DNA of 64,000 bases from Rhea pennata (lineage: Eukaryota; Chordata; Aves; Rheiformes; Rheidae): NCBI RefSeq assembly GCF_028389875.1, contig NC_084678.1, positions 12,740,899 to 12,804,898 of the forward strand. The letters run 5' to 3'. The position numbers were made by a program, and so were the translations under genes. Of this stretch, positions 1 to 64,000 are shown piece after piece (positions within the stretch are counted from its first letter, which is position 1; every line of letters begins with the position of its first letter). The notes beneath the pieces were generated by a model that was not told the origin of the DNA, ran no database searches, and saw only the letters and a list, made by a program, of their open reading frames with translations.

Positions 1-3000
1 ACAGATAAGGTAGGGAGATGGATGCTGCTGACAATGGAGGCTTTCCTTTACTTTACAAGAACGACTTCTATTTGAGGATCAGAAGGTTGCAAGCTCAGTT
101 TTTGTCCAGGACTGAATAGCTTCTCTTTTTGAAAGACCCCAATTATGACTACAAGTCTGTGCCACTATGTACTCATTACTGTATGAATACAAAATGAGAC
201 AAACTGCAGCTTCTTCTGTTACTGGAATTTTTTTTTTAAGATATGAGGTAGAGGGGTTTCTAACAATAAGAGTCTGTTCAACAATAACAACCTGTGCAGA
301 AGTCAGTAGTTTCATTGTTATCTTTGGGCTTCAATTTAGGTACACATACTGCTGAAAGATTTTATTTCTGTCAAAAGAAAATACTTTATATGGATGTAGA
401 CTAAACAATACAGAAACTACAATGCATTGTTTAATCCACAGAAGAATTATTACTTATTTTCAGTATAGATAAAAAAATATTTCTATGGCACTTGCATAAA
501 CACAGATAACCAAAATTCCTGCTGTGAAAAATTGACAGTAACGTTAAACTGGATATTTTTGGTTTTGACAATTCTTTACTTTTTAAACCTCAAACCTTCT
601 AAACTTTCAGAAAATTCTTTGTCATGCTGGAATTTTGAGAGGAAAATTAAATATACTTTTTTTAAAAAATTACCTTTCATCTTGACAATAAGATTTCTGA
701 AAATGCAAACGTCATTACTGTTCATCAGGATTTTTTGATGTATGGTTGCAGTGAGGCTTAAGCTTCCATTGATTTCAACGTCCTAGGAATCAGAATTTGT
801 CACTTCTCAGGTTCATCTTCAGCTCTTAGGCAAAGTCACTGTCATCTCAGCAAGTTTTATCTCCACAAGGAGTGAAATGTCAGCACTGTCGTTATTAGAA
901 GGAAACAACTGACTGCTTCTAACTGTGACTTGGCAAGACAAAGAGAAGTTGGCCAGGGTGTTCACCTACTGTAGTTTGCAGGCGGTAAGTACAGCATGTG
1001 GTAGGATGGTACAACTGCATATTGTTGCATCTTTCAGATTCAATAATCCAAAAACAACTGAAAGCTAAGATCTTTTGATCTATTTTATATATGCTTGTCT
1101 AAAAACAATGATTAACATTTTTCAGGTACTTTGTCATTGTCAGTGCTTCCATCATTAAATAAAAAGCCTAAATTTTTCAAATAGTTGCAAACAGGTGGCT
1201 TGATAGGTTAAACTTTCTGTTCTAATGATAGAAATGTGACATCTAAAGAAAAAATGAAAAATTGTAGCAAAGGATTCTGTTAATGCATGACAGGTATCAA
1301 TCATTAGCTTATTAACCCTTGCTCCATCTAGAATGCTTTTATTCTAACATTACTGTGTATAAGCAGAAAACTATATTTGCACTAATTTCACTAACAGCAG
1401 GATTTGTTCCTTTTTTCATTTTATTTCCCAGAAAAAGTAAGGTAAAGCTGAAATTAACTCAGTACCATGCTGCAATAGCCAGTGCTGGAAGGTTCACTGC
1501 CCACTGCAAATTAATTTCATTTACATTTCATCACTAAATTTTTATTTAGTAACAGAATGAGGAGTCCTTCCATATCCCAGCAAACACTTATCTGCAGTGT
1601 TAGAGCAAGCAGATAGGATAGCTTACGTGAGTAAATGCTAAGTAAGATACTTGATCCGGTCCTTGGACAATTCTTCCTTAAGAAGTGAGACTTTCTTATT
1701 GAAAGATCTACAGAAACAGTATAATAAGCCTATAATTTTCATCGACTCTTATGTATTATTGAAACATTTAACCAATAGCCTTCAGGTCTTGACACAGGTA
1801 GTCATATCATACTTTCAGTAGAAAGTCTGGGTAAACTCTACATATTCTACTCTAAAACAAAGAAATCCAAATTAAGGCCCTGATTCCAAACAGTTAAGCA
1901 TCTGTTTGCCTGCTTGAATGAGCAGTAGAAGTGACTAGATGCAATTGCTAAGCCTAAAGTTACACATGCACAAAAGCTTTGCAAGAACTTACAAAGGAAG
2001 AGAGTAAAATTATCAAATTGGAAATGCAACATTCTAAGTCACAGTCATTTAAATTACAGAGGCCAAAACACGGTGGTTCTCAGTCTCCTTATTTAAATGG
2101 TGTTTGTTTATTTAGAGCAAACAATTAACAGAACTGTGAGATCACAGATAAAGCTGCTTGGGTAGAATTTCTCTTTCCGCACCATACACACACAAAATTA
2201 ATCAAAGCGAGAGGTTTAAAAGCCTAATGCAGTGAAGACTGAAAATATTAAACTTTTCAAATCCTCATTTCTCTGGCCTTTTCCTCACCCCAGTATCCTA
2301 TCACTTTTTTCTTTAAAGACATTATGTGCTAAGAGAGCAAAGCAGCCTGGGGAGGTGATATTTTACCATCGTCTGTGCTATTAATGCAGTTAAAAAATCC
2401 TCAGACTGGAAAAATCAGACAGATGCATCTTCCAGGTTCACATGTGCCAACTCCATCTGTTAAATCATTAAAACACAGCCTTGGCAGATTCTGGAGAAAA
2501 ACACATTTGTTTTCACTATAGAGAGGAAGAGTAAACTTACTTTCTGTTCTTATAATTTCCCTCCTCCCCCTATAATTATTTTAATGTGAAAACCTGCATA
2601 AGTGGGTACTATTTACTATGCTACAGAAAAGAAAGATGTTTGCACTAACTTGGATTATATATGTGTTAAATTGTATCTTGTAATCTGGTTTAGCCAAAGA
2701 TCTATTAAACCAAAGCTTATAGCTACATTAAGATGCTTCATCATTTGCCTTTTTACTGCATATATCTTGTTAGAGCACCTAGTAAAATATTCATTTTCCT
2801 TACAGGAAAAAACCCGTTTAAAGTTATGTTTAAAGGTGCAGTTTACATATGGAGCAGCAAATCTGATCAAAATAAGAGAGCTGTAGAACATCAAATAAAG
2901 TAATTTGTAATAGTAAACCTTTTCCAAATTTAGCATTATTTTTTCTTTTGTAAAGATTTTTTCTTTCATAAATAATGACCTCTTTCAGCATAAACAAAAT

Positions 3001-5078
3001 TCAGCAAAATGGTAATCTACATTCAATACTAAGATCCTGTATTTTCCCAATAGTAAATTTATGCTTTTTTCTTTCTTTCTTTCTTTTTTTTTTTTATGCT
3101 ACAGTCACTGTACAATCATTTTTTCACTATGGCAACATTACACATAAAGCATATGTCTAAATATTGAGTCTTCTGAATGCAAGTAAGTATGTCTAGGATC
3201 ATTGGATTTCATAAGTATGACGGTGTAAATATTTTAAATCCCATGACCTCCCACAACTACTATAAAAAAATAGACTCCTGCAGAATGTATTTTCTTTCTC
3301 TGTATATTCTATTGAGGAACTGAATTTCATTCTCCATGCACATACTCATCCTAAGAGCCTCCCAGACATTAATATCAATAATATTTTTGAACAACAAATC
3401 ATCTTTCACGGTACATCATGCTGCAGGTTATCACTGACCAGTCTACAGTTTCATCAGCAGTAGGATGCAGAGCTTGCAGTTACTGTTAAGAGTCACCCAA
3501 CATTTTGCATAATGCAGAAACAAGATAGCATTCTTTGAAACGTTCGTGGCCATTTCATATACTTTAAGAGGGTCTTTTCATTTCTCTGAGTAATGACAAA
3601 TAAAATTGCCATGCTTTTGGAGAAAACATCTTACCACAAGAATAAACTAGCTCTAGATAGTTACTAGATAGTTACAAAGCTTTGAAGTACATAAGGGAGA
3701 AAAAATTATTATTTCTGCGAGCTTTTAACTACTTAATATGAGTATCCAACTCTATATTAAAAACAGTAGGGTCTCTTCAATCCTATTAGCTGAGAGATTC
3801 AAAGATAGCTTTAGTGATTAGATGGAAGATGCAGAAAAATGTCATTGCTACGACTGTGCAGAGCTACCAAAGCTGTGGTTAGTTGTGGAGAAATTACATG
3901 GGCACTTCTACCATGAAAGGGCAAACTTTTGTCTCTGTGCCCCCTAGGCAGACACGGGGAGGGGGGAAATCACCTCTCAGTATGTGGGACCAAAACACTG
4001 CAAAAATCTACTGCCTTCTCAGCAGAAGACTTTCCCTTCTCTCTGGGACCTCCCAGTGCAGGACAGATGGATGCTCTTCCAAGGAAGTGTAAATATCATT
4101 GCGCTTTCATTCCCAAAACAAAGTTGCAAACTTGCTTGAGGTTACATTCAAAATTTAGTCCATGGTTTACAATGTTTTAGTTCCATAGGATGAAATGTCT
4201 CCTATCATAGACAATTCCACAACAAGCCAGCACTATACAACATTAAATTTTCTCCTACATCTTTAAGTTTGACATCTGTGAAAAGGTTAGCTCAGGAACA
4301 AAAGATTGCTTAGTCCTACATAAATCAAGCTGCATTTAGGCAGTGTGGATGCCTTGTACAGATACGCTGCCCAGGATAAATATTCCATCCTTACGGAAGG
4401 TACAAGATGTTTACATGCTGCAGGCAATTATGTTTGAACATTCTACATCAGAGTGGACCTACATCAGGCTTTTTATAAAAAAGTAAAAACATAGTATAAA
4501 CTGTATTTAGCTGGCTAGCTAAATTCTTACTGATAAGACACTGAAATGATGATCACTTTGAAGGAATGCTTTGTAGATTTACCGGCTAGAAAGAAAATCT
4601 ATTTTAATTTCATAATATAGGCTCAGCATACTTTCTGGTATAGAGATTACTCTAGATTATCCAGTCAATGCTGTAAGACATTCAGTTCCTACAATAAATT
4701 AATAAGAGGTCTAACTTTTTAAGCAAGGTTTGGATTAATTCAACATATGAAATTGCAGTATTCCCAAAAACAAAACAGGGTAAATTGAAAATTGCTTACT
4801 AGAAGTGGAGATATGAGTGCATCAACACTAGAAATGGACTCAGTATAGAAGTACAGCCTTTTGCCACTGCAATGCCAAAACTAGCCCCCTTCTCAGATAG
4901 GGTACGTCTTTCAGCCAGGCAGGGAAGCAAGTTTATATCCTGCCCCAGAGAAATAATCTCATGTATCAGTAAGCTTAGGGTCCAACCAGCTGGAAAGTAG
5001 CTTTGCAGGAAGAAGGATCTGATGGATCCTGGCTGACAAGCTGAGTATGAGCCAGCAACGCATTCTTATGCCAAAGGC
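1..5078. other. Intergenic, AT-rich, no gene recognised
   Basis: Open frames here are all shorter than about 105 codons, start at arbitrary ATGs and show no recognisable domain or splice context. A short CT/T-rich tract lies near 3066-3097. No CR1 signature or CpG cluster was seen. By human synteny this would be the spacer between PMEPA1 and CIMIP1, but PMEPA1 itself is not in the window. Confidence 0.6.
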
Positions 5079-5685
5079 ATGACAGTGCATTGGCATCCTG
5101 GGCTGCATCAGGCAGCGTGTTACCTGCAGGTCAAGAGAGGTGATCCTTGCTTTCTACTCAGCACCGGTGAGGCCATAACTGGAGTGCTGCATCCAGTTCT
5201 GGAGTCCTCAGTACAAGACAGGCATGGATCTACTGGAACAAATCCAGCAAAAGGCTATAAATATATAAGAGAGATGCTCCAGTCCCATAGTTAGTGAGAG
5301 GCTGACAGAGCTGGGACTGTTCAGCCTGAAAGTTTGGGGGGATCCTAGCAATGTTTAGACATATCTGATGGGAAGGGGTAAAGAAGATTGAGCCAGACTT
5401 TTTTCAGTGGTGCCCAGTGACAGGATGAGACACAACGAGCACAAACTGGAACACAAGAAATTTCAGCTGAACATGAGGGAACACTTCACCGTGAGGGCAG
5501 CTGAACACTGAAACAAATTGCACAGAGAGACTGTAGAGTTTCCACTCTTAAAGATACTCAGAACTCAGCTGGATGTGGTCCTGGGCAACCTGCTCTAGCT
5601 GACCTTGCTTGAACAGTGGAGTTCGATTAGATGATTCCCAGAAGTTCCCTCCAATCTCCACTATTCTGAGAGTCTATGATTATAG
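5079..5685 (+). mobile_element. Old CR1 LINE fragment (3' part)
   Basis: The plus strand follows the familiar avian CR1 3' region in order: a degraded reverse-transcriptase end near 5160-5200, a segment on leading an attack and running off at the end near 5290-5330, the segment about the number of fringe and tail bases near 5400-5520, and the end segment with the leucine-rich-looking final stretch TTAGATGATTCCCAGAAG at about 5628-5645. The tail at 5660-5685 is a decayed version of the CR1 octamer repeat. Many substitutions and small indels make this an ancient, inactive copy. No intact protein frame remains. Confidence 0.8.
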
Positions 5686-6298
5686 TGAATTCCACAAGTA
5701 GTAAAGCATTCACTACATTTACGTCATCACAAGATGTCAAACAGATCCAAACTCCCAAACCTCCACTATTCTCAGCCAACAACTCAATAAATACAGTATG
5801 TATTTAACTTAATCACTGCACACATCTGACTGCCTGAATGTGGAACTGACTTTAAGAGCAAAAATCTTGAACCTTCTTGCTCTGCTGGTACCCCAGTGCA
5901 ACTCTGCAAGTATCAAAGGGAGAGATATGGCCAGTACATTGCTATTGTAGATGTTAATAAAAAAGCAATGCAGAATGCTCCTAGAAATAACTTTTCCTCA
6001 CACTTACAATTTATTATAGTTGAATATTTGAACATGTACTGGGAGAAACACTATCAATAACATTAAGATCTTAATAAATGTCAAGATATTGTTTTAACAC
6101 TTCTCTATTAGAAAAGTTGAATATCTCCCCAGTTTGTCTTTTTATTTTCTTTCAATTTACAGCTTGCTAATTATTTGTATTTTCAGTAATGCCAGTATTA
6201 TGTGAGCATGTTTTGTTGAAAATTTTTAAAATATTTTTATCGAGGTCATTCAGAAAATACTAGAATATTTGCTGCTTTTTACTTCCTCTTATTTTGGT

Positions 6299-6327
6299 AT
6301 TATATTATATACATATATATGTGTGTG

Positions 6328-6366
<39 letters not shown>
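6299..6366. repeat. (TA)n/(TG)n microsatellite
   Basis: Alternating TA and TG dinucleotides run uninterrupted apart from single-base changes. This is an ordinary dinucleotide repeat that is likely length-variable. Confidence 0.9.
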
Positions 6367-6367
<1 letters not shown>

Positions 6368-6830
6368 GCAACAAAATAAATAATTAACTCCTTGTCTTAA
6401 AATAAATTTTAATTAAGGAATTCTGAGAATTTTGAAAATTTTAATGATATACAGAGCAGATTTTAAAAGTAGGTAAAATCCAGTATTTTCAACTCATGCT
6501 CAACTTCTGTAATACTCTTATTAGTTCATACCTTTGAGACTGTGCAGAAATAAGCATTCAAAGTTTCTGAAGGCTCAAGGAAATTCTAAAGGCAAAAAAA
6601 CAAATCTTATAACAGGAAATTTTTAGAAAATATACAAGGAAGCAAAACTTATTTTTCTGAAATGTTTAGTTCAATATTTAAAACAAAATAAAAATCATTG
6701 TATCTCACTTGCAGTACTGAGATTTATTTATAGAGCAATTTATTTTTGGTGATTTTATATTAAAATTATCCTTTGATCCACAGGTTATCATTTTACCTAG
6801 ATCAACAGGAATTATCTGCCATTTCGATGG

Positions 6831-6837
<7 letters not shown>

Positions 6838-6869
<32 letters not shown>
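6838..6869. repeat. Poly(A) tract
   Basis: An uninterrupted run of about 32 A. The sequence before it shows no recognisable retroposed gene and no target-site duplication was noticed, so it is listed as a homopolymer only. Confidence 0.9.
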
Positions 6870-6872
<3 letters not shown>

Positions 6873-9800
6873 TCTTAATTGGTTAGAAATAGTTACTATG
6901 TATTCAAAAGTCCCAGATATTTAATTCATTCCCTTCTGACTTTCAGATAAACAAATCTTTCCAACAGTACACTTAAAAATGTATGTAAATAAAAGATCAG
7001 GTAGTGTAAGTAATAGTGCTAAATCTATCAGCCTCTAATTTAGAGAGCTCAAAGCCTGCGACGTGTTCCTTTAAGGTCATTAATGTATACATCAACCAAC
7101 CTGTTATAAAAGTGGGCAAATTATTGTATTCCTTGATCTTTAAAAATGCAAAGGAATATTTTATATTTGTATATAGAACAAGTTTCTATTAATATTTAAA
7201 TACATGTCAAAATTTTACATTTACAAGTTCAAATAATAAAAAATGCATTAGTAGCCTGAAAAATTTAGTGGTAGGATTACATGAATTATATTTAAACTGG
7301 ATTTTCATTCATTTTAAACTTTAGATAAAAATATTCTATTTAAAACTAACTATTGTGTTTGGAAATTTTATCTGAGACATCTTTTTTGCATTTGTTTGCA
7401 TCTTTTGCAGCTATTTTATATCACATTAACACTTGTTTTCCCTTTAGCAATCTTACGAGCAAAGAGGAGAAATGAATAGCTATTTTGCAGTAAAATGTCT
7501 GTCTTTGCAAAATAAGTATTTTCTGAAAAGATATTCAGTCCCACCACCTTGAAGTTTCAGCAAGTCATCATCACATTCAATTTTCTGCATCAAGACACAT
7601 AAAATAAACTTCATTCTTGCAACAGAGATCCTCCTTTATGTGTTACAGTACCATACATCTGCAACCTTATTATTGTCAATAGGCCTTATGAAATGGCTGT
7701 GGGAGCTGTAGTTCTTTCCCCAAAAGTGGTTGGAACACTTTGTTGAGTGGAACTGATGATCCTCTTCCTGCTTTTTGGAACAGGAGTGTGTGCCACACTC
7801 CCCCCTGCCCAAGAGTACTCCATGTACAAAGTCAGATGAGAATTTATTTTAACCAACTCTCTTTGCATAGAAATGGTAAAGCACTATGTACTCCAGTGTC
7901 AACAATCTTAAGGATTATCCTTGTATTATACAGTCCTAGGAGAGTTCTTAGAACCTGGGAAAACTGCAGAACCAGATCATTACTTTAAGTCATCCAATAT
8001 TTACCTAACAATGCTCTTTCACTTTACCTGTGCATCACATGTACATGCGGAGGTGGATACTGGGCACTTATTACAGCTTTTCCACAGAGGATCAGCCTTG
8101 GTTGAGGTTAATGAAACAGCAAGACTTCCTTCAAACTGAGCAACAAAATCAGGCCAAATTTCATCCCACCCTAGAAAGTACATGGTGTAGTACAATATAT
8201 TTATACTCTTACTACCATTACAGCATAAATGCAACTTCACTCTCAAAGCTGTAGATACTCCAGGAAGACTGGTCTCATACAAAAAACCTGAAGATATTTC
8301 GAAGTAAATATTTAAGAATCAACAGATCACAGCACGAGTCTACCAAGTGTGTGTTGGGGGGAGGGACTTGCTATCACAGAATGAAACAGACAGAATACTT
8401 TCAATGTTTTTCAAAAAAAAAATGTTATTCTAAGTATATTCTTTCTTTCTACCAAGTATATTAATGCATGTTCTCAGACAACACACCACGAAATGTATCT
8501 GAACATGGATAATAACTTCATCATATTACAGCTGCAAATAGAAAAATCTGAATAACAAATACTCTCTTACATTAAAATACAATTAGATACTGATATCCAT
8601 CATTGCTTATAATCACCCTAAAGGGAAGTAAAAATGCACAGGACTAACAAAATGATCACTTGTTTTTAAATTTACAGAAGGCTCAAGAAAGTTTCACATG
8701 CATATCACCTCAGAAACAATGTGCTATTTATTCTTCCTAGCAGTGATATTTTACATAGCATAGCATTGGGATCAAAACGCAATTTCAACAATAATATATT
8801 TTCTGACATCCTCTAAGGAAAAATTACTAGTTTCTTCCCTCTAAAAGGATTTAGATGGAATAACATCTGTGTTGAGATTATTGTGAATATGTTAAACTGA
8901 CAGCAAGTCTCTAAGGGGCACTACTCATTAATGTTCTGTGCATAAAATTAAAACTTGAAATACATTTTTCAATCCATTTTGACTCATTTAAGTAGTTCTC
9001 ATGCAAAGAAACTATTGTGCTGCAATAATATATTTGCAGAGTAGAATATGAAAGCTATTAAAATGTCCTAGGCCCCCTGCCTTTCATGCACAAAGAAAAA
9101 AGGCAATTTTTCTGATTTGAAACATGCACTCTAAGGAGTCACAAAAAAACACTTTCAAAGAACAAGTTTGACTTCAGTTTATACAGCACAAACTCAAAAT
9201 TATGCCTTCTTACTTCATGTTAGGCCTAGGTACTCCAATGTGTATCAAGGGGAGAGCTCTGGTAAGCGCTGCGCTTCAGCATTTACAAGAAATTTTTTCA
9301 CAGAGTGGGCTAGAAGTTAGCCATCATATTCCATTACCTTTGAAATCACAGTAAGAAGGCACTCTGCACACTTGCTGCAACTGCAGCTATGGAACACTGC
9401 TCAGAGGCAACACCTAAGAATAAAGAATCATACTTCAATGCAACCTCATCCTCCAATTTAAAAATAGCAAAGGCTCCTATGTCACTAGCTGAAATAGTTT
9501 TATTTAGGAGGCATGCAAACTTATTCTATCAGCTACAACATGCACCTGGGTAACAGAAAGAGGTATCTCCTATAAATCTTTAGTTTGAGCCAAAAACAAG
9601 GAATCAAGGAAAGATGCTTAAGTTATGTTTACAGTCTCCTCTACTAGGCTCCCGTACTTGCTATTACAAACAATATCATGGGGTAGCAAGCACAGAACTG
9701 CCAGTACTAATTAACATTTTTTGGTAAATATTTTCAATGAAAGAGCTAAGCATAAATATGTAAATGAATATACAAGTACCTGAATAAGTAACTTGATTTT

Positions 9801-12800
9801 TAGAGTTTCTGTCATTGCTGACATGGGAGGGGAAGAGGCAATGGTCAGTATATCTGCAAGGAAACAATGAGGCTGCTTTTTTGTTTCTTAAAGATAGCAT
9901 TGCTTAGAGTGTGAAACACAGATCTTCAGAAATAAAATCAGAGAACATGGACTGATATACACAACTGTGAATTTACTTCAAGGCATTGGCATTCTACTCT
10001 CTTCCTCATTTCTACCTCCCATTGGTGCAGAATATTTGTTTGGGATTTACAAACATCAAGCAGCCTGGTCAGAGCAGTAGCAGTTGTCTCTACATACTGC
10101 AAGATACCTAGCAAAAGTGACAGCACATCAAGAACTAACTAGACTTACTGGTCACACACTAGTTAGCTGCACAGCTCTGGCACGATTAATTCCCTATATT
10201 ACTAGCACACAGCATTCACACTGCATGCACTATACAGCACTTGCATCTGAATTTCTCAGAAAACAGCAGTCAAATGTCTAGTCCAGCAGGACACAATGCA
10301 ATAGCTGCTCCGCTGCAAAGACAATTACTATCCATAATTTCCATCTCTTCCTAAGAAAATTATTTCCATTCTAATAGATCTTTACAGCTGTTAGTTTGTT
10401 TCAAAACTGTTCAGAAAACATGTACATAATTCAAAGCTTCATTTAGTGACAAATGCTTCTTGACTTGTAAGTTTTTAGACTGTAAAGGTGAAAAACAGTC
10501 ATATTTTTTCATTTGCATAGTTTCTTTCCCATTGACTATGACAGTCACTTAGTTTATGAAGTACACCATTATTATAAAAACATGGGAGTGGGACAGGGTT
10601 GGAGAAAGCATCTCCCAAGCGCTTCTATGCTTCTACACTGCTAGGTATACCAAAGACTGAAATAGTCCCTATATGACCAAGGCTTCTTTCAAATCAAGCC
10701 AAGCAAATTAGTTTCTCCAAGTCAGTCCTGCCAAGCCACAGTATTGTTCTGTGGTCCCCTAAAACACCTCTGCCCACATTTACTGTCTTGCACGTACATG
10801 CAGGAATAAAGTATTAATAGCCTTTTTTTTTTTTTAACATCATCCAATGCTTCTCAAAGACGATTCTTAGCTGTTCTTTTTCTCTACATTTCCAACCTGA
10901 GTGACATAGAGCTCTTAGTAAGCAGATCAAGGACTTAGCTCTAATTGCCACTTTGTGCTGAATAATTTAAGATAATAATTCATGTTCTGGCCTAAGAACT
11001 AATGAATTATAAAAACACTTAAAAATCCTTCTACACCAGAAAATAAATTAACAACTTGCTTTTATTTTTCTACAATTCTCCGATAGGAGGCATTGACAGG
11101 AAGAATCTTGTCTCTACTAGCAAGATCGTTAAGTATATTATAACCTGTAGAGCTGACAAAAATTACAGATATTGTATTACAATTCAGATATTGTATTGTA
11201 AATTACAGGAATTACAGATATGATCAAAGTATGGCCTTGTAACTGAAGCTGAAGTTACAGAACAGTTGCTTTAGAGTACCATGAAGTGTTCATTCAGTAG
11301 GAATGGAGATGCTGATAAATAGCACTTACTTACATAGTACCTAAAGGAGAACAGGTTTGTTAATGGAAAATAATTTCAAGGATTATCAAACAGGTAACTA
11401 CTGTATGCTAATTTCAATACTTTTCTCTACAAATAAGTAATATAAAAAGCCTTACAACTTTTTAGATAGACACATGAGATTCTAAAAAATCAAAAGTTAA
11501 CTCTTGAAGATAACAAATGACATTACCAAAGTCATCATTTCATGATATTAAGTGTTTAGTAGCAGCATGGGCTTAAAATGTTTGCCTACCCTCAGTTGCT
11601 CACTTTAGCTCACCCATCACCCTTTCCCGTCTCCACTCTGTCTGCTATCTTAATTGCAGAAGCACAACTGCTTATGGAACTGTTCTGTGAAACAGATTAG
11701 GAAAATGATACTGTTTTAACATTTTTCTCTTTTTGCAGGGTCCTTTTAAGCCAGTTTGGTTCCCTGACCTACTTTGCAGAGCAGTCCCACCTACGTTTAT
11801 GCCAACACAACATCCTAAGGCTGTAGCTTTGCAACCAGTTTGACCTAGCATTATCCTCCAGTGCTGCCCTTCTCCAAATTCCGCTCCATTGCCCCATCTT
11901 CTGCTGAAAACTGAATTTGGGTTAAATAGTCCTTTCCTCCTCCCCACTCTTTGGCTAGTTCCCATATCAGTACCCCAGCCTGCTTCAACTCATCTGCTGG
12001 GAGAAAGGAGTGAAGGATCTGAAAAAGGTGACTGAAACTACTTCTGCAGTCATAGGTGCGCTGACTTAGGCCAACGTAGGGCTGTCTGAAACTATGGCCT
12101 CCATCTTGGATTCTAACAATTTCACTCACAAAAACAGATACAGATTTACTCACTATTTTGGAAAGGAGGAAGATCCATTTAAAGGAGAAGACCAAAATAC
12201 AAATACAGATTTCAGAAGTTCTTTAGCTATCATGCTTGGAAGACAACAGGTACCTCTGCAAGCCCTTTCTTACAACACTGTAGAAGGAAGAATCATCATT
12301 TTATTTTGATCTACTAGAGGAAGTCCTCACATTATAAGATATTTGGGTTCAGTTCTCACCCATTTATAATGGTATGTGAACTCATTTTCCACAAGAATGG
12401 CCTAACCATGGGGCTATATAATCTGTATGTAGAGTGCTACTCTAAAATTTTTTTCCTCTTGAAGTTAGTTGCCATGAGTAACTACACATTCCTTGGGTTA
12501 CACTCATTATATTACTGTAGACAGTATCATTTTTTGTTAACTATCCAATGAACATGCTAAATCACATAATCGTAAGACAGAGTGGGCCTCAGTTCCCATC
12601 CTTGCTCCAGTAAATATTTTATAAACTGTGGCATCTCCTGGACCAGGCAAAGGAGAAAAAGGTTTCCCTTCTCCCAGATATAAGGCCTAAACAGTATGCA
12701 GGAAGAAGTCAATCTGCAACTCTTGAATTACACACAGCATGCCAAGTTCTTGAAGAACTGTTTCTGTGACCTAGCAGTCACTCAATCAATAGCAGTACTA

Positions 12801-14299
12801 CTGAGTGGCTGGATAACTGGATAATCAAAAAATCCATCTGGAAGAACTGAGCCAATACTGTTGAGATTTTGGCATTTATGGCCATACTCAGCTTAGAAAA
12901 TCTAAATATTGCTTGGAGGCCTTAGGTCTTTAGACCTAATACTATTCAAACATGTATCTTGAATAATCTACTCAAGATCTGTCATTTGCTGATAGATGTT
13001 GTATGTAGCTAAAACGTCCAGGCTTCTTTTTAATGACCTTTGACTTTCAATGGACATAGACCCTTAAAGTTATTCAGCAACTTCTGTCAAAAGCAGAAGT
13101 GCTATTTAATTGTTCATTACAATCCTTTCATGTCTTTTCTTATACTGAAAGCATTCTAACTTGTCCTGCACTCATAAAGACCTAATAAGAGCAAAAATTA
13201 AGTATTCATCTACTACATCCTCTCACCTGAAATATAATTCAGTTAAATACCAAAAGAGTGAACATTATAAAGTCCTATTTTCACAACATTAGAATACCAA
13301 ATTTCATTTTGTCTGCACAAACACTAATACTGTTTAAACCCTAGCACACAGTAAACTATGAATTTAATTGTTTTCATTAACAAATTACTTTTTTCACAGA
13401 AAGCATCAAAATCTGTAATAAAAAGGCTCCTGAAATAAACAGGAGTAAGCAGCAGGACTTTTAATTAAGTAAGACAAATGAGTAAGCATTTATGGGTGTG
13501 ATTGGAGACTCAGCTGATTTAACTGGTAGTCTAATTATCAATTAGACTTAGAGAATCAAGAAATAGCATGTAGGCAAAACATTTTGTTTTATTTGTTGGT
13601 AGTTTAATGATTTTAGAGACCCAGAAGAGCCATACTAATTGCTATTTTAGGTCCACAGAATGATGGGTTTTTTTCTCTTATTCAAATAGAAGTTCTTTGT
13701 ACTTTCAAAATGACTATTACAGGTGTTTACAGTCTTCCCATATTCAAATATTTAGGGCCTTTAGATCTTTTGCCCTAGAGAAAAAAAAAAAGTAAATAAA
13801 AAGCTAGCAATTAAGCATTCAAACATGTTGCCTGTAACTGCTCAGGTCAGGTCAAAACCTTTCTGCATTTATTTTATAATATGGATCATAATTGCCAAAT
13901 AGTGTGAAAAAGTCACATTAAATATTTACTGTGTGTTTGCACAAACCAATTTCCAGACAAAAAGAAGGGAGCCAGGGAACTATTTAAATCCATAAGTGGA
14001 AAGAGCCAGTTGGCTACATTCATTGCTGAAATGTTTTATAAAGCTACTGCAAGAAAGTAAAAGTACCAAAAGTTGATGGAGAGCCAAAAATATTAACATA
14101 TTGAAACTCAGTGAACTTCATACAAGCTGTAAATATTTTGGAAGGTTCTCACACATAACCCTTGAAGTATGCTCAAGGCTTGCTATCTCAGAATTTCTGA
14201 TATTGGTGTGTAGTTGCTGAAGAGTAACTTCTACTAGAAAAACAGTTTGTCACAAGGCCTGCACATTTCCCCCTATAATTACTAAAAATCAGAATCTTC

Positions 14300-14319
14300 G
14301 GGGGGGGGGGGGGGGGGGG
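14300..14319. repeat. G20 homopolymer
   Basis: Twenty consecutive G on the plus strand, about 870 bp before the CIMIP1 start codon and outside its CpG island. Such a tract can form G-quadruplexes, and its length is often unreliable in assemblies. Confidence 0.9.
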
Positions 14320-15047
14320 ACAGCTAGATGATTTAGGAACTCAAGGTAGCAAGTTAAAAATCCAAGAAATAAAACAAGCATCTATCACAGCACATACCAA
14401 TTGCTCAGTGTCCTAGGCATTGATCCTCACCAGCAATGCCAACTATCCTTCATCTCTATTAAATACTTAATTAAAAACATTAAGTTTTTCACCGTTGAAC
14501 AAACTTCCTTGCCCAAACTTTCTTCTTAAAATAGACCGTTAGCAGCTGGGTGTCTGGAAAGGTGTCAAACCATTACCTTCTGTTGAAAAGAACATGAACA
14601 ATCAATAAATTCTTGAGTTTGGAAAAGCACTTCTTCCACTGAAATAAGGCTAATTCCCCAAACAAGAGCTCAGCTTTCTATCACATTCATTCAAAAATAC
14701 TTTCCCACTAAATAGCAGGAGGTTTTCTTTTAAACCTAAGAAATTCTTTGCAACATCAAGCACCCTACCTGAAAACGACTAGAAATCACAGAGTAGGAGT
14801 TTTTAGCGTTTCGCCTGAGAAACACCGGCAGTTACATGACTTCAGGAGGGTTTCTCTTCCGTGCTGGCAAGCGCAGGGTGCACGCACGGAGATGAGAGGA
14901 GGACGGAGGGGTGAAGGTGCTTCTACGGCCGGGAAGGGGCGGCCGCTGAGGCGCGCGGCGGCCGTTGAGGCGCCACGAGGCCACCGACCGTTAGGCGCTC
15001 GCGTCCGCCCTTCCCGCCCTTTCGCGGGCGGCGCCTGCGCGAGCGCC

Positions 15048-15060
15048 GTCGCCTAGCGAC
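15048..15060 (+). promoter_or_regulatory. RFX X-box-like site
   Basis: The sequence GTCGCCTAGCGAC is an imperfect inverted repeat of two half-sites with a one-base spacer. It differs from the common vertebrate X-box form GTTGCCTAGCAAC only by two symmetrical transitions, and it fits the looser form RYYNYY-N-RRNRAC. X-boxes bind RFX factors that drive ciliary genes, and the gene 126 bp downstream is a ciliary structural gene, so position and gene function agree. Binding itself is inferred. Confidence 0.65.
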
Positions 15061-15070
15061 GCCGCAAGCT

Positions 15071-15073
15071 CTC

Positions 15074-15115
<42 letters not shown>
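15071..15115 (+). repeat. CTCGGG hexanucleotide repeat in promoter
   Basis: Six perfect CTCGGG units (15075-15110) are flanked by partial units. The array sits between the X-box-like site and the start codon, probably in the core promoter or 5' UTR. Such arrays are CpG-rich and prone to length change. Confidence 0.85.
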
Positions 15116-15185
15116 TGCGCCGGCGCCTCCCGTTGCGTCCCGCGGCGCGGGCCGGGCCGGGCCGGGCCAGACCCCCCGGCGGGAC

Positions 15186-15247
15186 ATGGCGTACCGACGC
15201 ACCAGCGGGGCCCCACAGTGCAACTTCGTAGCGCAGGACAACATCTG
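15186..15247 (+). CDS. CIMIP1: CIMIP1 coding exon 1
   Basis: Codes for residues 1-20 plus two bases of codon 21 and ends at the donor TG|gtaacg. Lies wholly inside the CpG island. Confidence 0.88.
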
Positions 15248-18200
15248 GTAACGCCCCCGGCCCGCCCCGCGCCTCCTCCTCACCTCCTGCCGCCCTTCCC
15301 TCGGCGGGGTTGAGGGCGGAGGAGTTTGCCCGTATTTTCTTCCACGCGTGTCTGTGAAGCCTCGTGCTCCCCGTGCTGTGCAGGCCCCTCTAAAAGACAC
15401 CTACCTAGCCTGACGCCCAGTTTATTTAACACCCTCCGGTAGCCTAGCCCTGAGTCAGGCAGCCGAAGCTGGTGAGTGAGGGGCGGAAGCAGCTGGCGCT
15501 GCCCAAGCGCTCTGGTGTTTGCCCGTACCCCAAACCCTGTGCGCGATGGGCAGCGGGTTGGGGCAAGGATGGGGACCGAGCCAGAGCACCAGGCAGGATG
15601 GCGAATGCGGTTACCAACAGCTGTGTGAAAGCGTTTTGGAGTTCTTGGTTCTCAAGTCTTCCGAAAAAAGTGTCATCATAGCAACTGTGACCTCCTCTAA
15701 CTGCCATTTCCTAACGTAAGTGTAATTTGGGAGGAAGTGTATTCAGGCTTACTGTTTCCAACCTACGGAAAGCATTTCCTCGTTATCTCCGAGTCAGATA
15801 GTCATGAACTTGCTGTTTTGAGGTAGAGGCCTAAAGCTTCATCCTAAAGGGCTTTGCATTGGTGACATTAGTTGCTGGGCTTTGTTTTAAAAAGTTTTTT
15901 TTTTCTTTAAAGTCTTTTCAAACATATCTCTGCTTCAGGAAAAAATACGTTGGAAGTGAACTAGAAGCTGCAAAGAGATGGTCTCAGAAATGGGGATTTT
16001 TAACAACACCTCTTGAAGAGGTAAAATTGGTTAGAATATAGCAACATATGAAACTTATTTGCACAGTTTATGTAGAATAAGCTTTTGATTAAGCCGTATT
16101 TTCTTATATTCTCATCTGTACATAAAATGAAGAGAGTGCAAAAGTGTAGGAGAGTACTGAGCATGCTTTAGTAAGTTAGGTTCCCGGTTAACAAATGCAG
16201 TACTTTTAAGATGGCTTCAAAATTCCAGTTTTTCCTCTGAATAAAATATGGAAAGTAGTAAATTTGTATGCTATGCATATTCTGATATATTTCTCTTGAT
16301 AAACATGACTTCCAGTAGTGTTAACAAGAACTAGATGCACATTGACAGGAAAATATTTCCCCTTTGTCTATCCGTATGGTAGTTTAAAAATCAAGGGGAA
16401 AAGGTTCTAGCTAATTAATTTTTTCAGTGGGGAAAATTACAGCAAACTAAAATATTTGGAAAGATTTGTCTGTTCTCAGTGATTTTAGATAGTAGAATAT
16501 AGTAGCGAATTATGATATGTAACAAAATACATTTGAAATCATGATATTTTGTTGCTAAAAGACAGGATCAGTGCAGCCGCTAAAATAAATTATAGATACA
16601 CTGGTTTCAGGGGGGCTTGAAGTGCTTAATCTGCTTTCATAATTTGGAAAATCCCTCCAGGCATCCAAGTTAGTACCTCTGAATTCTTTGGTCCTCTAGG
16701 CTTCCTTATCCATCCTTGACAACAGTGGTCAGTTAAGCATATCACCCTTTGCACAGTCTTAATAGAGCTACAGCTAAAAAGTGTGACCAACTCTAAGCAT
16801 TGTTTCTACATGTGAATATGTGCGTTTAGCATGTATCTGTCTTTGGTTTGTGTTCATATAAGATACATTTACAGTCCTCTATAGGAGAGTTGGAATCCCT
16901 TGGCAATATTTAACCTGTCAGCTAAAATTAAGAGCTAAATGAATTTCTACAACCCAGAAATACATTATAACAACTTGTAAATCACTACAGTAAGTTGCCT
17001 ATTTTATCTATCTTATTTTTTTTATGTAAATATTTTGGTTTTAGTTGATTGAAGATAAGAAGAAAGAAAAAGCTAAGCCTAAGATACATCTTCCAGAACA
17101 TCTGCAGATTCGACCTGTGACACCCATGGAAAAATATATTAAGGTTATAAAATTAGATTTTAAAAATGCAGTACAGTGGAATCTCTGTTAAACAACCACC
17201 CAAGCTCTAAAAATCAGTTGTCTATTAGAATTGGGCCTTTAACTAAAGGTCAAAGTAAATTGTATTTGAAACCGTTTAGACAAGAAATTGCCCTTTGGAT
17301 ATGGTTTTTAGTTCACCATACATAATCATCTTTCAGTAAAGCACTTCCTCTATACACTCCTCTGTGATATCTAATAACAGAACAGTCAACTATACTGCTT
17401 AGAATAGAAAAGTGTTCACAGGGCTTTTTATGACTGCTGACCATCTCTCTCAAATATATACATACAAGGCTTATCGTAACCTGATCTCTCAACCAATGCA
17501 ATGCAATGATTTTTCTAGCTTTCTTTAAGGTAGTCATTTTTGTTGTAATTTAAGTCCTCTTTAGTGGCACAAATTAGATTGGCCAGGAGAATCCAGTTCT
17601 AATGAGCTGATTCATAGCTGTTTGATTTCATAGTATGTAATTATATTCAGAGTCTAAAAGTTGTACACACACTACACACACAACTGGAATGAGAGTGGTA
17701 TGTGACCCACGGTTTGATTTATAAATGACCGGTCTCAGAATCACCACTGAATAGCTATTGAGCTATAAAGGCAGTTGAATCACTGACATAGAGAGGAATC
17801 TATTCATAAAGGAGGAAGCAGGATGTGGTTGCTACCAGAAAGAAAGGTTAGTTCACTTTGAGAAAACTAAGGAAACAGAAGAGATTGGAAATTCCTATTT
17901 GGTGAACTTTCCATCAAAGGATTCCAAGGGTGGGGAGATAAGGTCAGGAAGTAATAAAAGGTTTTACTGAGATTAAATTGAAATAAAAATTAAGAGCCTG
18001 TGATGAGTGCGGAAGAGAAATGAAACAGCAGCATGTCTCTCGTTAGTGTTACTTGCTCTTCAGTTCTGTCACAATCCTCAAATTTCAGTCAGTCATATTT
18101 ACCTCTACTTTGGCACAACCAGGATATATGAGTATTACAAATCATGCAGCCAATCATCAGCTGCTAGAGTAGCATATGCAGCCTAGTGCATACTGAAGCA

Positions 18201-19701
18201 GGGCTCAGAGTTTCAATTTGACCTCAGAATCTTTATTTGCCAAGGACAACAAGGGTTAGCTGTGCTTTAGATCACTCTTTACAGATTCAAATTTCTTAAG
18301 TCCTTATTCTGAAATTTCTACCATTATGTACATGTACCTTCCTGGTAACAGTCATCATATCTGTTCTTCTGTCTAGATTAGATTTATAAACACTTTTTCA
18401 TTGTCCCTTCCCCCAGATCATAAGTGGGACATGATTTCCTTCATTATCCTGCTCAGTGGGTGGCACTTTTGGCCATAAAAACTATCTTTTCAGAAGAACT
18501 GCTCCACCTAAATATCATAAACATTTTTTATTCTTGGCCGAAGAACAAAGTGAAGCAACTCTGGCAAGAGAACTGAAACATTGTTCTCTTGTTGTGTATT
18601 TCTCTACTGAATAAGTCCCCAGATGCTAAAGTGATACAACGTGCCCAACTGAGATGATTCAGCCAAAGTAAGCACAGCAGTCAGTGAACAGAGGCTGTTG
18701 GCTTTTGTTTTGTTTCCTTTTTAGCTAGATTAGTTGCAGATTAACTTCATGCATATCCATCTTTTAAAGCAGAAAGAAAGTGGAATGGATAAGTAGTCCT
18801 TGATGCAAAAGCCAGCCTGTTCTGTAAGATCTTTAGCATTTGGCCTCGGAACTATTATTCTGTAGCTTTGTCACTACCAAATACATTGCAGCAAGTACAA
18901 AATGCCTATTACTCTTGTTCACAGAAGTTATCTAGATTATAAATTATTATTACATAAGGAAAGAAGTTAAAACTAAATCTTAGATTCTTCTCCTAATGAA
19001 GTAAAGTATGTAAAGCCCTTAGAAATATATTGAACAAAACTATAGATAAGCATCCATAACCCAGACATATTGAACACCTTAACAACTTGCAAAAGTGTTA
19101 ATTTCTGTCTTTACTTACTTTTCCTTGAAGTAAAAAGAAAAACTAAATATACTAACATATACTACCAAATGGTAACAGTTATAGACTAAATTGTATAGTT
19201 TTCCTTTAATTTTCTGACTACCTTTAATTTGTTTTACTACTTTAGTTATTTCCCTGAGTCTTGCTAATAGTATAGGCCCTAAATTATTCTAAAGGCTTTT
19301 TAAATTATAAAGCATCCTGTATTATAAATACAAACTCACATGTAAATGGGCGATTTTTTTGAAGTTCTTATTTCCTTCCATTAACGTTGGTGTATGTTCA
19401 GGATATTAATTTGTCAGATTAGGTTGCATTTAAAACCACTATTTTTAACACTACAACAAGAAAGAGGAAGTTGCATGACAGAATGACAAAAATTAAAACC
19501 AAAAACTTCTTGATCACTGAATCCTACATATTACTTTTATTCTAGGTGAATCCATCTCCTCCAGTACCTAAAACGACCCAGGGGTTTATTGGTTGGAGAT
19601 CAGCTGTTCCTGAATTGGAACTTGAACGTGGCTTTCAAATCCAAAGCTGCAAAGGTAGCTTTTTCAAGGATCTGAAGTGGCCATGTGAGCCCTCTGATTG
19701 A
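15186..19701 (+). CDS. CIMIP1: Ciliary microtubule inner protein 1 (C20orf85 ortholog), 4 exons
   Basis: CIMIP1 (C20orf85, LLC1) is a small structural protein bound inside the doublet microtubules of motile cilia. The coding exons are 15186-15247, 15939-16020, 17045-17143 and 19546-19701. Joined, they give 132 aa without a stop, against about 137 aa in human. Family landmarks are visible in order: the N-terminal FVAQDNIW segment (14-21), the WGFLTTPLEE motif (about 39-48), the PEHLQIRPVTPMEKYIK segment (about 65-81) and the PSPPVPKTTQGFIGWRSAVP block (84-103), followed by the SCKGSF and KWP residues near the end. All introns are GT-AG. The exon 3 donor (AAG then gttata) is weak. The ATG at 15186 is chosen because it opens the only matching frame inside the CpG island. 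A likely poly(A) signal lies at 20022. The gene stands alone with an X-box upstream, as expected for RFX/FOXJ1 control in multiciliated cells. Identity is confident, while the ciliary role rests on the family. Confidence 0.92.
15939..16020 (+). CDS. CIMIP1: CIMIP1 coding exon 2
   Basis: Acceptor tgcttcag and donor GAG|gtaaaa. The first base completes Trp21, then residues 22-48 follow, including the conserved WGFLTTPLEE. Confidence 0.93.
17045..17143 (+). CDS. CIMIP1: CIMIP1 coding exon 3
   Basis: Acceptor ttggttttag. 33 codons in phase 0, residues 49-81, rich in Lys/Glu, then the conserved RPVTPMEKYIK. The donor AAG|gttata is a weak match to consensus. Confidence 0.9.
19546..19701 (+). CDS. 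CIMIP1: CIMIP1 coding exon 4 and stop
   Basis: Acceptor ttattctag. Residues 82-132 and TGA at 19699-19701. Contains the family hallmark TTQGFIGWRSAVP. Confidence 0.93.
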   Translation: MNPSPPVPKTTQGFIGWRSAVPELELERGFQIQSCKGSFFKDLKWPCEPSD

Positions 19702-20021
19702 CTTTAAGAAATAACACTTAGGCATATAGATCCATTTGTATTCCTAAATCAACGTTTTGTAGTGAACTGCTAGATGTAAACATTTATACGTAAAGAAAAA
19801 ATTCTGTAAACATCCACAATCATTTTGGCAAAGTGTGAATATTTTAATGTAGTATTGTACTTGTTACTGTTTTTTAAATCTACAGTACTCAGGTTGTTAA
19901 TATTGCTTTGGATTTACCTAAGGGTAAAAATGAACAAACTCATATAAAAATCAACAAAGTAAATACTACTCTTATTAGCATTAGCAGGGGTATGATTTTG
20001 AAGTATTTAATAAGAATATTT

Positions 20022-20027
20022 AATAAA
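20022..20027 (+). terminator. Candidate CIMIP1 poly(A) signal
   Basis: AATAAA about 320 bp after the CIMIP1 stop, the first perfect hexamer I found downstream. T-rich sequence follows at about 20053-20070. It would give a 3' UTR of about 340 bases. Confidence 0.5.
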
Positions 20028-22113
20028 CATGTTCTACAATAACGGAACACATTTTTGTAATTATTTTTCCACATAAGCCTCCATTCAGACTCAGTTTCAC
20101 ATCAGCTTATTCAAATCTACATACAGACTACCCTATTCCTGATAATCCCACCTTGCTGCTCATTCCCACTTCCTCACTTATCAGCATGGAATATGTTTTG
20201 TAGAATTACTTTTCAACCAAATTAGCAATCTGAACTGTCTGACTGTCCATCTACCCAAGTGCCAGTGCTAGCACAAAAGAGAGAACATACAAGCACAGGA
20301 AGGGGAAGGGGAGGAACAGAGGAGGAAGAGTAGCAAGCATGACAAATTAGCTCAAGCTGCCACGAAATTACATCCTTACATTTGAAAATAAGCATTTTCC
20401 ATTAAAAAATAAAAAAAAAATAACTCACAGGAAAGAAAATTAGCTTCTTTACAGCCTATGCATTGCAACTTGAAAAAAAAAAAGGTGAATAACTATAGTT
20501 AAGTCATAATTATTAAATATGTTGTCTTTTGCATTGTGCGTGCTTTACAGGTAGTTTGTGTAATTACACAGATGTGTAATTGGGTAGATCCCAGTGGAGC
20601 TGCTTGATCAATATAAATAAAGCACACAGATGCTGTTTAGCAAAATGCTGAGAAGTTGTTCTCAAAATCAGTTTTGGTATCAAAAGTTTTTTGATTGTTC
20701 AATTAAATGGTCAGCTCGCAAGCTTCTAAGCATGTTTCTATATGTAAAAATATGATACAAGGTATTTAGATTGCTAGGAATATATCAGAAATGTTTATAC
20801 CCATCAGAATTGCTGAAACACTCAGAAACTGGCTGTTGAATTCTTCACAACAAAGTTGATTCAAAAGAAAAAAAGCCTAAGTTGGCCTGCTACAGGTATT
20901 TTCTTGCATTGAAAACTTCTAAATACATCCACATTCATACATTATTTAATACATATTTTACCTAAAAATACAATGCATTTTGTCAAATCACTTCTAACGG
21001 CAAGCTCATTTCACAAATATTTGTGTAGGAATCAAAAAAAGACACTAACAATGCCAGTGGCTTCTGGAGTAAGCTACCGAGCATCCTTGAGGTTTATCAG
21101 GCTATCCACTCTTTGATTGAAAGATCTGCCACATGGCATTTGTATCTAGCAAGCCTATGAAATCTTGCCCATATCCTGTTTATCAGACATATCAGCATCA
21201 TACCATGTAGCTCACTGCAATATAATATGGAGATGCTTAAAAATAAATACTTTTCAGTACTGTACAAACGAAGTCCCTAGTAGCAGGTAAACACTGAAGG
21301 TTTCATTAAAGTCAATCAAAATATCAGCAGAACAAGTATGGGATCGGTCTTGTTTCTCAGTCTCAGACAAATCTACATAAATTGGTGCCTCCGGACAATG
21401 ATGAGGAATCCAGGAATTTTCATATACAATAGGCACTTATTTCCCCTGGTCATTAGTAAAGAAGATTATAGAGACTCATTTCTATGATGTTAGCAAAGCA
21501 AGTGGAGATAAGGATGATGCATTGACAGCTAAGAACATGAATATCTGTTTAGGTGAAATGGATGATATGACATAAAGCTGATGACTATAACTCAATTATT
21601 TCTGAAATCAGAAGTACTAGTTCTCTCATGCTCTCAGCATTGCAGTATTGCAAGCTACGTATTACATTAGACATACCTGTTAACAGTAAGGGGTTGCACT
21701 GGGAGCTATTGGTGTCAATACCTCAGTGCTGTAGAGTATTCTCATAGTTTGTTACCTACCCAAAGACTTGGCAGGACTTTCACAAATTCAGAAGTTGTAG
21801 CTCATTTAGTTGTAGGAACTATTCGCAGGTTTTATAGTCATATTAGCTAACATGTTTAAACTATAAAAACTTTTTAAAAAATTATAGTCTCCAGCAAATC
21901 AACACAGGCAGTTCCTTATTACTCCTTTACTTAAAGAGGAAAGACTTTCCTCTTTAATGTTGCTGCAAGATCTCTGTTGTATTCTGCAGCTATCAATATC
22001 TACTTCCTGAATCAGCAATAAATCCTAGCTTTCATAGCAGTAGTTTGCCTGCTGGTGTTTGTTCTTTCTTTCTTTATTCCCAAGAAATGACTCACAATGA
22101 TAGACATCTGACT

Positions 22114-22135
22114 AAAAAAAAAAAAAAAAAAAAAA
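22114..22135. repeat. Poly(A) tract
   Basis: An uninterrupted run of about 22 A in unique AT-rich sequence. No retroposed gene was recognised beside it. Confidence 0.85.
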
Positions 22136-24434
22136 GTCCAAATGCCCACAAAATAATATTTTACTTTTTCCATATTCTTTACAAATAACAGAGAAGTGAC
22201 TCATATCCTTTGGAAAAATTACCCAAGAATGAGAATACACAGCAGAAGTAACTTCAGACACATTACTTAAAAAACAGAATAAAGAATAACTTGGAATCAG
22301 ACTCTGGAAATTTAAACTGAATTGTAATTTAACTACTAACTATAACATGTTAAGCTGTTCATTGAACAAACAAGATAATTGTAAAAACAGTGTTTTAAAT
22401 CAAGGTGCTTTCTTGTTATTGCTGGGTTTGTAGCTCTGTATTTTATCACGTGGTTCTTCAAGTTATTTTAAGGTCAGGTATAGATCCTTTATTCTTGTCC
22501 AGTTTAAACAGATATAGTAAAGATTTATCTGTAACTTAGTAGCAACAAAATTATATGAATTCAAGAACCACTGTAGCAAGGCTAAATGAAAAAGAAAGCT
22601 TCAAAACCACTGTTTTTATTTTATTTTTGAAGTGTTACATAAAAGAACCAAAGCTGGCACCTAATATCCAGAAGATGTTTGTATGAAGCAAAATTCAAAT
22701 CTATGAGTCATGGTTTGATTTTGAAAAATCAAAATAAGCTTTTTATTCTCCATCTACAGTTAAGACATTTTTGAAGCTTATGCCTAATGTCTGAATATTA
22801 ACTCCGTACCAACAGTAAAGGTTATGATTAGTATTATACTTTCCATCATATAAGGTATATTTACTTCAGGAGATACTTTGATAGAGCCTAATTTGGGGTG
22901 TGTAAGATATATTGTCTAAAATTTGAACTGCTTCCTCTAACATAACTCCACTAATTGCTTATATTCAAGAATATGTGAGACTATAAACCTATTTTTTCTC
23001 AAAACTTTACTTTTTATAGCTCAAAAAATTGTGTAGCAGTTTCAAATTTGCAACTGCCAGAGGACTGCCCAGTCAACTGCCCCAACTGTGAATATAAAAG
23101 GGCAGTGCAGAATTATTAAATTGCTTTGTAGTGTTTCAAACCTGGCATTTAAATTGTGGAAATTAACCTATTTATTGGAGCCAACTTGGGCACATAAATG
23201 TCACTGCACACTGCAAAATATCACACTATCTCCAAGGTCAGGACAGTGTTAGTAAACTCAGTGCACACACTGGAGAAATGTATCAAAACAAAATGAAATC
23301 ACTTCAGAAATACAGTAAAAGTCAAGACAATTGAAATTCTGTACGTATCTCTTAGGCCTGCACTTCTATACAAATCAGAGCAGAATGGGATGTTTCTAAA
23401 CATAAAGCTACACTGTTTATTTTTAGCCAAAATTTGAAAGTGGGATAAGGGTGTATTTAGATGTGTTTTGTGCTTCAATCTAAGTTTTATTTGGTGTGAT
23501 CTTTCATAAAGCTTTTGGTGGTGTAAGGTCACATCAGCGAAGTGACATATCAATTCACCCTTAGCTAAGTTTTTTCAGATAACTGAAGTCATCCTGCCTT
23601 TTGACTGTTGTTTGTAGATAAACTAGTTCTTTGGTAATAGGCCCAGTTTTAAACAGGAGCTATGGGTGAAGCTTTCAGAATTTCATAAGCAAAAGTCTTA
23701 CTGTATTGGATACATATTCTCCACAGCAAAACATGAAAACTTATCAGTCATCCATTTTTTGCCACAGTGGCTGTATACCTGTATATATTTTTCTGGGAGT
23801 GTGATGAAATAATAGTAGAGGCTTAAATGACAATTGGTTTTAAGTTGAACAACTATGAAATCATAGTTATCTTTTTCACAAGCACTTGCTTGTTTTATAA
23901 ACAAAAAAATTAGGTGGCAAAAACCTGCTCTATTTTCCTTCACATCGTGTTCTTTTCTGTGCTGTTAGGACTGACATAGAACTGGCACTTGCTATTAGTA
24001 ATTTCACTAGTACAAGATGTTTTACAGGGGCTCAGACTTGAAAGATTGTTATTTAAAACACATTTTGTATCAGAGAATAAAGATTTTTGATTAGATCATA
24101 CTGAAAGGTGAATCTGAGTAAGTAGCACTACCGAAATTGCAGTCACAATGTAAGTGTTGCTGTACGTTTTGAGAGAAGCAAAATGAAAAGCAACCATTGC
24201 ATGTGCATAGCCAGTTGATTTAGCTACTGTAGAAGGTAGCCACTTAGAGAATAAATCTTACCACTATTCTACAGAAGACATTTCTATGAAATTACGTGCT
24301 GTGACTGTCCTAATGGATACCTACTGGAGTCCTAACATTGTGCAAAATCCATTTCCTGCTTTTGGCTACTTTACTTGGTCTGAAGTAGTTTTCACATTGA
24401 GATCATTTGTCAAACAAGATAGAGGAGATAAGAT

Positions 24435-24452
24435 CTTTCTTTCTTTCTTTCT

Positions 24453-24493
<41 letters not shown>
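24435..24493. repeat. CTTT repeat passing into T39
   Basis: A short (CTTT)n run leads into 39 consecutive T (24455-24493). On the minus strand this would read as an A tail after the sequence at 24494 onward, but that flanking sequence contains no recognisable gene or SINE. Confidence 0.85.
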
Positions 24494-24495
<2 letters not shown>

Positions 24496-27400
24496 TGGTG
24501 ACCTAAGGCTTCCCACTCACATACATCATCTCCCTCTTTAGTGTAGGATCCTTTTTTAGTTTCTTCCACATTCTACCAAGTACCAAAGCAACAAACACTA
24601 GTCTAACACAGTCACTACATAATCACTGGCAACCAAGCTGGAAATCTGCACTCCCATGAGGAACTCTGTCCAGGTCATTTCTTGCATTAAGTTCCTAAAG
24701 GCACTGTGGTTAGCTGCCCTTGAAATAGTAGGTGTCAGTCTACCAAGACAGATAAGGTCCACTAACAGACTATTATCGCCTTCCTGACTCTTAGGGTTTT
24801 CACATCCCATCAGGTTGTTATTTAACTAGTTGAAAGCACATCAAATCATTTCAGAGGACCATAGTGTAATCAACTATGATACTGTTGTGCTTTGAAACTG
24901 ATCAAGTTGCCACTGAGCAAAACATCAGCTCTTCAGTCTTCTCCACCTTACATGGGAAAGACCAGCAGTAAAGCAGTATCAGGAAATAAATTAAAAACAA
25001 AACTTGAAAATCCATGAAAACAACGCACATTGCTAAGATCCGATTCATGCTGCACCAGTGAAACAACACGGTAACAATCATTACTTTAGCCAAAAGAATT
25101 GGAGGTAGTATTGACCATAGGGTTTCAGTCTGCTCACACAGGACTCAAGCCTTGCTCTGTAACACAAAGTCCAAGAGAATAAAAAGAATGCTTTTTCCTG
25201 AATGTCTCCATGGTAGATTTATTTACATAAAAGTTTCTAACTGGAAAATCTCTGGTATAACCTGAACAGTATCACAGGGCAGCTTTTCATCTCAGTGCAG
25301 AAAGACTATAGTGCTGCCACATACAAAGAGGGACATGCCCATGTCTGAGCACTGGGTTTTAGTGGCTCTGAGGGAGCATGAAAAGCCCAGAATGAACCCA
25401 AGATTATGGTAAGCCACTGACAACTAGCACCAGTCTTGCAGAGAAGCTGGTATTGGAATTCATGATGAGTATTTTAAACCACCTGTCTTTTCTTCCGCAT
25501 CACCCAGAAATTGCCATGGCTTATAGATTGCTACCATGCAATGCTGTAGCTTATGGCAGCAATGTCAGCATTCAGGGAGACAGTTTACCAGATGTTCAGA
25601 AAAGGAGAATCAGATGAGATCAGACATAAAAGTAAACACTGAAGGTTAATTTTAATTCCTAAGCACTTAAACAAGTGCAGCTGTATTTACCGTAACATGC
25701 AAACTTTGGGCTGGACACACGAGGCAGCACATCCTTCAGAACACTCTCTCTTCAGGAGGTGGCAGAGCAGGTTAGCAAAAAGCATTGTTATGGCTGATCC
25801 CAATGGAAGATTTTTCTAGGCTTTAATGCCTTAGTTATTCTTGAATCAGTACATTGATCTCAAAAGTAACATTACACAGCCCTTATAAACCTCCTACAAG
25901 TACAAAAAATTCACTGTGTTTAGCATCAGCCTAGGAAATTATAGATCAAGGGCTGATTGTTACTTCCCGGTGCATTTTCTTTACAGATGAGAGTATCTGA
26001 AAAATCTGAACTTAGAATAAGCATACTTCCTACTCTTTGGAAAGGCATAATAGTGATTACATTTTATGAAAGAGATGTGCCAGGTGCATTATAGGACAAT
26101 ACATTAAAATATCTTTATTTTGGAGAGTATCTCTGAGGATAATTACCTGTCATATCTTTTAAGTTTGTTACTCCTGACTTGTGTCAGTAACAAAAAAGCT
26201 CAAAATTCTAAGGATAACTGGAAAAAAAGGTAATTGTATTTCACTCAAAAGTGGGCCTTTTTTTCCTTTCAGTCAATATTAAATATATTAAGTTCTCCAA
26301 ACTCAGAAAATTCTAAGTTCTTGCTTCGTTTTCCCACATTTTGAAAATGTCAAATCAACAAGCAAAACATTTCAGCAGAGAATAGTTTCACAAATGCCAC
26401 TGTCACAATTCCATTTTAAATGATTTTTAAACATGCTCCGTGTTTTAGAATAACCAGCAGAAAATAACATGATACAGGCAGAGATAAAATGGATGGTTAC
26501 TTGAAATTCCTTCCGATCCAACCTTCCTATGATCAGAAGGTAGCATCTCAGGTTGCCCCATGTTTCTTAGGCAATCTCAGTGTTGCAATGCAAACCGTAT
26601 TGAACTTGGATCTGAAGCCCCGCGGTACCCAAGTCTTTGAATATTCGGATGCTGATCCAAACTTTAGACCAGGCACAGGCAAGAACCAAGTCTAACCAGC
26701 TGAAGTTGCCAAGCCTTGCTTTGAATTCTCTTCAAGTCGCAGGACCTTTAAAGCCTCAAACAAAGGTTTTCTACAACTCTGTAGGTGGAATTCAGCGACT
26801 AACGTTGAACTGAGCTCATTGCACGAACATTGCAAGAACAAGGCAAGCTACATTTTCAAGTTTGTATTTATTTCAACCATTTTGGAACAGGGAGAAAAAA
26901 AGGGATCACAGCAACAAATCTGGAGTCCAGGGAACAAAGGAAAAAAAATGCGAGTCTTACATTTGTTATTGTGAGTCAGCTCACCAGATCTCTATTTCCA
27001 GCTCTACCTTTTGTTTATCATGTGATAACTTTTTGCTGCCTGTTTCAGGTTAGGTGCACACCATAGTTATATATAGCAATCCTGAAATCTGGCTGAAGCT
27101 TGGAAGTGATGAGTCAGTACAACACGTTTGCATTAATTTAAACCATGCCTTTTGGTCCCAAGGTTTGTATGTTAGCCCAGGTTTGACTCAGCTTTGAATT
27201 TGGCCCTTTCCTTCATATTTTTCCTTTGTACTTCATCTACTTCACAAAAGTAGTTGTGATTGAAATAACAGATCTTCAAACTATGAAAATAGATGCAACT
27301 ATGAAAAAATAATAAACAGAACAGATAGAATAAGAATGGGGGGGGGGGAGGATGTATTCTATTATGTAGCTCCACTGACAGCAGCTTTACAGGGTGGAAT

Positions 27401-28196
27401 TAACTGGAGAATCAGGCCTTGCTGATACCAGGTTCAGATTAAACATGAATGGACAGGACTCTTGTTAAGAAACTATTTTAACAGCTCAGAAAAACAACCT
27501 TTTTTAGAGTTCCAATGTAGGCAGTATAGAAGCATTCTGTTTCCTTGATAAAAGCTCTTTATTCAATCCATCTTTTTGAATCTGCTTTCCAGAAGGATCA
27601 TCATTGCAGAGAACAGCCTTGCACCAAAACAAGAGACGGCAGCCTTCGCCCCCCTTCCCGCACGCACTCTTCTGTCTCTAACTTTTTCCAAATGATGCCT
27701 CCAGGCTGCCATGTGACACCCAACTAATATGTCCTGCTGAGAGCGCCACACAGCCCTGTGCTCCAGCCTGACCTAAACCTGGCAATGCCTTCTCGCTTCT
27801 CGCAGGCTGCAAACACCCCTCCCTTCCTCTCCTGAAGTGAGAGACGGTTAATGCTTTTATGCCTCACAGGGGAGCAAGATGAACTGGGCGACGCTAGTGA
27901 ATCTCCTTTGCTTGCTGACATGCGTCAGACACAACATTCTCATCCTTAAAAACTGGAGCAAAAACAAAATCTAAACAAGAACCCAAAAAAATCCCAGTGA
28001 GCTACAGCCCCTGCCTGGAGAAATTAAGCAGCCCTTATTCTCCTATTGCCGGAGCACAGCCACGTCCTTTGTTTAAATGAAAGCCGTATAGTCTTGCGCT
28101 CCCCGTCGGGCTCTGTACAATTTCCTTTTAGCATTATATTTGTTTAATGAACAAAAGCCACAGGTTTACAGTCTCTTAGCAGAAGCAAAGATACAG

Positions 28197-28214
28197 CTAC
28201 TGTAGCTACAGTAG
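28197..28214. repeat. 18-bp perfect palindrome
   Basis: CTACTGTAGCTACAGTAG is its own reverse complement. It sits in a GC-richer unique segment and belongs to no gene model. Confidence 0.8.
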
Positions 28215-31200
28215 TGCCACTGTGGCAGGGCTCGCAGGCTGGAGAGAAAGTGGACACTGGTGACTGATTCACCTGGCTGGAGAGCTGGTCCCCAGCTCAC
28301 CACCCTCCTGGCTCTCGTCGCAGACACCTCCAGGAGTTAGCTGCAGCAATACATCATCAGGACAACAGCAGCCCTTCTTGTCCAAACCCAGGCGCTGCGA
28401 AGTCAGGCTGGCTGTGCTGCTTCTACCAAGGGAGAAATCAGGGTCCATCTGCGGCAGCAGTGCTGCTGGGCAGGCACTGGGAAGAGGAGAACTCTGACAC
28501 TGCGGCACAGAGCATTAGGAGATGGGGATGATCTTTAAGGTAGCAAAATTCGCTTTAGACTACACTTGTGAGGAGCCTTGAGCCAGCTCTGAGCAGGGCA
28601 CAGGGCCAGGATAAAGGGAACACACTGCAGTAGAAAATAGACAATAACTTGGCTCTCTGGGAGCTCTGCTGATATTTGTGCTCCCAGAAGCTATGCCCTT
28701 AATCATTTTTGAGTCACTTGTATGCAAATGGGAAAAGACCAATTTCACCAGCTCCTGCCATGGCTCTGAGCAAAATAGGTTTCTTTCACTGTGTGTTTGT
28801 CCTCCGATTTGTTTAAGGTAGGAGGCTGCTGAGCAAATAAGCATTTTAATGGGATTGCCACCAGCAAATGGACAGCTCAAGATTAACTCCTTCACCTTGG
28901 GTCAGTGTTATTTAACTTGAACAGGAACCCTCTTCTTCATACCCAGCAAATCACAATTAAAATGTCCCTGATGTATTTCCTAACCAATTTGTGCAGTATT
29001 TTACATTTAAAGGACTCAAGAAGGAGAAAGGAGGATTCCCTAAATCTGCTGTTCATTCTCCTTTCATTTGTGTCCTTGGGGGTCACTGCTAATCAGTCAT
29101 TAACTGTCAATAGCGATAAGCTGGTTCTACTTATTTTGTTTCCTGCTGGGGAGTCAGACAGCCTCTCCAGTGCTGTGTGCATCCATCAGCTTACTGGCTC
29201 TGCTGGAGTTAAGTCGGTTGAAGTCTTGTGGTACACAGAAGACATCAAATAATAGGAATATTACTTTGAGTATATTTTATACTCGTGTATTTGGCTGCAT
29301 TTCTACATTTGTTTTAGAACTAAGCAACAACATGCAGTTGCAGAAGTCATGGATGTAATGTAAGTATCATAGGATAGAATCTTCAAATCTAGTCAACCAA
29401 GTCTCTTGCTATTCTGAAGGCCTACTGAAGATTTTCATTTTCCTTTCATCATATTCATTTTATAACAGGAAAAAGTAGGTAAATATGCCTGTGCTTATTG
29501 AGTAGCACAAGAAAGAACAGGTGACAGGCAGTTTACAGTGTTGTCCTACAGTCAAAGAGGTTGTGCATCTGGTCTCATCAAAGCCTGATAGCTTTTGGAT
29601 GCCTGATATAAAATACATCAGAGCTACGATCTGGCAGAGCTGAACTAGATTGTGTACTTTCCCCAGTCTTTGCTTCTAAGGAACAGCTCTGAATTTAGAC
29701 TTCAACTGACCCACAGATCTTCTAAAAAGTTACCACTTCAGGCAGGACCGTATCTGTCCAAAAGTGCTAAGAATAGATTTACAGCCAAGTTTAATCATAA
29801 ATGCTCCTTAAATTAAGCCTAGATACCACTTGGCCCAGAGCTTGTCAGGCCAGCACAGCATAGGAGGACAAGGAGCAGATAAGAAGAGTGCAGGGTGGAA
29901 GACAGTGCTTTAGAGAAGTCCTGCTAACAGGTAGAATAAAGAGTTGGAAAGAAGTTCCTTCTAATTAGGTGAGTTTGTAAGGCCATAATTCCATCTCAGG
30001 TCTCTCATGAAAGCTTCACTTTCCCTCTCAATGACAACTACAGACTTCTCCAAAGAATTACAGCTTTATTATGCATAACTGGGCTGTATGCAATTTCATC
30101 AATTGCCTTTCTAATCATGCACACATGTACCTGTCTTTTATTAGAATCCATGTCATGCCCAAAAAACTGTACAGAAGACAATGCACATTTCCTAAGCAAA
30201 GAGAATGGAAAAAATCAAGTTCTTCAATAATTTACTTCTTCCCCTGTCCTACTCTGGATTTGGAGGTGTTTGCGTAGATTCAGAAAATATCTACAAATTC
30301 TGTCTAAATCTCTCTCTGATCGTTAAACAAGCACTAATTGCATGTAATCCTTAAAGGATCAACAGCTTTTAATTCAATTTCCTAAGAAAATAAGGCCAGC
30401 TCCACAAAAGTCTTCAGGCTTTTAACATCCCATTTACCGTGATACCAGTATCACAGTAACTCAATTAGTTGCTTGATTCTGGCTCAGAGACCCACTGACT
30501 AAGCTCAGTGATGTCTGATATTTACTCAGGTTAATTTGAAACTTCTCTGGCCATAATTCAGGACTGTCGTCCAAATTAGGTCTTCTAAATAATACCCTAT
30601 AGGATCCTTGTTCTCTCATAACGCTACAGCAGGTGCTTAGGTAATAAGGTCTTAACTTTGGACTCTGAAGTCAGTTATCTGAAATTAGTCAGTGTGGATA
30701 AACTCTTCCAGGCAAGACACCAGGGAAGAAAGCACAAACTTGTACCTCCCGAACCCACAGTCACTGTGCTGACCACTCACCCTTCCCCACAACGCCATCA
30801 ATATATGGTGTTGGATGGAACAGAATGAATTCATCTCATCTGTACATCATATATGCAAGGTACCAAAATACCACATGGTCCAGAGGAATTTACACACAGG
30901 ACAGGGAGAATGCAACACCTGCAACTCCTCCCTCAGGCAACGAAGAGACCTGACAGGCCACTGTAATGGATGGTTTATTTGTGATCTTGATTTATTAATT
31001 TGTGTGACCTTTTGTATTTTCTGCACACCAGATACTGATTAATGATTTGCTTGTAACAATCAGCCACACAGCTTATTAACCAGTGGTCTGCCATCGCTTC
31101 CAGAGAAACCCTCACTGGTTAAAGCATCAAATGATAAAGGAATGCCACCCTAAGTCAAGGGAGTTGTTTCATAAACTAAATGCCAACATTGTTTTGCACT

Positions 31201-31360
31201 TTTTGGGTTGAGCCTAACCTTGAATGCACTCTTAACTAGATCAGAAGGAGCTTGGCACATGTGCCTAGGGTCAGAATTTGGCTAATCAAACACTGCAGAA
31301 CACAGGTGGCTCATTACACATGTGCATCTTAAATCTACATTCAGCAGCAAAGGAACAGAA

Positions 31361-31510
31361 AGATAATCTAATGGTAAAGACACTGGAATTGAACTTCAAA
31401 GATCAGGATGCAATTCCACAGACTCCCAGGGTGACTTTCGCCACAACAGTGAGTCTCTCCTTCCTTGATTCCCATCTGTAAAAAGCAAAATAACCCCACC
31501 TCATTTTCTC
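31361..31510 (+). mobile_element. MIR-like (core-SINE) relic
   Basis: The order of motifs matches the MIR consensus as I know it: a decayed tRNA-type start (TCTAATGGTAAAGACACTGG), a segment corresponding to the region ending TGTGACCTT (here GGTGACTTTC), a weak CTCTCC..CTT stretch, then the well-preserved TCCCATCTGTAAAA and CCCCACCTCAT. About 150 bases, strongly diverged, with no poly(A). Confidence 0.65.
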
Positions 31511-31519
31511 TTTAATCCA

Positions 31520-34500
31520 TATTTTTAATTTAAACTCCAAGTTCTCTGTAGAAGAGAAGAGCTTTGAGAAGCTTCTTTTCCGCAAAATATGGCCAGCAGC
31601 CAGTATGCAATGTCTTGCTAGGACATTTTTATGCAAATATATCAAAAAAACTTACAAAACATTCACTGCTGAGATAAGATGACCAGCACAACACAGAGTG
31701 CCAAATAAACAGCTGTAATTTGTGGGAAGGCTATTTCTCTTTGCCATAAGTGCCATCTATTTTTCAAGACACAAGTTATTCCTTTTTATAGAACAGTGAA
31801 ATCAGTATCTGCAAACAAGTTACCTTCAAACCAGTACATTTTTCTAAGGCTCCCAGTAGTTTGTGACACTAAATGGAAGTTGTCACATCTTAATGACAAA
31901 TATTAGTACTAGTCTGCTTGATTAATTTGTTTCTTCATTATGTATTTTATTCCAGATGAGCTGCTTTTCATCCATATTTTCTACAGGAAAAATATACGCA
32001 TTCTGACATGCAATGCTAATGTGACCACTGCAATGACCTTTTATCTCTAAAACTTTTCATTCTCACCTCCCATTCTCTTCAGTGCATGAAATGAGCTCTA
32101 GCAGTAGCTATTGGTCAAGAGTCTCATGCACTGGATACCTGCCAAGGCTTTTGGGGTGTTTAGCATGGACAAAAGGTCTATTCCTATGACATGCACATTT
32201 AAATTTAGCACTAAACTGGTGGGAAAAAAGAGAAAAATATGTAAAATGCCACTGTCTGACAGGCAGAAAATTAGAATTCATTCCCTTGAGAACTAAATGA
32301 ACTTTTCTGCTTCCAGTCACTAACTATGACAAGGTTAACATTTTTCAGTTTAATGACTAAGGACATTAAGTGTGCATGTGAATAAGGAATAAAATTACTA
32401 GAGGGTATTAGCTAAGCATGTGACAACAGCCCAAACTGACAACAGAACTCCAAGGATGCAGATTCTAACTAACACTAACCATTTGCCATGGAGAACTGAT
32501 GGAGAATAAAAGCACGCAGAGGTCATCCTTCTTTCATCATCATTGTCACAACAGTGCAGGCAATCACAGGAAGATGTACTTCTCTGCATGGGGTAGGGTG
32601 CATGTCAAAGCTCATGTTTCCAGTATCCCAGACCACAGCACCAAACTGGACAGTATGTTAACAGGAGGCCAGAAAAGCCTGAAGAGACCCCTGGAACAGC
32701 AAAAATTCCAAGTATATCTTGTATTTCCCCAAGGATTCTTCTACCACTCCACATTTGTGGCTCAAGTCTGATACAACATAAGCATTAGGATTTGAGATGA
32801 AGTTACCATCCATGACTTGCCTTAGCTTCTGTCCTTCCAATTTCAGTTTTCCCTATAGCTCTTCAGCCCCTTAACTTAACTACTACAAACATAACCCATG
32901 CAGCTCTGGCTTCCAGATACTAACGATGAGCCTGGTTTTGTATCTAATAGAGCACCAAGCCAGGAAAAGTCAAAGAAAAAAAGAAGTCTATGTTATTGAT
33001 ATGATCTGAGTGATAAGAAAACATCAAACTGGAAAACATCAAATATTTGGCATGTTTCTGGATATAAATGAAATTGTGGCAGTAGAAGGTAAGCCAGGAA
33101 GAAATACTACATTTTCAATTATTTAATTCATTCTGTGAAAAAGAAGTGTAAATATTAGAGATATAGGTCTAGTTTGAGAAAGTATTTTTAAACAGGAGTG
33201 GTTAATATATTGTCTAAAAGAATGAGGGAAGCAGTGAGGGCTTTAATGTGGAAAAAGAGCTCTCATTTTATTTGTGCCATTAACTGAGTTTCAAAAGCTG
33301 TTTAGCCACAACTGAGAAAAAAAAAATGCAAAACTTACAGTTTAGGGGATAGATGAAGATGGGCATCAAAGCTAAAAAGAAAGAAAATCAGAAGAGAAAA
33401 CAAGTATTTTCAAAACCATAGACTCTACCTTTAGGTTGGCAAACACATGAAAGATTCACCAACTGCTCTCAACTTTGCTGTGGCCCAGCAGCATGCTCCT
33501 TAGACTGAAATAACACTTTTTTTAAAAAATACGTATTTTTCAGGAAGTCTAGCTATATAATGTCAGTGTGATGGACTACCAGGCAGCTCTGCTGCAGTTC
33601 ATGTTTCCTGTAATATCAAAAGCTAGATTCTTCTCAATTCATCTGCAGCTAGCAGACATCTATCTCATAGGCCTTGAAGAATTTCTGCTCGGTCAAATCA
33701 GAGTGAAAGGATCTCTTAGTGTTTTTACGTGGATAGACAAGGCCTGACTGTCCTTCTAATTCATACCGAGATGGCTGCGTTCCCTCCTTTTTCCCCTTTG
33801 CTTTACTTGGTTTGCTCCTAAAACAAGGTACAACTGTATTTGGAGATCTTCAGGGAGAAAGACCATATTAAACCTAGATTTCATTTACAAGCCAATTCGC
33901 TGATTGGTAATGTTGAATAGAATCTTTTTAGCAGGGCCAACAGGTTGTCAGCCAGGATACAGCCATAGAGCCGAGCTCTGTAAGGAAGGAGGCATCAAGA
34001 CAGCTATTTACCTTAGCCAAGGCTTCCCCCAGTGCTGCCTGTGCCCTTTCGCCATGCTCTGATCTGTATTCCACACTGCTCTCACTCCGACCGGAGTCTC
34101 TGATTACTTTTGGTCCCTGACCTCATCACCTCAGCACTTCTCTATAATAAACTGCATAAGCCACTTATCCTCCTCTAATCCTGATATATCCGAATCATTT
34201 TGAATGAGTTTGTTCTGTTCCTCTGTCCCCTACCTTTCTACCCAACCCTCCAGCTTGCCCAGCCTTTATGTTGTCAGTATATTTAAGTCACTTCCGAAAT
34301 TACTTTCTGCTCAAGGTCACTATGCTGAATTTATATATTTATATGTTTATGTAAATTTATAAATATATAATACATTATATATTTATACATTTTTCCCATA
34401 CAGCACACCAATACTTTAACTCCCATCTGATTTATCCTGCTTATTATCAGAGACCAATTCAATCAATACAGGCTGGAATTCAAAAATATTCACACATTTG

Positions 34501-37500
34501 AATTATGCATACAAACACTTATCAAGAGATATAAGACAACTGCTGTAGCACAGCTCATTCCTCTAACATATGGCCCAGCTTACAATTAAGGAAGCTCATA
34601 GTGATGAATTTTTACACCTTGACTTTTGCTTGACCCTAATAGTAGTTTGGTTAGTGGAAACCAAAGAAATTGAAATAGCATCACAAATTCCATGGAAGAG
34701 GCTTGGACAGGGAGTCTCTGCCTTTCTTACCCCAAACCAGTATGATCATATTTAAAGGCTGTCTTTCCAAGTTGACAGTTCCTTTATTAGCTTCTGAGCC
34801 AGAGGAATCCTAGCAAAACACTATCAAACCATACCAGACAGTCATGACAAGCAAGTCTTGCAAACAGAACAGTGCATGGAGCACTGGAACTTGAAGGAAA
34901 ACCAAAAGCTCTAACCTCAATTGCAGCCTAGGTTAGGCATTAAACCAACCTAAACGAGATGCTGGAAGCATAATAGGAAGCATATAGCTTTTGGCTTCCC
35001 TTTGCAAACCACTATCCCTTCTAAAAGTTAATGGTCAACACGATCCTCAGACAGGGTTTGCAACGTGGTCCTCTTTAAACGCAGTTGGTGGTTTCAACCC
35101 AAGGAACAGTAAATTTAAAACTGAAGGCAGAGAAAGCCTGTGTACACAGGATACACTACAGACTGAGCTGGACTGCACACACTGGTCTGGAGCTTTCAGT
35201 GATTTGAGGCACAAATATTGATTAATCAGAAAATTTCACTGAGATGCAAGAAAAGGAATCCACGTTGTTCTATACAACACCTTGTATTCATTTAGTTAAC
35301 TTCAATGCTAACAGAAGTCTATCAGGACAAGTAAAATATAAAACAAGACATCAAACGCCCAGCATCATGAACTAAAGGGTCTCCAGGACTGGAGGCAGAT
35401 CTCTGCACAGCTGTCTATTCACTTCTAATTACGTTTTCCAGCCAACACTGAGTTCTTTACATTTCTCTGTTCTTCGCCTTCCTTACTGTTCTTCCATACT
35501 GGCTCCCTCGCATAGCTCCTTGGTAACTATGCTTTATAAGCAATCACCCTCTTCCAACCACGCTTCTGAAAAAAATTATTCTCTTTGTTCTTATCAATAC
35601 AAAGCCTTCTGTCACACCAGAGCTGCACTGATACTATTTGGAGACCTGACCTAGCATGTCAGGAATTAAACCATGGCCTCATTGAACTTTTCTTGACTTC
35701 AGCAGTGTTAAGCTTTACCCTTGCATCTTCCCTGGCATATAGCTACATGCATCTCAGGAGTCTGAGATTTTAATATTTCAACATTTATCTGCAGAGAATA
35801 TTTTGGCTTCTCTATCAATATATTTCTGCTTGGTAACTCCTAGTTTGAATGCTGATTGTTTTGCATAAAATTAACTAAATTGCAGCCACTCTATTTCATT
35901 GCCACTTTTTGTCTGCTTCCTCCACAAACAATATCGGGGAGATTGCAAGCTGAGTACAATTCTTTCTGAAGCATGAGGAAAACAACATCTAAGAGCCCAA
36001 TCAGCACAAGTTCCTGATGTCTGTTGGGTTTTATAAACTGTATTGTACTCTGGCACTTAATTTCTATTCATTTGATTCACTTTAAGAAATGAATGTAACG
36101 AAGAATTTCCACAGTGTTCTGCACTACTGCTGCCTATTGATAAATATGGAACGGGTACAACAACAAGCTTACTCCTTTTTCTACTTAAAAATTCACTGAA
36201 CTAACAAGTTATTTGTATAACACCAAAGTAATCATTTTTTTTGCTGCCTAGTTTCAATATTCAAGTTCCATAGGGAGGTCTGTTGTAGCCTGTATTTTAC
36301 CAACAAGACTAGATCAAAAATGGCATTATGTTTCCAGGAGCACTGATACCACACACAAACACTCAAAAACTGCTCAGCTGTTGCCTGAGTCTGGAGGCAT
36401 CCATATGCACACAGGTAAGGAAGTTCCACCAATAAACAGCACATTTTGAAAGAACGAACCTCTCTATCTTCATTCAAAGAAGCTTAACCTGTAACTTAAT
36501 TTCAAGAAATTTCAGGGCTACAAACCAGGAGCAGGGGGATGTGTTTGCCATAGCTCAAGTAGGGCACAGCTCTCGGCCCAGCAGGTCAGATGAGCATGTT
36601 GCGTAAGGAGACACATCATACACTGGAGGGCCTTGACATACAAAGTAGCAAAAAGTCTGAAAACTGATGCTGCAGCAGACACTGCAATACTTCTACCCCT
36701 TTACAGACACATCCCATCATCACTATATCCTCATAGCATCTCACATTTAGCAGCAGTGCCAAGGCTTTCTCTACTGTAGCACCCATATAGGAGGAGCTCG
36801 GAAAGACAAAAAATAGGTGAGTCTGGATGTAACATATATGAAATTAAAAGTATTTTCAGAGGAAGGGAAAGTGTTTGGGGAACATCTTACCAACGTTCAA
36901 AATTATTGAAGGCAACAGTTCAGAGACATCCAAGGCACTTCCTGGTCACCGTGACTCTATTTCTAAACAGCAGTCTAAATAAAGTGCTTCAGACTTGCTG
37001 AGCCTTAGCTTTGTCAAGGCTCTCGGGGAACAGCACTCATCATGACAACTGTAACACTGGAGGTCTACCCAGGCAATGGAAGGGGATGAGCAGAAAGCAA
37101 TAAGAAAGTATGATGAATTATTGCTGTGTTTGTCACCTGTATTTAACTTACTTCCCCTTACTGGGGAACCACAGTCCTTTCAGAAAAGTTTTTTTTTTGG
37201 ATTTCTTAATATTAGGAGACAGTTGTGACATTTGTCCTGCCCCAGGCCTAACCAGACCCTAGGTATTTTTAATGCACACAATTCTTCATAATGTTTTCTC
37301 TGTTCCTGTATCTGCAGATCTCAAAGCTCATTAAGAAATCCTTGCAGAAGTCTTCTGGAGAATGATCCTCTCCCTGTGCTACAGAAAGCAAAAGAAAAAG
37401 GGCTGCAGTGCAAAAAGCACAAGCCCTCTGCTTGCCAATTTGTTTCCATTCTTTGAATATCTTGATTAAACAGCTGCCCTTCTGGAAGCAGGCTTTTGCA

Positions 37501-39060
37501 TACAAGTGTAATTCATAAATTTAACATTTGCTGGGATACTATATAAGTCAGAAATCAGATTCTCAAGATCATATATGAAACACTGTCAGAGCTGAGAATG
37601 GATTTTGGGAATCCAGAGCCTCAGTCTTTTCAACAGCCATACTTCTGTCTGAGGTCTACATCTCAATGTGCTGTCTCCTTGATGCTTATTTGTGGCTGCA
37701 CACTACAGCATAGCTCATTACGTTAACAGTTTTCCAGGCAACTGTTGCACAGAGTTGCATTGTTTAAAGGTGCACACCCTTGCTCCACTCCTTCTCTGTA
37801 ACAAGGCTACAAAATGTTTGATTACTGCTTTTCATATCCCAGTAGTCTCCTTCAGTGGTTTTCCCTCCATGACACTTATGACCTTAGATAGAGAGTAATA
37901 ATGTCCTCTTGCATGGTTCTTTTTATTGGGCTATACCCCACTCTCCTAGTCTCTGGAACAGCAACTTTCTCCTGGCCAGTTTATCGGTCTTTTCTAGCAT
38001 GAATTCACCTTTATTGAAGATGAATAACCAGAAGTGCATACAGTGTTCATGAGTCACTCTCACACAGACATTAATTCTCTTGAAACTCAACCCAAAACAA
38101 TTCTACACTGGCATTTATCCCTTTCCCAGATGCAATTCTTCTGTTCTTTCCAAAGGATGAGCCTCCAGCTTCCAGCAGAAATACTTGCTATTTGAGTCTA
38201 ACTACACGACCATATACTACTAAATTTCCTACCATTTCTGGCATCTCTATCCTAAGGTCACCCAATTTTCTTTGTATGACATTTGCTGTTCTTTCCTAGA
38301 GCTATGAAGCATGCAGCATAATTTCTAGGAGCAATTACAAATCCTCTCTCCACTTCTAGAAGCTTGAGTATAGATTAGACAGTCTAGACAGGCAAGAAGA
38401 AATAATAAAGGATTTCTAAAAACTTTTCTGTTTAATCCTACTTGAAATGTTCAACCGCTCAGCAAAATGCCAGAAGCACCATCTTTTATATCCTGTCTGC
38501 TGATCACTTTGATATAATTTGTGGTCTTGTCATCCTTATAAGTATTTTTTTTTAAACAACTAGATGTTTAAATCAAAGAATTAATAAGCAGAGCAACATA
38601 AAAATTGGTTTAAGTGAACTTTCTATTGAAACGATATTAAGAAAGTGTTCCCTCAAAAAACATTAGGCATATTTGGGATCATAATGTTCACGTTGATGTC
38701 AGTAACTGCCAAATCCCAGTAACTGCCTTCAGAAATGGTACTTACGGTAGCCTAAATTTCTGAACCTTACTTTACTGCTTGACTAAAATTCAATAAGGAA
38801 TACTTATGACCTTAGATTTGAGTTACACTTCAAGTACAAATATCAGGTCAGAAGGACCACTAGGGCAGGTATCTTTGAAACTCTGGATGTAGTCTCACAC
38901 ACAATTGAATGAAAGAGAGAAGATCTGAATTAAGGAAAGTCAATAAATATTTTTTGTACATTAATGATGGAAAACACACACTTGAAGATGATTGTTCATC
39001 TCTTCTGATATGTCAGTCTCTCCCAGCTTAAGCCCACAAGTTACAGTGCAGGAAACAGAG
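31520..39060. other. Intergenic spacer, right part
   Basis: Unique AT-rich DNA. Contains an AT-rich TTTATA-type tract at about 34327-34392 and a possible second MIR-like fragment at 34868-34930. Open frames are all under 95 codons and show no domains. Confidence 0.5.
34868..34930 (+). mobile_element. Possible MIR-like SINE fragment
   Basis: About 60 bases containing GGAGCACTGGAACTTGAAG and GCTCTAACCTCAATTGC, resembling the 5' tRNA-related part of MIR-type SINEs. Short and diverged, so only tentative. Confidence 0.35.
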
Positions 39061-39074
39061 TGCCCAGTCCCGGA

Positions 39075-39088
39075 GTGCCCTCTGCTGG
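39075..39088 (-). promoter_or_regulatory. CTCF core motif
   Basis: On the minus strand the 14 bases read CCAGCAGAGGGCAC, which fits the CTCF core CCASYAGRKGGCRS at every position. It lies about 150 bp left of an orphan CpG island. Occupancy is not known from sequence. Confidence 0.5.
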
Positions 39089-39239
39089 GAAAAAAGTCAA
39101 AGAAAAGTAAAGGAAAGTACTAGCAACAAAGAGCTAAAACAACCACCGCAAACTTTCCCACTTTACAGAAGATAAATGTTGAACAGGGATTGTCTTCCAC
39201 AGAAGGCTCCAGAGATCAAACCCATTTTTCTGTTGTTCT

Positions 39240-40235
39240 TCAGTCCCCGCGCCTGGTTCACGCACGCGGGTCGCGAACAGCGCACGGGCCCGTGGCAGGG
39301 AACGTCCAGCACAGGGGCAGAGCCCGGGCGCAAAGCCCGGCCCTCGCCCGGCGCGGACCCTGAACGGGCAGACAGGGTTCGGGGGCGCAGCCGTGACCTC
39401 CAACCGTGCCAGGCGAGTGCTGAACCACTTGCTTCACGCGCACAAAAACGAGGCTTAGGGACTCACCTCCAGGAAGCTGAGAGCTGCAGGCCCACGGAGA
39501 CCCGTCCCCAGACAGGGGAAACCACCCGTCTCCGAGCGAGGCAGCCCCAAATCCAGGTACCTCTATGTCATACTTAGGCCCGTGCCCTGAGCAAGGCTCC
39601 GCGCTCCGCTCGGGGGCTCTCTGACAGGAAACACATAGAGCAACGTTGTTCAGATCCCCCTCGCCCGTCCTGGACAACGGGGCACCTGGCGCCGGGTACG
39701 ACCACGTCCTCCGCACCGCAGCCCTGCCCGTGGGGCTCGGTCTGCAGAACCTGCCCGCGCCGAGTCAGCGGGCGCAGGGCAAAGCTGCGATCAGAGCGCT
39801 CGAGTCGGGTCTCGGTCCGCGCACCAGCCACGCACCCTCCCTCGGGGGACATCAGCTACGGCCGCCCGAGCTCCCGCCTGCACCCTCCCTCGGGGGACAT
39901 CAGCTACGGCCGCCCGAGCTCCCGCCTGCACCCTCCCTCGGGGGACATCAGCTACGGCCGCCCGAGCTCCCGCCTGCACCCTCCCTCGGGGGACATGAGC
40001 TACGGCCGCCCGAGCTCCCGCCTGCACCCTCCCTCGGGGGACATCAGCTACGGCCGCCCGAGCTCCCGCCTGCACCCTCCCTCGGGGGACATCAGCTACG
40101 GCCGCCCGAGCTCCTGCCTGCACCTTTCTGATGCTCATTTCACCTCTCTGCCCGAGCCGTCAGCAGGCAACCGGCCGTCGGCTCTGGTCGCGCCCTGGCT
40201 ACGGCCGCTCCCAGGCGCTGGCCTGGAACAGACCT
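39240..40235. promoter_or_regulatory. Orphan CpG island
   Basis: A GC-rich and CpG-dense block of about 1 kb in AT-rich surroundings, about 1.1 kb beyond the ANKRD60 stop codon and thus not the ANKRD60 promoter in the model given here. It contains the 48-bp tandem array. Overlapping long frames occur on both strands (39176-39577 plus, 39646-40131 plus, 39258-39716 minus, 39791-40138 minus), as expected where stop codons are rare. Donor-like sites exist (CCAG|gtacct near 39556, CTCAG|gttagt near 40336), so a spliced noncoding transcript starting here is possible but unproven. Confidence 0.65.
39833..40126. repeat. 48-bp minisatellite, six copies
   Basis: Six head-to-tail copies of a 48-base unit start at 39833, 39881, 39929, 39977, 40025 and 40073. 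They are almost identical: copy 4 has CATGAG where the others have CATCAG, and copy 6 has CTCCTG where the others have CTCCCG. Each unit holds five CpG, and a degraded echo (GGCTACGGCCGCTCCC) occurs at 40197-40212. Because 48 is divisible by 3, every stop-free frame stays open across the array on both strands, for example a 16-residue repeat LGGHQLRPPELPPAPS on the plus strand. The near-identity indicates recent expansion or homogenisation. Confidence 0.92.
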
Positions 40236-41309
40236 GGGTACTGAGGCCAGAACTCACTGCGTACCTGGACCTTCACGCAGCAACCCTGGTACCAGCTAAA
40301 GAAAATGCTCTGACACAACAAGGAACAACAACTCAGGTTAGTCATTTGTAGAGTCCCCTGGCTACACATGGGGCTTTGCAGGCAAAAAGGCAATGGGCCA
40401 AGCTCTCTGAAGTGCCCAGTTCCCACTGACCTCTTCTGCAGTTAACTGGAAGTTCGATGCTGAGCTCTTTGGAAAAAAACCTCTCTTCAAGCAAGACAAT
40501 GGAAACTGCTAGAGATCGAGCATTTTGAGTGCCTGTTACGTTCTCAGGGAACAGACCAGCAGCTCAGCTTCCTCCTGTGGACCATAGAAACATAGAGACC
40601 ACAAGTAGTATTTTTTTATTTCTGAAGTATCTAAAGATGCTGGGACACCAACAAAGCCTGAAAGCAGATGGGCAGCGAGTCCTTTCACCCTGCCACTGAC
40701 TTCATGAACCCCACCGAAGCCTGGAGGCTTAAAAATTTGGAGACATTAACAAAGCACTAACTTTGACTCTAGGCAATCATAATTAGCCACTTACATGCAC
40801 ATAAGCTTTGCTTGCACCCTCCCATGGCAGGCAGACTCCCCCACTTATAAAATACGCCTTAACTGATCTGCCAGAGGCAATAAAGTCAGTCAGGGGCAGA
40901 ACAAGATTAAAGATCTAGAGATTTCCAGTACCCTGAAATACCCAATTAAACTACACTGCCTTGGTCTACTGCCAACTATGAGGAAATTACTCTAGCAAGG
41001 AGCATTCCAAAGAACTTGCAGACAGGCTCATGCTCCCACTACAAACTGTATTAACTAAATGGCCAATCTGGCTATGGAACAATTTTACAAATACTTAAGC
41101 TACAAATTAAGAGCGCATTTGAGAGCTGTGCTGTCAAGCTAGCTGTCATCTTAGCTGCAGCATCACCAGTATATGAGCTTATTTTATAACTGAACCCCAC
41201 AAATCCCACCCAGCAACCTGCATTTGAAGTGGGGGTCTGTGAAGATTACTGACCGTCCACTGAAATTTGCCAGAACCAAGTTAGCCTGTATGTATTTTAG
41301 GACATGGGA
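40236..41309. other. ANKRD60 3' flank / 3' UTR, no other gene seen
   Basis: Unique sequence between the CpG island and the ANKRD60 stop. The minus strand carries AATAAA at 40620-40615, a candidate end for the ANKRD60 transcript that would give a 3' UTR of about 700 bases. Confidence 0.45.
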
Positions 41310-41578
41310 TCATATGTCTGCTGCAAGGCTTGATTCAGAAACGATGGATGGCAAAGCACCAGCTGCTTTCTTCTTCAACTCGAAGCGGAACACGGTGCGT
41401 TCACTCTGCTTCTGGCCCAGCAAACGGGCAAGGCTCACTGCAGTTTGTCCCTCGTGATCTGGGTCAAAAGCTTGTGCCCCATAGCTAAGCAACAGTTCAA
41501 TACAGGCACAGTGGCCCATGACAGCAGCAACGTGAAGAGCAGTTCTTCCCAGAGGGGTTTTAAAATGCAAATCTGCAC
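41310..41578 (-). CDS. ANKRD60: ANKRD60 exon 4 (ankyrin repeats and stop)
   Basis: Acceptor gctttctgcag. The first two bases complete Gly158. The classic ankyrin core TPLGRTALHVAAVMGH follows, and the frame ends with TGA at 41312-41310. Confidence 0.92.
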
Positions 41579-44500
41579 CTGCAGAAAGCACACGGAGTCC
41601 GAGTTTGACAAGGCATATGACAAGGAAGATATGCCACCTGCAGGCCAGAATTTACTTCACTTTTTTTGCTGAAGGCAGCTGGCTTTAGTCACAGTCTAAT
41701 CACTGGAATTAACAATTCTATCTACTGAACAAATACTCCTACCTTCAGGCAGATATGGCTAACGTACAACAATTTGATGTTCTTTGTTCTGTTCAGGGGA
41801 CCTCTACCTGCTTTGTCCTAGCTGGGCACCACCATTGCTTCTGCACTGAGAGTTGTCACTTATTGAGAGACAATAATGCCATCCTTTAAACAAGGTTCCT
41901 CATGGATACTGACAGATTCAAGAACTTGGATTGAAGAGAACGCTATTCAACAAAGTGCTTCCCCCCACCCCAGCAATCATTTTTTAATCACTGAAAATGA
42001 TAACAAATACTTGCCCTTTCATTCAGGACATTCAAGTGACCTGAACTGACCTAAAGGACTGTCTACTGTGCAAATGCAAGTATCTAGGGAAACTACGTTT
42101 ATTCAGTTGCAAAGCAACTAAAAATGCAAAGGCCAGAGCCCTGAAACTAACACTTGCAACTCTTATTGCATCTCAGTGACTGATAAAAGCATTGGCATAG
42201 GACTGATAAAAAGTTAAGCTTTTCTAGGTCCTGAGAAAATAGCAATAAATGACATTTGCAGAATGGAAGTCAGAATCAGAAATCATGTTTCCTGTATGAG
42301 TTTCCTGCTTTCACACTGAAAGCCAATATAGTTAGAGCAAGGGCAGTTTTTACTGTTTTCAAGGACTGATGTGCTGCATATGTTCTCCACCTCAAAGACA
42401 AAATATGCAAAACAATTTGGGTAAAATTTTATGATCGTGTTAAGCAGAAAGATACTCTGGTGTTTGGCACAGTTCTTTTCTTGTAACTATGTAAGAATAT
42501 TACCATGTCTCAGGAGAAACTCAGCAGTTCTGACATGGCCCCTGTGGCTGGCAACAAACAGGGCCACAAAAGCTCGGTGTGCTACCCATTCCTTCCTCCG
42601 CTCTGGCCCCAGAAATTCTGCATATGGAGTGGTGCCTGCAAAGTCTTCTGTAACTCCCAGATGGGCTAGCTGCAAAATAAACAGAAATCTTTTAATCTGT
42701 TTCTAAAGGCTAACTTGCTTCTTTCTAGATATCAACAAAGACATATATCTGTACCTAGGGGATGCTTGTACACTTCATAAATCACTCCGAGACTAGTCAA
42801 ATAATTTGTACTTCTTTCCTATTCTCCTGTCTCACCTGGATTCTCTGCTAGCTGATGATATTTACTTATAGCCATCCCTTAGAGGGAGCATGAATATAGG
42901 TTTTCCTTTTGTATATAGGACTACAAAATCTTACAGGAACTTCATCTCTTTGTAATCCCTATTATTCTCATTATCAGGTCTGTTCCCAGCTGATTTAAAA
43001 GTTTTGGGGAAGAAGATCAAGACAAACAGTATGACCATGTTATCCCAGTTTCCTTATGAGCTAGGCTATTCAGGCGAGACTTTGGGGTTTAATTCCAGCC
43101 AGCACACAACTCACAAGCATTAGCAGCTCCAGGAAATATACTCCTATATTACCTTCAACCCCAGAAAGAGCTTCCTTGGTTTAAAAACAAAAAAACAAAC
43201 AAAAAAACCAAAAAACAAACAAACAAAAAAAGCAAAAAAAACAAACATAAGCACCCACAATCCACATATCAGCTCTAAAGTGCTGCTCAGAGGCCTCCTG
43301 GGAACAATTTTCAGGTGCCTCATGGTGCTGTTCTTCACAAGAAATCAGTTCCAGATTTGACTACATCTTCCAGAATGCATCAGTTTCCAGTTTCCTCATA
43401 TAGTAAGCAGAAGCCCATTATCAGAACAGCTGCAGAATTATTTCTTTGAAAAGCCAATTTTTAGTTGAAAATAAACAATGTCACAAGATTTGTGTGGAGT
43501 TTTTATAGCAACACATCTTTTATTTCAAACAACACTGTTGTCTTTGTGGTGCATCCGTTTCCTGCTCAACACAGAGTAGGAAGTTTTTTTTAGCATACAG
43601 AATTCAAACCATGGTGGGGGGGGAGAGAGAAAGAAAAAAAACCATTTTGCCCAACAGCAAAATGCAAGCCATTTGTGGCACAAAGCAGAACAGCTGCTTA
43701 CCAGTGAACTGCAACACTACACAACAGTTAACGATAGAAAGGGAAGAACCCTGCGGTATCCATTTGCAATGGTTGGGGAATGCGGAAGAACAGAATGCAA
43801 TTAGCCAAGTTGGAACTTGGCCAGGGCAACAGAGATAATGGTTCTTTCTTTATAAAAGGTGCCAAAAGATATTTCATGACCACATCTGTTCAGGCCTGAA
43901 GGTTTGCAGTACAAATCAGTTACACAGAGTACCCTGTGTTTCTGCTGAGACAACATTTCAGTGCTAAATCATGAAAGCAGCATGCCCTCTATTGAAGCAT
44001 CAGAAACTATGTCCCACAAAAATCAAAGCTTTTTCACTAATCAAACTTGACAGCATCACAAACTCAAGATGGTCCATCAACTAGCAGGTAAAGAGGAGAA
44101 CTTGGGGAATGTCTCCTGCTCGCTGATTTTGGCAGTCAGCTGTTTTGAAGGAGTACAGATTCCCATTCTTACTTTGGAGTCAGCATGGTCAGTGGAGTAC
44201 AAACCAAGAAACACAGTTTCTGCCTCTGATTCACATAGTATTAGCCAAGTCTCTTAGCCTCACTGTAATGCCTGAGAACAAAAAAAACCTCATCTTTTAA
44301 CTAAAGGACCAAGTATCTTTTGTTCAGAAAACATATTATGAAAGCAAAATGGCAGTCAACTGGAGTAAGAAAATCTAACTTCTTTTCATAAACTAGGATA
44401 AGCAGGGGGCAAGAAAAGCAGTCTGTAAATATACCATCAGAAGTGCTACAAAGCTACACAACAGAGAAAAGAAAAAACTTGCACTCCAACTGTATGTGCT

Positions 44501-45987
44501 GTTTGCCTATAGTAGCAAAATGTCTTACTTCTAAACCAAACTGTATTAAGGATTGACTCCTCCTTCAGTCTTACCTTGACTCCCATCCTCAGATTATCAG
44601 TTGCTTTTAAATCTCAATTTTCAGAATTAAACTGTTGCAAGGACCACAACCAATTCATATAATTTTTATAATAAGACTCCCCCATTAAAGACTTCCCCAC
44701 TACTTGCTCTATAAAAACTTGTTTTATAAAAGCATTTAGACCTTCAATAATATACTTTTAGCATTTCCACATATAGTACCCTCCTGTTCACAGAAGTAAC
44801 AGGATCTACCTTCACAGTCTCTCCTTTTGCAGCAGCTGCTACAAGACGTCCCCAGCCATCTTGTCGCCAGATGCACATTGTAATTGTTCCACCAGGGACA
44901 ATCTCATTGTCCTTAAACGTAGAATCATCTAGCAGATCTACTGCAGGGAGTTATAAAGTAAAAGAAAAGGAAGTCAACATACCCTCAGAGATGACGACCA
45001 GTTAAAAAAAGTCGTGGTTGAATTTTTAGACATGTTGTTGTTCTCCAGTTTTGCTACCTAACATCCCAAGGAGGCTTTGGTCCAAGCGTGCTAAAGCTAT
45101 GAAAACACAGATGTATTCTCAGCCTGGAAAAGGCTGAAGTAAAGTGCTAATAGGGTAATATGGTTGAAGTCCACAGAAAGTTACAGTTAGCATATTAAAC
45201 ACAAAGACTGCAGGAGAAGATACGTGCACCTACACACAGTGTCTTTATTTTAAAAATAAAACACCAATTCCAGTTTGAAGACATGGAGATAGCAAATAGC
45301 AGGAAGAGGTTACTTGGTTTTAAGTAACACACTTGGTTTTAAGTAACACACTTAACCAAACTTAAAGAAAGGACTTTTCTTAGTATCTCTGCTTGCTACC
45401 TGAAAAATTAAGTACTCCAAACACACTCAGCTAATCTAACAGGAAACAGCATTACTTCACATAGTTCTAACTTCACATAGTTCTAACTTCAAGAAGATCA
45501 ACCAGAACCTTGCTAAAGCTATGCTAGGCTGTGCTAAATCAGTCAGGTATTAGCACTGGCTGTTGACAAACCAGGCAGGAATTCACAGATCACCACTTGC
45601 AATTACCTAAGAAGGTCCTGATGAGTAGATTTTACCTCTAAGCAGCAGGAAGCAAAGTTAATTGTTAAGAGCTGAATTCCAGGTACCATATGGTAAAAAG
45701 AGGATCAGATCTCTGATCTTCATCCAAGTAAGTACCATGCTAGTCACCACTAACAGGTACGGGGATACTGAGAACAATCTCCAAGGCTCCTACAGAGGTT
45801 ACAGGTTCCTACCTTCATCCAGGTATTGAAGTCGCTGGAAATTAATGGGTATCCCAGTCAGTAATTCCAGATGGGGCTTAAGCTTCTTCAAAGTCAAGTC
45901 ATTTTGGCATTGAGGTAGTGAAAAGATCTCATTTGTTTCAGCTATGCACAGCTGGACACTAAAGGTCCGTGGGGGCAAAAAAGACAT
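41310..45987 (-). CDS. ANKRD60: Ankyrin repeat domain protein 60, 4 exons
   Basis: The minus-strand exons, in coding order, are 45987-45813, 44940-44810, 42669-42504 and 41578-41310. They join in consistent phase (1, 0, 1) into 246 codons plus TGA. Residues about 9-85 look like a ubiquitin-like fold: FSVQLCIAETNEIFSLP, the LTLKKLKPHLELLTGIP helix, the QRLQYLDE strand, then a PGGTITMCIW strand. Residues about 130-225 are ankyrin repeats: HRGHVRTAEFLLRHGADLHF, the well-kept GRTALHVAAVMGHCACIELL, and HEGQTAVSLARLLGQ. The Ubl-plus-ankyrin layout and the place between CIMIP1 and PPP4R1L identify ANKRD60, which has no established function and is mainly testis-expressed in human. The protein is shorter than human ANKRD60 (about 345 aa). 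The frame stays open for some way upstream of the chosen ATG without another Met, so the 5' end may be incomplete. No CpG island marks its start. Confidence 0.85.
42504..42669 (-). CDS. ANKRD60: ANKRD60 exon 3 (first ankyrin repeat)
   Basis: Acceptor ttattttgcag, donor CATG|gtaata. Residues 103-157 plus one base, containing ALFVASHRGHVRTAEFLLRH. Confidence 0.9.
43181..43245. repeat. A-rich (AAAC)n repeat
   Basis: Runs of A interrupted by single C or CC in ANKRD60 intron 2. A simple low-complexity repeat. Confidence 0.8.
44190..44280 (+). mobile_element. Possible MIR-like SINE relic
   Basis: The segment TGCCTCTGATTCACATAGTA followed by TTAGCCAAGTCTCTTAGCCTC resembles the MIR stretch in which a TGTGACCTTGGGCAAGT motif is followed by TTAACCTCT. 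It is old, diverged and lies in ANKRD60 intron 2 on the strand opposite the gene. Confidence 0.45.
44810..44940 (-). CDS. ANKRD60: ANKRD60 exon 2 (rest of Ubl)
   Basis: Acceptor tccctgcag, donor AAG|gtagat. Completes Val59, then residues 60-102, including PGGTITMCIWRQDGWGRLV. Confidence 0.88.
45312..45350. repeat. 19-bp tandem duplication
   Basis: Two exact copies of ACTTGGTTTTAAGTAACAC back to back in ANKRD60 intron 1. Confidence 0.9.
45454..45491. repeat. 16-bp tandem duplication
   Basis: Two exact copies of ACTTCACATAGTTCTA plus a partial third, about 100 bp from the 19-bp duplication in the same intron. Confidence 0.9.
45813..45987 (-). CDS. ANKRD60: ANKRD60 exon 1 (start of Ubl)
   Basis: Residues 1-58 plus one base. 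The ATG at 45987-45985 is the only Met before the Ubl region. Donor GAAG|gtagga. A true upstream exon cannot be excluded. Confidence 0.75.
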
Positions 45988-45989
45988 AG

Positions 45990-47094
45990 TAATGAATCTA
46001 CTCCCGATAAGAAGTTTGAGAGCTTTTCCTCTTTTAGGAGTTTGATACCATTTTAAGGGCTGGAGTATAGATCTGGTAGTAGTTCTTCCCTCCCCTGGAA
46101 ATTCCCCTAATCAAAACTGCCTATGTCATTAAGGATAGATTTGCTTGTCTAGCACATTATGATATCCAGGCAGCATAAACTGACATCACAGTTGTTTGGT
46201 GTGCACACGCGACATAATAGGCTATACGAACTGATCAGAGAGCATCCATGCATAACAGAGGTGTGATTATAGAAAGGGATTTTTGTTGTCCTTGACCATG
46301 TTTTGATTTTCACTAGGATGATAAAAGTTTGCTTGGAAGACAGGCAGCAGAGAAACAGAAGTAACTCAGGAAAATACCTTCCTTCGGTGTTAGTCATCAT
46401 GCTGTCTGTATTTTATATTCCTGTTTTCTTTGTTCAAATTTAGACCTCAAACTACATGTTTAGTTTCAAGTGAAGAAGAAAGCATACGGCTGTTTTATTT
46501 GTTTGTTTCCAGTTTATTGCAGAAGAGTCTTGTGTCCTATTCAAAATGTGTGGGTAGGCATAATGGGAGGGGGGGGAAGAGAGCAGAAGATCATTTGCTA
46601 TCCTTACTTTTGCATCAGCTGAAAGCCTGTAGAAAAGGAGGAGGGAGATTATATATTCCTTAGCAGCAGCTGAGATAAGTTCTAGAGTACAGAATGGAAC
46701 TGCCAGTGAGCAAATGAAAACACAACTAAGATGGTGATTGCAGCAGCAACATATACAGGAAGGCTCCTGAGAAGGGCAGGAAAACCAACCCATCAGGCAG
46801 GCACCACTAATATTTTTTCTTTTCCTAAGGACCCAGCAACTATGTAGAGTTCTTTAACACAAGAAGCCTGAAAACAACACTGAAGTGAAATACCAGTCCA
46901 GAACATCCTTACGGAGTGAGGTTTGAAGAGGGAAGGTTTTTAAAATAAGGATTTGAAAGCCAGTCTCACCCAGCACATGACTTCTCTATTTAAAATAGAC
47001 TTTGCTAGAGTTTTCGTTAGAACAATTTGAGTTTCAAAGCCCTTTTGGCACACCCCCTTTAAGGAAAAAGGGCAGAAAGAGCTGTGTCAAATCT
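45990..47094. other. Intergenic gap between PPP4R1L 3' end and ANKRD60 5' end
   Basis: About 1.1 kb separating two genes on the same strand. It should contain the ANKRD60 promoter and 5' UTR, but no CpG cluster or clear core promoter was recognised. A short G8 run lies near 46568. Open frames on both strands are unsupported. Confidence 0.45.
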
Positions 47095-47114
47095 CTGGCC
47101 ATCTACAGGTTTTT

Positions 47115-47120
47115 TTTATT
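47115..47120 (-). terminator. Distal candidate poly(A) signal of PPP4R1L
   Basis: AATAAA on the minus strand, directly downstream of a miR-101 8-mer complement (47122-47129). It competes with another hexamer at 47276-47271. Confidence 0.35.
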
Positions 47121-47121
47121 A

Positions 47122-47129
47122 TACAGTAC
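47122..47129 (-). promoter_or_regulatory. miR-101 8-mer target match, site 3
   Basis: GTACTGTA on the minus strand, the perfect 8-mer complement of the miR-101-3p seed, just before the distal AATAAA. Confidence 0.4.
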
Positions 47130-47270
47130 AATAAATTCCACACTCAACCCTGGTTTAAGAGATGACAAAATGTTTATGCTTGGGAGACACTTCCTTAACC
47201 AAAAAACGCATTCATGTTCCATTAATGACAAAAGTCAGTTACAAGTTAACTTCATAAAACAGTCACAGGA

Positions 47271-47276
47271 TTTATT
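47271..47276 (-). terminator. Proximal candidate poly(A) signal of PPP4R1L
   Basis: AATAAA on the minus strand, about 3 kb after the stop codon. Confidence 0.35.
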
Positions 47277-48197
47277 GAGATAAATACAAATAAAAAGTTA
47301 CATAGATTCTCTACTCTGACAAATGAGTGGCACTTCCAGAGTGTCCCCACTTATTTGGGCTCTAAATAACATTGTGTACAGACACAACTGCCACTAGGGC
47401 AGCATCCTGTTAGATGTGTACACCATACATAACATACCAGTGAGTCTGAATTCTAAGCAACATGACTAACATGCTTTGGATTACAAGTGCCTGATAATTA
47501 CCTATAGTATATCCAAGCAATATTGCACCACTAACATTATTTTCACGTTCCTTAGTCAGAAATCTTTTAAAGGGGGTATTCTTACTGCTTTTGTGCAAGT
47601 GGATCAACTATCTATCTTTGCTCCATCTGTCTTTTTAAAATATAAATTTTTGCATAATTTAAACAACCCAGAGAACTGTATGTGAACACATAGCTTTACT
47701 CTTCATTGCATACATTTGTCTAGTACAAGATGTAAAGTGCAGTCTTTAGTCATGCTGAAATCATATTTCTAGTATAAAATTAAAACAAAAAAAAAGCAAA
47801 CCTTGCAAAGGTTAAGCCTGTTTCATACACCTGCACATTGCCTACAAATAAAAGAACTATGTTGTAATCTCCTATTAGTGCATGCAACTACAGTTTTAAC
47901 AACTTTAAAAGCTCTGCTGAAATCATATCATTTAAAATAGACACGAATTTCTGGAGCTAGAGAGGTACCAAAATATTTTAAAAAACCAAGAACTTTGTTT
48001 AGCTTTTTAGTTAAATTTTTGTAACTAGTGGCTTACAGTTTACACATGTTCTAATTAAAAATTTTAATGAAAACTACCCAAATATTCTAAAACATATAGA
48101 AGCTTGTGTTTTTCAGTGGATTATTGCAAGGAAAGGTAATTACTTAAGATTACTTGACAAACAAACGAGGTTGTATTAATGTTTGAAGTATCTAATT

Positions 48198-48209
48198 TAT
48201 ATACAGTAC
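48198..48209 (-). promoter_or_regulatory. miR-101 8-mer overlapping Pumilio site, site 2
   Basis: The minus strand reads GTACTGTATATA: the miR-101 8-mer GTACTGTA (48209-48202) overlaps the Pumilio element TGTATATA (48205-48198). A further TGTACATA lies at 48231-48224. Confidence 0.45.
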
Positions 48210-48913
48210 ATTTAAAACATTTATATGTACACATCTAAAAAATTTTTGATCAGTACTGAGAAATTTAATGAGCTGTTAATAAAAAACAAAAGTAAACCCT
48301 TGTCAGAACAGTCTTAGAAAACTTGAACTGTTAGAAAATACCAGTATAACGCCAGCATTAGAAAAAGATATTAGAATTAGAAAAAATTAATTTTTTGCTA
48401 AGAAATTGCAATCCTAAAAAGTCTGTATTGAAGAGCATTTGTTTTAAATTATAAAAAATATTTTAAGAAAAAGTAGAATGTTGCAGAATTTACAGAGTTT
48501 ATACTGTTTACTGTAATAGCAGTGATAGCAACGGTGTTTTTGACTATAACTTCTGAAAGCATTTTATGATCTTGCAAGAAAACAATTTATTACAAATACT
48601 GTACATTATAATACAAAACTAGTTAGACAGACCTATACAAAACTGAACCCTCCAAAAAAATACAGAGCCTGCTGAGGAACCTACTTGCAGTATTGTAGAC
48701 AACCCAGATTAAAAAGAAAGAAAGAAAAAAAGAAAGTACTTATAGTTTCTGCAAAAAATTAGTTGAACTACTTAATTAGTACAGTAATGAAATAAGGGGA
48801 AAGAAATATTCCCACTGGTCTACTTATGATACTTTCTTTGTGTGAACAAAATAATTTGTTATTACGTGAGACCGTTCTTTAGCAATTAGGCATTCATTTT
48901 TGGATAGGCCATA

Positions 48914-49080
48914 CATTAACTGCAGATTTGAGACACAACAGGATCCACCCAAAAGTATCAGCTTTCCAAAACCCTAAAAAATTACTGAGAATCTTTCAAA
49001 AAAATTTTTTTCAGGTCCTACGTTAACTGCAGATTTAGGGCACAACAGAGGACAAGATCCACCAAAAAGCATCAGTTTTA
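48914..49080. repeat. Diverged local duplication of about 55-60 bp
   Basis: The segment 48914-48966 and the segment 49021-49080 share TTAACTGCAGATTT, CACAACAG, GATCCACC and the ending AAAG.ATCAG.TTT in the same order, about 108 bp apart, with small gaps. Lies in the candidate PPP4R1L 3' UTR. Confidence 0.8.
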
Positions 49081-49146
49081 TAGTTTTGAAAAATGGTTAA
49101 AAACTAGCAGATTAAGAGAATTTTGTCAACATAAATGGCAAACATT

Positions 49147-49232
49147 CATGTGTATGTATATGTGTGGGTGCATGTATATAAACATATATGTATGTATATA
49201 CACACATGAACACACAAATGAACATTTACCAT
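49147..49232. repeat. TG/TA-rich inverted microsatellite
   Basis: Alternating purine-pyrimidine sequence in which a left TGTGTATGTATATGTGTG part is mirrored by a right ATGTATGTATATACACACAT part. It could fold back or adopt Z-like structure. Confidence 0.7.
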
Positions 49233-50001
49233 TTGGAGCACTGCAGAATTTAGATATCCCAGATAAAATCTCCTTACCTCTTAGTCAGGAATGAAATAGC
49301 AGATTCTCAGGGACTGGATGCTGGACCAGTTAAAAGGTGTTTCTTCCAAATCAGGTGTGCATGAAAGACACGTACAAAACTTAAGCACTCTGTAAAACTC
49401 TGTAATATTCTTCTGAAGATATATCTCACGTTCCAGAAACTGAATCCCTTAACTGAAGTGAACTTTACTAGGGTAGAAAGAGTAATTTTCAGTTTGCGAA
49501 ATGAAAAGTCTATATCCAACTATAAGCTGTTGCAGTAATGAAAACAGTGTTAACATCTGTAAGACTATAGTTTAGAAATAACAAAGTAATAGAAAAGTCA
49601 CAGTATACAAATAATGTTGAACTCTGTGCTTTAAAAAAATATCACATCAAGTAAAAATGAACCATGCCTTAATTTCAACAAATTAACCACTGTATAAAAT
49701 GAAATTATTTTTGAGCTTTTTCACTGATATGGGATTAAATTCTTCATCATTTTTTTGCTAAATTTTAAGAGCTATTCACATATATACACGTTTTCAGTAA
49801 GAATGCAACTATAAGCAATACAAAAGCAACAATAAAAATGAGGAAGGAATATCCTTACTTAAATCTGCTATCAAGGTTTTAAAATTAAGAAACCATTCCA
49901 AGTTTATAGCAGACAGCTCTGCTACTGGACTTGTCTGTCTTTTTGTACATTAAGGAATATGAAACCTGATTACACCAGAACACTGAATACATGTAAGAAT
50001 T

Positions 50002-50013
50002 TATATACAGTAC
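50002..50013 (-). promoter_or_regulatory. miR-101 8-mer overlapping Pumilio site, site 1
   Basis: Minus-strand GTACTGTATATA, identical to the composite at 48209-48198, about 250 bases after the PPP4R1L stop codon. The flanking bases match as well (forward 17-mer AATTTATATACAGTACA at both places). Confidence 0.45.
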
Positions 50014-50259
50014 AGAACTGCAGGCTGACAACAGAATTATCACCTACACTTACAAGAACAAAAAAATAACTGCTAATGCATATCATGCACAGCTGTAGAT
50101 GAAAAGTGGTCATCAAACGAAGATCACTGCATTTCTGAACAGGCTGCTTCCAGCTCAAGTAGATGACAACAGGTTCTTTTCTTATTTGTCCATGTCATTC
50201 ATATTAAGTGTGAACATGAGGCAAATAACCATTTTGATGTTTGTGGTTTATAGAACACA

Positions 50260-50414
50260 TTAGTTTTGTTTTTCAATCGAAGTATTGTCCATGTTATTCT
50301 GCTTTAGTTTTATGGTGGCAAAAAAGGACACATCTTGGTCTCTGTCAGACTGCAAAGCTAGAACCGTCTCTTCTGCAGCTTCTAGATGAGGATTGCCAAC
50401 ACTTTTAAAATAAG
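50260..50414 (-). CDS. PPP4R1L: PPP4R1L terminal exon (762-812, stop)
   Basis: Acceptor ttattctag. The first two bases complete Ala762. NPHLEAAEETVLALQSDRDQ and VSFFATIKLK follow, and TAA lies at 50262-50260. The tail differs clearly from that of PPP4R1. Confidence 0.92.
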
Positions 50415-52983
50415 CTAGAATAAGGGGAGAAAAGACCATTTTAATCAAAAATCAAAAGAATCAGTGAAACTTTTTCTTCAACTATGTAACACTGCAGGAA
50501 TACAGAAGCTGCCAAAATCACCTAAGGTAGCCCATCCAATTCGGAGACTCCTTAGAGAAACTACAGCAAGCTAGGGAAGCTGACAGAGTGAAAAAGAAAC
50601 ATGCTTCTTACTCAATTACTTTTACTTAGAATTCCACCCCACCCCTAGCCTTATTGAGGAAGTACATAGGTATTTCTAAAAGAGAATCTTTTTGTTGAGC
50701 CCTACATGAAAAATTACTAGTAAGCTCTAGAAGCTACTATACAATGTTTTTACAGAACACTTCATACTTCACTCTGAAAAAGGACAGGAGAAGAGATTCT
50801 TGTGCATCTCCCTTTGAATAACAAATGATCACCTGGGTTTTGTTTTTTGATTTGTTTAAGGAGCCATAATACAGTAAGTTGTGGCAATAAGCAAAATTAC
50901 ATTCTTTATCAGCTATAGGGCTGATAGCTTAAGATTAAGACAACATAAAACATTTCAGAAAAGGGTAGAACACTTAATTTGCCAGACCACATAGAAAACT
51001 ACTGTATTAGCATAAAGGTTCAAAATATATCAAAAGAATCTAACATGATTAGAATTTCTTAAGAAAAATGTTTTTGCTATAGATATCACATAAAAAACCC
51101 TGTAAGCAGCAACATTTATTACTTTCCATTATAAACAAGTATGCAACTGCCCTCTAGTGGATAAATATTACATTTGTCAAATTAATGATAATGTCAGTTT
51201 CAGGTCCTTTAGTGATATGATGAACAATTATTCTAATAAAGAAAAGTCCCTGCAGGTTTCACAATTAAAGAAATATTTCATTTTAAACATTCCTAAATCT
51301 GAAATTAAATGCAATATCCCAGATTATAGGGTATAATTTGTATTCAGTATAAATAAAGCCAAAAGTCCTTTTACCAGTTGAGAGAGCCCATTTATAGAGA
51401 ACTGCACTGGCAGAGGAAGGACACAATTCATGAGACATTAATTCTTTCAAAGGAAATTAATAACCACACCTTTCTCCAACAAGGTCTGCCTTAGAGCCTT
51501 GGCGAGCAGAACCCTTACATTTGGCACAGGATCTGAAGCAAGACTTAAAAGACTGGGGAGTAAGTGTTCAACAAATTGGTCGATAGGCATACATTCTTCT
51601 TCTACTACTGCCTACAGGATAAACGGAGAACACGAGAAAGCAAGATTTATGATAGAAATACACTATTTGCCATTCTTTTCCCAGCCTTAATTTGGCCTAT
51701 CCATAAAAAAAGTCAACGTTTAATTATGAAAAAATATACTCTATGTTGGTGAAATAAATAACCTCTATGAAACTGAAATATTGTTACGAATATGTCTTAT
51801 CATTCCAAAAGTCATATGAAGATTAACTCGCAAGGGCAGACACCTATCTTCAAAATATAATCTAGGAAACACTGTTCTCTCTTCTGTCACCATCCCTCCG
51901 CCTTCCAACACTCAGCTCCCCTCCCCTTGCATTCTGTCTTTACTTAAGCAAGCCATTTTGGGTTTTGGAGGTGAAAATAAAGAGGTAAACACTTCTCAGT
52001 ATCTGACAACCATTGATAATTCAAAGACATCTTGTGAACCCTTACCATGTCAAAGTAAGTATTTCAAAAATGCATCTCAGCTTAGCACTCACCAATTCTC
52101 CACTTTGCTGCTGGAATGCCATGAAGGACAAGAATTGACCATTCCATCAGAAGGCACACCCCAAAATGGAAACCACAGCTTTGAACTTGGATAGTCATAT
52201 GCTACTGCTTAGACCAGACCAAGTCTCGTACTGCCTTTTATCAACTCAAGAATGGCAACAAAAATTTTGGGGGTACAAATTTCAGTTTTGCCTACAATGC
52301 TGAAAAGCTTCATACAGGCTCCAAAGTAAACATACATAGAAGCATAGAAGAGAGCATTCCAACCTGACAAATGAAAGCAAAAGCTTGTCTTCCAACCCAC
52401 TTGGAAGAGTGACGGAACCGCACCACAAGTTCATTAATGAAATTTAATCCCAGTGCATTTGCATTGTTTGCATAGAATTTCTGTAGTATTGCTACAACCT
52501 GTGGAACAAAAGAAGGGGAGGGGGATCAGGGGAAGGAAATCTGAAGTGAGACTTAAATTGTAGCATCAGCAGCTAAAAAGATCTAATTCTGACTCTTACA
52601 GAGGAACATTAAAAATAGTATATTCAGTATAATCAGCTCTACTTGCAGACCTTAGTAAATTTCTGTGCTTACACTGTAGAAAAGTTTTCTGCAGAGAAAG
52701 CGTAAGTTGGGATAGGAAGAAATTGTCTTTAAAAATCTGTGTGTGCAAATCAAACAAAATCACTAGAAGACATTAAAACCACCATTAAAAGGCCTTTCTG
52801 TGTTGCCAAAAAGATTAAGAAAAAAGGAGTGGGAAAAAAAAAGGGGGGGCGGGGAAAGAAGAAACTGACAACTTGCCACTCACTCAGAACACCCATGGGA
52901 AATGGTGTTATCAAGTTCCAAACCAAACCAAATCTAAGGAAAGACTAGGTGTTTGTTTGTTTTGGGGTCCTTTTTGTTTGGTT

Positions 52984-53021
<38 letters not shown>

Positions 53022-56000
53022 GTAGAACTGGAGGAAGTTCTCCTAAATCATCTGTTTTCTCATTTACATCTAGTTAAAAAGAAATGTGTCAGATAAAATA
53101 TTTTATAAAATCTTTCTCTGCTGATTGTGAGTTGTCTGGCTTTCACTGAATTTAAAGTTTTTGTTCCACTTTTTCCCCCCCATTTTTTTACCACATTTAT
53201 GAAAACATGTCTTTCCTCACAATATCTGCCTAAAAGAGTAGAGTGTTCACACAGGTTAGTAGCTTCTGACTAGAGACAGACACTAGCTTCCTTAGACTAT
53301 ACGGACAGATTCCTCACAAGAATCCTTTTCCTCAACAACCAAACCAGATTCCCTACCAGTTTGAAGGAGATCCACCGAACTTCCGACACTTTATCAGAGC
53401 AGAGAGTTAGTGCAATGTGTCTTAAGTAGTCATATACATCATTGGGATTGTAGAGTTCTAATATCAGAATCAGCTGCCTGAAACATAAAGAAAGGGATTA
53501 GCTCTGAGAAGGGCAACACTAACCTGCTCTGAGTACACCATCCTGCAAGATGTAGGGAAGTTTTATTTGAAGTTTTGAAGACTGTCATGGTTATTACACA
53601 GCTCTTGAATAGTTTGTTCTATTTACTTTCAAAGGCGCACACATGTAAAGAGGCACATATTTTAATCCATCATGTAGTGCACAGTATAAATCTTTACTCA
53701 AACTGTAGATGTACAAAGGCATCAAAATTACCTCAAATAACTAAAACTACAAACCAAAGTACAAGAAGAAGTTTCCTTGTAATTTCAGGCCAATACTCTG
53801 AACATTCTTGTACAGAAGAAATAAAATTACTTCACTGTAAAGATCTACATTTCAGAAAATGCACAAACTCATTCTAGCCATCCAGCACTGGTAGATTACT
53901 GGCAGTCACACACAAACAAGTGACAGGACAAGAGGCAATGGGCAAAAACTGAAACACAGGAAGTGCTACCTGAATATAAGGAAGAACTACTTCACTGTGA
54001 GAGGGACAGAGCACTGGAACCTAGAGGTTCCAGTTGCCTAGAGGTACCCAAAGGTTGCCTAGAGAGGTTGAAGAGTCTCCTTCTCTGAGGATATTCAAAA
54101 CCTGTCTGGACATGATCCTGTGCAATGTGTTCTAGGTGACCCTGCTTGAGCAGGGGGGTTGGACTAGATGATCTCCAGAGGTCCCTTCCAACCTCAACCA
54201 TTCTGTGATTCTGTGAAATTAAATGCAGCTCTCCACTAGAGGTCAGGTAACTTCATACAACACTGCTGCACCTCAGATTTAGTCTGTTACAAGAAGTATG
54301 AAAGGAGAGTAAGTCTTCAATAGTCCAAATAAAGCACCGAGATAACTATGAAAGTCATTTTAGCTGCAAACTAAATTAAAAAAAAGGGGGGGGGCTTTTC
54401 TATTATGTACTTATTAGACAAATGACCTCATGTATGCCATTTACTGACTTCACAGATGGTCACAGAATCACAGAATGGTTGAGGTTGGAAGGGATCTCTG
54501 AAGATCATCACCCCCAGCTCAAGCACCTACAGCACATTTAACAGGAAGAGCGTGTTACACAGAAGTCGAAACTGAATAAAATTTAAAGTATGACCTCAGC
54601 ATCTATCAGATAGATACTATCTGGTTTTTGTATTTTATAAGCCACATGTCACCAAGCAGACCTTCCCTTTGACATATCATAACATTCACTTTCAGTCACG
54701 GTTGATTAAAACACAACTTGCAAAAAAAGCAGTCAGATGGCCTTTAATTTCCTTAATAAAGAACGGCTGTCATCTTTTAACTCAAAGTTATGGCATGCTA
54801 AATTCTGGGCACAATTAGCTATCTCCAAGTTAGTAACATTGATCAAAATAAAAAATTTACAAGCTTACTCTGCCAGCTCATAACGAAATCGCCAGTTCCT
54901 GCTGTTATCAGTCACCACAAATTCTTGAAGTTGGTAAAGATATTCTCGCCTTTTGTCTGCATGAAGTAGCTGAAGAAAAAAAAGCATTACTAACACAGAG
55001 CTGATAAAATTAAAAACTCCGTTCTTCAGTGTATTCTTCTGTTCACAACAAGTTGCATCTTCCTACCTGAAGGCAAGTGATCATTTACAAGATACTAAAG
55101 ACTGTGCACACCAGTGGAGTACCTGCATGCAGAAGACTGACATCTAGGAAAATACATACGTGATCACTTCTGCAAGGATATTTGTCAAAGCTCCATCTTT
55201 GAGTGTAAGATTGAGCAATAAAAAAATTAAAGATTTACGTTTATTATGTAGCGGTTCAAAGATGTGTTCGCTCTTTCCTATCCCAATCATAAATTGCTCA
55301 TGGCTACCTTGCTAGCCTGACTGCACAAAAATATTAACTCTTCTACAACACTTAGGAGCATTTACAAAGGGTTTTTAGTTTCAGTATCTTCATGGGACAT
55401 GAGACAGCAGAGAAGTGAAGGACCTTAGAAAGGGAATACACATACACAAAGACTGGCAGTACCTCACAAAACCAAACGTTTGTAATTAGATATTGATACC
55501 TGCACATTTCATGTAAGAAATTCTCTTGACCTTTTTTGCTGACTTTACTGTATAATCTTGAAGAATTACATTATATTTTCCTACCTTTAGAAAGTCATAG
55601 AGATGTTTAAGGACACCAATGCGCACTTCATCCAGATCTTTCAAGAACCCATTGAAAATTGGCACCAGATCGGCAGCTGTTAACTGATCACCCAGAATAA
55701 CAGCCAGTTCATGTATGGAGAAAGCTAGTGTCCGACGAACCTTCCACTGCAAATAGTTTAAGAGGGGAACTAAATTAGGTATCATAACTAAAAGAAGCTT
55801 CTGAACTACGCATATATGAGGTATTGAGAGAGAAAAAAAAAGGCTAACTACACAGCAGAAGAAAACATTTAACATATTTATGAATTTTAAGTCTTGAGTT
55901 TTATATTAACTGTACATTTTATCCCTTATTACAAACTAGCACTATTTGCTATTATCATTTCAGTGCAGCAATCTGAACAAAAAAGCTTCTCAAAGTTTTG

Positions 56001-59000
56001 ATTCATCAGTTGAGAAAAAAGTTGTTTTACCTGTACATCGGAGGCCAAAGTCTCATACGTATCTTTCAGACAGTGCCAGTTCTGCCTGCCAAGTGTTAAG
56101 GCCACCCCAGGAAGACTATAAGCACAGTGTTTGGCTATTTCAGTATCAACAGTCTGGGCTCGAGCAGGGTCAGTCATTGACAAGTACTGGTCTAATAAAG
56201 GTTGCGGTATTATATCCTGTAGATAGAGACAGTAAATCAATAACATTTTTTCCTTTGGGTTAATTTAGGATCAAAAAGGAAAGGCATCTGCTGTGCTACA
56301 GTAATTTCTTACTGCCAACCAGCTGGCAGCAAATAGAAAACAGTAGCCAAACACGTTTTGTGGGCTAGCTTTACAAATGACTGTACGTGACTCCTTCAGC
56401 TATCTGTCCTCTGTAGACTGTAGAGCAGTCAACAAGCAGCAAATATTACTTTATCAACACATTGCATCAAATCAAAATTTCATGTTTGTTGAAGATGGAC
56501 AACGTATCCTGTAACAAAACAGCAGTCAGTTCCTACCTCTGTTGCTCAGAGACTCGCTTTCTAAAAACATATTTTTTTCACACTTTTCTAATTAGAAACA
56601 GAATTCTCTTCACCCAGAGTATTGCTTCACTCTCCGCGACTGATCACTCATAGAAGCTATCACTGTACTGAACACAAGAGGAACTGTACCCAGTGCTCCA
56701 CTAAAGGGGTTATATGCTGCTTAATCACCTGTAATTTTGACTTGTCATCTTCAAATGGTGGATTATTTTCTTGCTCTTTCTTCAAAAAGACACTGGCTTC
56801 TCTATGTTGTTCCTCCAAGTCCTGTAAAAGAACATACCAGTTAACGAAATGAATTAGACTTACCGTTGTTTGGGATATTTCAAAGCATCACACTACAGAA
56901 CAATGCAATTTAAAGGCCCTTTACAGGAAAAGTCTTGTTCAACGTTTTTATGCAAGTACAAAAAGACAGAACAGACACTGAGATAATCACAATACGACCA
57001 TATTGACAAAAAGGCTAATGGTACGAGTACATGAACATACACACTACTTCAGTTGGTAAGAATTCATTTCAGCCATACAGCACAATGCATACTCACTGTG
57101 CTTTTCAATACACTGGTGGTAGACTGCTCACTGATGCCGTTCTGAGATGCATGGGATAAAAGTGTATCATCTTCCACCTGGCTGCAGGTAGCATCTGAAA
57201 TAGTTGCTTCATCTGAAATAGTTGTTTCATTCTGAAGTTTGCCCCTGTTCTCTATTTTTTTGGTCTCACAATCACTGATGGAATCAAACTGAGCAGCTCT
57301 GAGAGCAGCAGATAACACTTGGACCTGAGCTATATAAAACAAAAGGAGACAATTTAGTTTCCTTCCTGCACTTAAAAAGCATTAAGCTTGCAATTACTTA
57401 AGGTGAAAGGATAAAAAGAAACCCCACCTAAGCTGCACAGATACAGTAAATTAGGAAGCATTTCCTATTATAAATGAAAGTGTTAGTTCTCTTCCATAAA
57501 ACTTTCACATTTGATTTTGCTTTCGTAGTTGTATCCAATTCTATTTCTCAGGCCAGCAGAAGCTAGAAACACTTCACCTGTTCTAGAGATAGTTTAGGTC
57601 TTGGGAAGATGGCATAATTTTCTATAGCTGAGTGTGAAGCAAAATAATTTGCTACCCAAGGAGGTCTCATCACCTTATGAATACCAGAGCAATTAAAACA
57701 GTCAAGAGTTTTGTAAAGGTTGTGAGAAAATCTGTTCGGAGGAAATATCATTTTACTGTTAAAGTCTCACCTTGAACATCTGGATCATCTATGTGCTCCT
57801 GTAAGCTTTCCAGAACTTTTTTTATTTCATTACTGGCAACACAGTTATTGCACTGCACAGAGCAGCTCTCTTTGTGCTTCTCAGACTTGAACTGAAGCAA
57901 CTCCAGATCCTGGCTTATATCAGGCAGAGGAGGGCGCCAGTACAAGAAAGTATTAAATACATCCTCAGCAGACTGTAGTCTTGAGTTCCTTCCTGGAAAA
58001 TTGCTCTCCTTAATGACCTCTATGACACCAGCAGCAACACTGTCTCCCTGAGACAACCTAGTTAAGTCTTCTCCAGAACTGGTACAACAATCTGTACTTG
58101 CTTCCCATGTGTCTTTATTTAGATTCTTAACTGAGAGCACTGTATTAACTTCAGCTGAAGTCTCCTCAGTCGATGACTCTGGTTTGATTTCCATTGGTTG
58201 CTCTGAACTGACAACAGACACACACAGTTATCCAAATTAAAGCAACTTGGATCAGTACTTTTCAGTGAAATACTTTACAAGACAGCAACAACTACAGAAG
58301 CTTATTTGCTCTGCAGAAAGATAGATGCTGTGTCAGCGCTATGTTTTATTTCATCACTTTTCCCTTTGCTCTTCTACGAGAGCATCAAAAAGTCAATTAA
58401 ATTTCAATAATGTGGCTACACTCAAGCAGACATATGTGCAACCTCACTCTTTATACCTTTCCAGGAACCACACTTTCAAGATTTTTAGTCCTGAACAGCA
58501 AGTAAAATAATTACGCTCTTTCTTTTCCCTTCGCCTGCTTCCCATCTTCCCTATAATTTACCTGGAAGACGCAACATTTGTATTAGAGGACATAAAATTT
58601 ATATTGTTGTTTGCTTGACAGGAATTGGAAGTCGTATCTTGTGGAGGAGGTCGGATACTCAGTGTACCATCTTCTCGGATGTAAAGACCAGCACTTGAAG
58701 GGTTTGCAAAGGTAGAAATGAATGGGCCAAGGGATTGAAAAGCAGCCTGACGGACCTGAAAAAGTATGAAGACATAATATTCAGGATTCATGCAACTACC
58801 ATAGAGTTAATACTGAAAAATAAAATTTGGTTGAAAATTATTTCTAACTAGAACAGCTTCATTTAATACCAAATAAGTGACATTTAAGCAAGGATGTCAG
58901 GCTATTAAGTGTATATCTACAAACACAGTAAAGAAATTCAAAAAAGTTAAGATTTGAAGGAGATTACTTCTTACTTCAAATAGTACAGTCTACTCCAAGG

Positions 59001-62000
59001 AATTTTTAGATGCAAAATTTTAGAAATGTCATGCTCAGATAGAAATTTAACAATTAACAACAGATTTTTTTTTAAGTAACAAAAGAGAGGGGAAAAAATA
59101 GGATATTTGATCTTTAGAGTCTTGTCCATGCAAACTCAGCACATTTACAGTACGCTTTTGACTTGCTCATTACTTGTGTATGATTTGTCTGGGAAGATGC
59201 ACCAGTTATGGAGCAAGTTACTTACCCATCTGCAAGTGTCACTAATAAGACTGATAAAGAGTGGGGATAGTTTGCTTCTACGAACTTCTGGGGATGTTGT
59301 ATAAGACACCGCCATAAAGCACTCAGCACAAGCTTTTCTCATTCCCCAAACGCTATCTGAACAAAGTTCAAAGAACTTCGGAATCTGCCAAAATTAAGCA
59401 AAATGAAGACTAATTAAAGAGATACTATAGCAACTTTATAATAAGGTATTTGTTTGGGAAAGGGAGACAATGAGAGCTCAAGACAAAATGGGGGAAGAAA
59501 ATAAATTTATTTCTCCCATGCATTTCATTAGGATTTTATGCATAATTAAACACACTTGGAAAAAATACGAAGAATTATTAATGGCCTATTCTGAGATTCT
59601 AAACTGACTGATCATCTAGTTCAGAGAAAGGAAGAGAGTCAGTAACTTTAAAATTTACATATAGGTTGTCAACTACATTGGGGGGAAGATGCAGGGGAAG
59701 CATTTTGCAGAAAAATATCTATTTATGATCAATCACAGTCCTGTTGTATACTTGCAACCAAAGCCTTTGCCAAATCCCCTAAAATTCCTATATGCACACT
59801 GATGGATTTCCAGAGAAGACAGTAACAGAACCCTCACAATTAAGCCTTTTGAGCTGACAAATACAATTTTTATAAGTAGGTTTGATTTTTACATACCAGA
59901 AGTCTCTCTGTGGCTTCTTGCCCAACTGCATTACAAATGTCACCAAAATTAGCTGCACAAATCTAACAAAAAGAAAAAAAGTCATGAATAAAATCCTGGA
60001 CCTTTCAAGTTCATTAGTGGTTTGCTGTTGTTTTTAAAATCAACTTTACCATTCGTTATTTATCCCATCTAATAATTTCATATGAATGACTATTGAAATT
60101 TCACTTATGTAACTGTATCCTGTAACATTAACTCCTCATCCTGGACAAAGATTCATTAGAGCAGGCTTCCATAAGCCACATGCCTTTGAAATCAATAGTA
60201 GGATATGCTTCTGCATTGCAAAGTAATCTACTTCAGTAAGCATTAAAGGGGATAATAAAAGCCCACTTGAGTGTTTGAATGACTTTGAGCAGCAGCTGTC
60301 ACTGTGTTTATATATGATTTAGCTAATACCTATTAATTCTATATGCTTATAAGGGTATGATGCAGATCAAATTCCAATGACCATGCCTTACATTAAGGAT
60401 CAAGCTGAAGCTCTACATGACCCTTAAGTCTACTGAATTATTCCAAGACTTGTTGTGCTAGCAATTTCATTCTCAACCATGATTTGAAGTACACTTCATA
60501 CTTCTGAGATTTCTCCCTTCAGTAATGCAAGGCTTAAAAAAAAAAATAGTAAGAAAAGAGAATGTCTGAAATAGAGTGTTTTTGAATTTCTGCTTTTGAA
60601 ACTAGGTGGAAAATTGGTAACTTTTTAATTAGAGGATGTAAACAAGTGTGGCTTAAAAAAAAAAAGATTATGCAAAACCATTCAATGGTGCAGATCTACT
60701 ACAATGCCATTCACTAAGGACTACTATTTATTTCTTTATTGAACTAAAGAAACTATAACCATACCAATTAAATAAAATGATTAGATTATCAACATAAACA
60801 TTTGAACAGCAACATACAAAAATTCATTTGTGAATTAAATTGAATTAAAATTAAACTAAAATGAAAAAAAATTCATTTTAACTTCAAGCTTGAAAATACC
60901 ATGCCAACCTTTCGGACTTGGAACAGTTTCCCATCACTGCACAGTTCACAGAAACGAGGAAGCAGCATGTGCTCAACAGTGGATCTGCTCAGCATAGAAG
61001 CCATTTTACAGATTATCTGAAATCAAGAAGGGGAGATGTGGAAGATAAAGAAAAAAAAAATTCCTGCAATAAACAACCTATAAACATGGTCTGATGTTCT
61101 TCCTAAACATTACTTCAGAGAGAAAGAAAGCATCTACCATTACTCAAGAATACCAAGTGCTTTTATTTAATTCATAATTTCATACACTTATTCACGTGAA
61201 GCAGAAGTGTAGTTTTCTGTACAATCATACTTTATCATTCTATGCCCCTTTATCTGAACATAACACTTCTGCATATTATTTAATTGGATAAACAAGACAA
61301 TAAATCGACTTTATTGATAAATGTATTTTCAAGTTGTTTTGCAGTGAGGCATACACTGATATTTTTGCACAAAGACAACAAAAATTCCACTGCACTAGCC
61401 AGCGTACAAAACCACAATCTTTAAGTGTATTTGAGAAACATCCTAGACATGTAAGTAAACGCTTTGACTTTCAGAAGACTGATCAGATGCTTTAAAAACA
61501 AGAACATTCCCAGCTCCTTATAGGAACAAAGTCTAAACAGACAACATGATACAATAAGAGTTTGCCAAACAACAGAAGAGAAAAAGGAAAGCAAGACACA
61601 CTAACTGCATGTATTAGCTAATGCACACTTTAAAGGCTTCATACTCAAAAGTTATAAGAATTAACATCTCAATGTAATGAAGAAGAGTTAGTAACACAAA
61701 GTAATTTAGCTCCTCATTTTGAGGAACTGTCAACTTCAACTACATCACAAATCATGTTTCTGGTGTGAAAAAATCAGGTACTTTGGACTATATGTTTCCT
61801 TTCAGCTCCTACTTTACAGAGTAACTTACTGTAATCCTACACTTGCAACTGTAAAGAGAATGGAGCTCCCACGCACCTTTTTGTTCAGCTGTTCTGCTTG
61901 CAGCACTGGGAGTTACATGCTTACACAAGTGTTGTCAAATTCACAGTACTCATCCTTCTATTTTTACTTTTCCAAAATAAATAATTGAAACTTTCAACCT

Positions 62001-63556
62001 CCATAAAAATAAGCTTTGTTTTTTAGAAACATTTGCCTTCATACTAGAATACTAAATAACAATTAAAAAAGATACTGTTCTATCACTCTCTGCATATTGT
62101 CAAACTTCTGAAAGACATCTGGTGCTCAGATGTCACCCTGGAAAACTGCCTAAGCTCAACTCCCAAACAAGGAAGAGGAAAATCTAGCTGGTAAACCTGT
62201 TTTACAGGTCAAGTGTCAGATATCCATGCTGAAATGTAATTACACACCAGCACTTCTTTGGGGTCAACTGATTTATTGAAAGCGAACAGGGAGAATTTTT
62301 TCCAAGACACTTCAAGTTAAAGATTGTGGTCATCATTCATACATTTTTGCAACATTAATGTGAAAGCTGGAAGAACAAATGCGAAGAAACTACTGGAGAA
62401 TGTAATCTTAAATAAAAATTAAAATAAGGCTGTTAACAAATAACCACATGTTAAAGTTATTTCATCATCGATTTTGACAATCATCTAGCATCTTGAAATA
62501 CAAACATGGTCTCTTTAAACCTGATATGTTAAAAAATACAGAATAAAAAAAAGATTTGTGTTAAACTAAAAATTCAATGTTAATCAATAAACAAAAATAA
62601 GCAATAAAAGCTTTTATTTAATGTCAAAACTATTCTTGGACCTCATCTTAATTACTGTTGAGATCAAAAGCAACAACAGTTCTTCTTAATACTCATTGCA
62701 AGTACATGCAGGTATAGCTGCTAAAAAAAATTTTCTGAAATACCTCCACACTTGGTCAAAAGACGATACAATACTAATCAGGACAATCTTTCTGTTTTCT
62801 TGAATTTAATTCAAGTACAAACTCTAGTCTTATTTGCAAATTCTCAATGCGATATTCCAAGTCCTGATCAAGTTCTTTTTTTAAAAAAATATCACATTGT
62901 TTCAGTGGTACTCATGATTACATACTACTAAGAATCTTATATTTTTAAGACTTAACAGGTTAAGACATCTAAGCTATGGTTCCAAGCTTCAGCTGTATCA
63001 CACTAGTTTCTGAATTCTCAGAGCAACTAATAAATAGTTTGTTACTGTTTTCCTTCTCTGAGACAATAATGGTGTAGAAAGTTCTAAGTTCAATGACAAA
63101 ACGTAAAACTCTGAATTCAGAAGGTAAGATTTTTATCTTACTAAATATAAGAGATGGAAAACATCGCACAAAATCATTATAAATACACTCTAAAGGACCT
63201 TAAATAGCATTAAAAGAGACACTAAATAAGTCAGAGTGACATTCGTAATTAGTGATATGACAGACAGCAAGTGATGACACAAGAACTAAAAATCTGTCAG
63301 AAAACTCAATTTTCCAGACTCTCGTACTGACCATCTTATAAACTAGATAAATACATTTCCTAAAAAGCAATAAAATCGAAGTTACAAGCTTTCTTCCAGC
63401 TTCACTTACATTCACAGCTTCCACCTTGTACTCATCCTCACTGTCAGGAGCAGAGAGGTCCAACAGAATTGGACACACCTTATTTTCAATGTCACTCTGA
63501 GCAACGAGATCTTGTTCTATCAGTACAAGCAGCGCTTCTTGACCTGCCTTTCTAAC
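50260..63556 (-). CDS. PPP4R1L: PP4 regulatory subunit 1-like, 5'-incomplete, 15 exons visible
   Basis: This HEAT-repeat protein is a paralog of PPP4R1, which binds the phosphatase PPP4C and directs it to substrates. Fifteen minus-strand exons (63556-63410 down to 50414-50260) join in consistent phase with GT-AG introns into 812 codons plus TAA and no internal stop. Using visible-part numbering, residues 1-190 are N-terminal HEAT repeats (AGQEALLVLIEQDLVAQSD, LPRFCELCSDGKLFQVRK, WGMRKACAECFMAVSY, VRQAAFQSLGPFISTFANPS). Residues about 190-480 are a low-complexity acidic linker with a short conserved island (DDPDVQAQVQVLSAALRA). Residues 480-761 are C-terminal HEAT repeats (LLDQYLSMTDPARAQTVDTE, KVRRTLAFSIHELAVILGDQ, NGFLKDLDEVRIGVLKHL). 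The C-terminus diverges from PPP4R1. Flanking ANKRD60 and CIMIP1 point to the PPP4R1L locus (human 20q13.32), not PPP4R1 (18p11). Roughly the first 70 residues and the promoter lie beyond 64000. Human PPP4R1L is a pseudogene, whereas this copy looks functional. Confidence 0.93.
51147..51160 (-). promoter_or_regulatory. CTCF core motif in last PPP4R1L intron
   Basis: On the minus strand CCACTAGAGGGCAG fits CCASYAGRKGGCRS at every position and is one of the commonest strong CTCF core forms. It has the same orientation as the site at 39088-39075. Confidence 0.55.
51470..51611 (-). CDS. PPP4R1L: PPP4R1L exon (715-761)
   Basis: Acceptor tatcctgtag, donor AAAG|gtgtgg. Contains DPVPNVRVLLAKALRQTLLE, the last HEAT-type repeat. 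Confidence 0.93.
52364..52498 (-). CDS. PPP4R1L: PPP4R1L exon (670-714)
   Basis: 45 codons in phase 0, acceptor tgttccacag, donor CAG|gttgga. Contains NFINELVVRFRHSSKWVGRQ. Confidence 0.92.
52986..53020. repeat. T35 homopolymer
   Basis: Thirty-five T in a PPP4R1L intron, preceded by a GTTTG/GTTGG-rich stretch. No retroposon was recognised beside it. Confidence 0.9.
53357..53477 (-). CDS. PPP4R1L: PPP4R1L exon (629-669)
   Basis: Acceptor ttatgtttcag, donor CTG|gtaggg. Contains LYNPNDVYDYLRHIALTLC and SEVRWISFKL. Confidence 0.93.
53905..54220 (+). mobile_element. CR1 LINE 3' end
   Basis: A truncated but well-preserved CR1: the segment with GAAGAACTACTTCACTGTGAG and GGGACAGAGCACTGGAAC, then GTCTGGACATGATCCTGTGC, GTGACCCTGCTTGAGCAGG, GGACTAGATGATCTCCAGAG, GTCCCTTCCAACCTCAACC and the terminal ATTCTGTG octamer repeat. 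Inserted opposite to PPP4R1L in its intron. Confidence 0.92.
54460..54590 (-). mobile_element. CR1 LINE 3' end, short
   Basis: TCACAGAATCACAGAATGG followed by TTGAGGTTGGAAGGGATCTC is the reverse complement of a CR1 terminus. Similarity fades after about 100-130 bases. Together with the plus-strand copy 240 bp away it forms an inverted CR1 pair. Confidence 0.88.
54869..54969 (-). CDS. PPP4R1L: PPP4R1L exon (596-628)
   Basis: Acceptor tttcttcag, donor CAGA|gtaagc. Contains ADKRREYLYQLQEFVVTDNS and NWRFRYELAE. Confidence 0.93.
55585..55746 (-). CDS. PPP4R1L: PPP4R1L exon (542-595)
   Basis: Acceptor ctatttgcag, donor AAG|gtagga. 54 codons with WKVRRTLAFSIHELAVILGD and FLKDLDEVRIGVLKHLYDF, two HEAT repeats. 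Confidence 0.94.
56031..56216 (-). CDS. PPP4R1L: PPP4R1L exon (480-541)
   Basis: Acceptor ctatctacag, donor CAG|gtaaaa. Encodes the strongly conserved LLDQYLSMTDPARAQTVDTE and AKHCAYSLPGVALTLGRQNW segments. Confidence 0.94.
56729..56821 (-). CDS. PPP4R1L: PPP4R1L exon (449-479)
   Basis: 31 codons in phase 0, acceptor tcttttacag, donor CAG|gtgatt. A charged linker ending FEDDKSKLQ. Confidence 0.9.
57097..57329 (-). CDS. PPP4R1L: PPP4R1L linker exon (371-448)
   Basis: Acceptor ttatatag, donor ACA|gtgagt. Begins AQVQVLSAALRAAQFDS and then an acidic stretch with an in-frame six-residue duplication (ETTISD, EATISD). Confidence 0.92.
57193..57228 (-). repeat. In-frame 18-bp tandem duplication in PPP4R1L
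   Basis: Two 18-base copies differing at one base, encoding ETTISD and EATISD in the acidic linker. The length keeps the frame. Confidence 0.85.
57771..58207 (-). CDS. PPP4R1L: PPP4R1L linker exon (225-371)
   Basis: The largest exon, 437 bases, with acceptor ctgttgtcag and donor CAAG|gtgaga. Mostly Ser/Glu/Asp-rich and unlike PPP4R1, but it contains FLYWRPPLPDISQDLELLQ and ends KKVLESLQEHIDDPDVQ, which align to the paralog. Confidence 0.92.
58562..58755 (-). CDS. PPP4R1L: PPP4R1L exon (161-224)
   Basis: Acceptor ctttttcag, donor CCAG|gtaaat. Starts with the conserved VRQAAFQSLGPFISTFANPS, then passes into the variable linker. Confidence 0.92.
59226..59384 (-). CDS. PPP4R1L: PPP4R1L exon (108-160)
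   Basis: Acceptor attttggcag, donor TGG|gtaagt. 53 codons with VWGMRKACAECFMAVSYTT and ending DTCRW. Confidence 0.93.
59897..59962 (-). CDS. PPP4R1L: PPP4R1L exon (86-107)
   Basis: A 66-base exon with acceptor tttgttag and donor CTG|gtatgt. Encodes ICAANFGDICNAVGQEATER and two Leu. Confidence 0.92.
60909..61016 (-). CDS. PPP4R1L: PPP4R1L exon (50-85)
   Basis: Acceptor tgatttcag, donor AAG|gttggc. 36 codons containing STVEHMLLPRFCELCSDGKL. Confidence 0.93.
63410..63556 (-). CDS. PPP4R1L: PPP4R1L exon (visible residues 1-49)
   Basis: Acceptor attaatag, donor AAT|gtaagt. 49 codons in phase 0, ending SAPDSEDEYKVEAVN, a segment strongly conserved with PPP4R1. Confidence 0.92.
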
Positions 63557-64000
63557 CTATTAATTTAAATGAAAAAGGAAAAAAGGAAGTGTATCACTAA
63601 AAACAAAATTAACTGATAATGTGAAAACCACAAAAGACATTTTCATCAAACTCAGTACAAGTTCTTTATTAAAAAAAAAAAAAAGAGTAGAAAAATTCAA
63701 TATAAGGTATTAGTAATACAGAACTACATTTTCCTATCATTGCTAGATGTCCTTAAACCAAATTCTGAGGAGCAGCAGCCAGAAGCTGAAGTATAGGACA
63801 GGACTTAAGGCATAGTTCCTAGAATAGACTGTGCCAATATGCTGCTGGGTAAGCCTTTTGAGTTTCCTATTCTCTCCAGTAGGAAGTGAAAAAAAAACAA
63901 AAAATAAACAAAAAAAATCCCCACTATTCAGACCTCCCTAGCAAAGTGTGATGAAATCTGTAAATAAAGCACGACAGACGAGCTAGGTATCAATTAACAA

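Follow-up and report, generated by a model that had tools for sequence, protein, structure and literature searches.

PPP4R1L, a pseudogene in human, keeps an open reading frame over 15 exons in Rhea pennata

Human PPP4R1L has been called a transcribed pseudogene (PMC8048352, in excerpt), which bears out what the original prediction had said of it, and the mouse copy, Ppp4r1l-ps, is a pseudogene too (PMC4308015, in excerpt). Does the corresponding locus of a bird hold a gene that can still encode a protein, and what kind of protein would this be? The question was addressed in a window of 64,000 nucleotides of Rhea pennata DNA, the whole stretch that was analysed, in which PPP4R1L lies on the minus strand, near the high-numbered end.

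The identity of the locus was judged from the two genes that precede it in the window:

15955..19683 (bounds approximate), plus strand: CIMIP1 (C20orf85), three stretches found by tblastn with a provisional human protein sequence; PF14945 (LLC1) match, 4.7e-38
41310..46110 (bounds approximate), minus strand: ANKRD60-like gene in several exons; Pfam matches to ankyrin (3.7e-13) and ubiquitin-like (3e-5) domains

In the ANKRD60-like gene, which is named by its domains and its position alone and without comparison to an ANKRD60 sequence, the ubiquitin-like part lies within 45799-46110, and ankyrin parts lie near 42500 and within 41310-41651. C20orf86 is taken here to be ANKRD60. Given this equivalence, the gene order agrees with the C20orf85, C20orf86, PPP4R1L of the pig map, which continues with RAB22A and VAPB (PMC2374978, in excerpt). 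RAB22A, searched for with a provisional human protein sequence as query, had no match in the window and is expected beyond base 64000. Since CIMIP1 and an ANKRD60-like gene adjoin it, the locus is identified as that of PPP4R1L by synteny, and the assignment first made from these neighbours is supported by the PF14945 match, by the combination of ankyrin and ubiquitin-like domains in one gene and by the pig order.

Chicken PPP4R1 is located on chromosome 2, near RAB31, VAPA and APCDD1 (PMC5043582, in excerpt), and the gene studied here is therefore the other paralogue. The pairs RAB31/RAB22A, VAPA/VAPB and PPP4R1/PPP4R1L suggest that a chromosomal segment was duplicated long ago, and PPP4R1L would be one product of this event and hence itself old; a literature search for these three pairs named as ohnologues found none.

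An exon-by-exon rebuild on the minus strand, from 63556 down to 50260, gave the following structure, in which identities are to a provisional human PPP4R1 sequence:

63410..63556, minus strand: exon 1 in view, bounded by AG and GT; 28/49 identical to residues 147-195; earlier exons beyond 64000
60909..61016, minus strand: exon 2, weak donor AAG/GTTGGC; 19/36 identical
59897..59962, minus strand: exon 3; 16/22 identical
59226..59384, minus strand: exon 4; 38/53 identical
58562..58755, minus strand: exon 5, where the N-terminal HEAT block ends and the linker starts; 31/65 identical
57771..58207, minus strand: exon 6, linker, with the WRPPLPDI motif (PF15017); 40 identical of 122 aligned, out of 146
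57097..57329, minus strand: exon 7, linker, with an 18-base in-frame tandem repeat; 27 identical of 62 aligned, out of 77
56729..56821, minus strand: exon 8, linker, lowest conservation; 6 identical of 27 aligned, out of 31
56031..56216, minus strand: exon 9, where the C-terminal HEAT block starts; 55/62 identical
55585..55746, minus strand: exon 10; 53/54 identical
54869..54969, minus strand: exon 11, containing W621; 31/34 identical
53357..53477, minus strand: exon 12; 32/40 identical
52364..52498, minus strand: exon 13, weak donor CAG/GTTGGA; 20/45 identical
51470..51611, minus strand: exon 14; 33/48 identical
50260..50414, minus strand: exon 15, with the TAA stop at 50260-50262; 21 identical of 45 aligned, out of 50

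The 15 exons comprise 2439 bases, that is 812 codons followed by TAA, and contain no internal stop. All 15 acceptors are AG, all 14 donors are GT and the phases fit at every junction, which confirms the predicted chain of 15 in-phase exons with canonical splice sites. Across all 15 visible exons PPP4R1L is thus intact, an observation that holds for about the last 85% of this multi-exon gene: its first coding part, some 146 residues as estimated against the provisional human PPP4R1, lies beyond base 64000.

The count of 812 codons depends on the donors chosen at exons 2 and 7, where the alternatives also keep the frame and the better-scoring site was taken. At exon 2 this is AAG/GTTGGC (score 1.25) as opposed to ATG/GTATTT (-1.9), 9 bases further on, and at exon 7 it is ACA/GTGAGT (2.74) as opposed to GCT/GTATGG (-1.53), 6 codons further on. 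By the same assumed scoring matrix, 3 of the 14 donors fall below 1.5, namely those of exon 2, exon 11 (1.47) and exon 13 (1.03).

Chance origin of the open chain is excluded. Background segments with the same lengths and phases, each placed directly behind an AG at other positions of the window, put the probability that all 15 are open at 10^-19.1 for the minus strand and 10^-18.4 for the plus strand (a terminal GT was not demanded, and one half was substituted for counts of zero). When the coding sequence is shifted by one or two bases, 45 and 71 stops appear. A retrocopy origin is ruled out as well, because 14 introns are in view; the Ppp4r1 retrocopy described in a review is mouse Gm15681, which is separate from PPP4R1L.

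What protein does this frame encode? All identity figures rest on a provisional human PPP4R1 sequence. Against this reference, 450 of 764 aligned residues are identical; counted by alignment columns over the whole, the figure is 449/844, or 53%. The alignment is free of gaps over residues 1-193 and 463-796, and residues 1-190 and 479-807 jointly show 371/519 identities. Identity by exon ranges from 98% (exon 10) to 22% (exon 8): exons 9-12 jointly are identical at 171 of 190 positions, bearing out the predicted closeness of the HEAT core to PPP4R1, while linker exons 6, 7 and 8 stand at 33, 44 and 22%. Exons 9 and 10 (55585-56216) form a peak, at 89 and 98%, and the rest of the gene is far more diverged, a pattern that may reflect either strong constraint or gene conversion.

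Several Pfam models matched above their cut-offs, namely HEAT (PF02985, 3.1e-22), PPP2R1A-like HEAT (PF22646, 2.5e-9), WRNPLPNID (PF15017, 1.9e-7) and HEAT_2; HEAT_EF3_N stayed below its own. The HEAT architecture is in this way directly established, as two HEAT blocks and a conserved linker motif, the block layout being taken from the alignment to the provisional human PPP4R1. The predicted product is accordingly classed, from its sequence, as a PP4R1-class HEAT scaffold. It shares with PPP4R1 a HEAT scaffold with a linker, but it is encoded at another locus, its linker and exon 13 are strongly diverged and its C-terminal tail is different. The PP2A scaffold A subunit (PPP2R1A/B) is likewise the HEAT scaffold of a related phosphatase, although it is distant in sequence from PPP4R1L, and it is without the long linker. 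A phmmer search against the PDB matched PP2A-A with an E value of 2.7e-23 and aligned W621, in exon 11, to a tryptophan, residue 417 of the chain, in the PP2A-A sequence u28620. This tryptophan helps to hold the PP2A catalytic subunit. No PP4R1 structure was found in the PDB by sequence search at E <= 0.001, all 20 matches being PP2A entries. As expected, neither the 6 peptide-pattern matches in viral contigs nor the 46 in prokaryote genome contigs included a relative, and Rfam gave no match at gathering score within the window.

The high identity of exons 9-12 could have meant that the gene is PPP4R1 itself, displaced to this place. This reading is rejected by synteny and identity, and I give it next to no credence: over its whole length the protein is only 53% identical to the provisional human PPP4R1, the linker exons fall below even that figure, the gene is flanked by an ANKRD60-like gene and CIMIP1 in pig map order, and PPP4R1 has its own neighbours on chicken chromosome 2. 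Another account of the same identity is that gene conversion with PPP4R1 has overwritten exons 9-12 of an otherwise diverged paralogue. The sharpness of the shift, from 80-98% in these exons to 44 and 22% in exons 13 and 8, is what such an event might leave; however, the pattern is also expected if constraint in all PP4R1 proteins is strongest over exons 9-12, and conversion appears very improbable.

The open frame itself admits a different rival, a copy that has recently begun to die, open yet no longer selected, and so at the first step of the path taken in human and mouse. The low-scoring donors at exons 2, 11 and 13, the poor conservation of exon 13 and the position of the 5' exons outside the window would all suit such a copy, whereas the gap-free alignment over residues 1-193 and 463-796 and the 18-base tandem repeat in exon 7 (57192-57236, 2.4 copies), which keeps the frame, would not. 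Intactness also limits the time for which the gene can have run free to roughly 5-12 million years: at three assumed neutral rates, 1.0 to 2.5e-9 per site per year, and with an assumed indel share of 6%, the chance that an unselected copy is still intact is computed to fall to 5% after 4.6 to 11.6 million years. The estimate counted 27 splice ends against the 29 in view, which makes it slightly conservative, and it bounds the free-running period and is no substitute for dN/dS. A dying copy is very unlikely.

The best explanation of the data as a whole, and one that I hold with considerable confidence, is an intact multi-exon PPP4R1L that encodes a PP4R1-class scaffold and so would provide a second PP4R1-type PP4 complex. 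The points against it are the three low-scoring donors and exon 13, with its 20/45 identities to the provisional human PPP4R1. PPP4R1L looks functional, to judge from its sequence, and I infer that it is transcribed, that its 5' end is intact, and that its product binds PP4c and has a choice of substrates.

How might such a complex work? In T cells, PP4R1 recruits PP4c to the IKK complex and keeps IKK and NF-kappaB in check (PMC8286839, in excerpt). The association of PP4R1 with PP4c is methylation-dependent, the methylated part being the PP4c tail (PMC8630191, in excerpt); in the excerpt of the latter paper five PP4 regulatory subunits are named, PPP4R1L not among them. PPP4R1L would consist of two blocks of HEAT repeats with a rapidly evolving linker between them. 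If PP4R1 and the PP2A A subunit are a guide, the PP4 catalytic subunit would sit on the C-terminal block, and the choice of partners or targets would fall to the N-terminal block and the linker. Similarity to PP4R1 is greatest in the first half of the C-terminal block, which contains W621, the residue aligned to the PP2A-A tryptophan, and it is for this reason that PP4c binding is likely to have been kept. The linker exons 6 to 8, at 22 to 44% identity, would give the two paralogues different partners, and PPP4R1L would thus form a second PP4R1-type PP4 complex beside that of PPP4R1. In the PPP4R1L literature, as far as the excerpts go, no function was found described for an intact PPP4R1L protein. 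Taxol resistance follows knock-down of the human PPP4R1L pseudogene in HeLa cells (cited in PMC6486473, in excerpt); the human pseudogene may therefore still act, as RNA or as a fragment, which has no bearing on the intact protein.

Is this gene peculiar to birds? A BLAST-made table of 2007 places PPP4R1L on a platypus contig, on chicken chromosome 20 and on opossum chromosome 1 (PMC2042987, in excerpt), and within the excerpted PPP4R1L literature it was the sole source found to give an avian position. In pig, PPP4R1L is a named locus among 71, and Table 2 of the same paper counts expressed pseudogenes as 0 in pig, 1 in human and 1 in mouse, names not given; since its class 'known' also covers orthologues of known human loci, the pig listing is not proof of coding (PMC2374978, in excerpt). 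The horse locus LOC100056167, for which exons are given, is labelled a PP4 regulatory subunit 1 and has an 84.17% match to human PPP4R1L (PMC8048352, in excerpt). The integrity of the mammalian and chicken copies is taken from these published annotations, the excerpts of which hold no coding-integrity tests.

By annotation, then, PPP4R1L has become a pseudogene in human and mouse, yet not in all mammals. The proposal that the loss dates to the mammalian line is not supported, given the PPP4R1L annotated in platypus, opossum, pig and horse, and losses in human and mouse, within the placental mammals, are the simpler reading and fit better. The human gene and mouse Ppp4r1l-ps agree in locus, by name and map, with the gene described here, but they are named pseudogenes whereas the bird frame is open over 812 codons. 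The published copies of chicken, platypus, opossum, pig and horse share the family name and, in pig, also the neighbours and their order; they are taken as orthologues by name and position and not by alignment. The rhea gene is an ordinary PPP4R1L orthologue whose chicken position is already in print, and an intact avian copy was to be expected, because the gene had already been placed in chicken and reported in several mammals. The claim that birds have a second functional PP4 scaffold is upheld in part: the frame is intact over 15 exons and the product is a predicted HEAT scaffold, but the survival of the gene is not special to birds.

The intactness of PPP4R1L matters chiefly for annotation and for comparative biology. 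Should the protein be made, PP4 studies in human and mouse cells overlook one regulatory subunit kept by birds and, according to annotation, by several mammals. I regard it as somewhat more probable than the contrary that birds and several mammals possess another functional PP4 complex of the PP4R1 type, whose linker selects partners of its own, and that the human PP4 subunits are a set reduced by placental losses. PP4R1 holds IKK and NF-kappaB back in T cells (PMC8286839, in excerpt), a task that a second copy could share or split.

The window also contains repeats. Intron 11 carries two inverted copies ending in the ATTCTGTG octamer pair (54167-54216 and 54460-54509), which are 96% complementary and might fold into a hairpin once transcribed; two occurrences of the octamer pair compare with a mean of 0.00 over 100 shuffles. 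I take these copies to be CR1 3' ends typical of birds. In a GC-rich stretch, positions 39832-40124 hold 6.1 tandem copies of a 48-base unit (98% matches). Because the unit length is divisible by three, the array stays open in several frames, and it is probably not a gene. Upstream of the CIMIP1 matches, also in GC-rich sequence, a perfect hexamer array, GCTCGG repeated 7 times, occupies 15074-15115.
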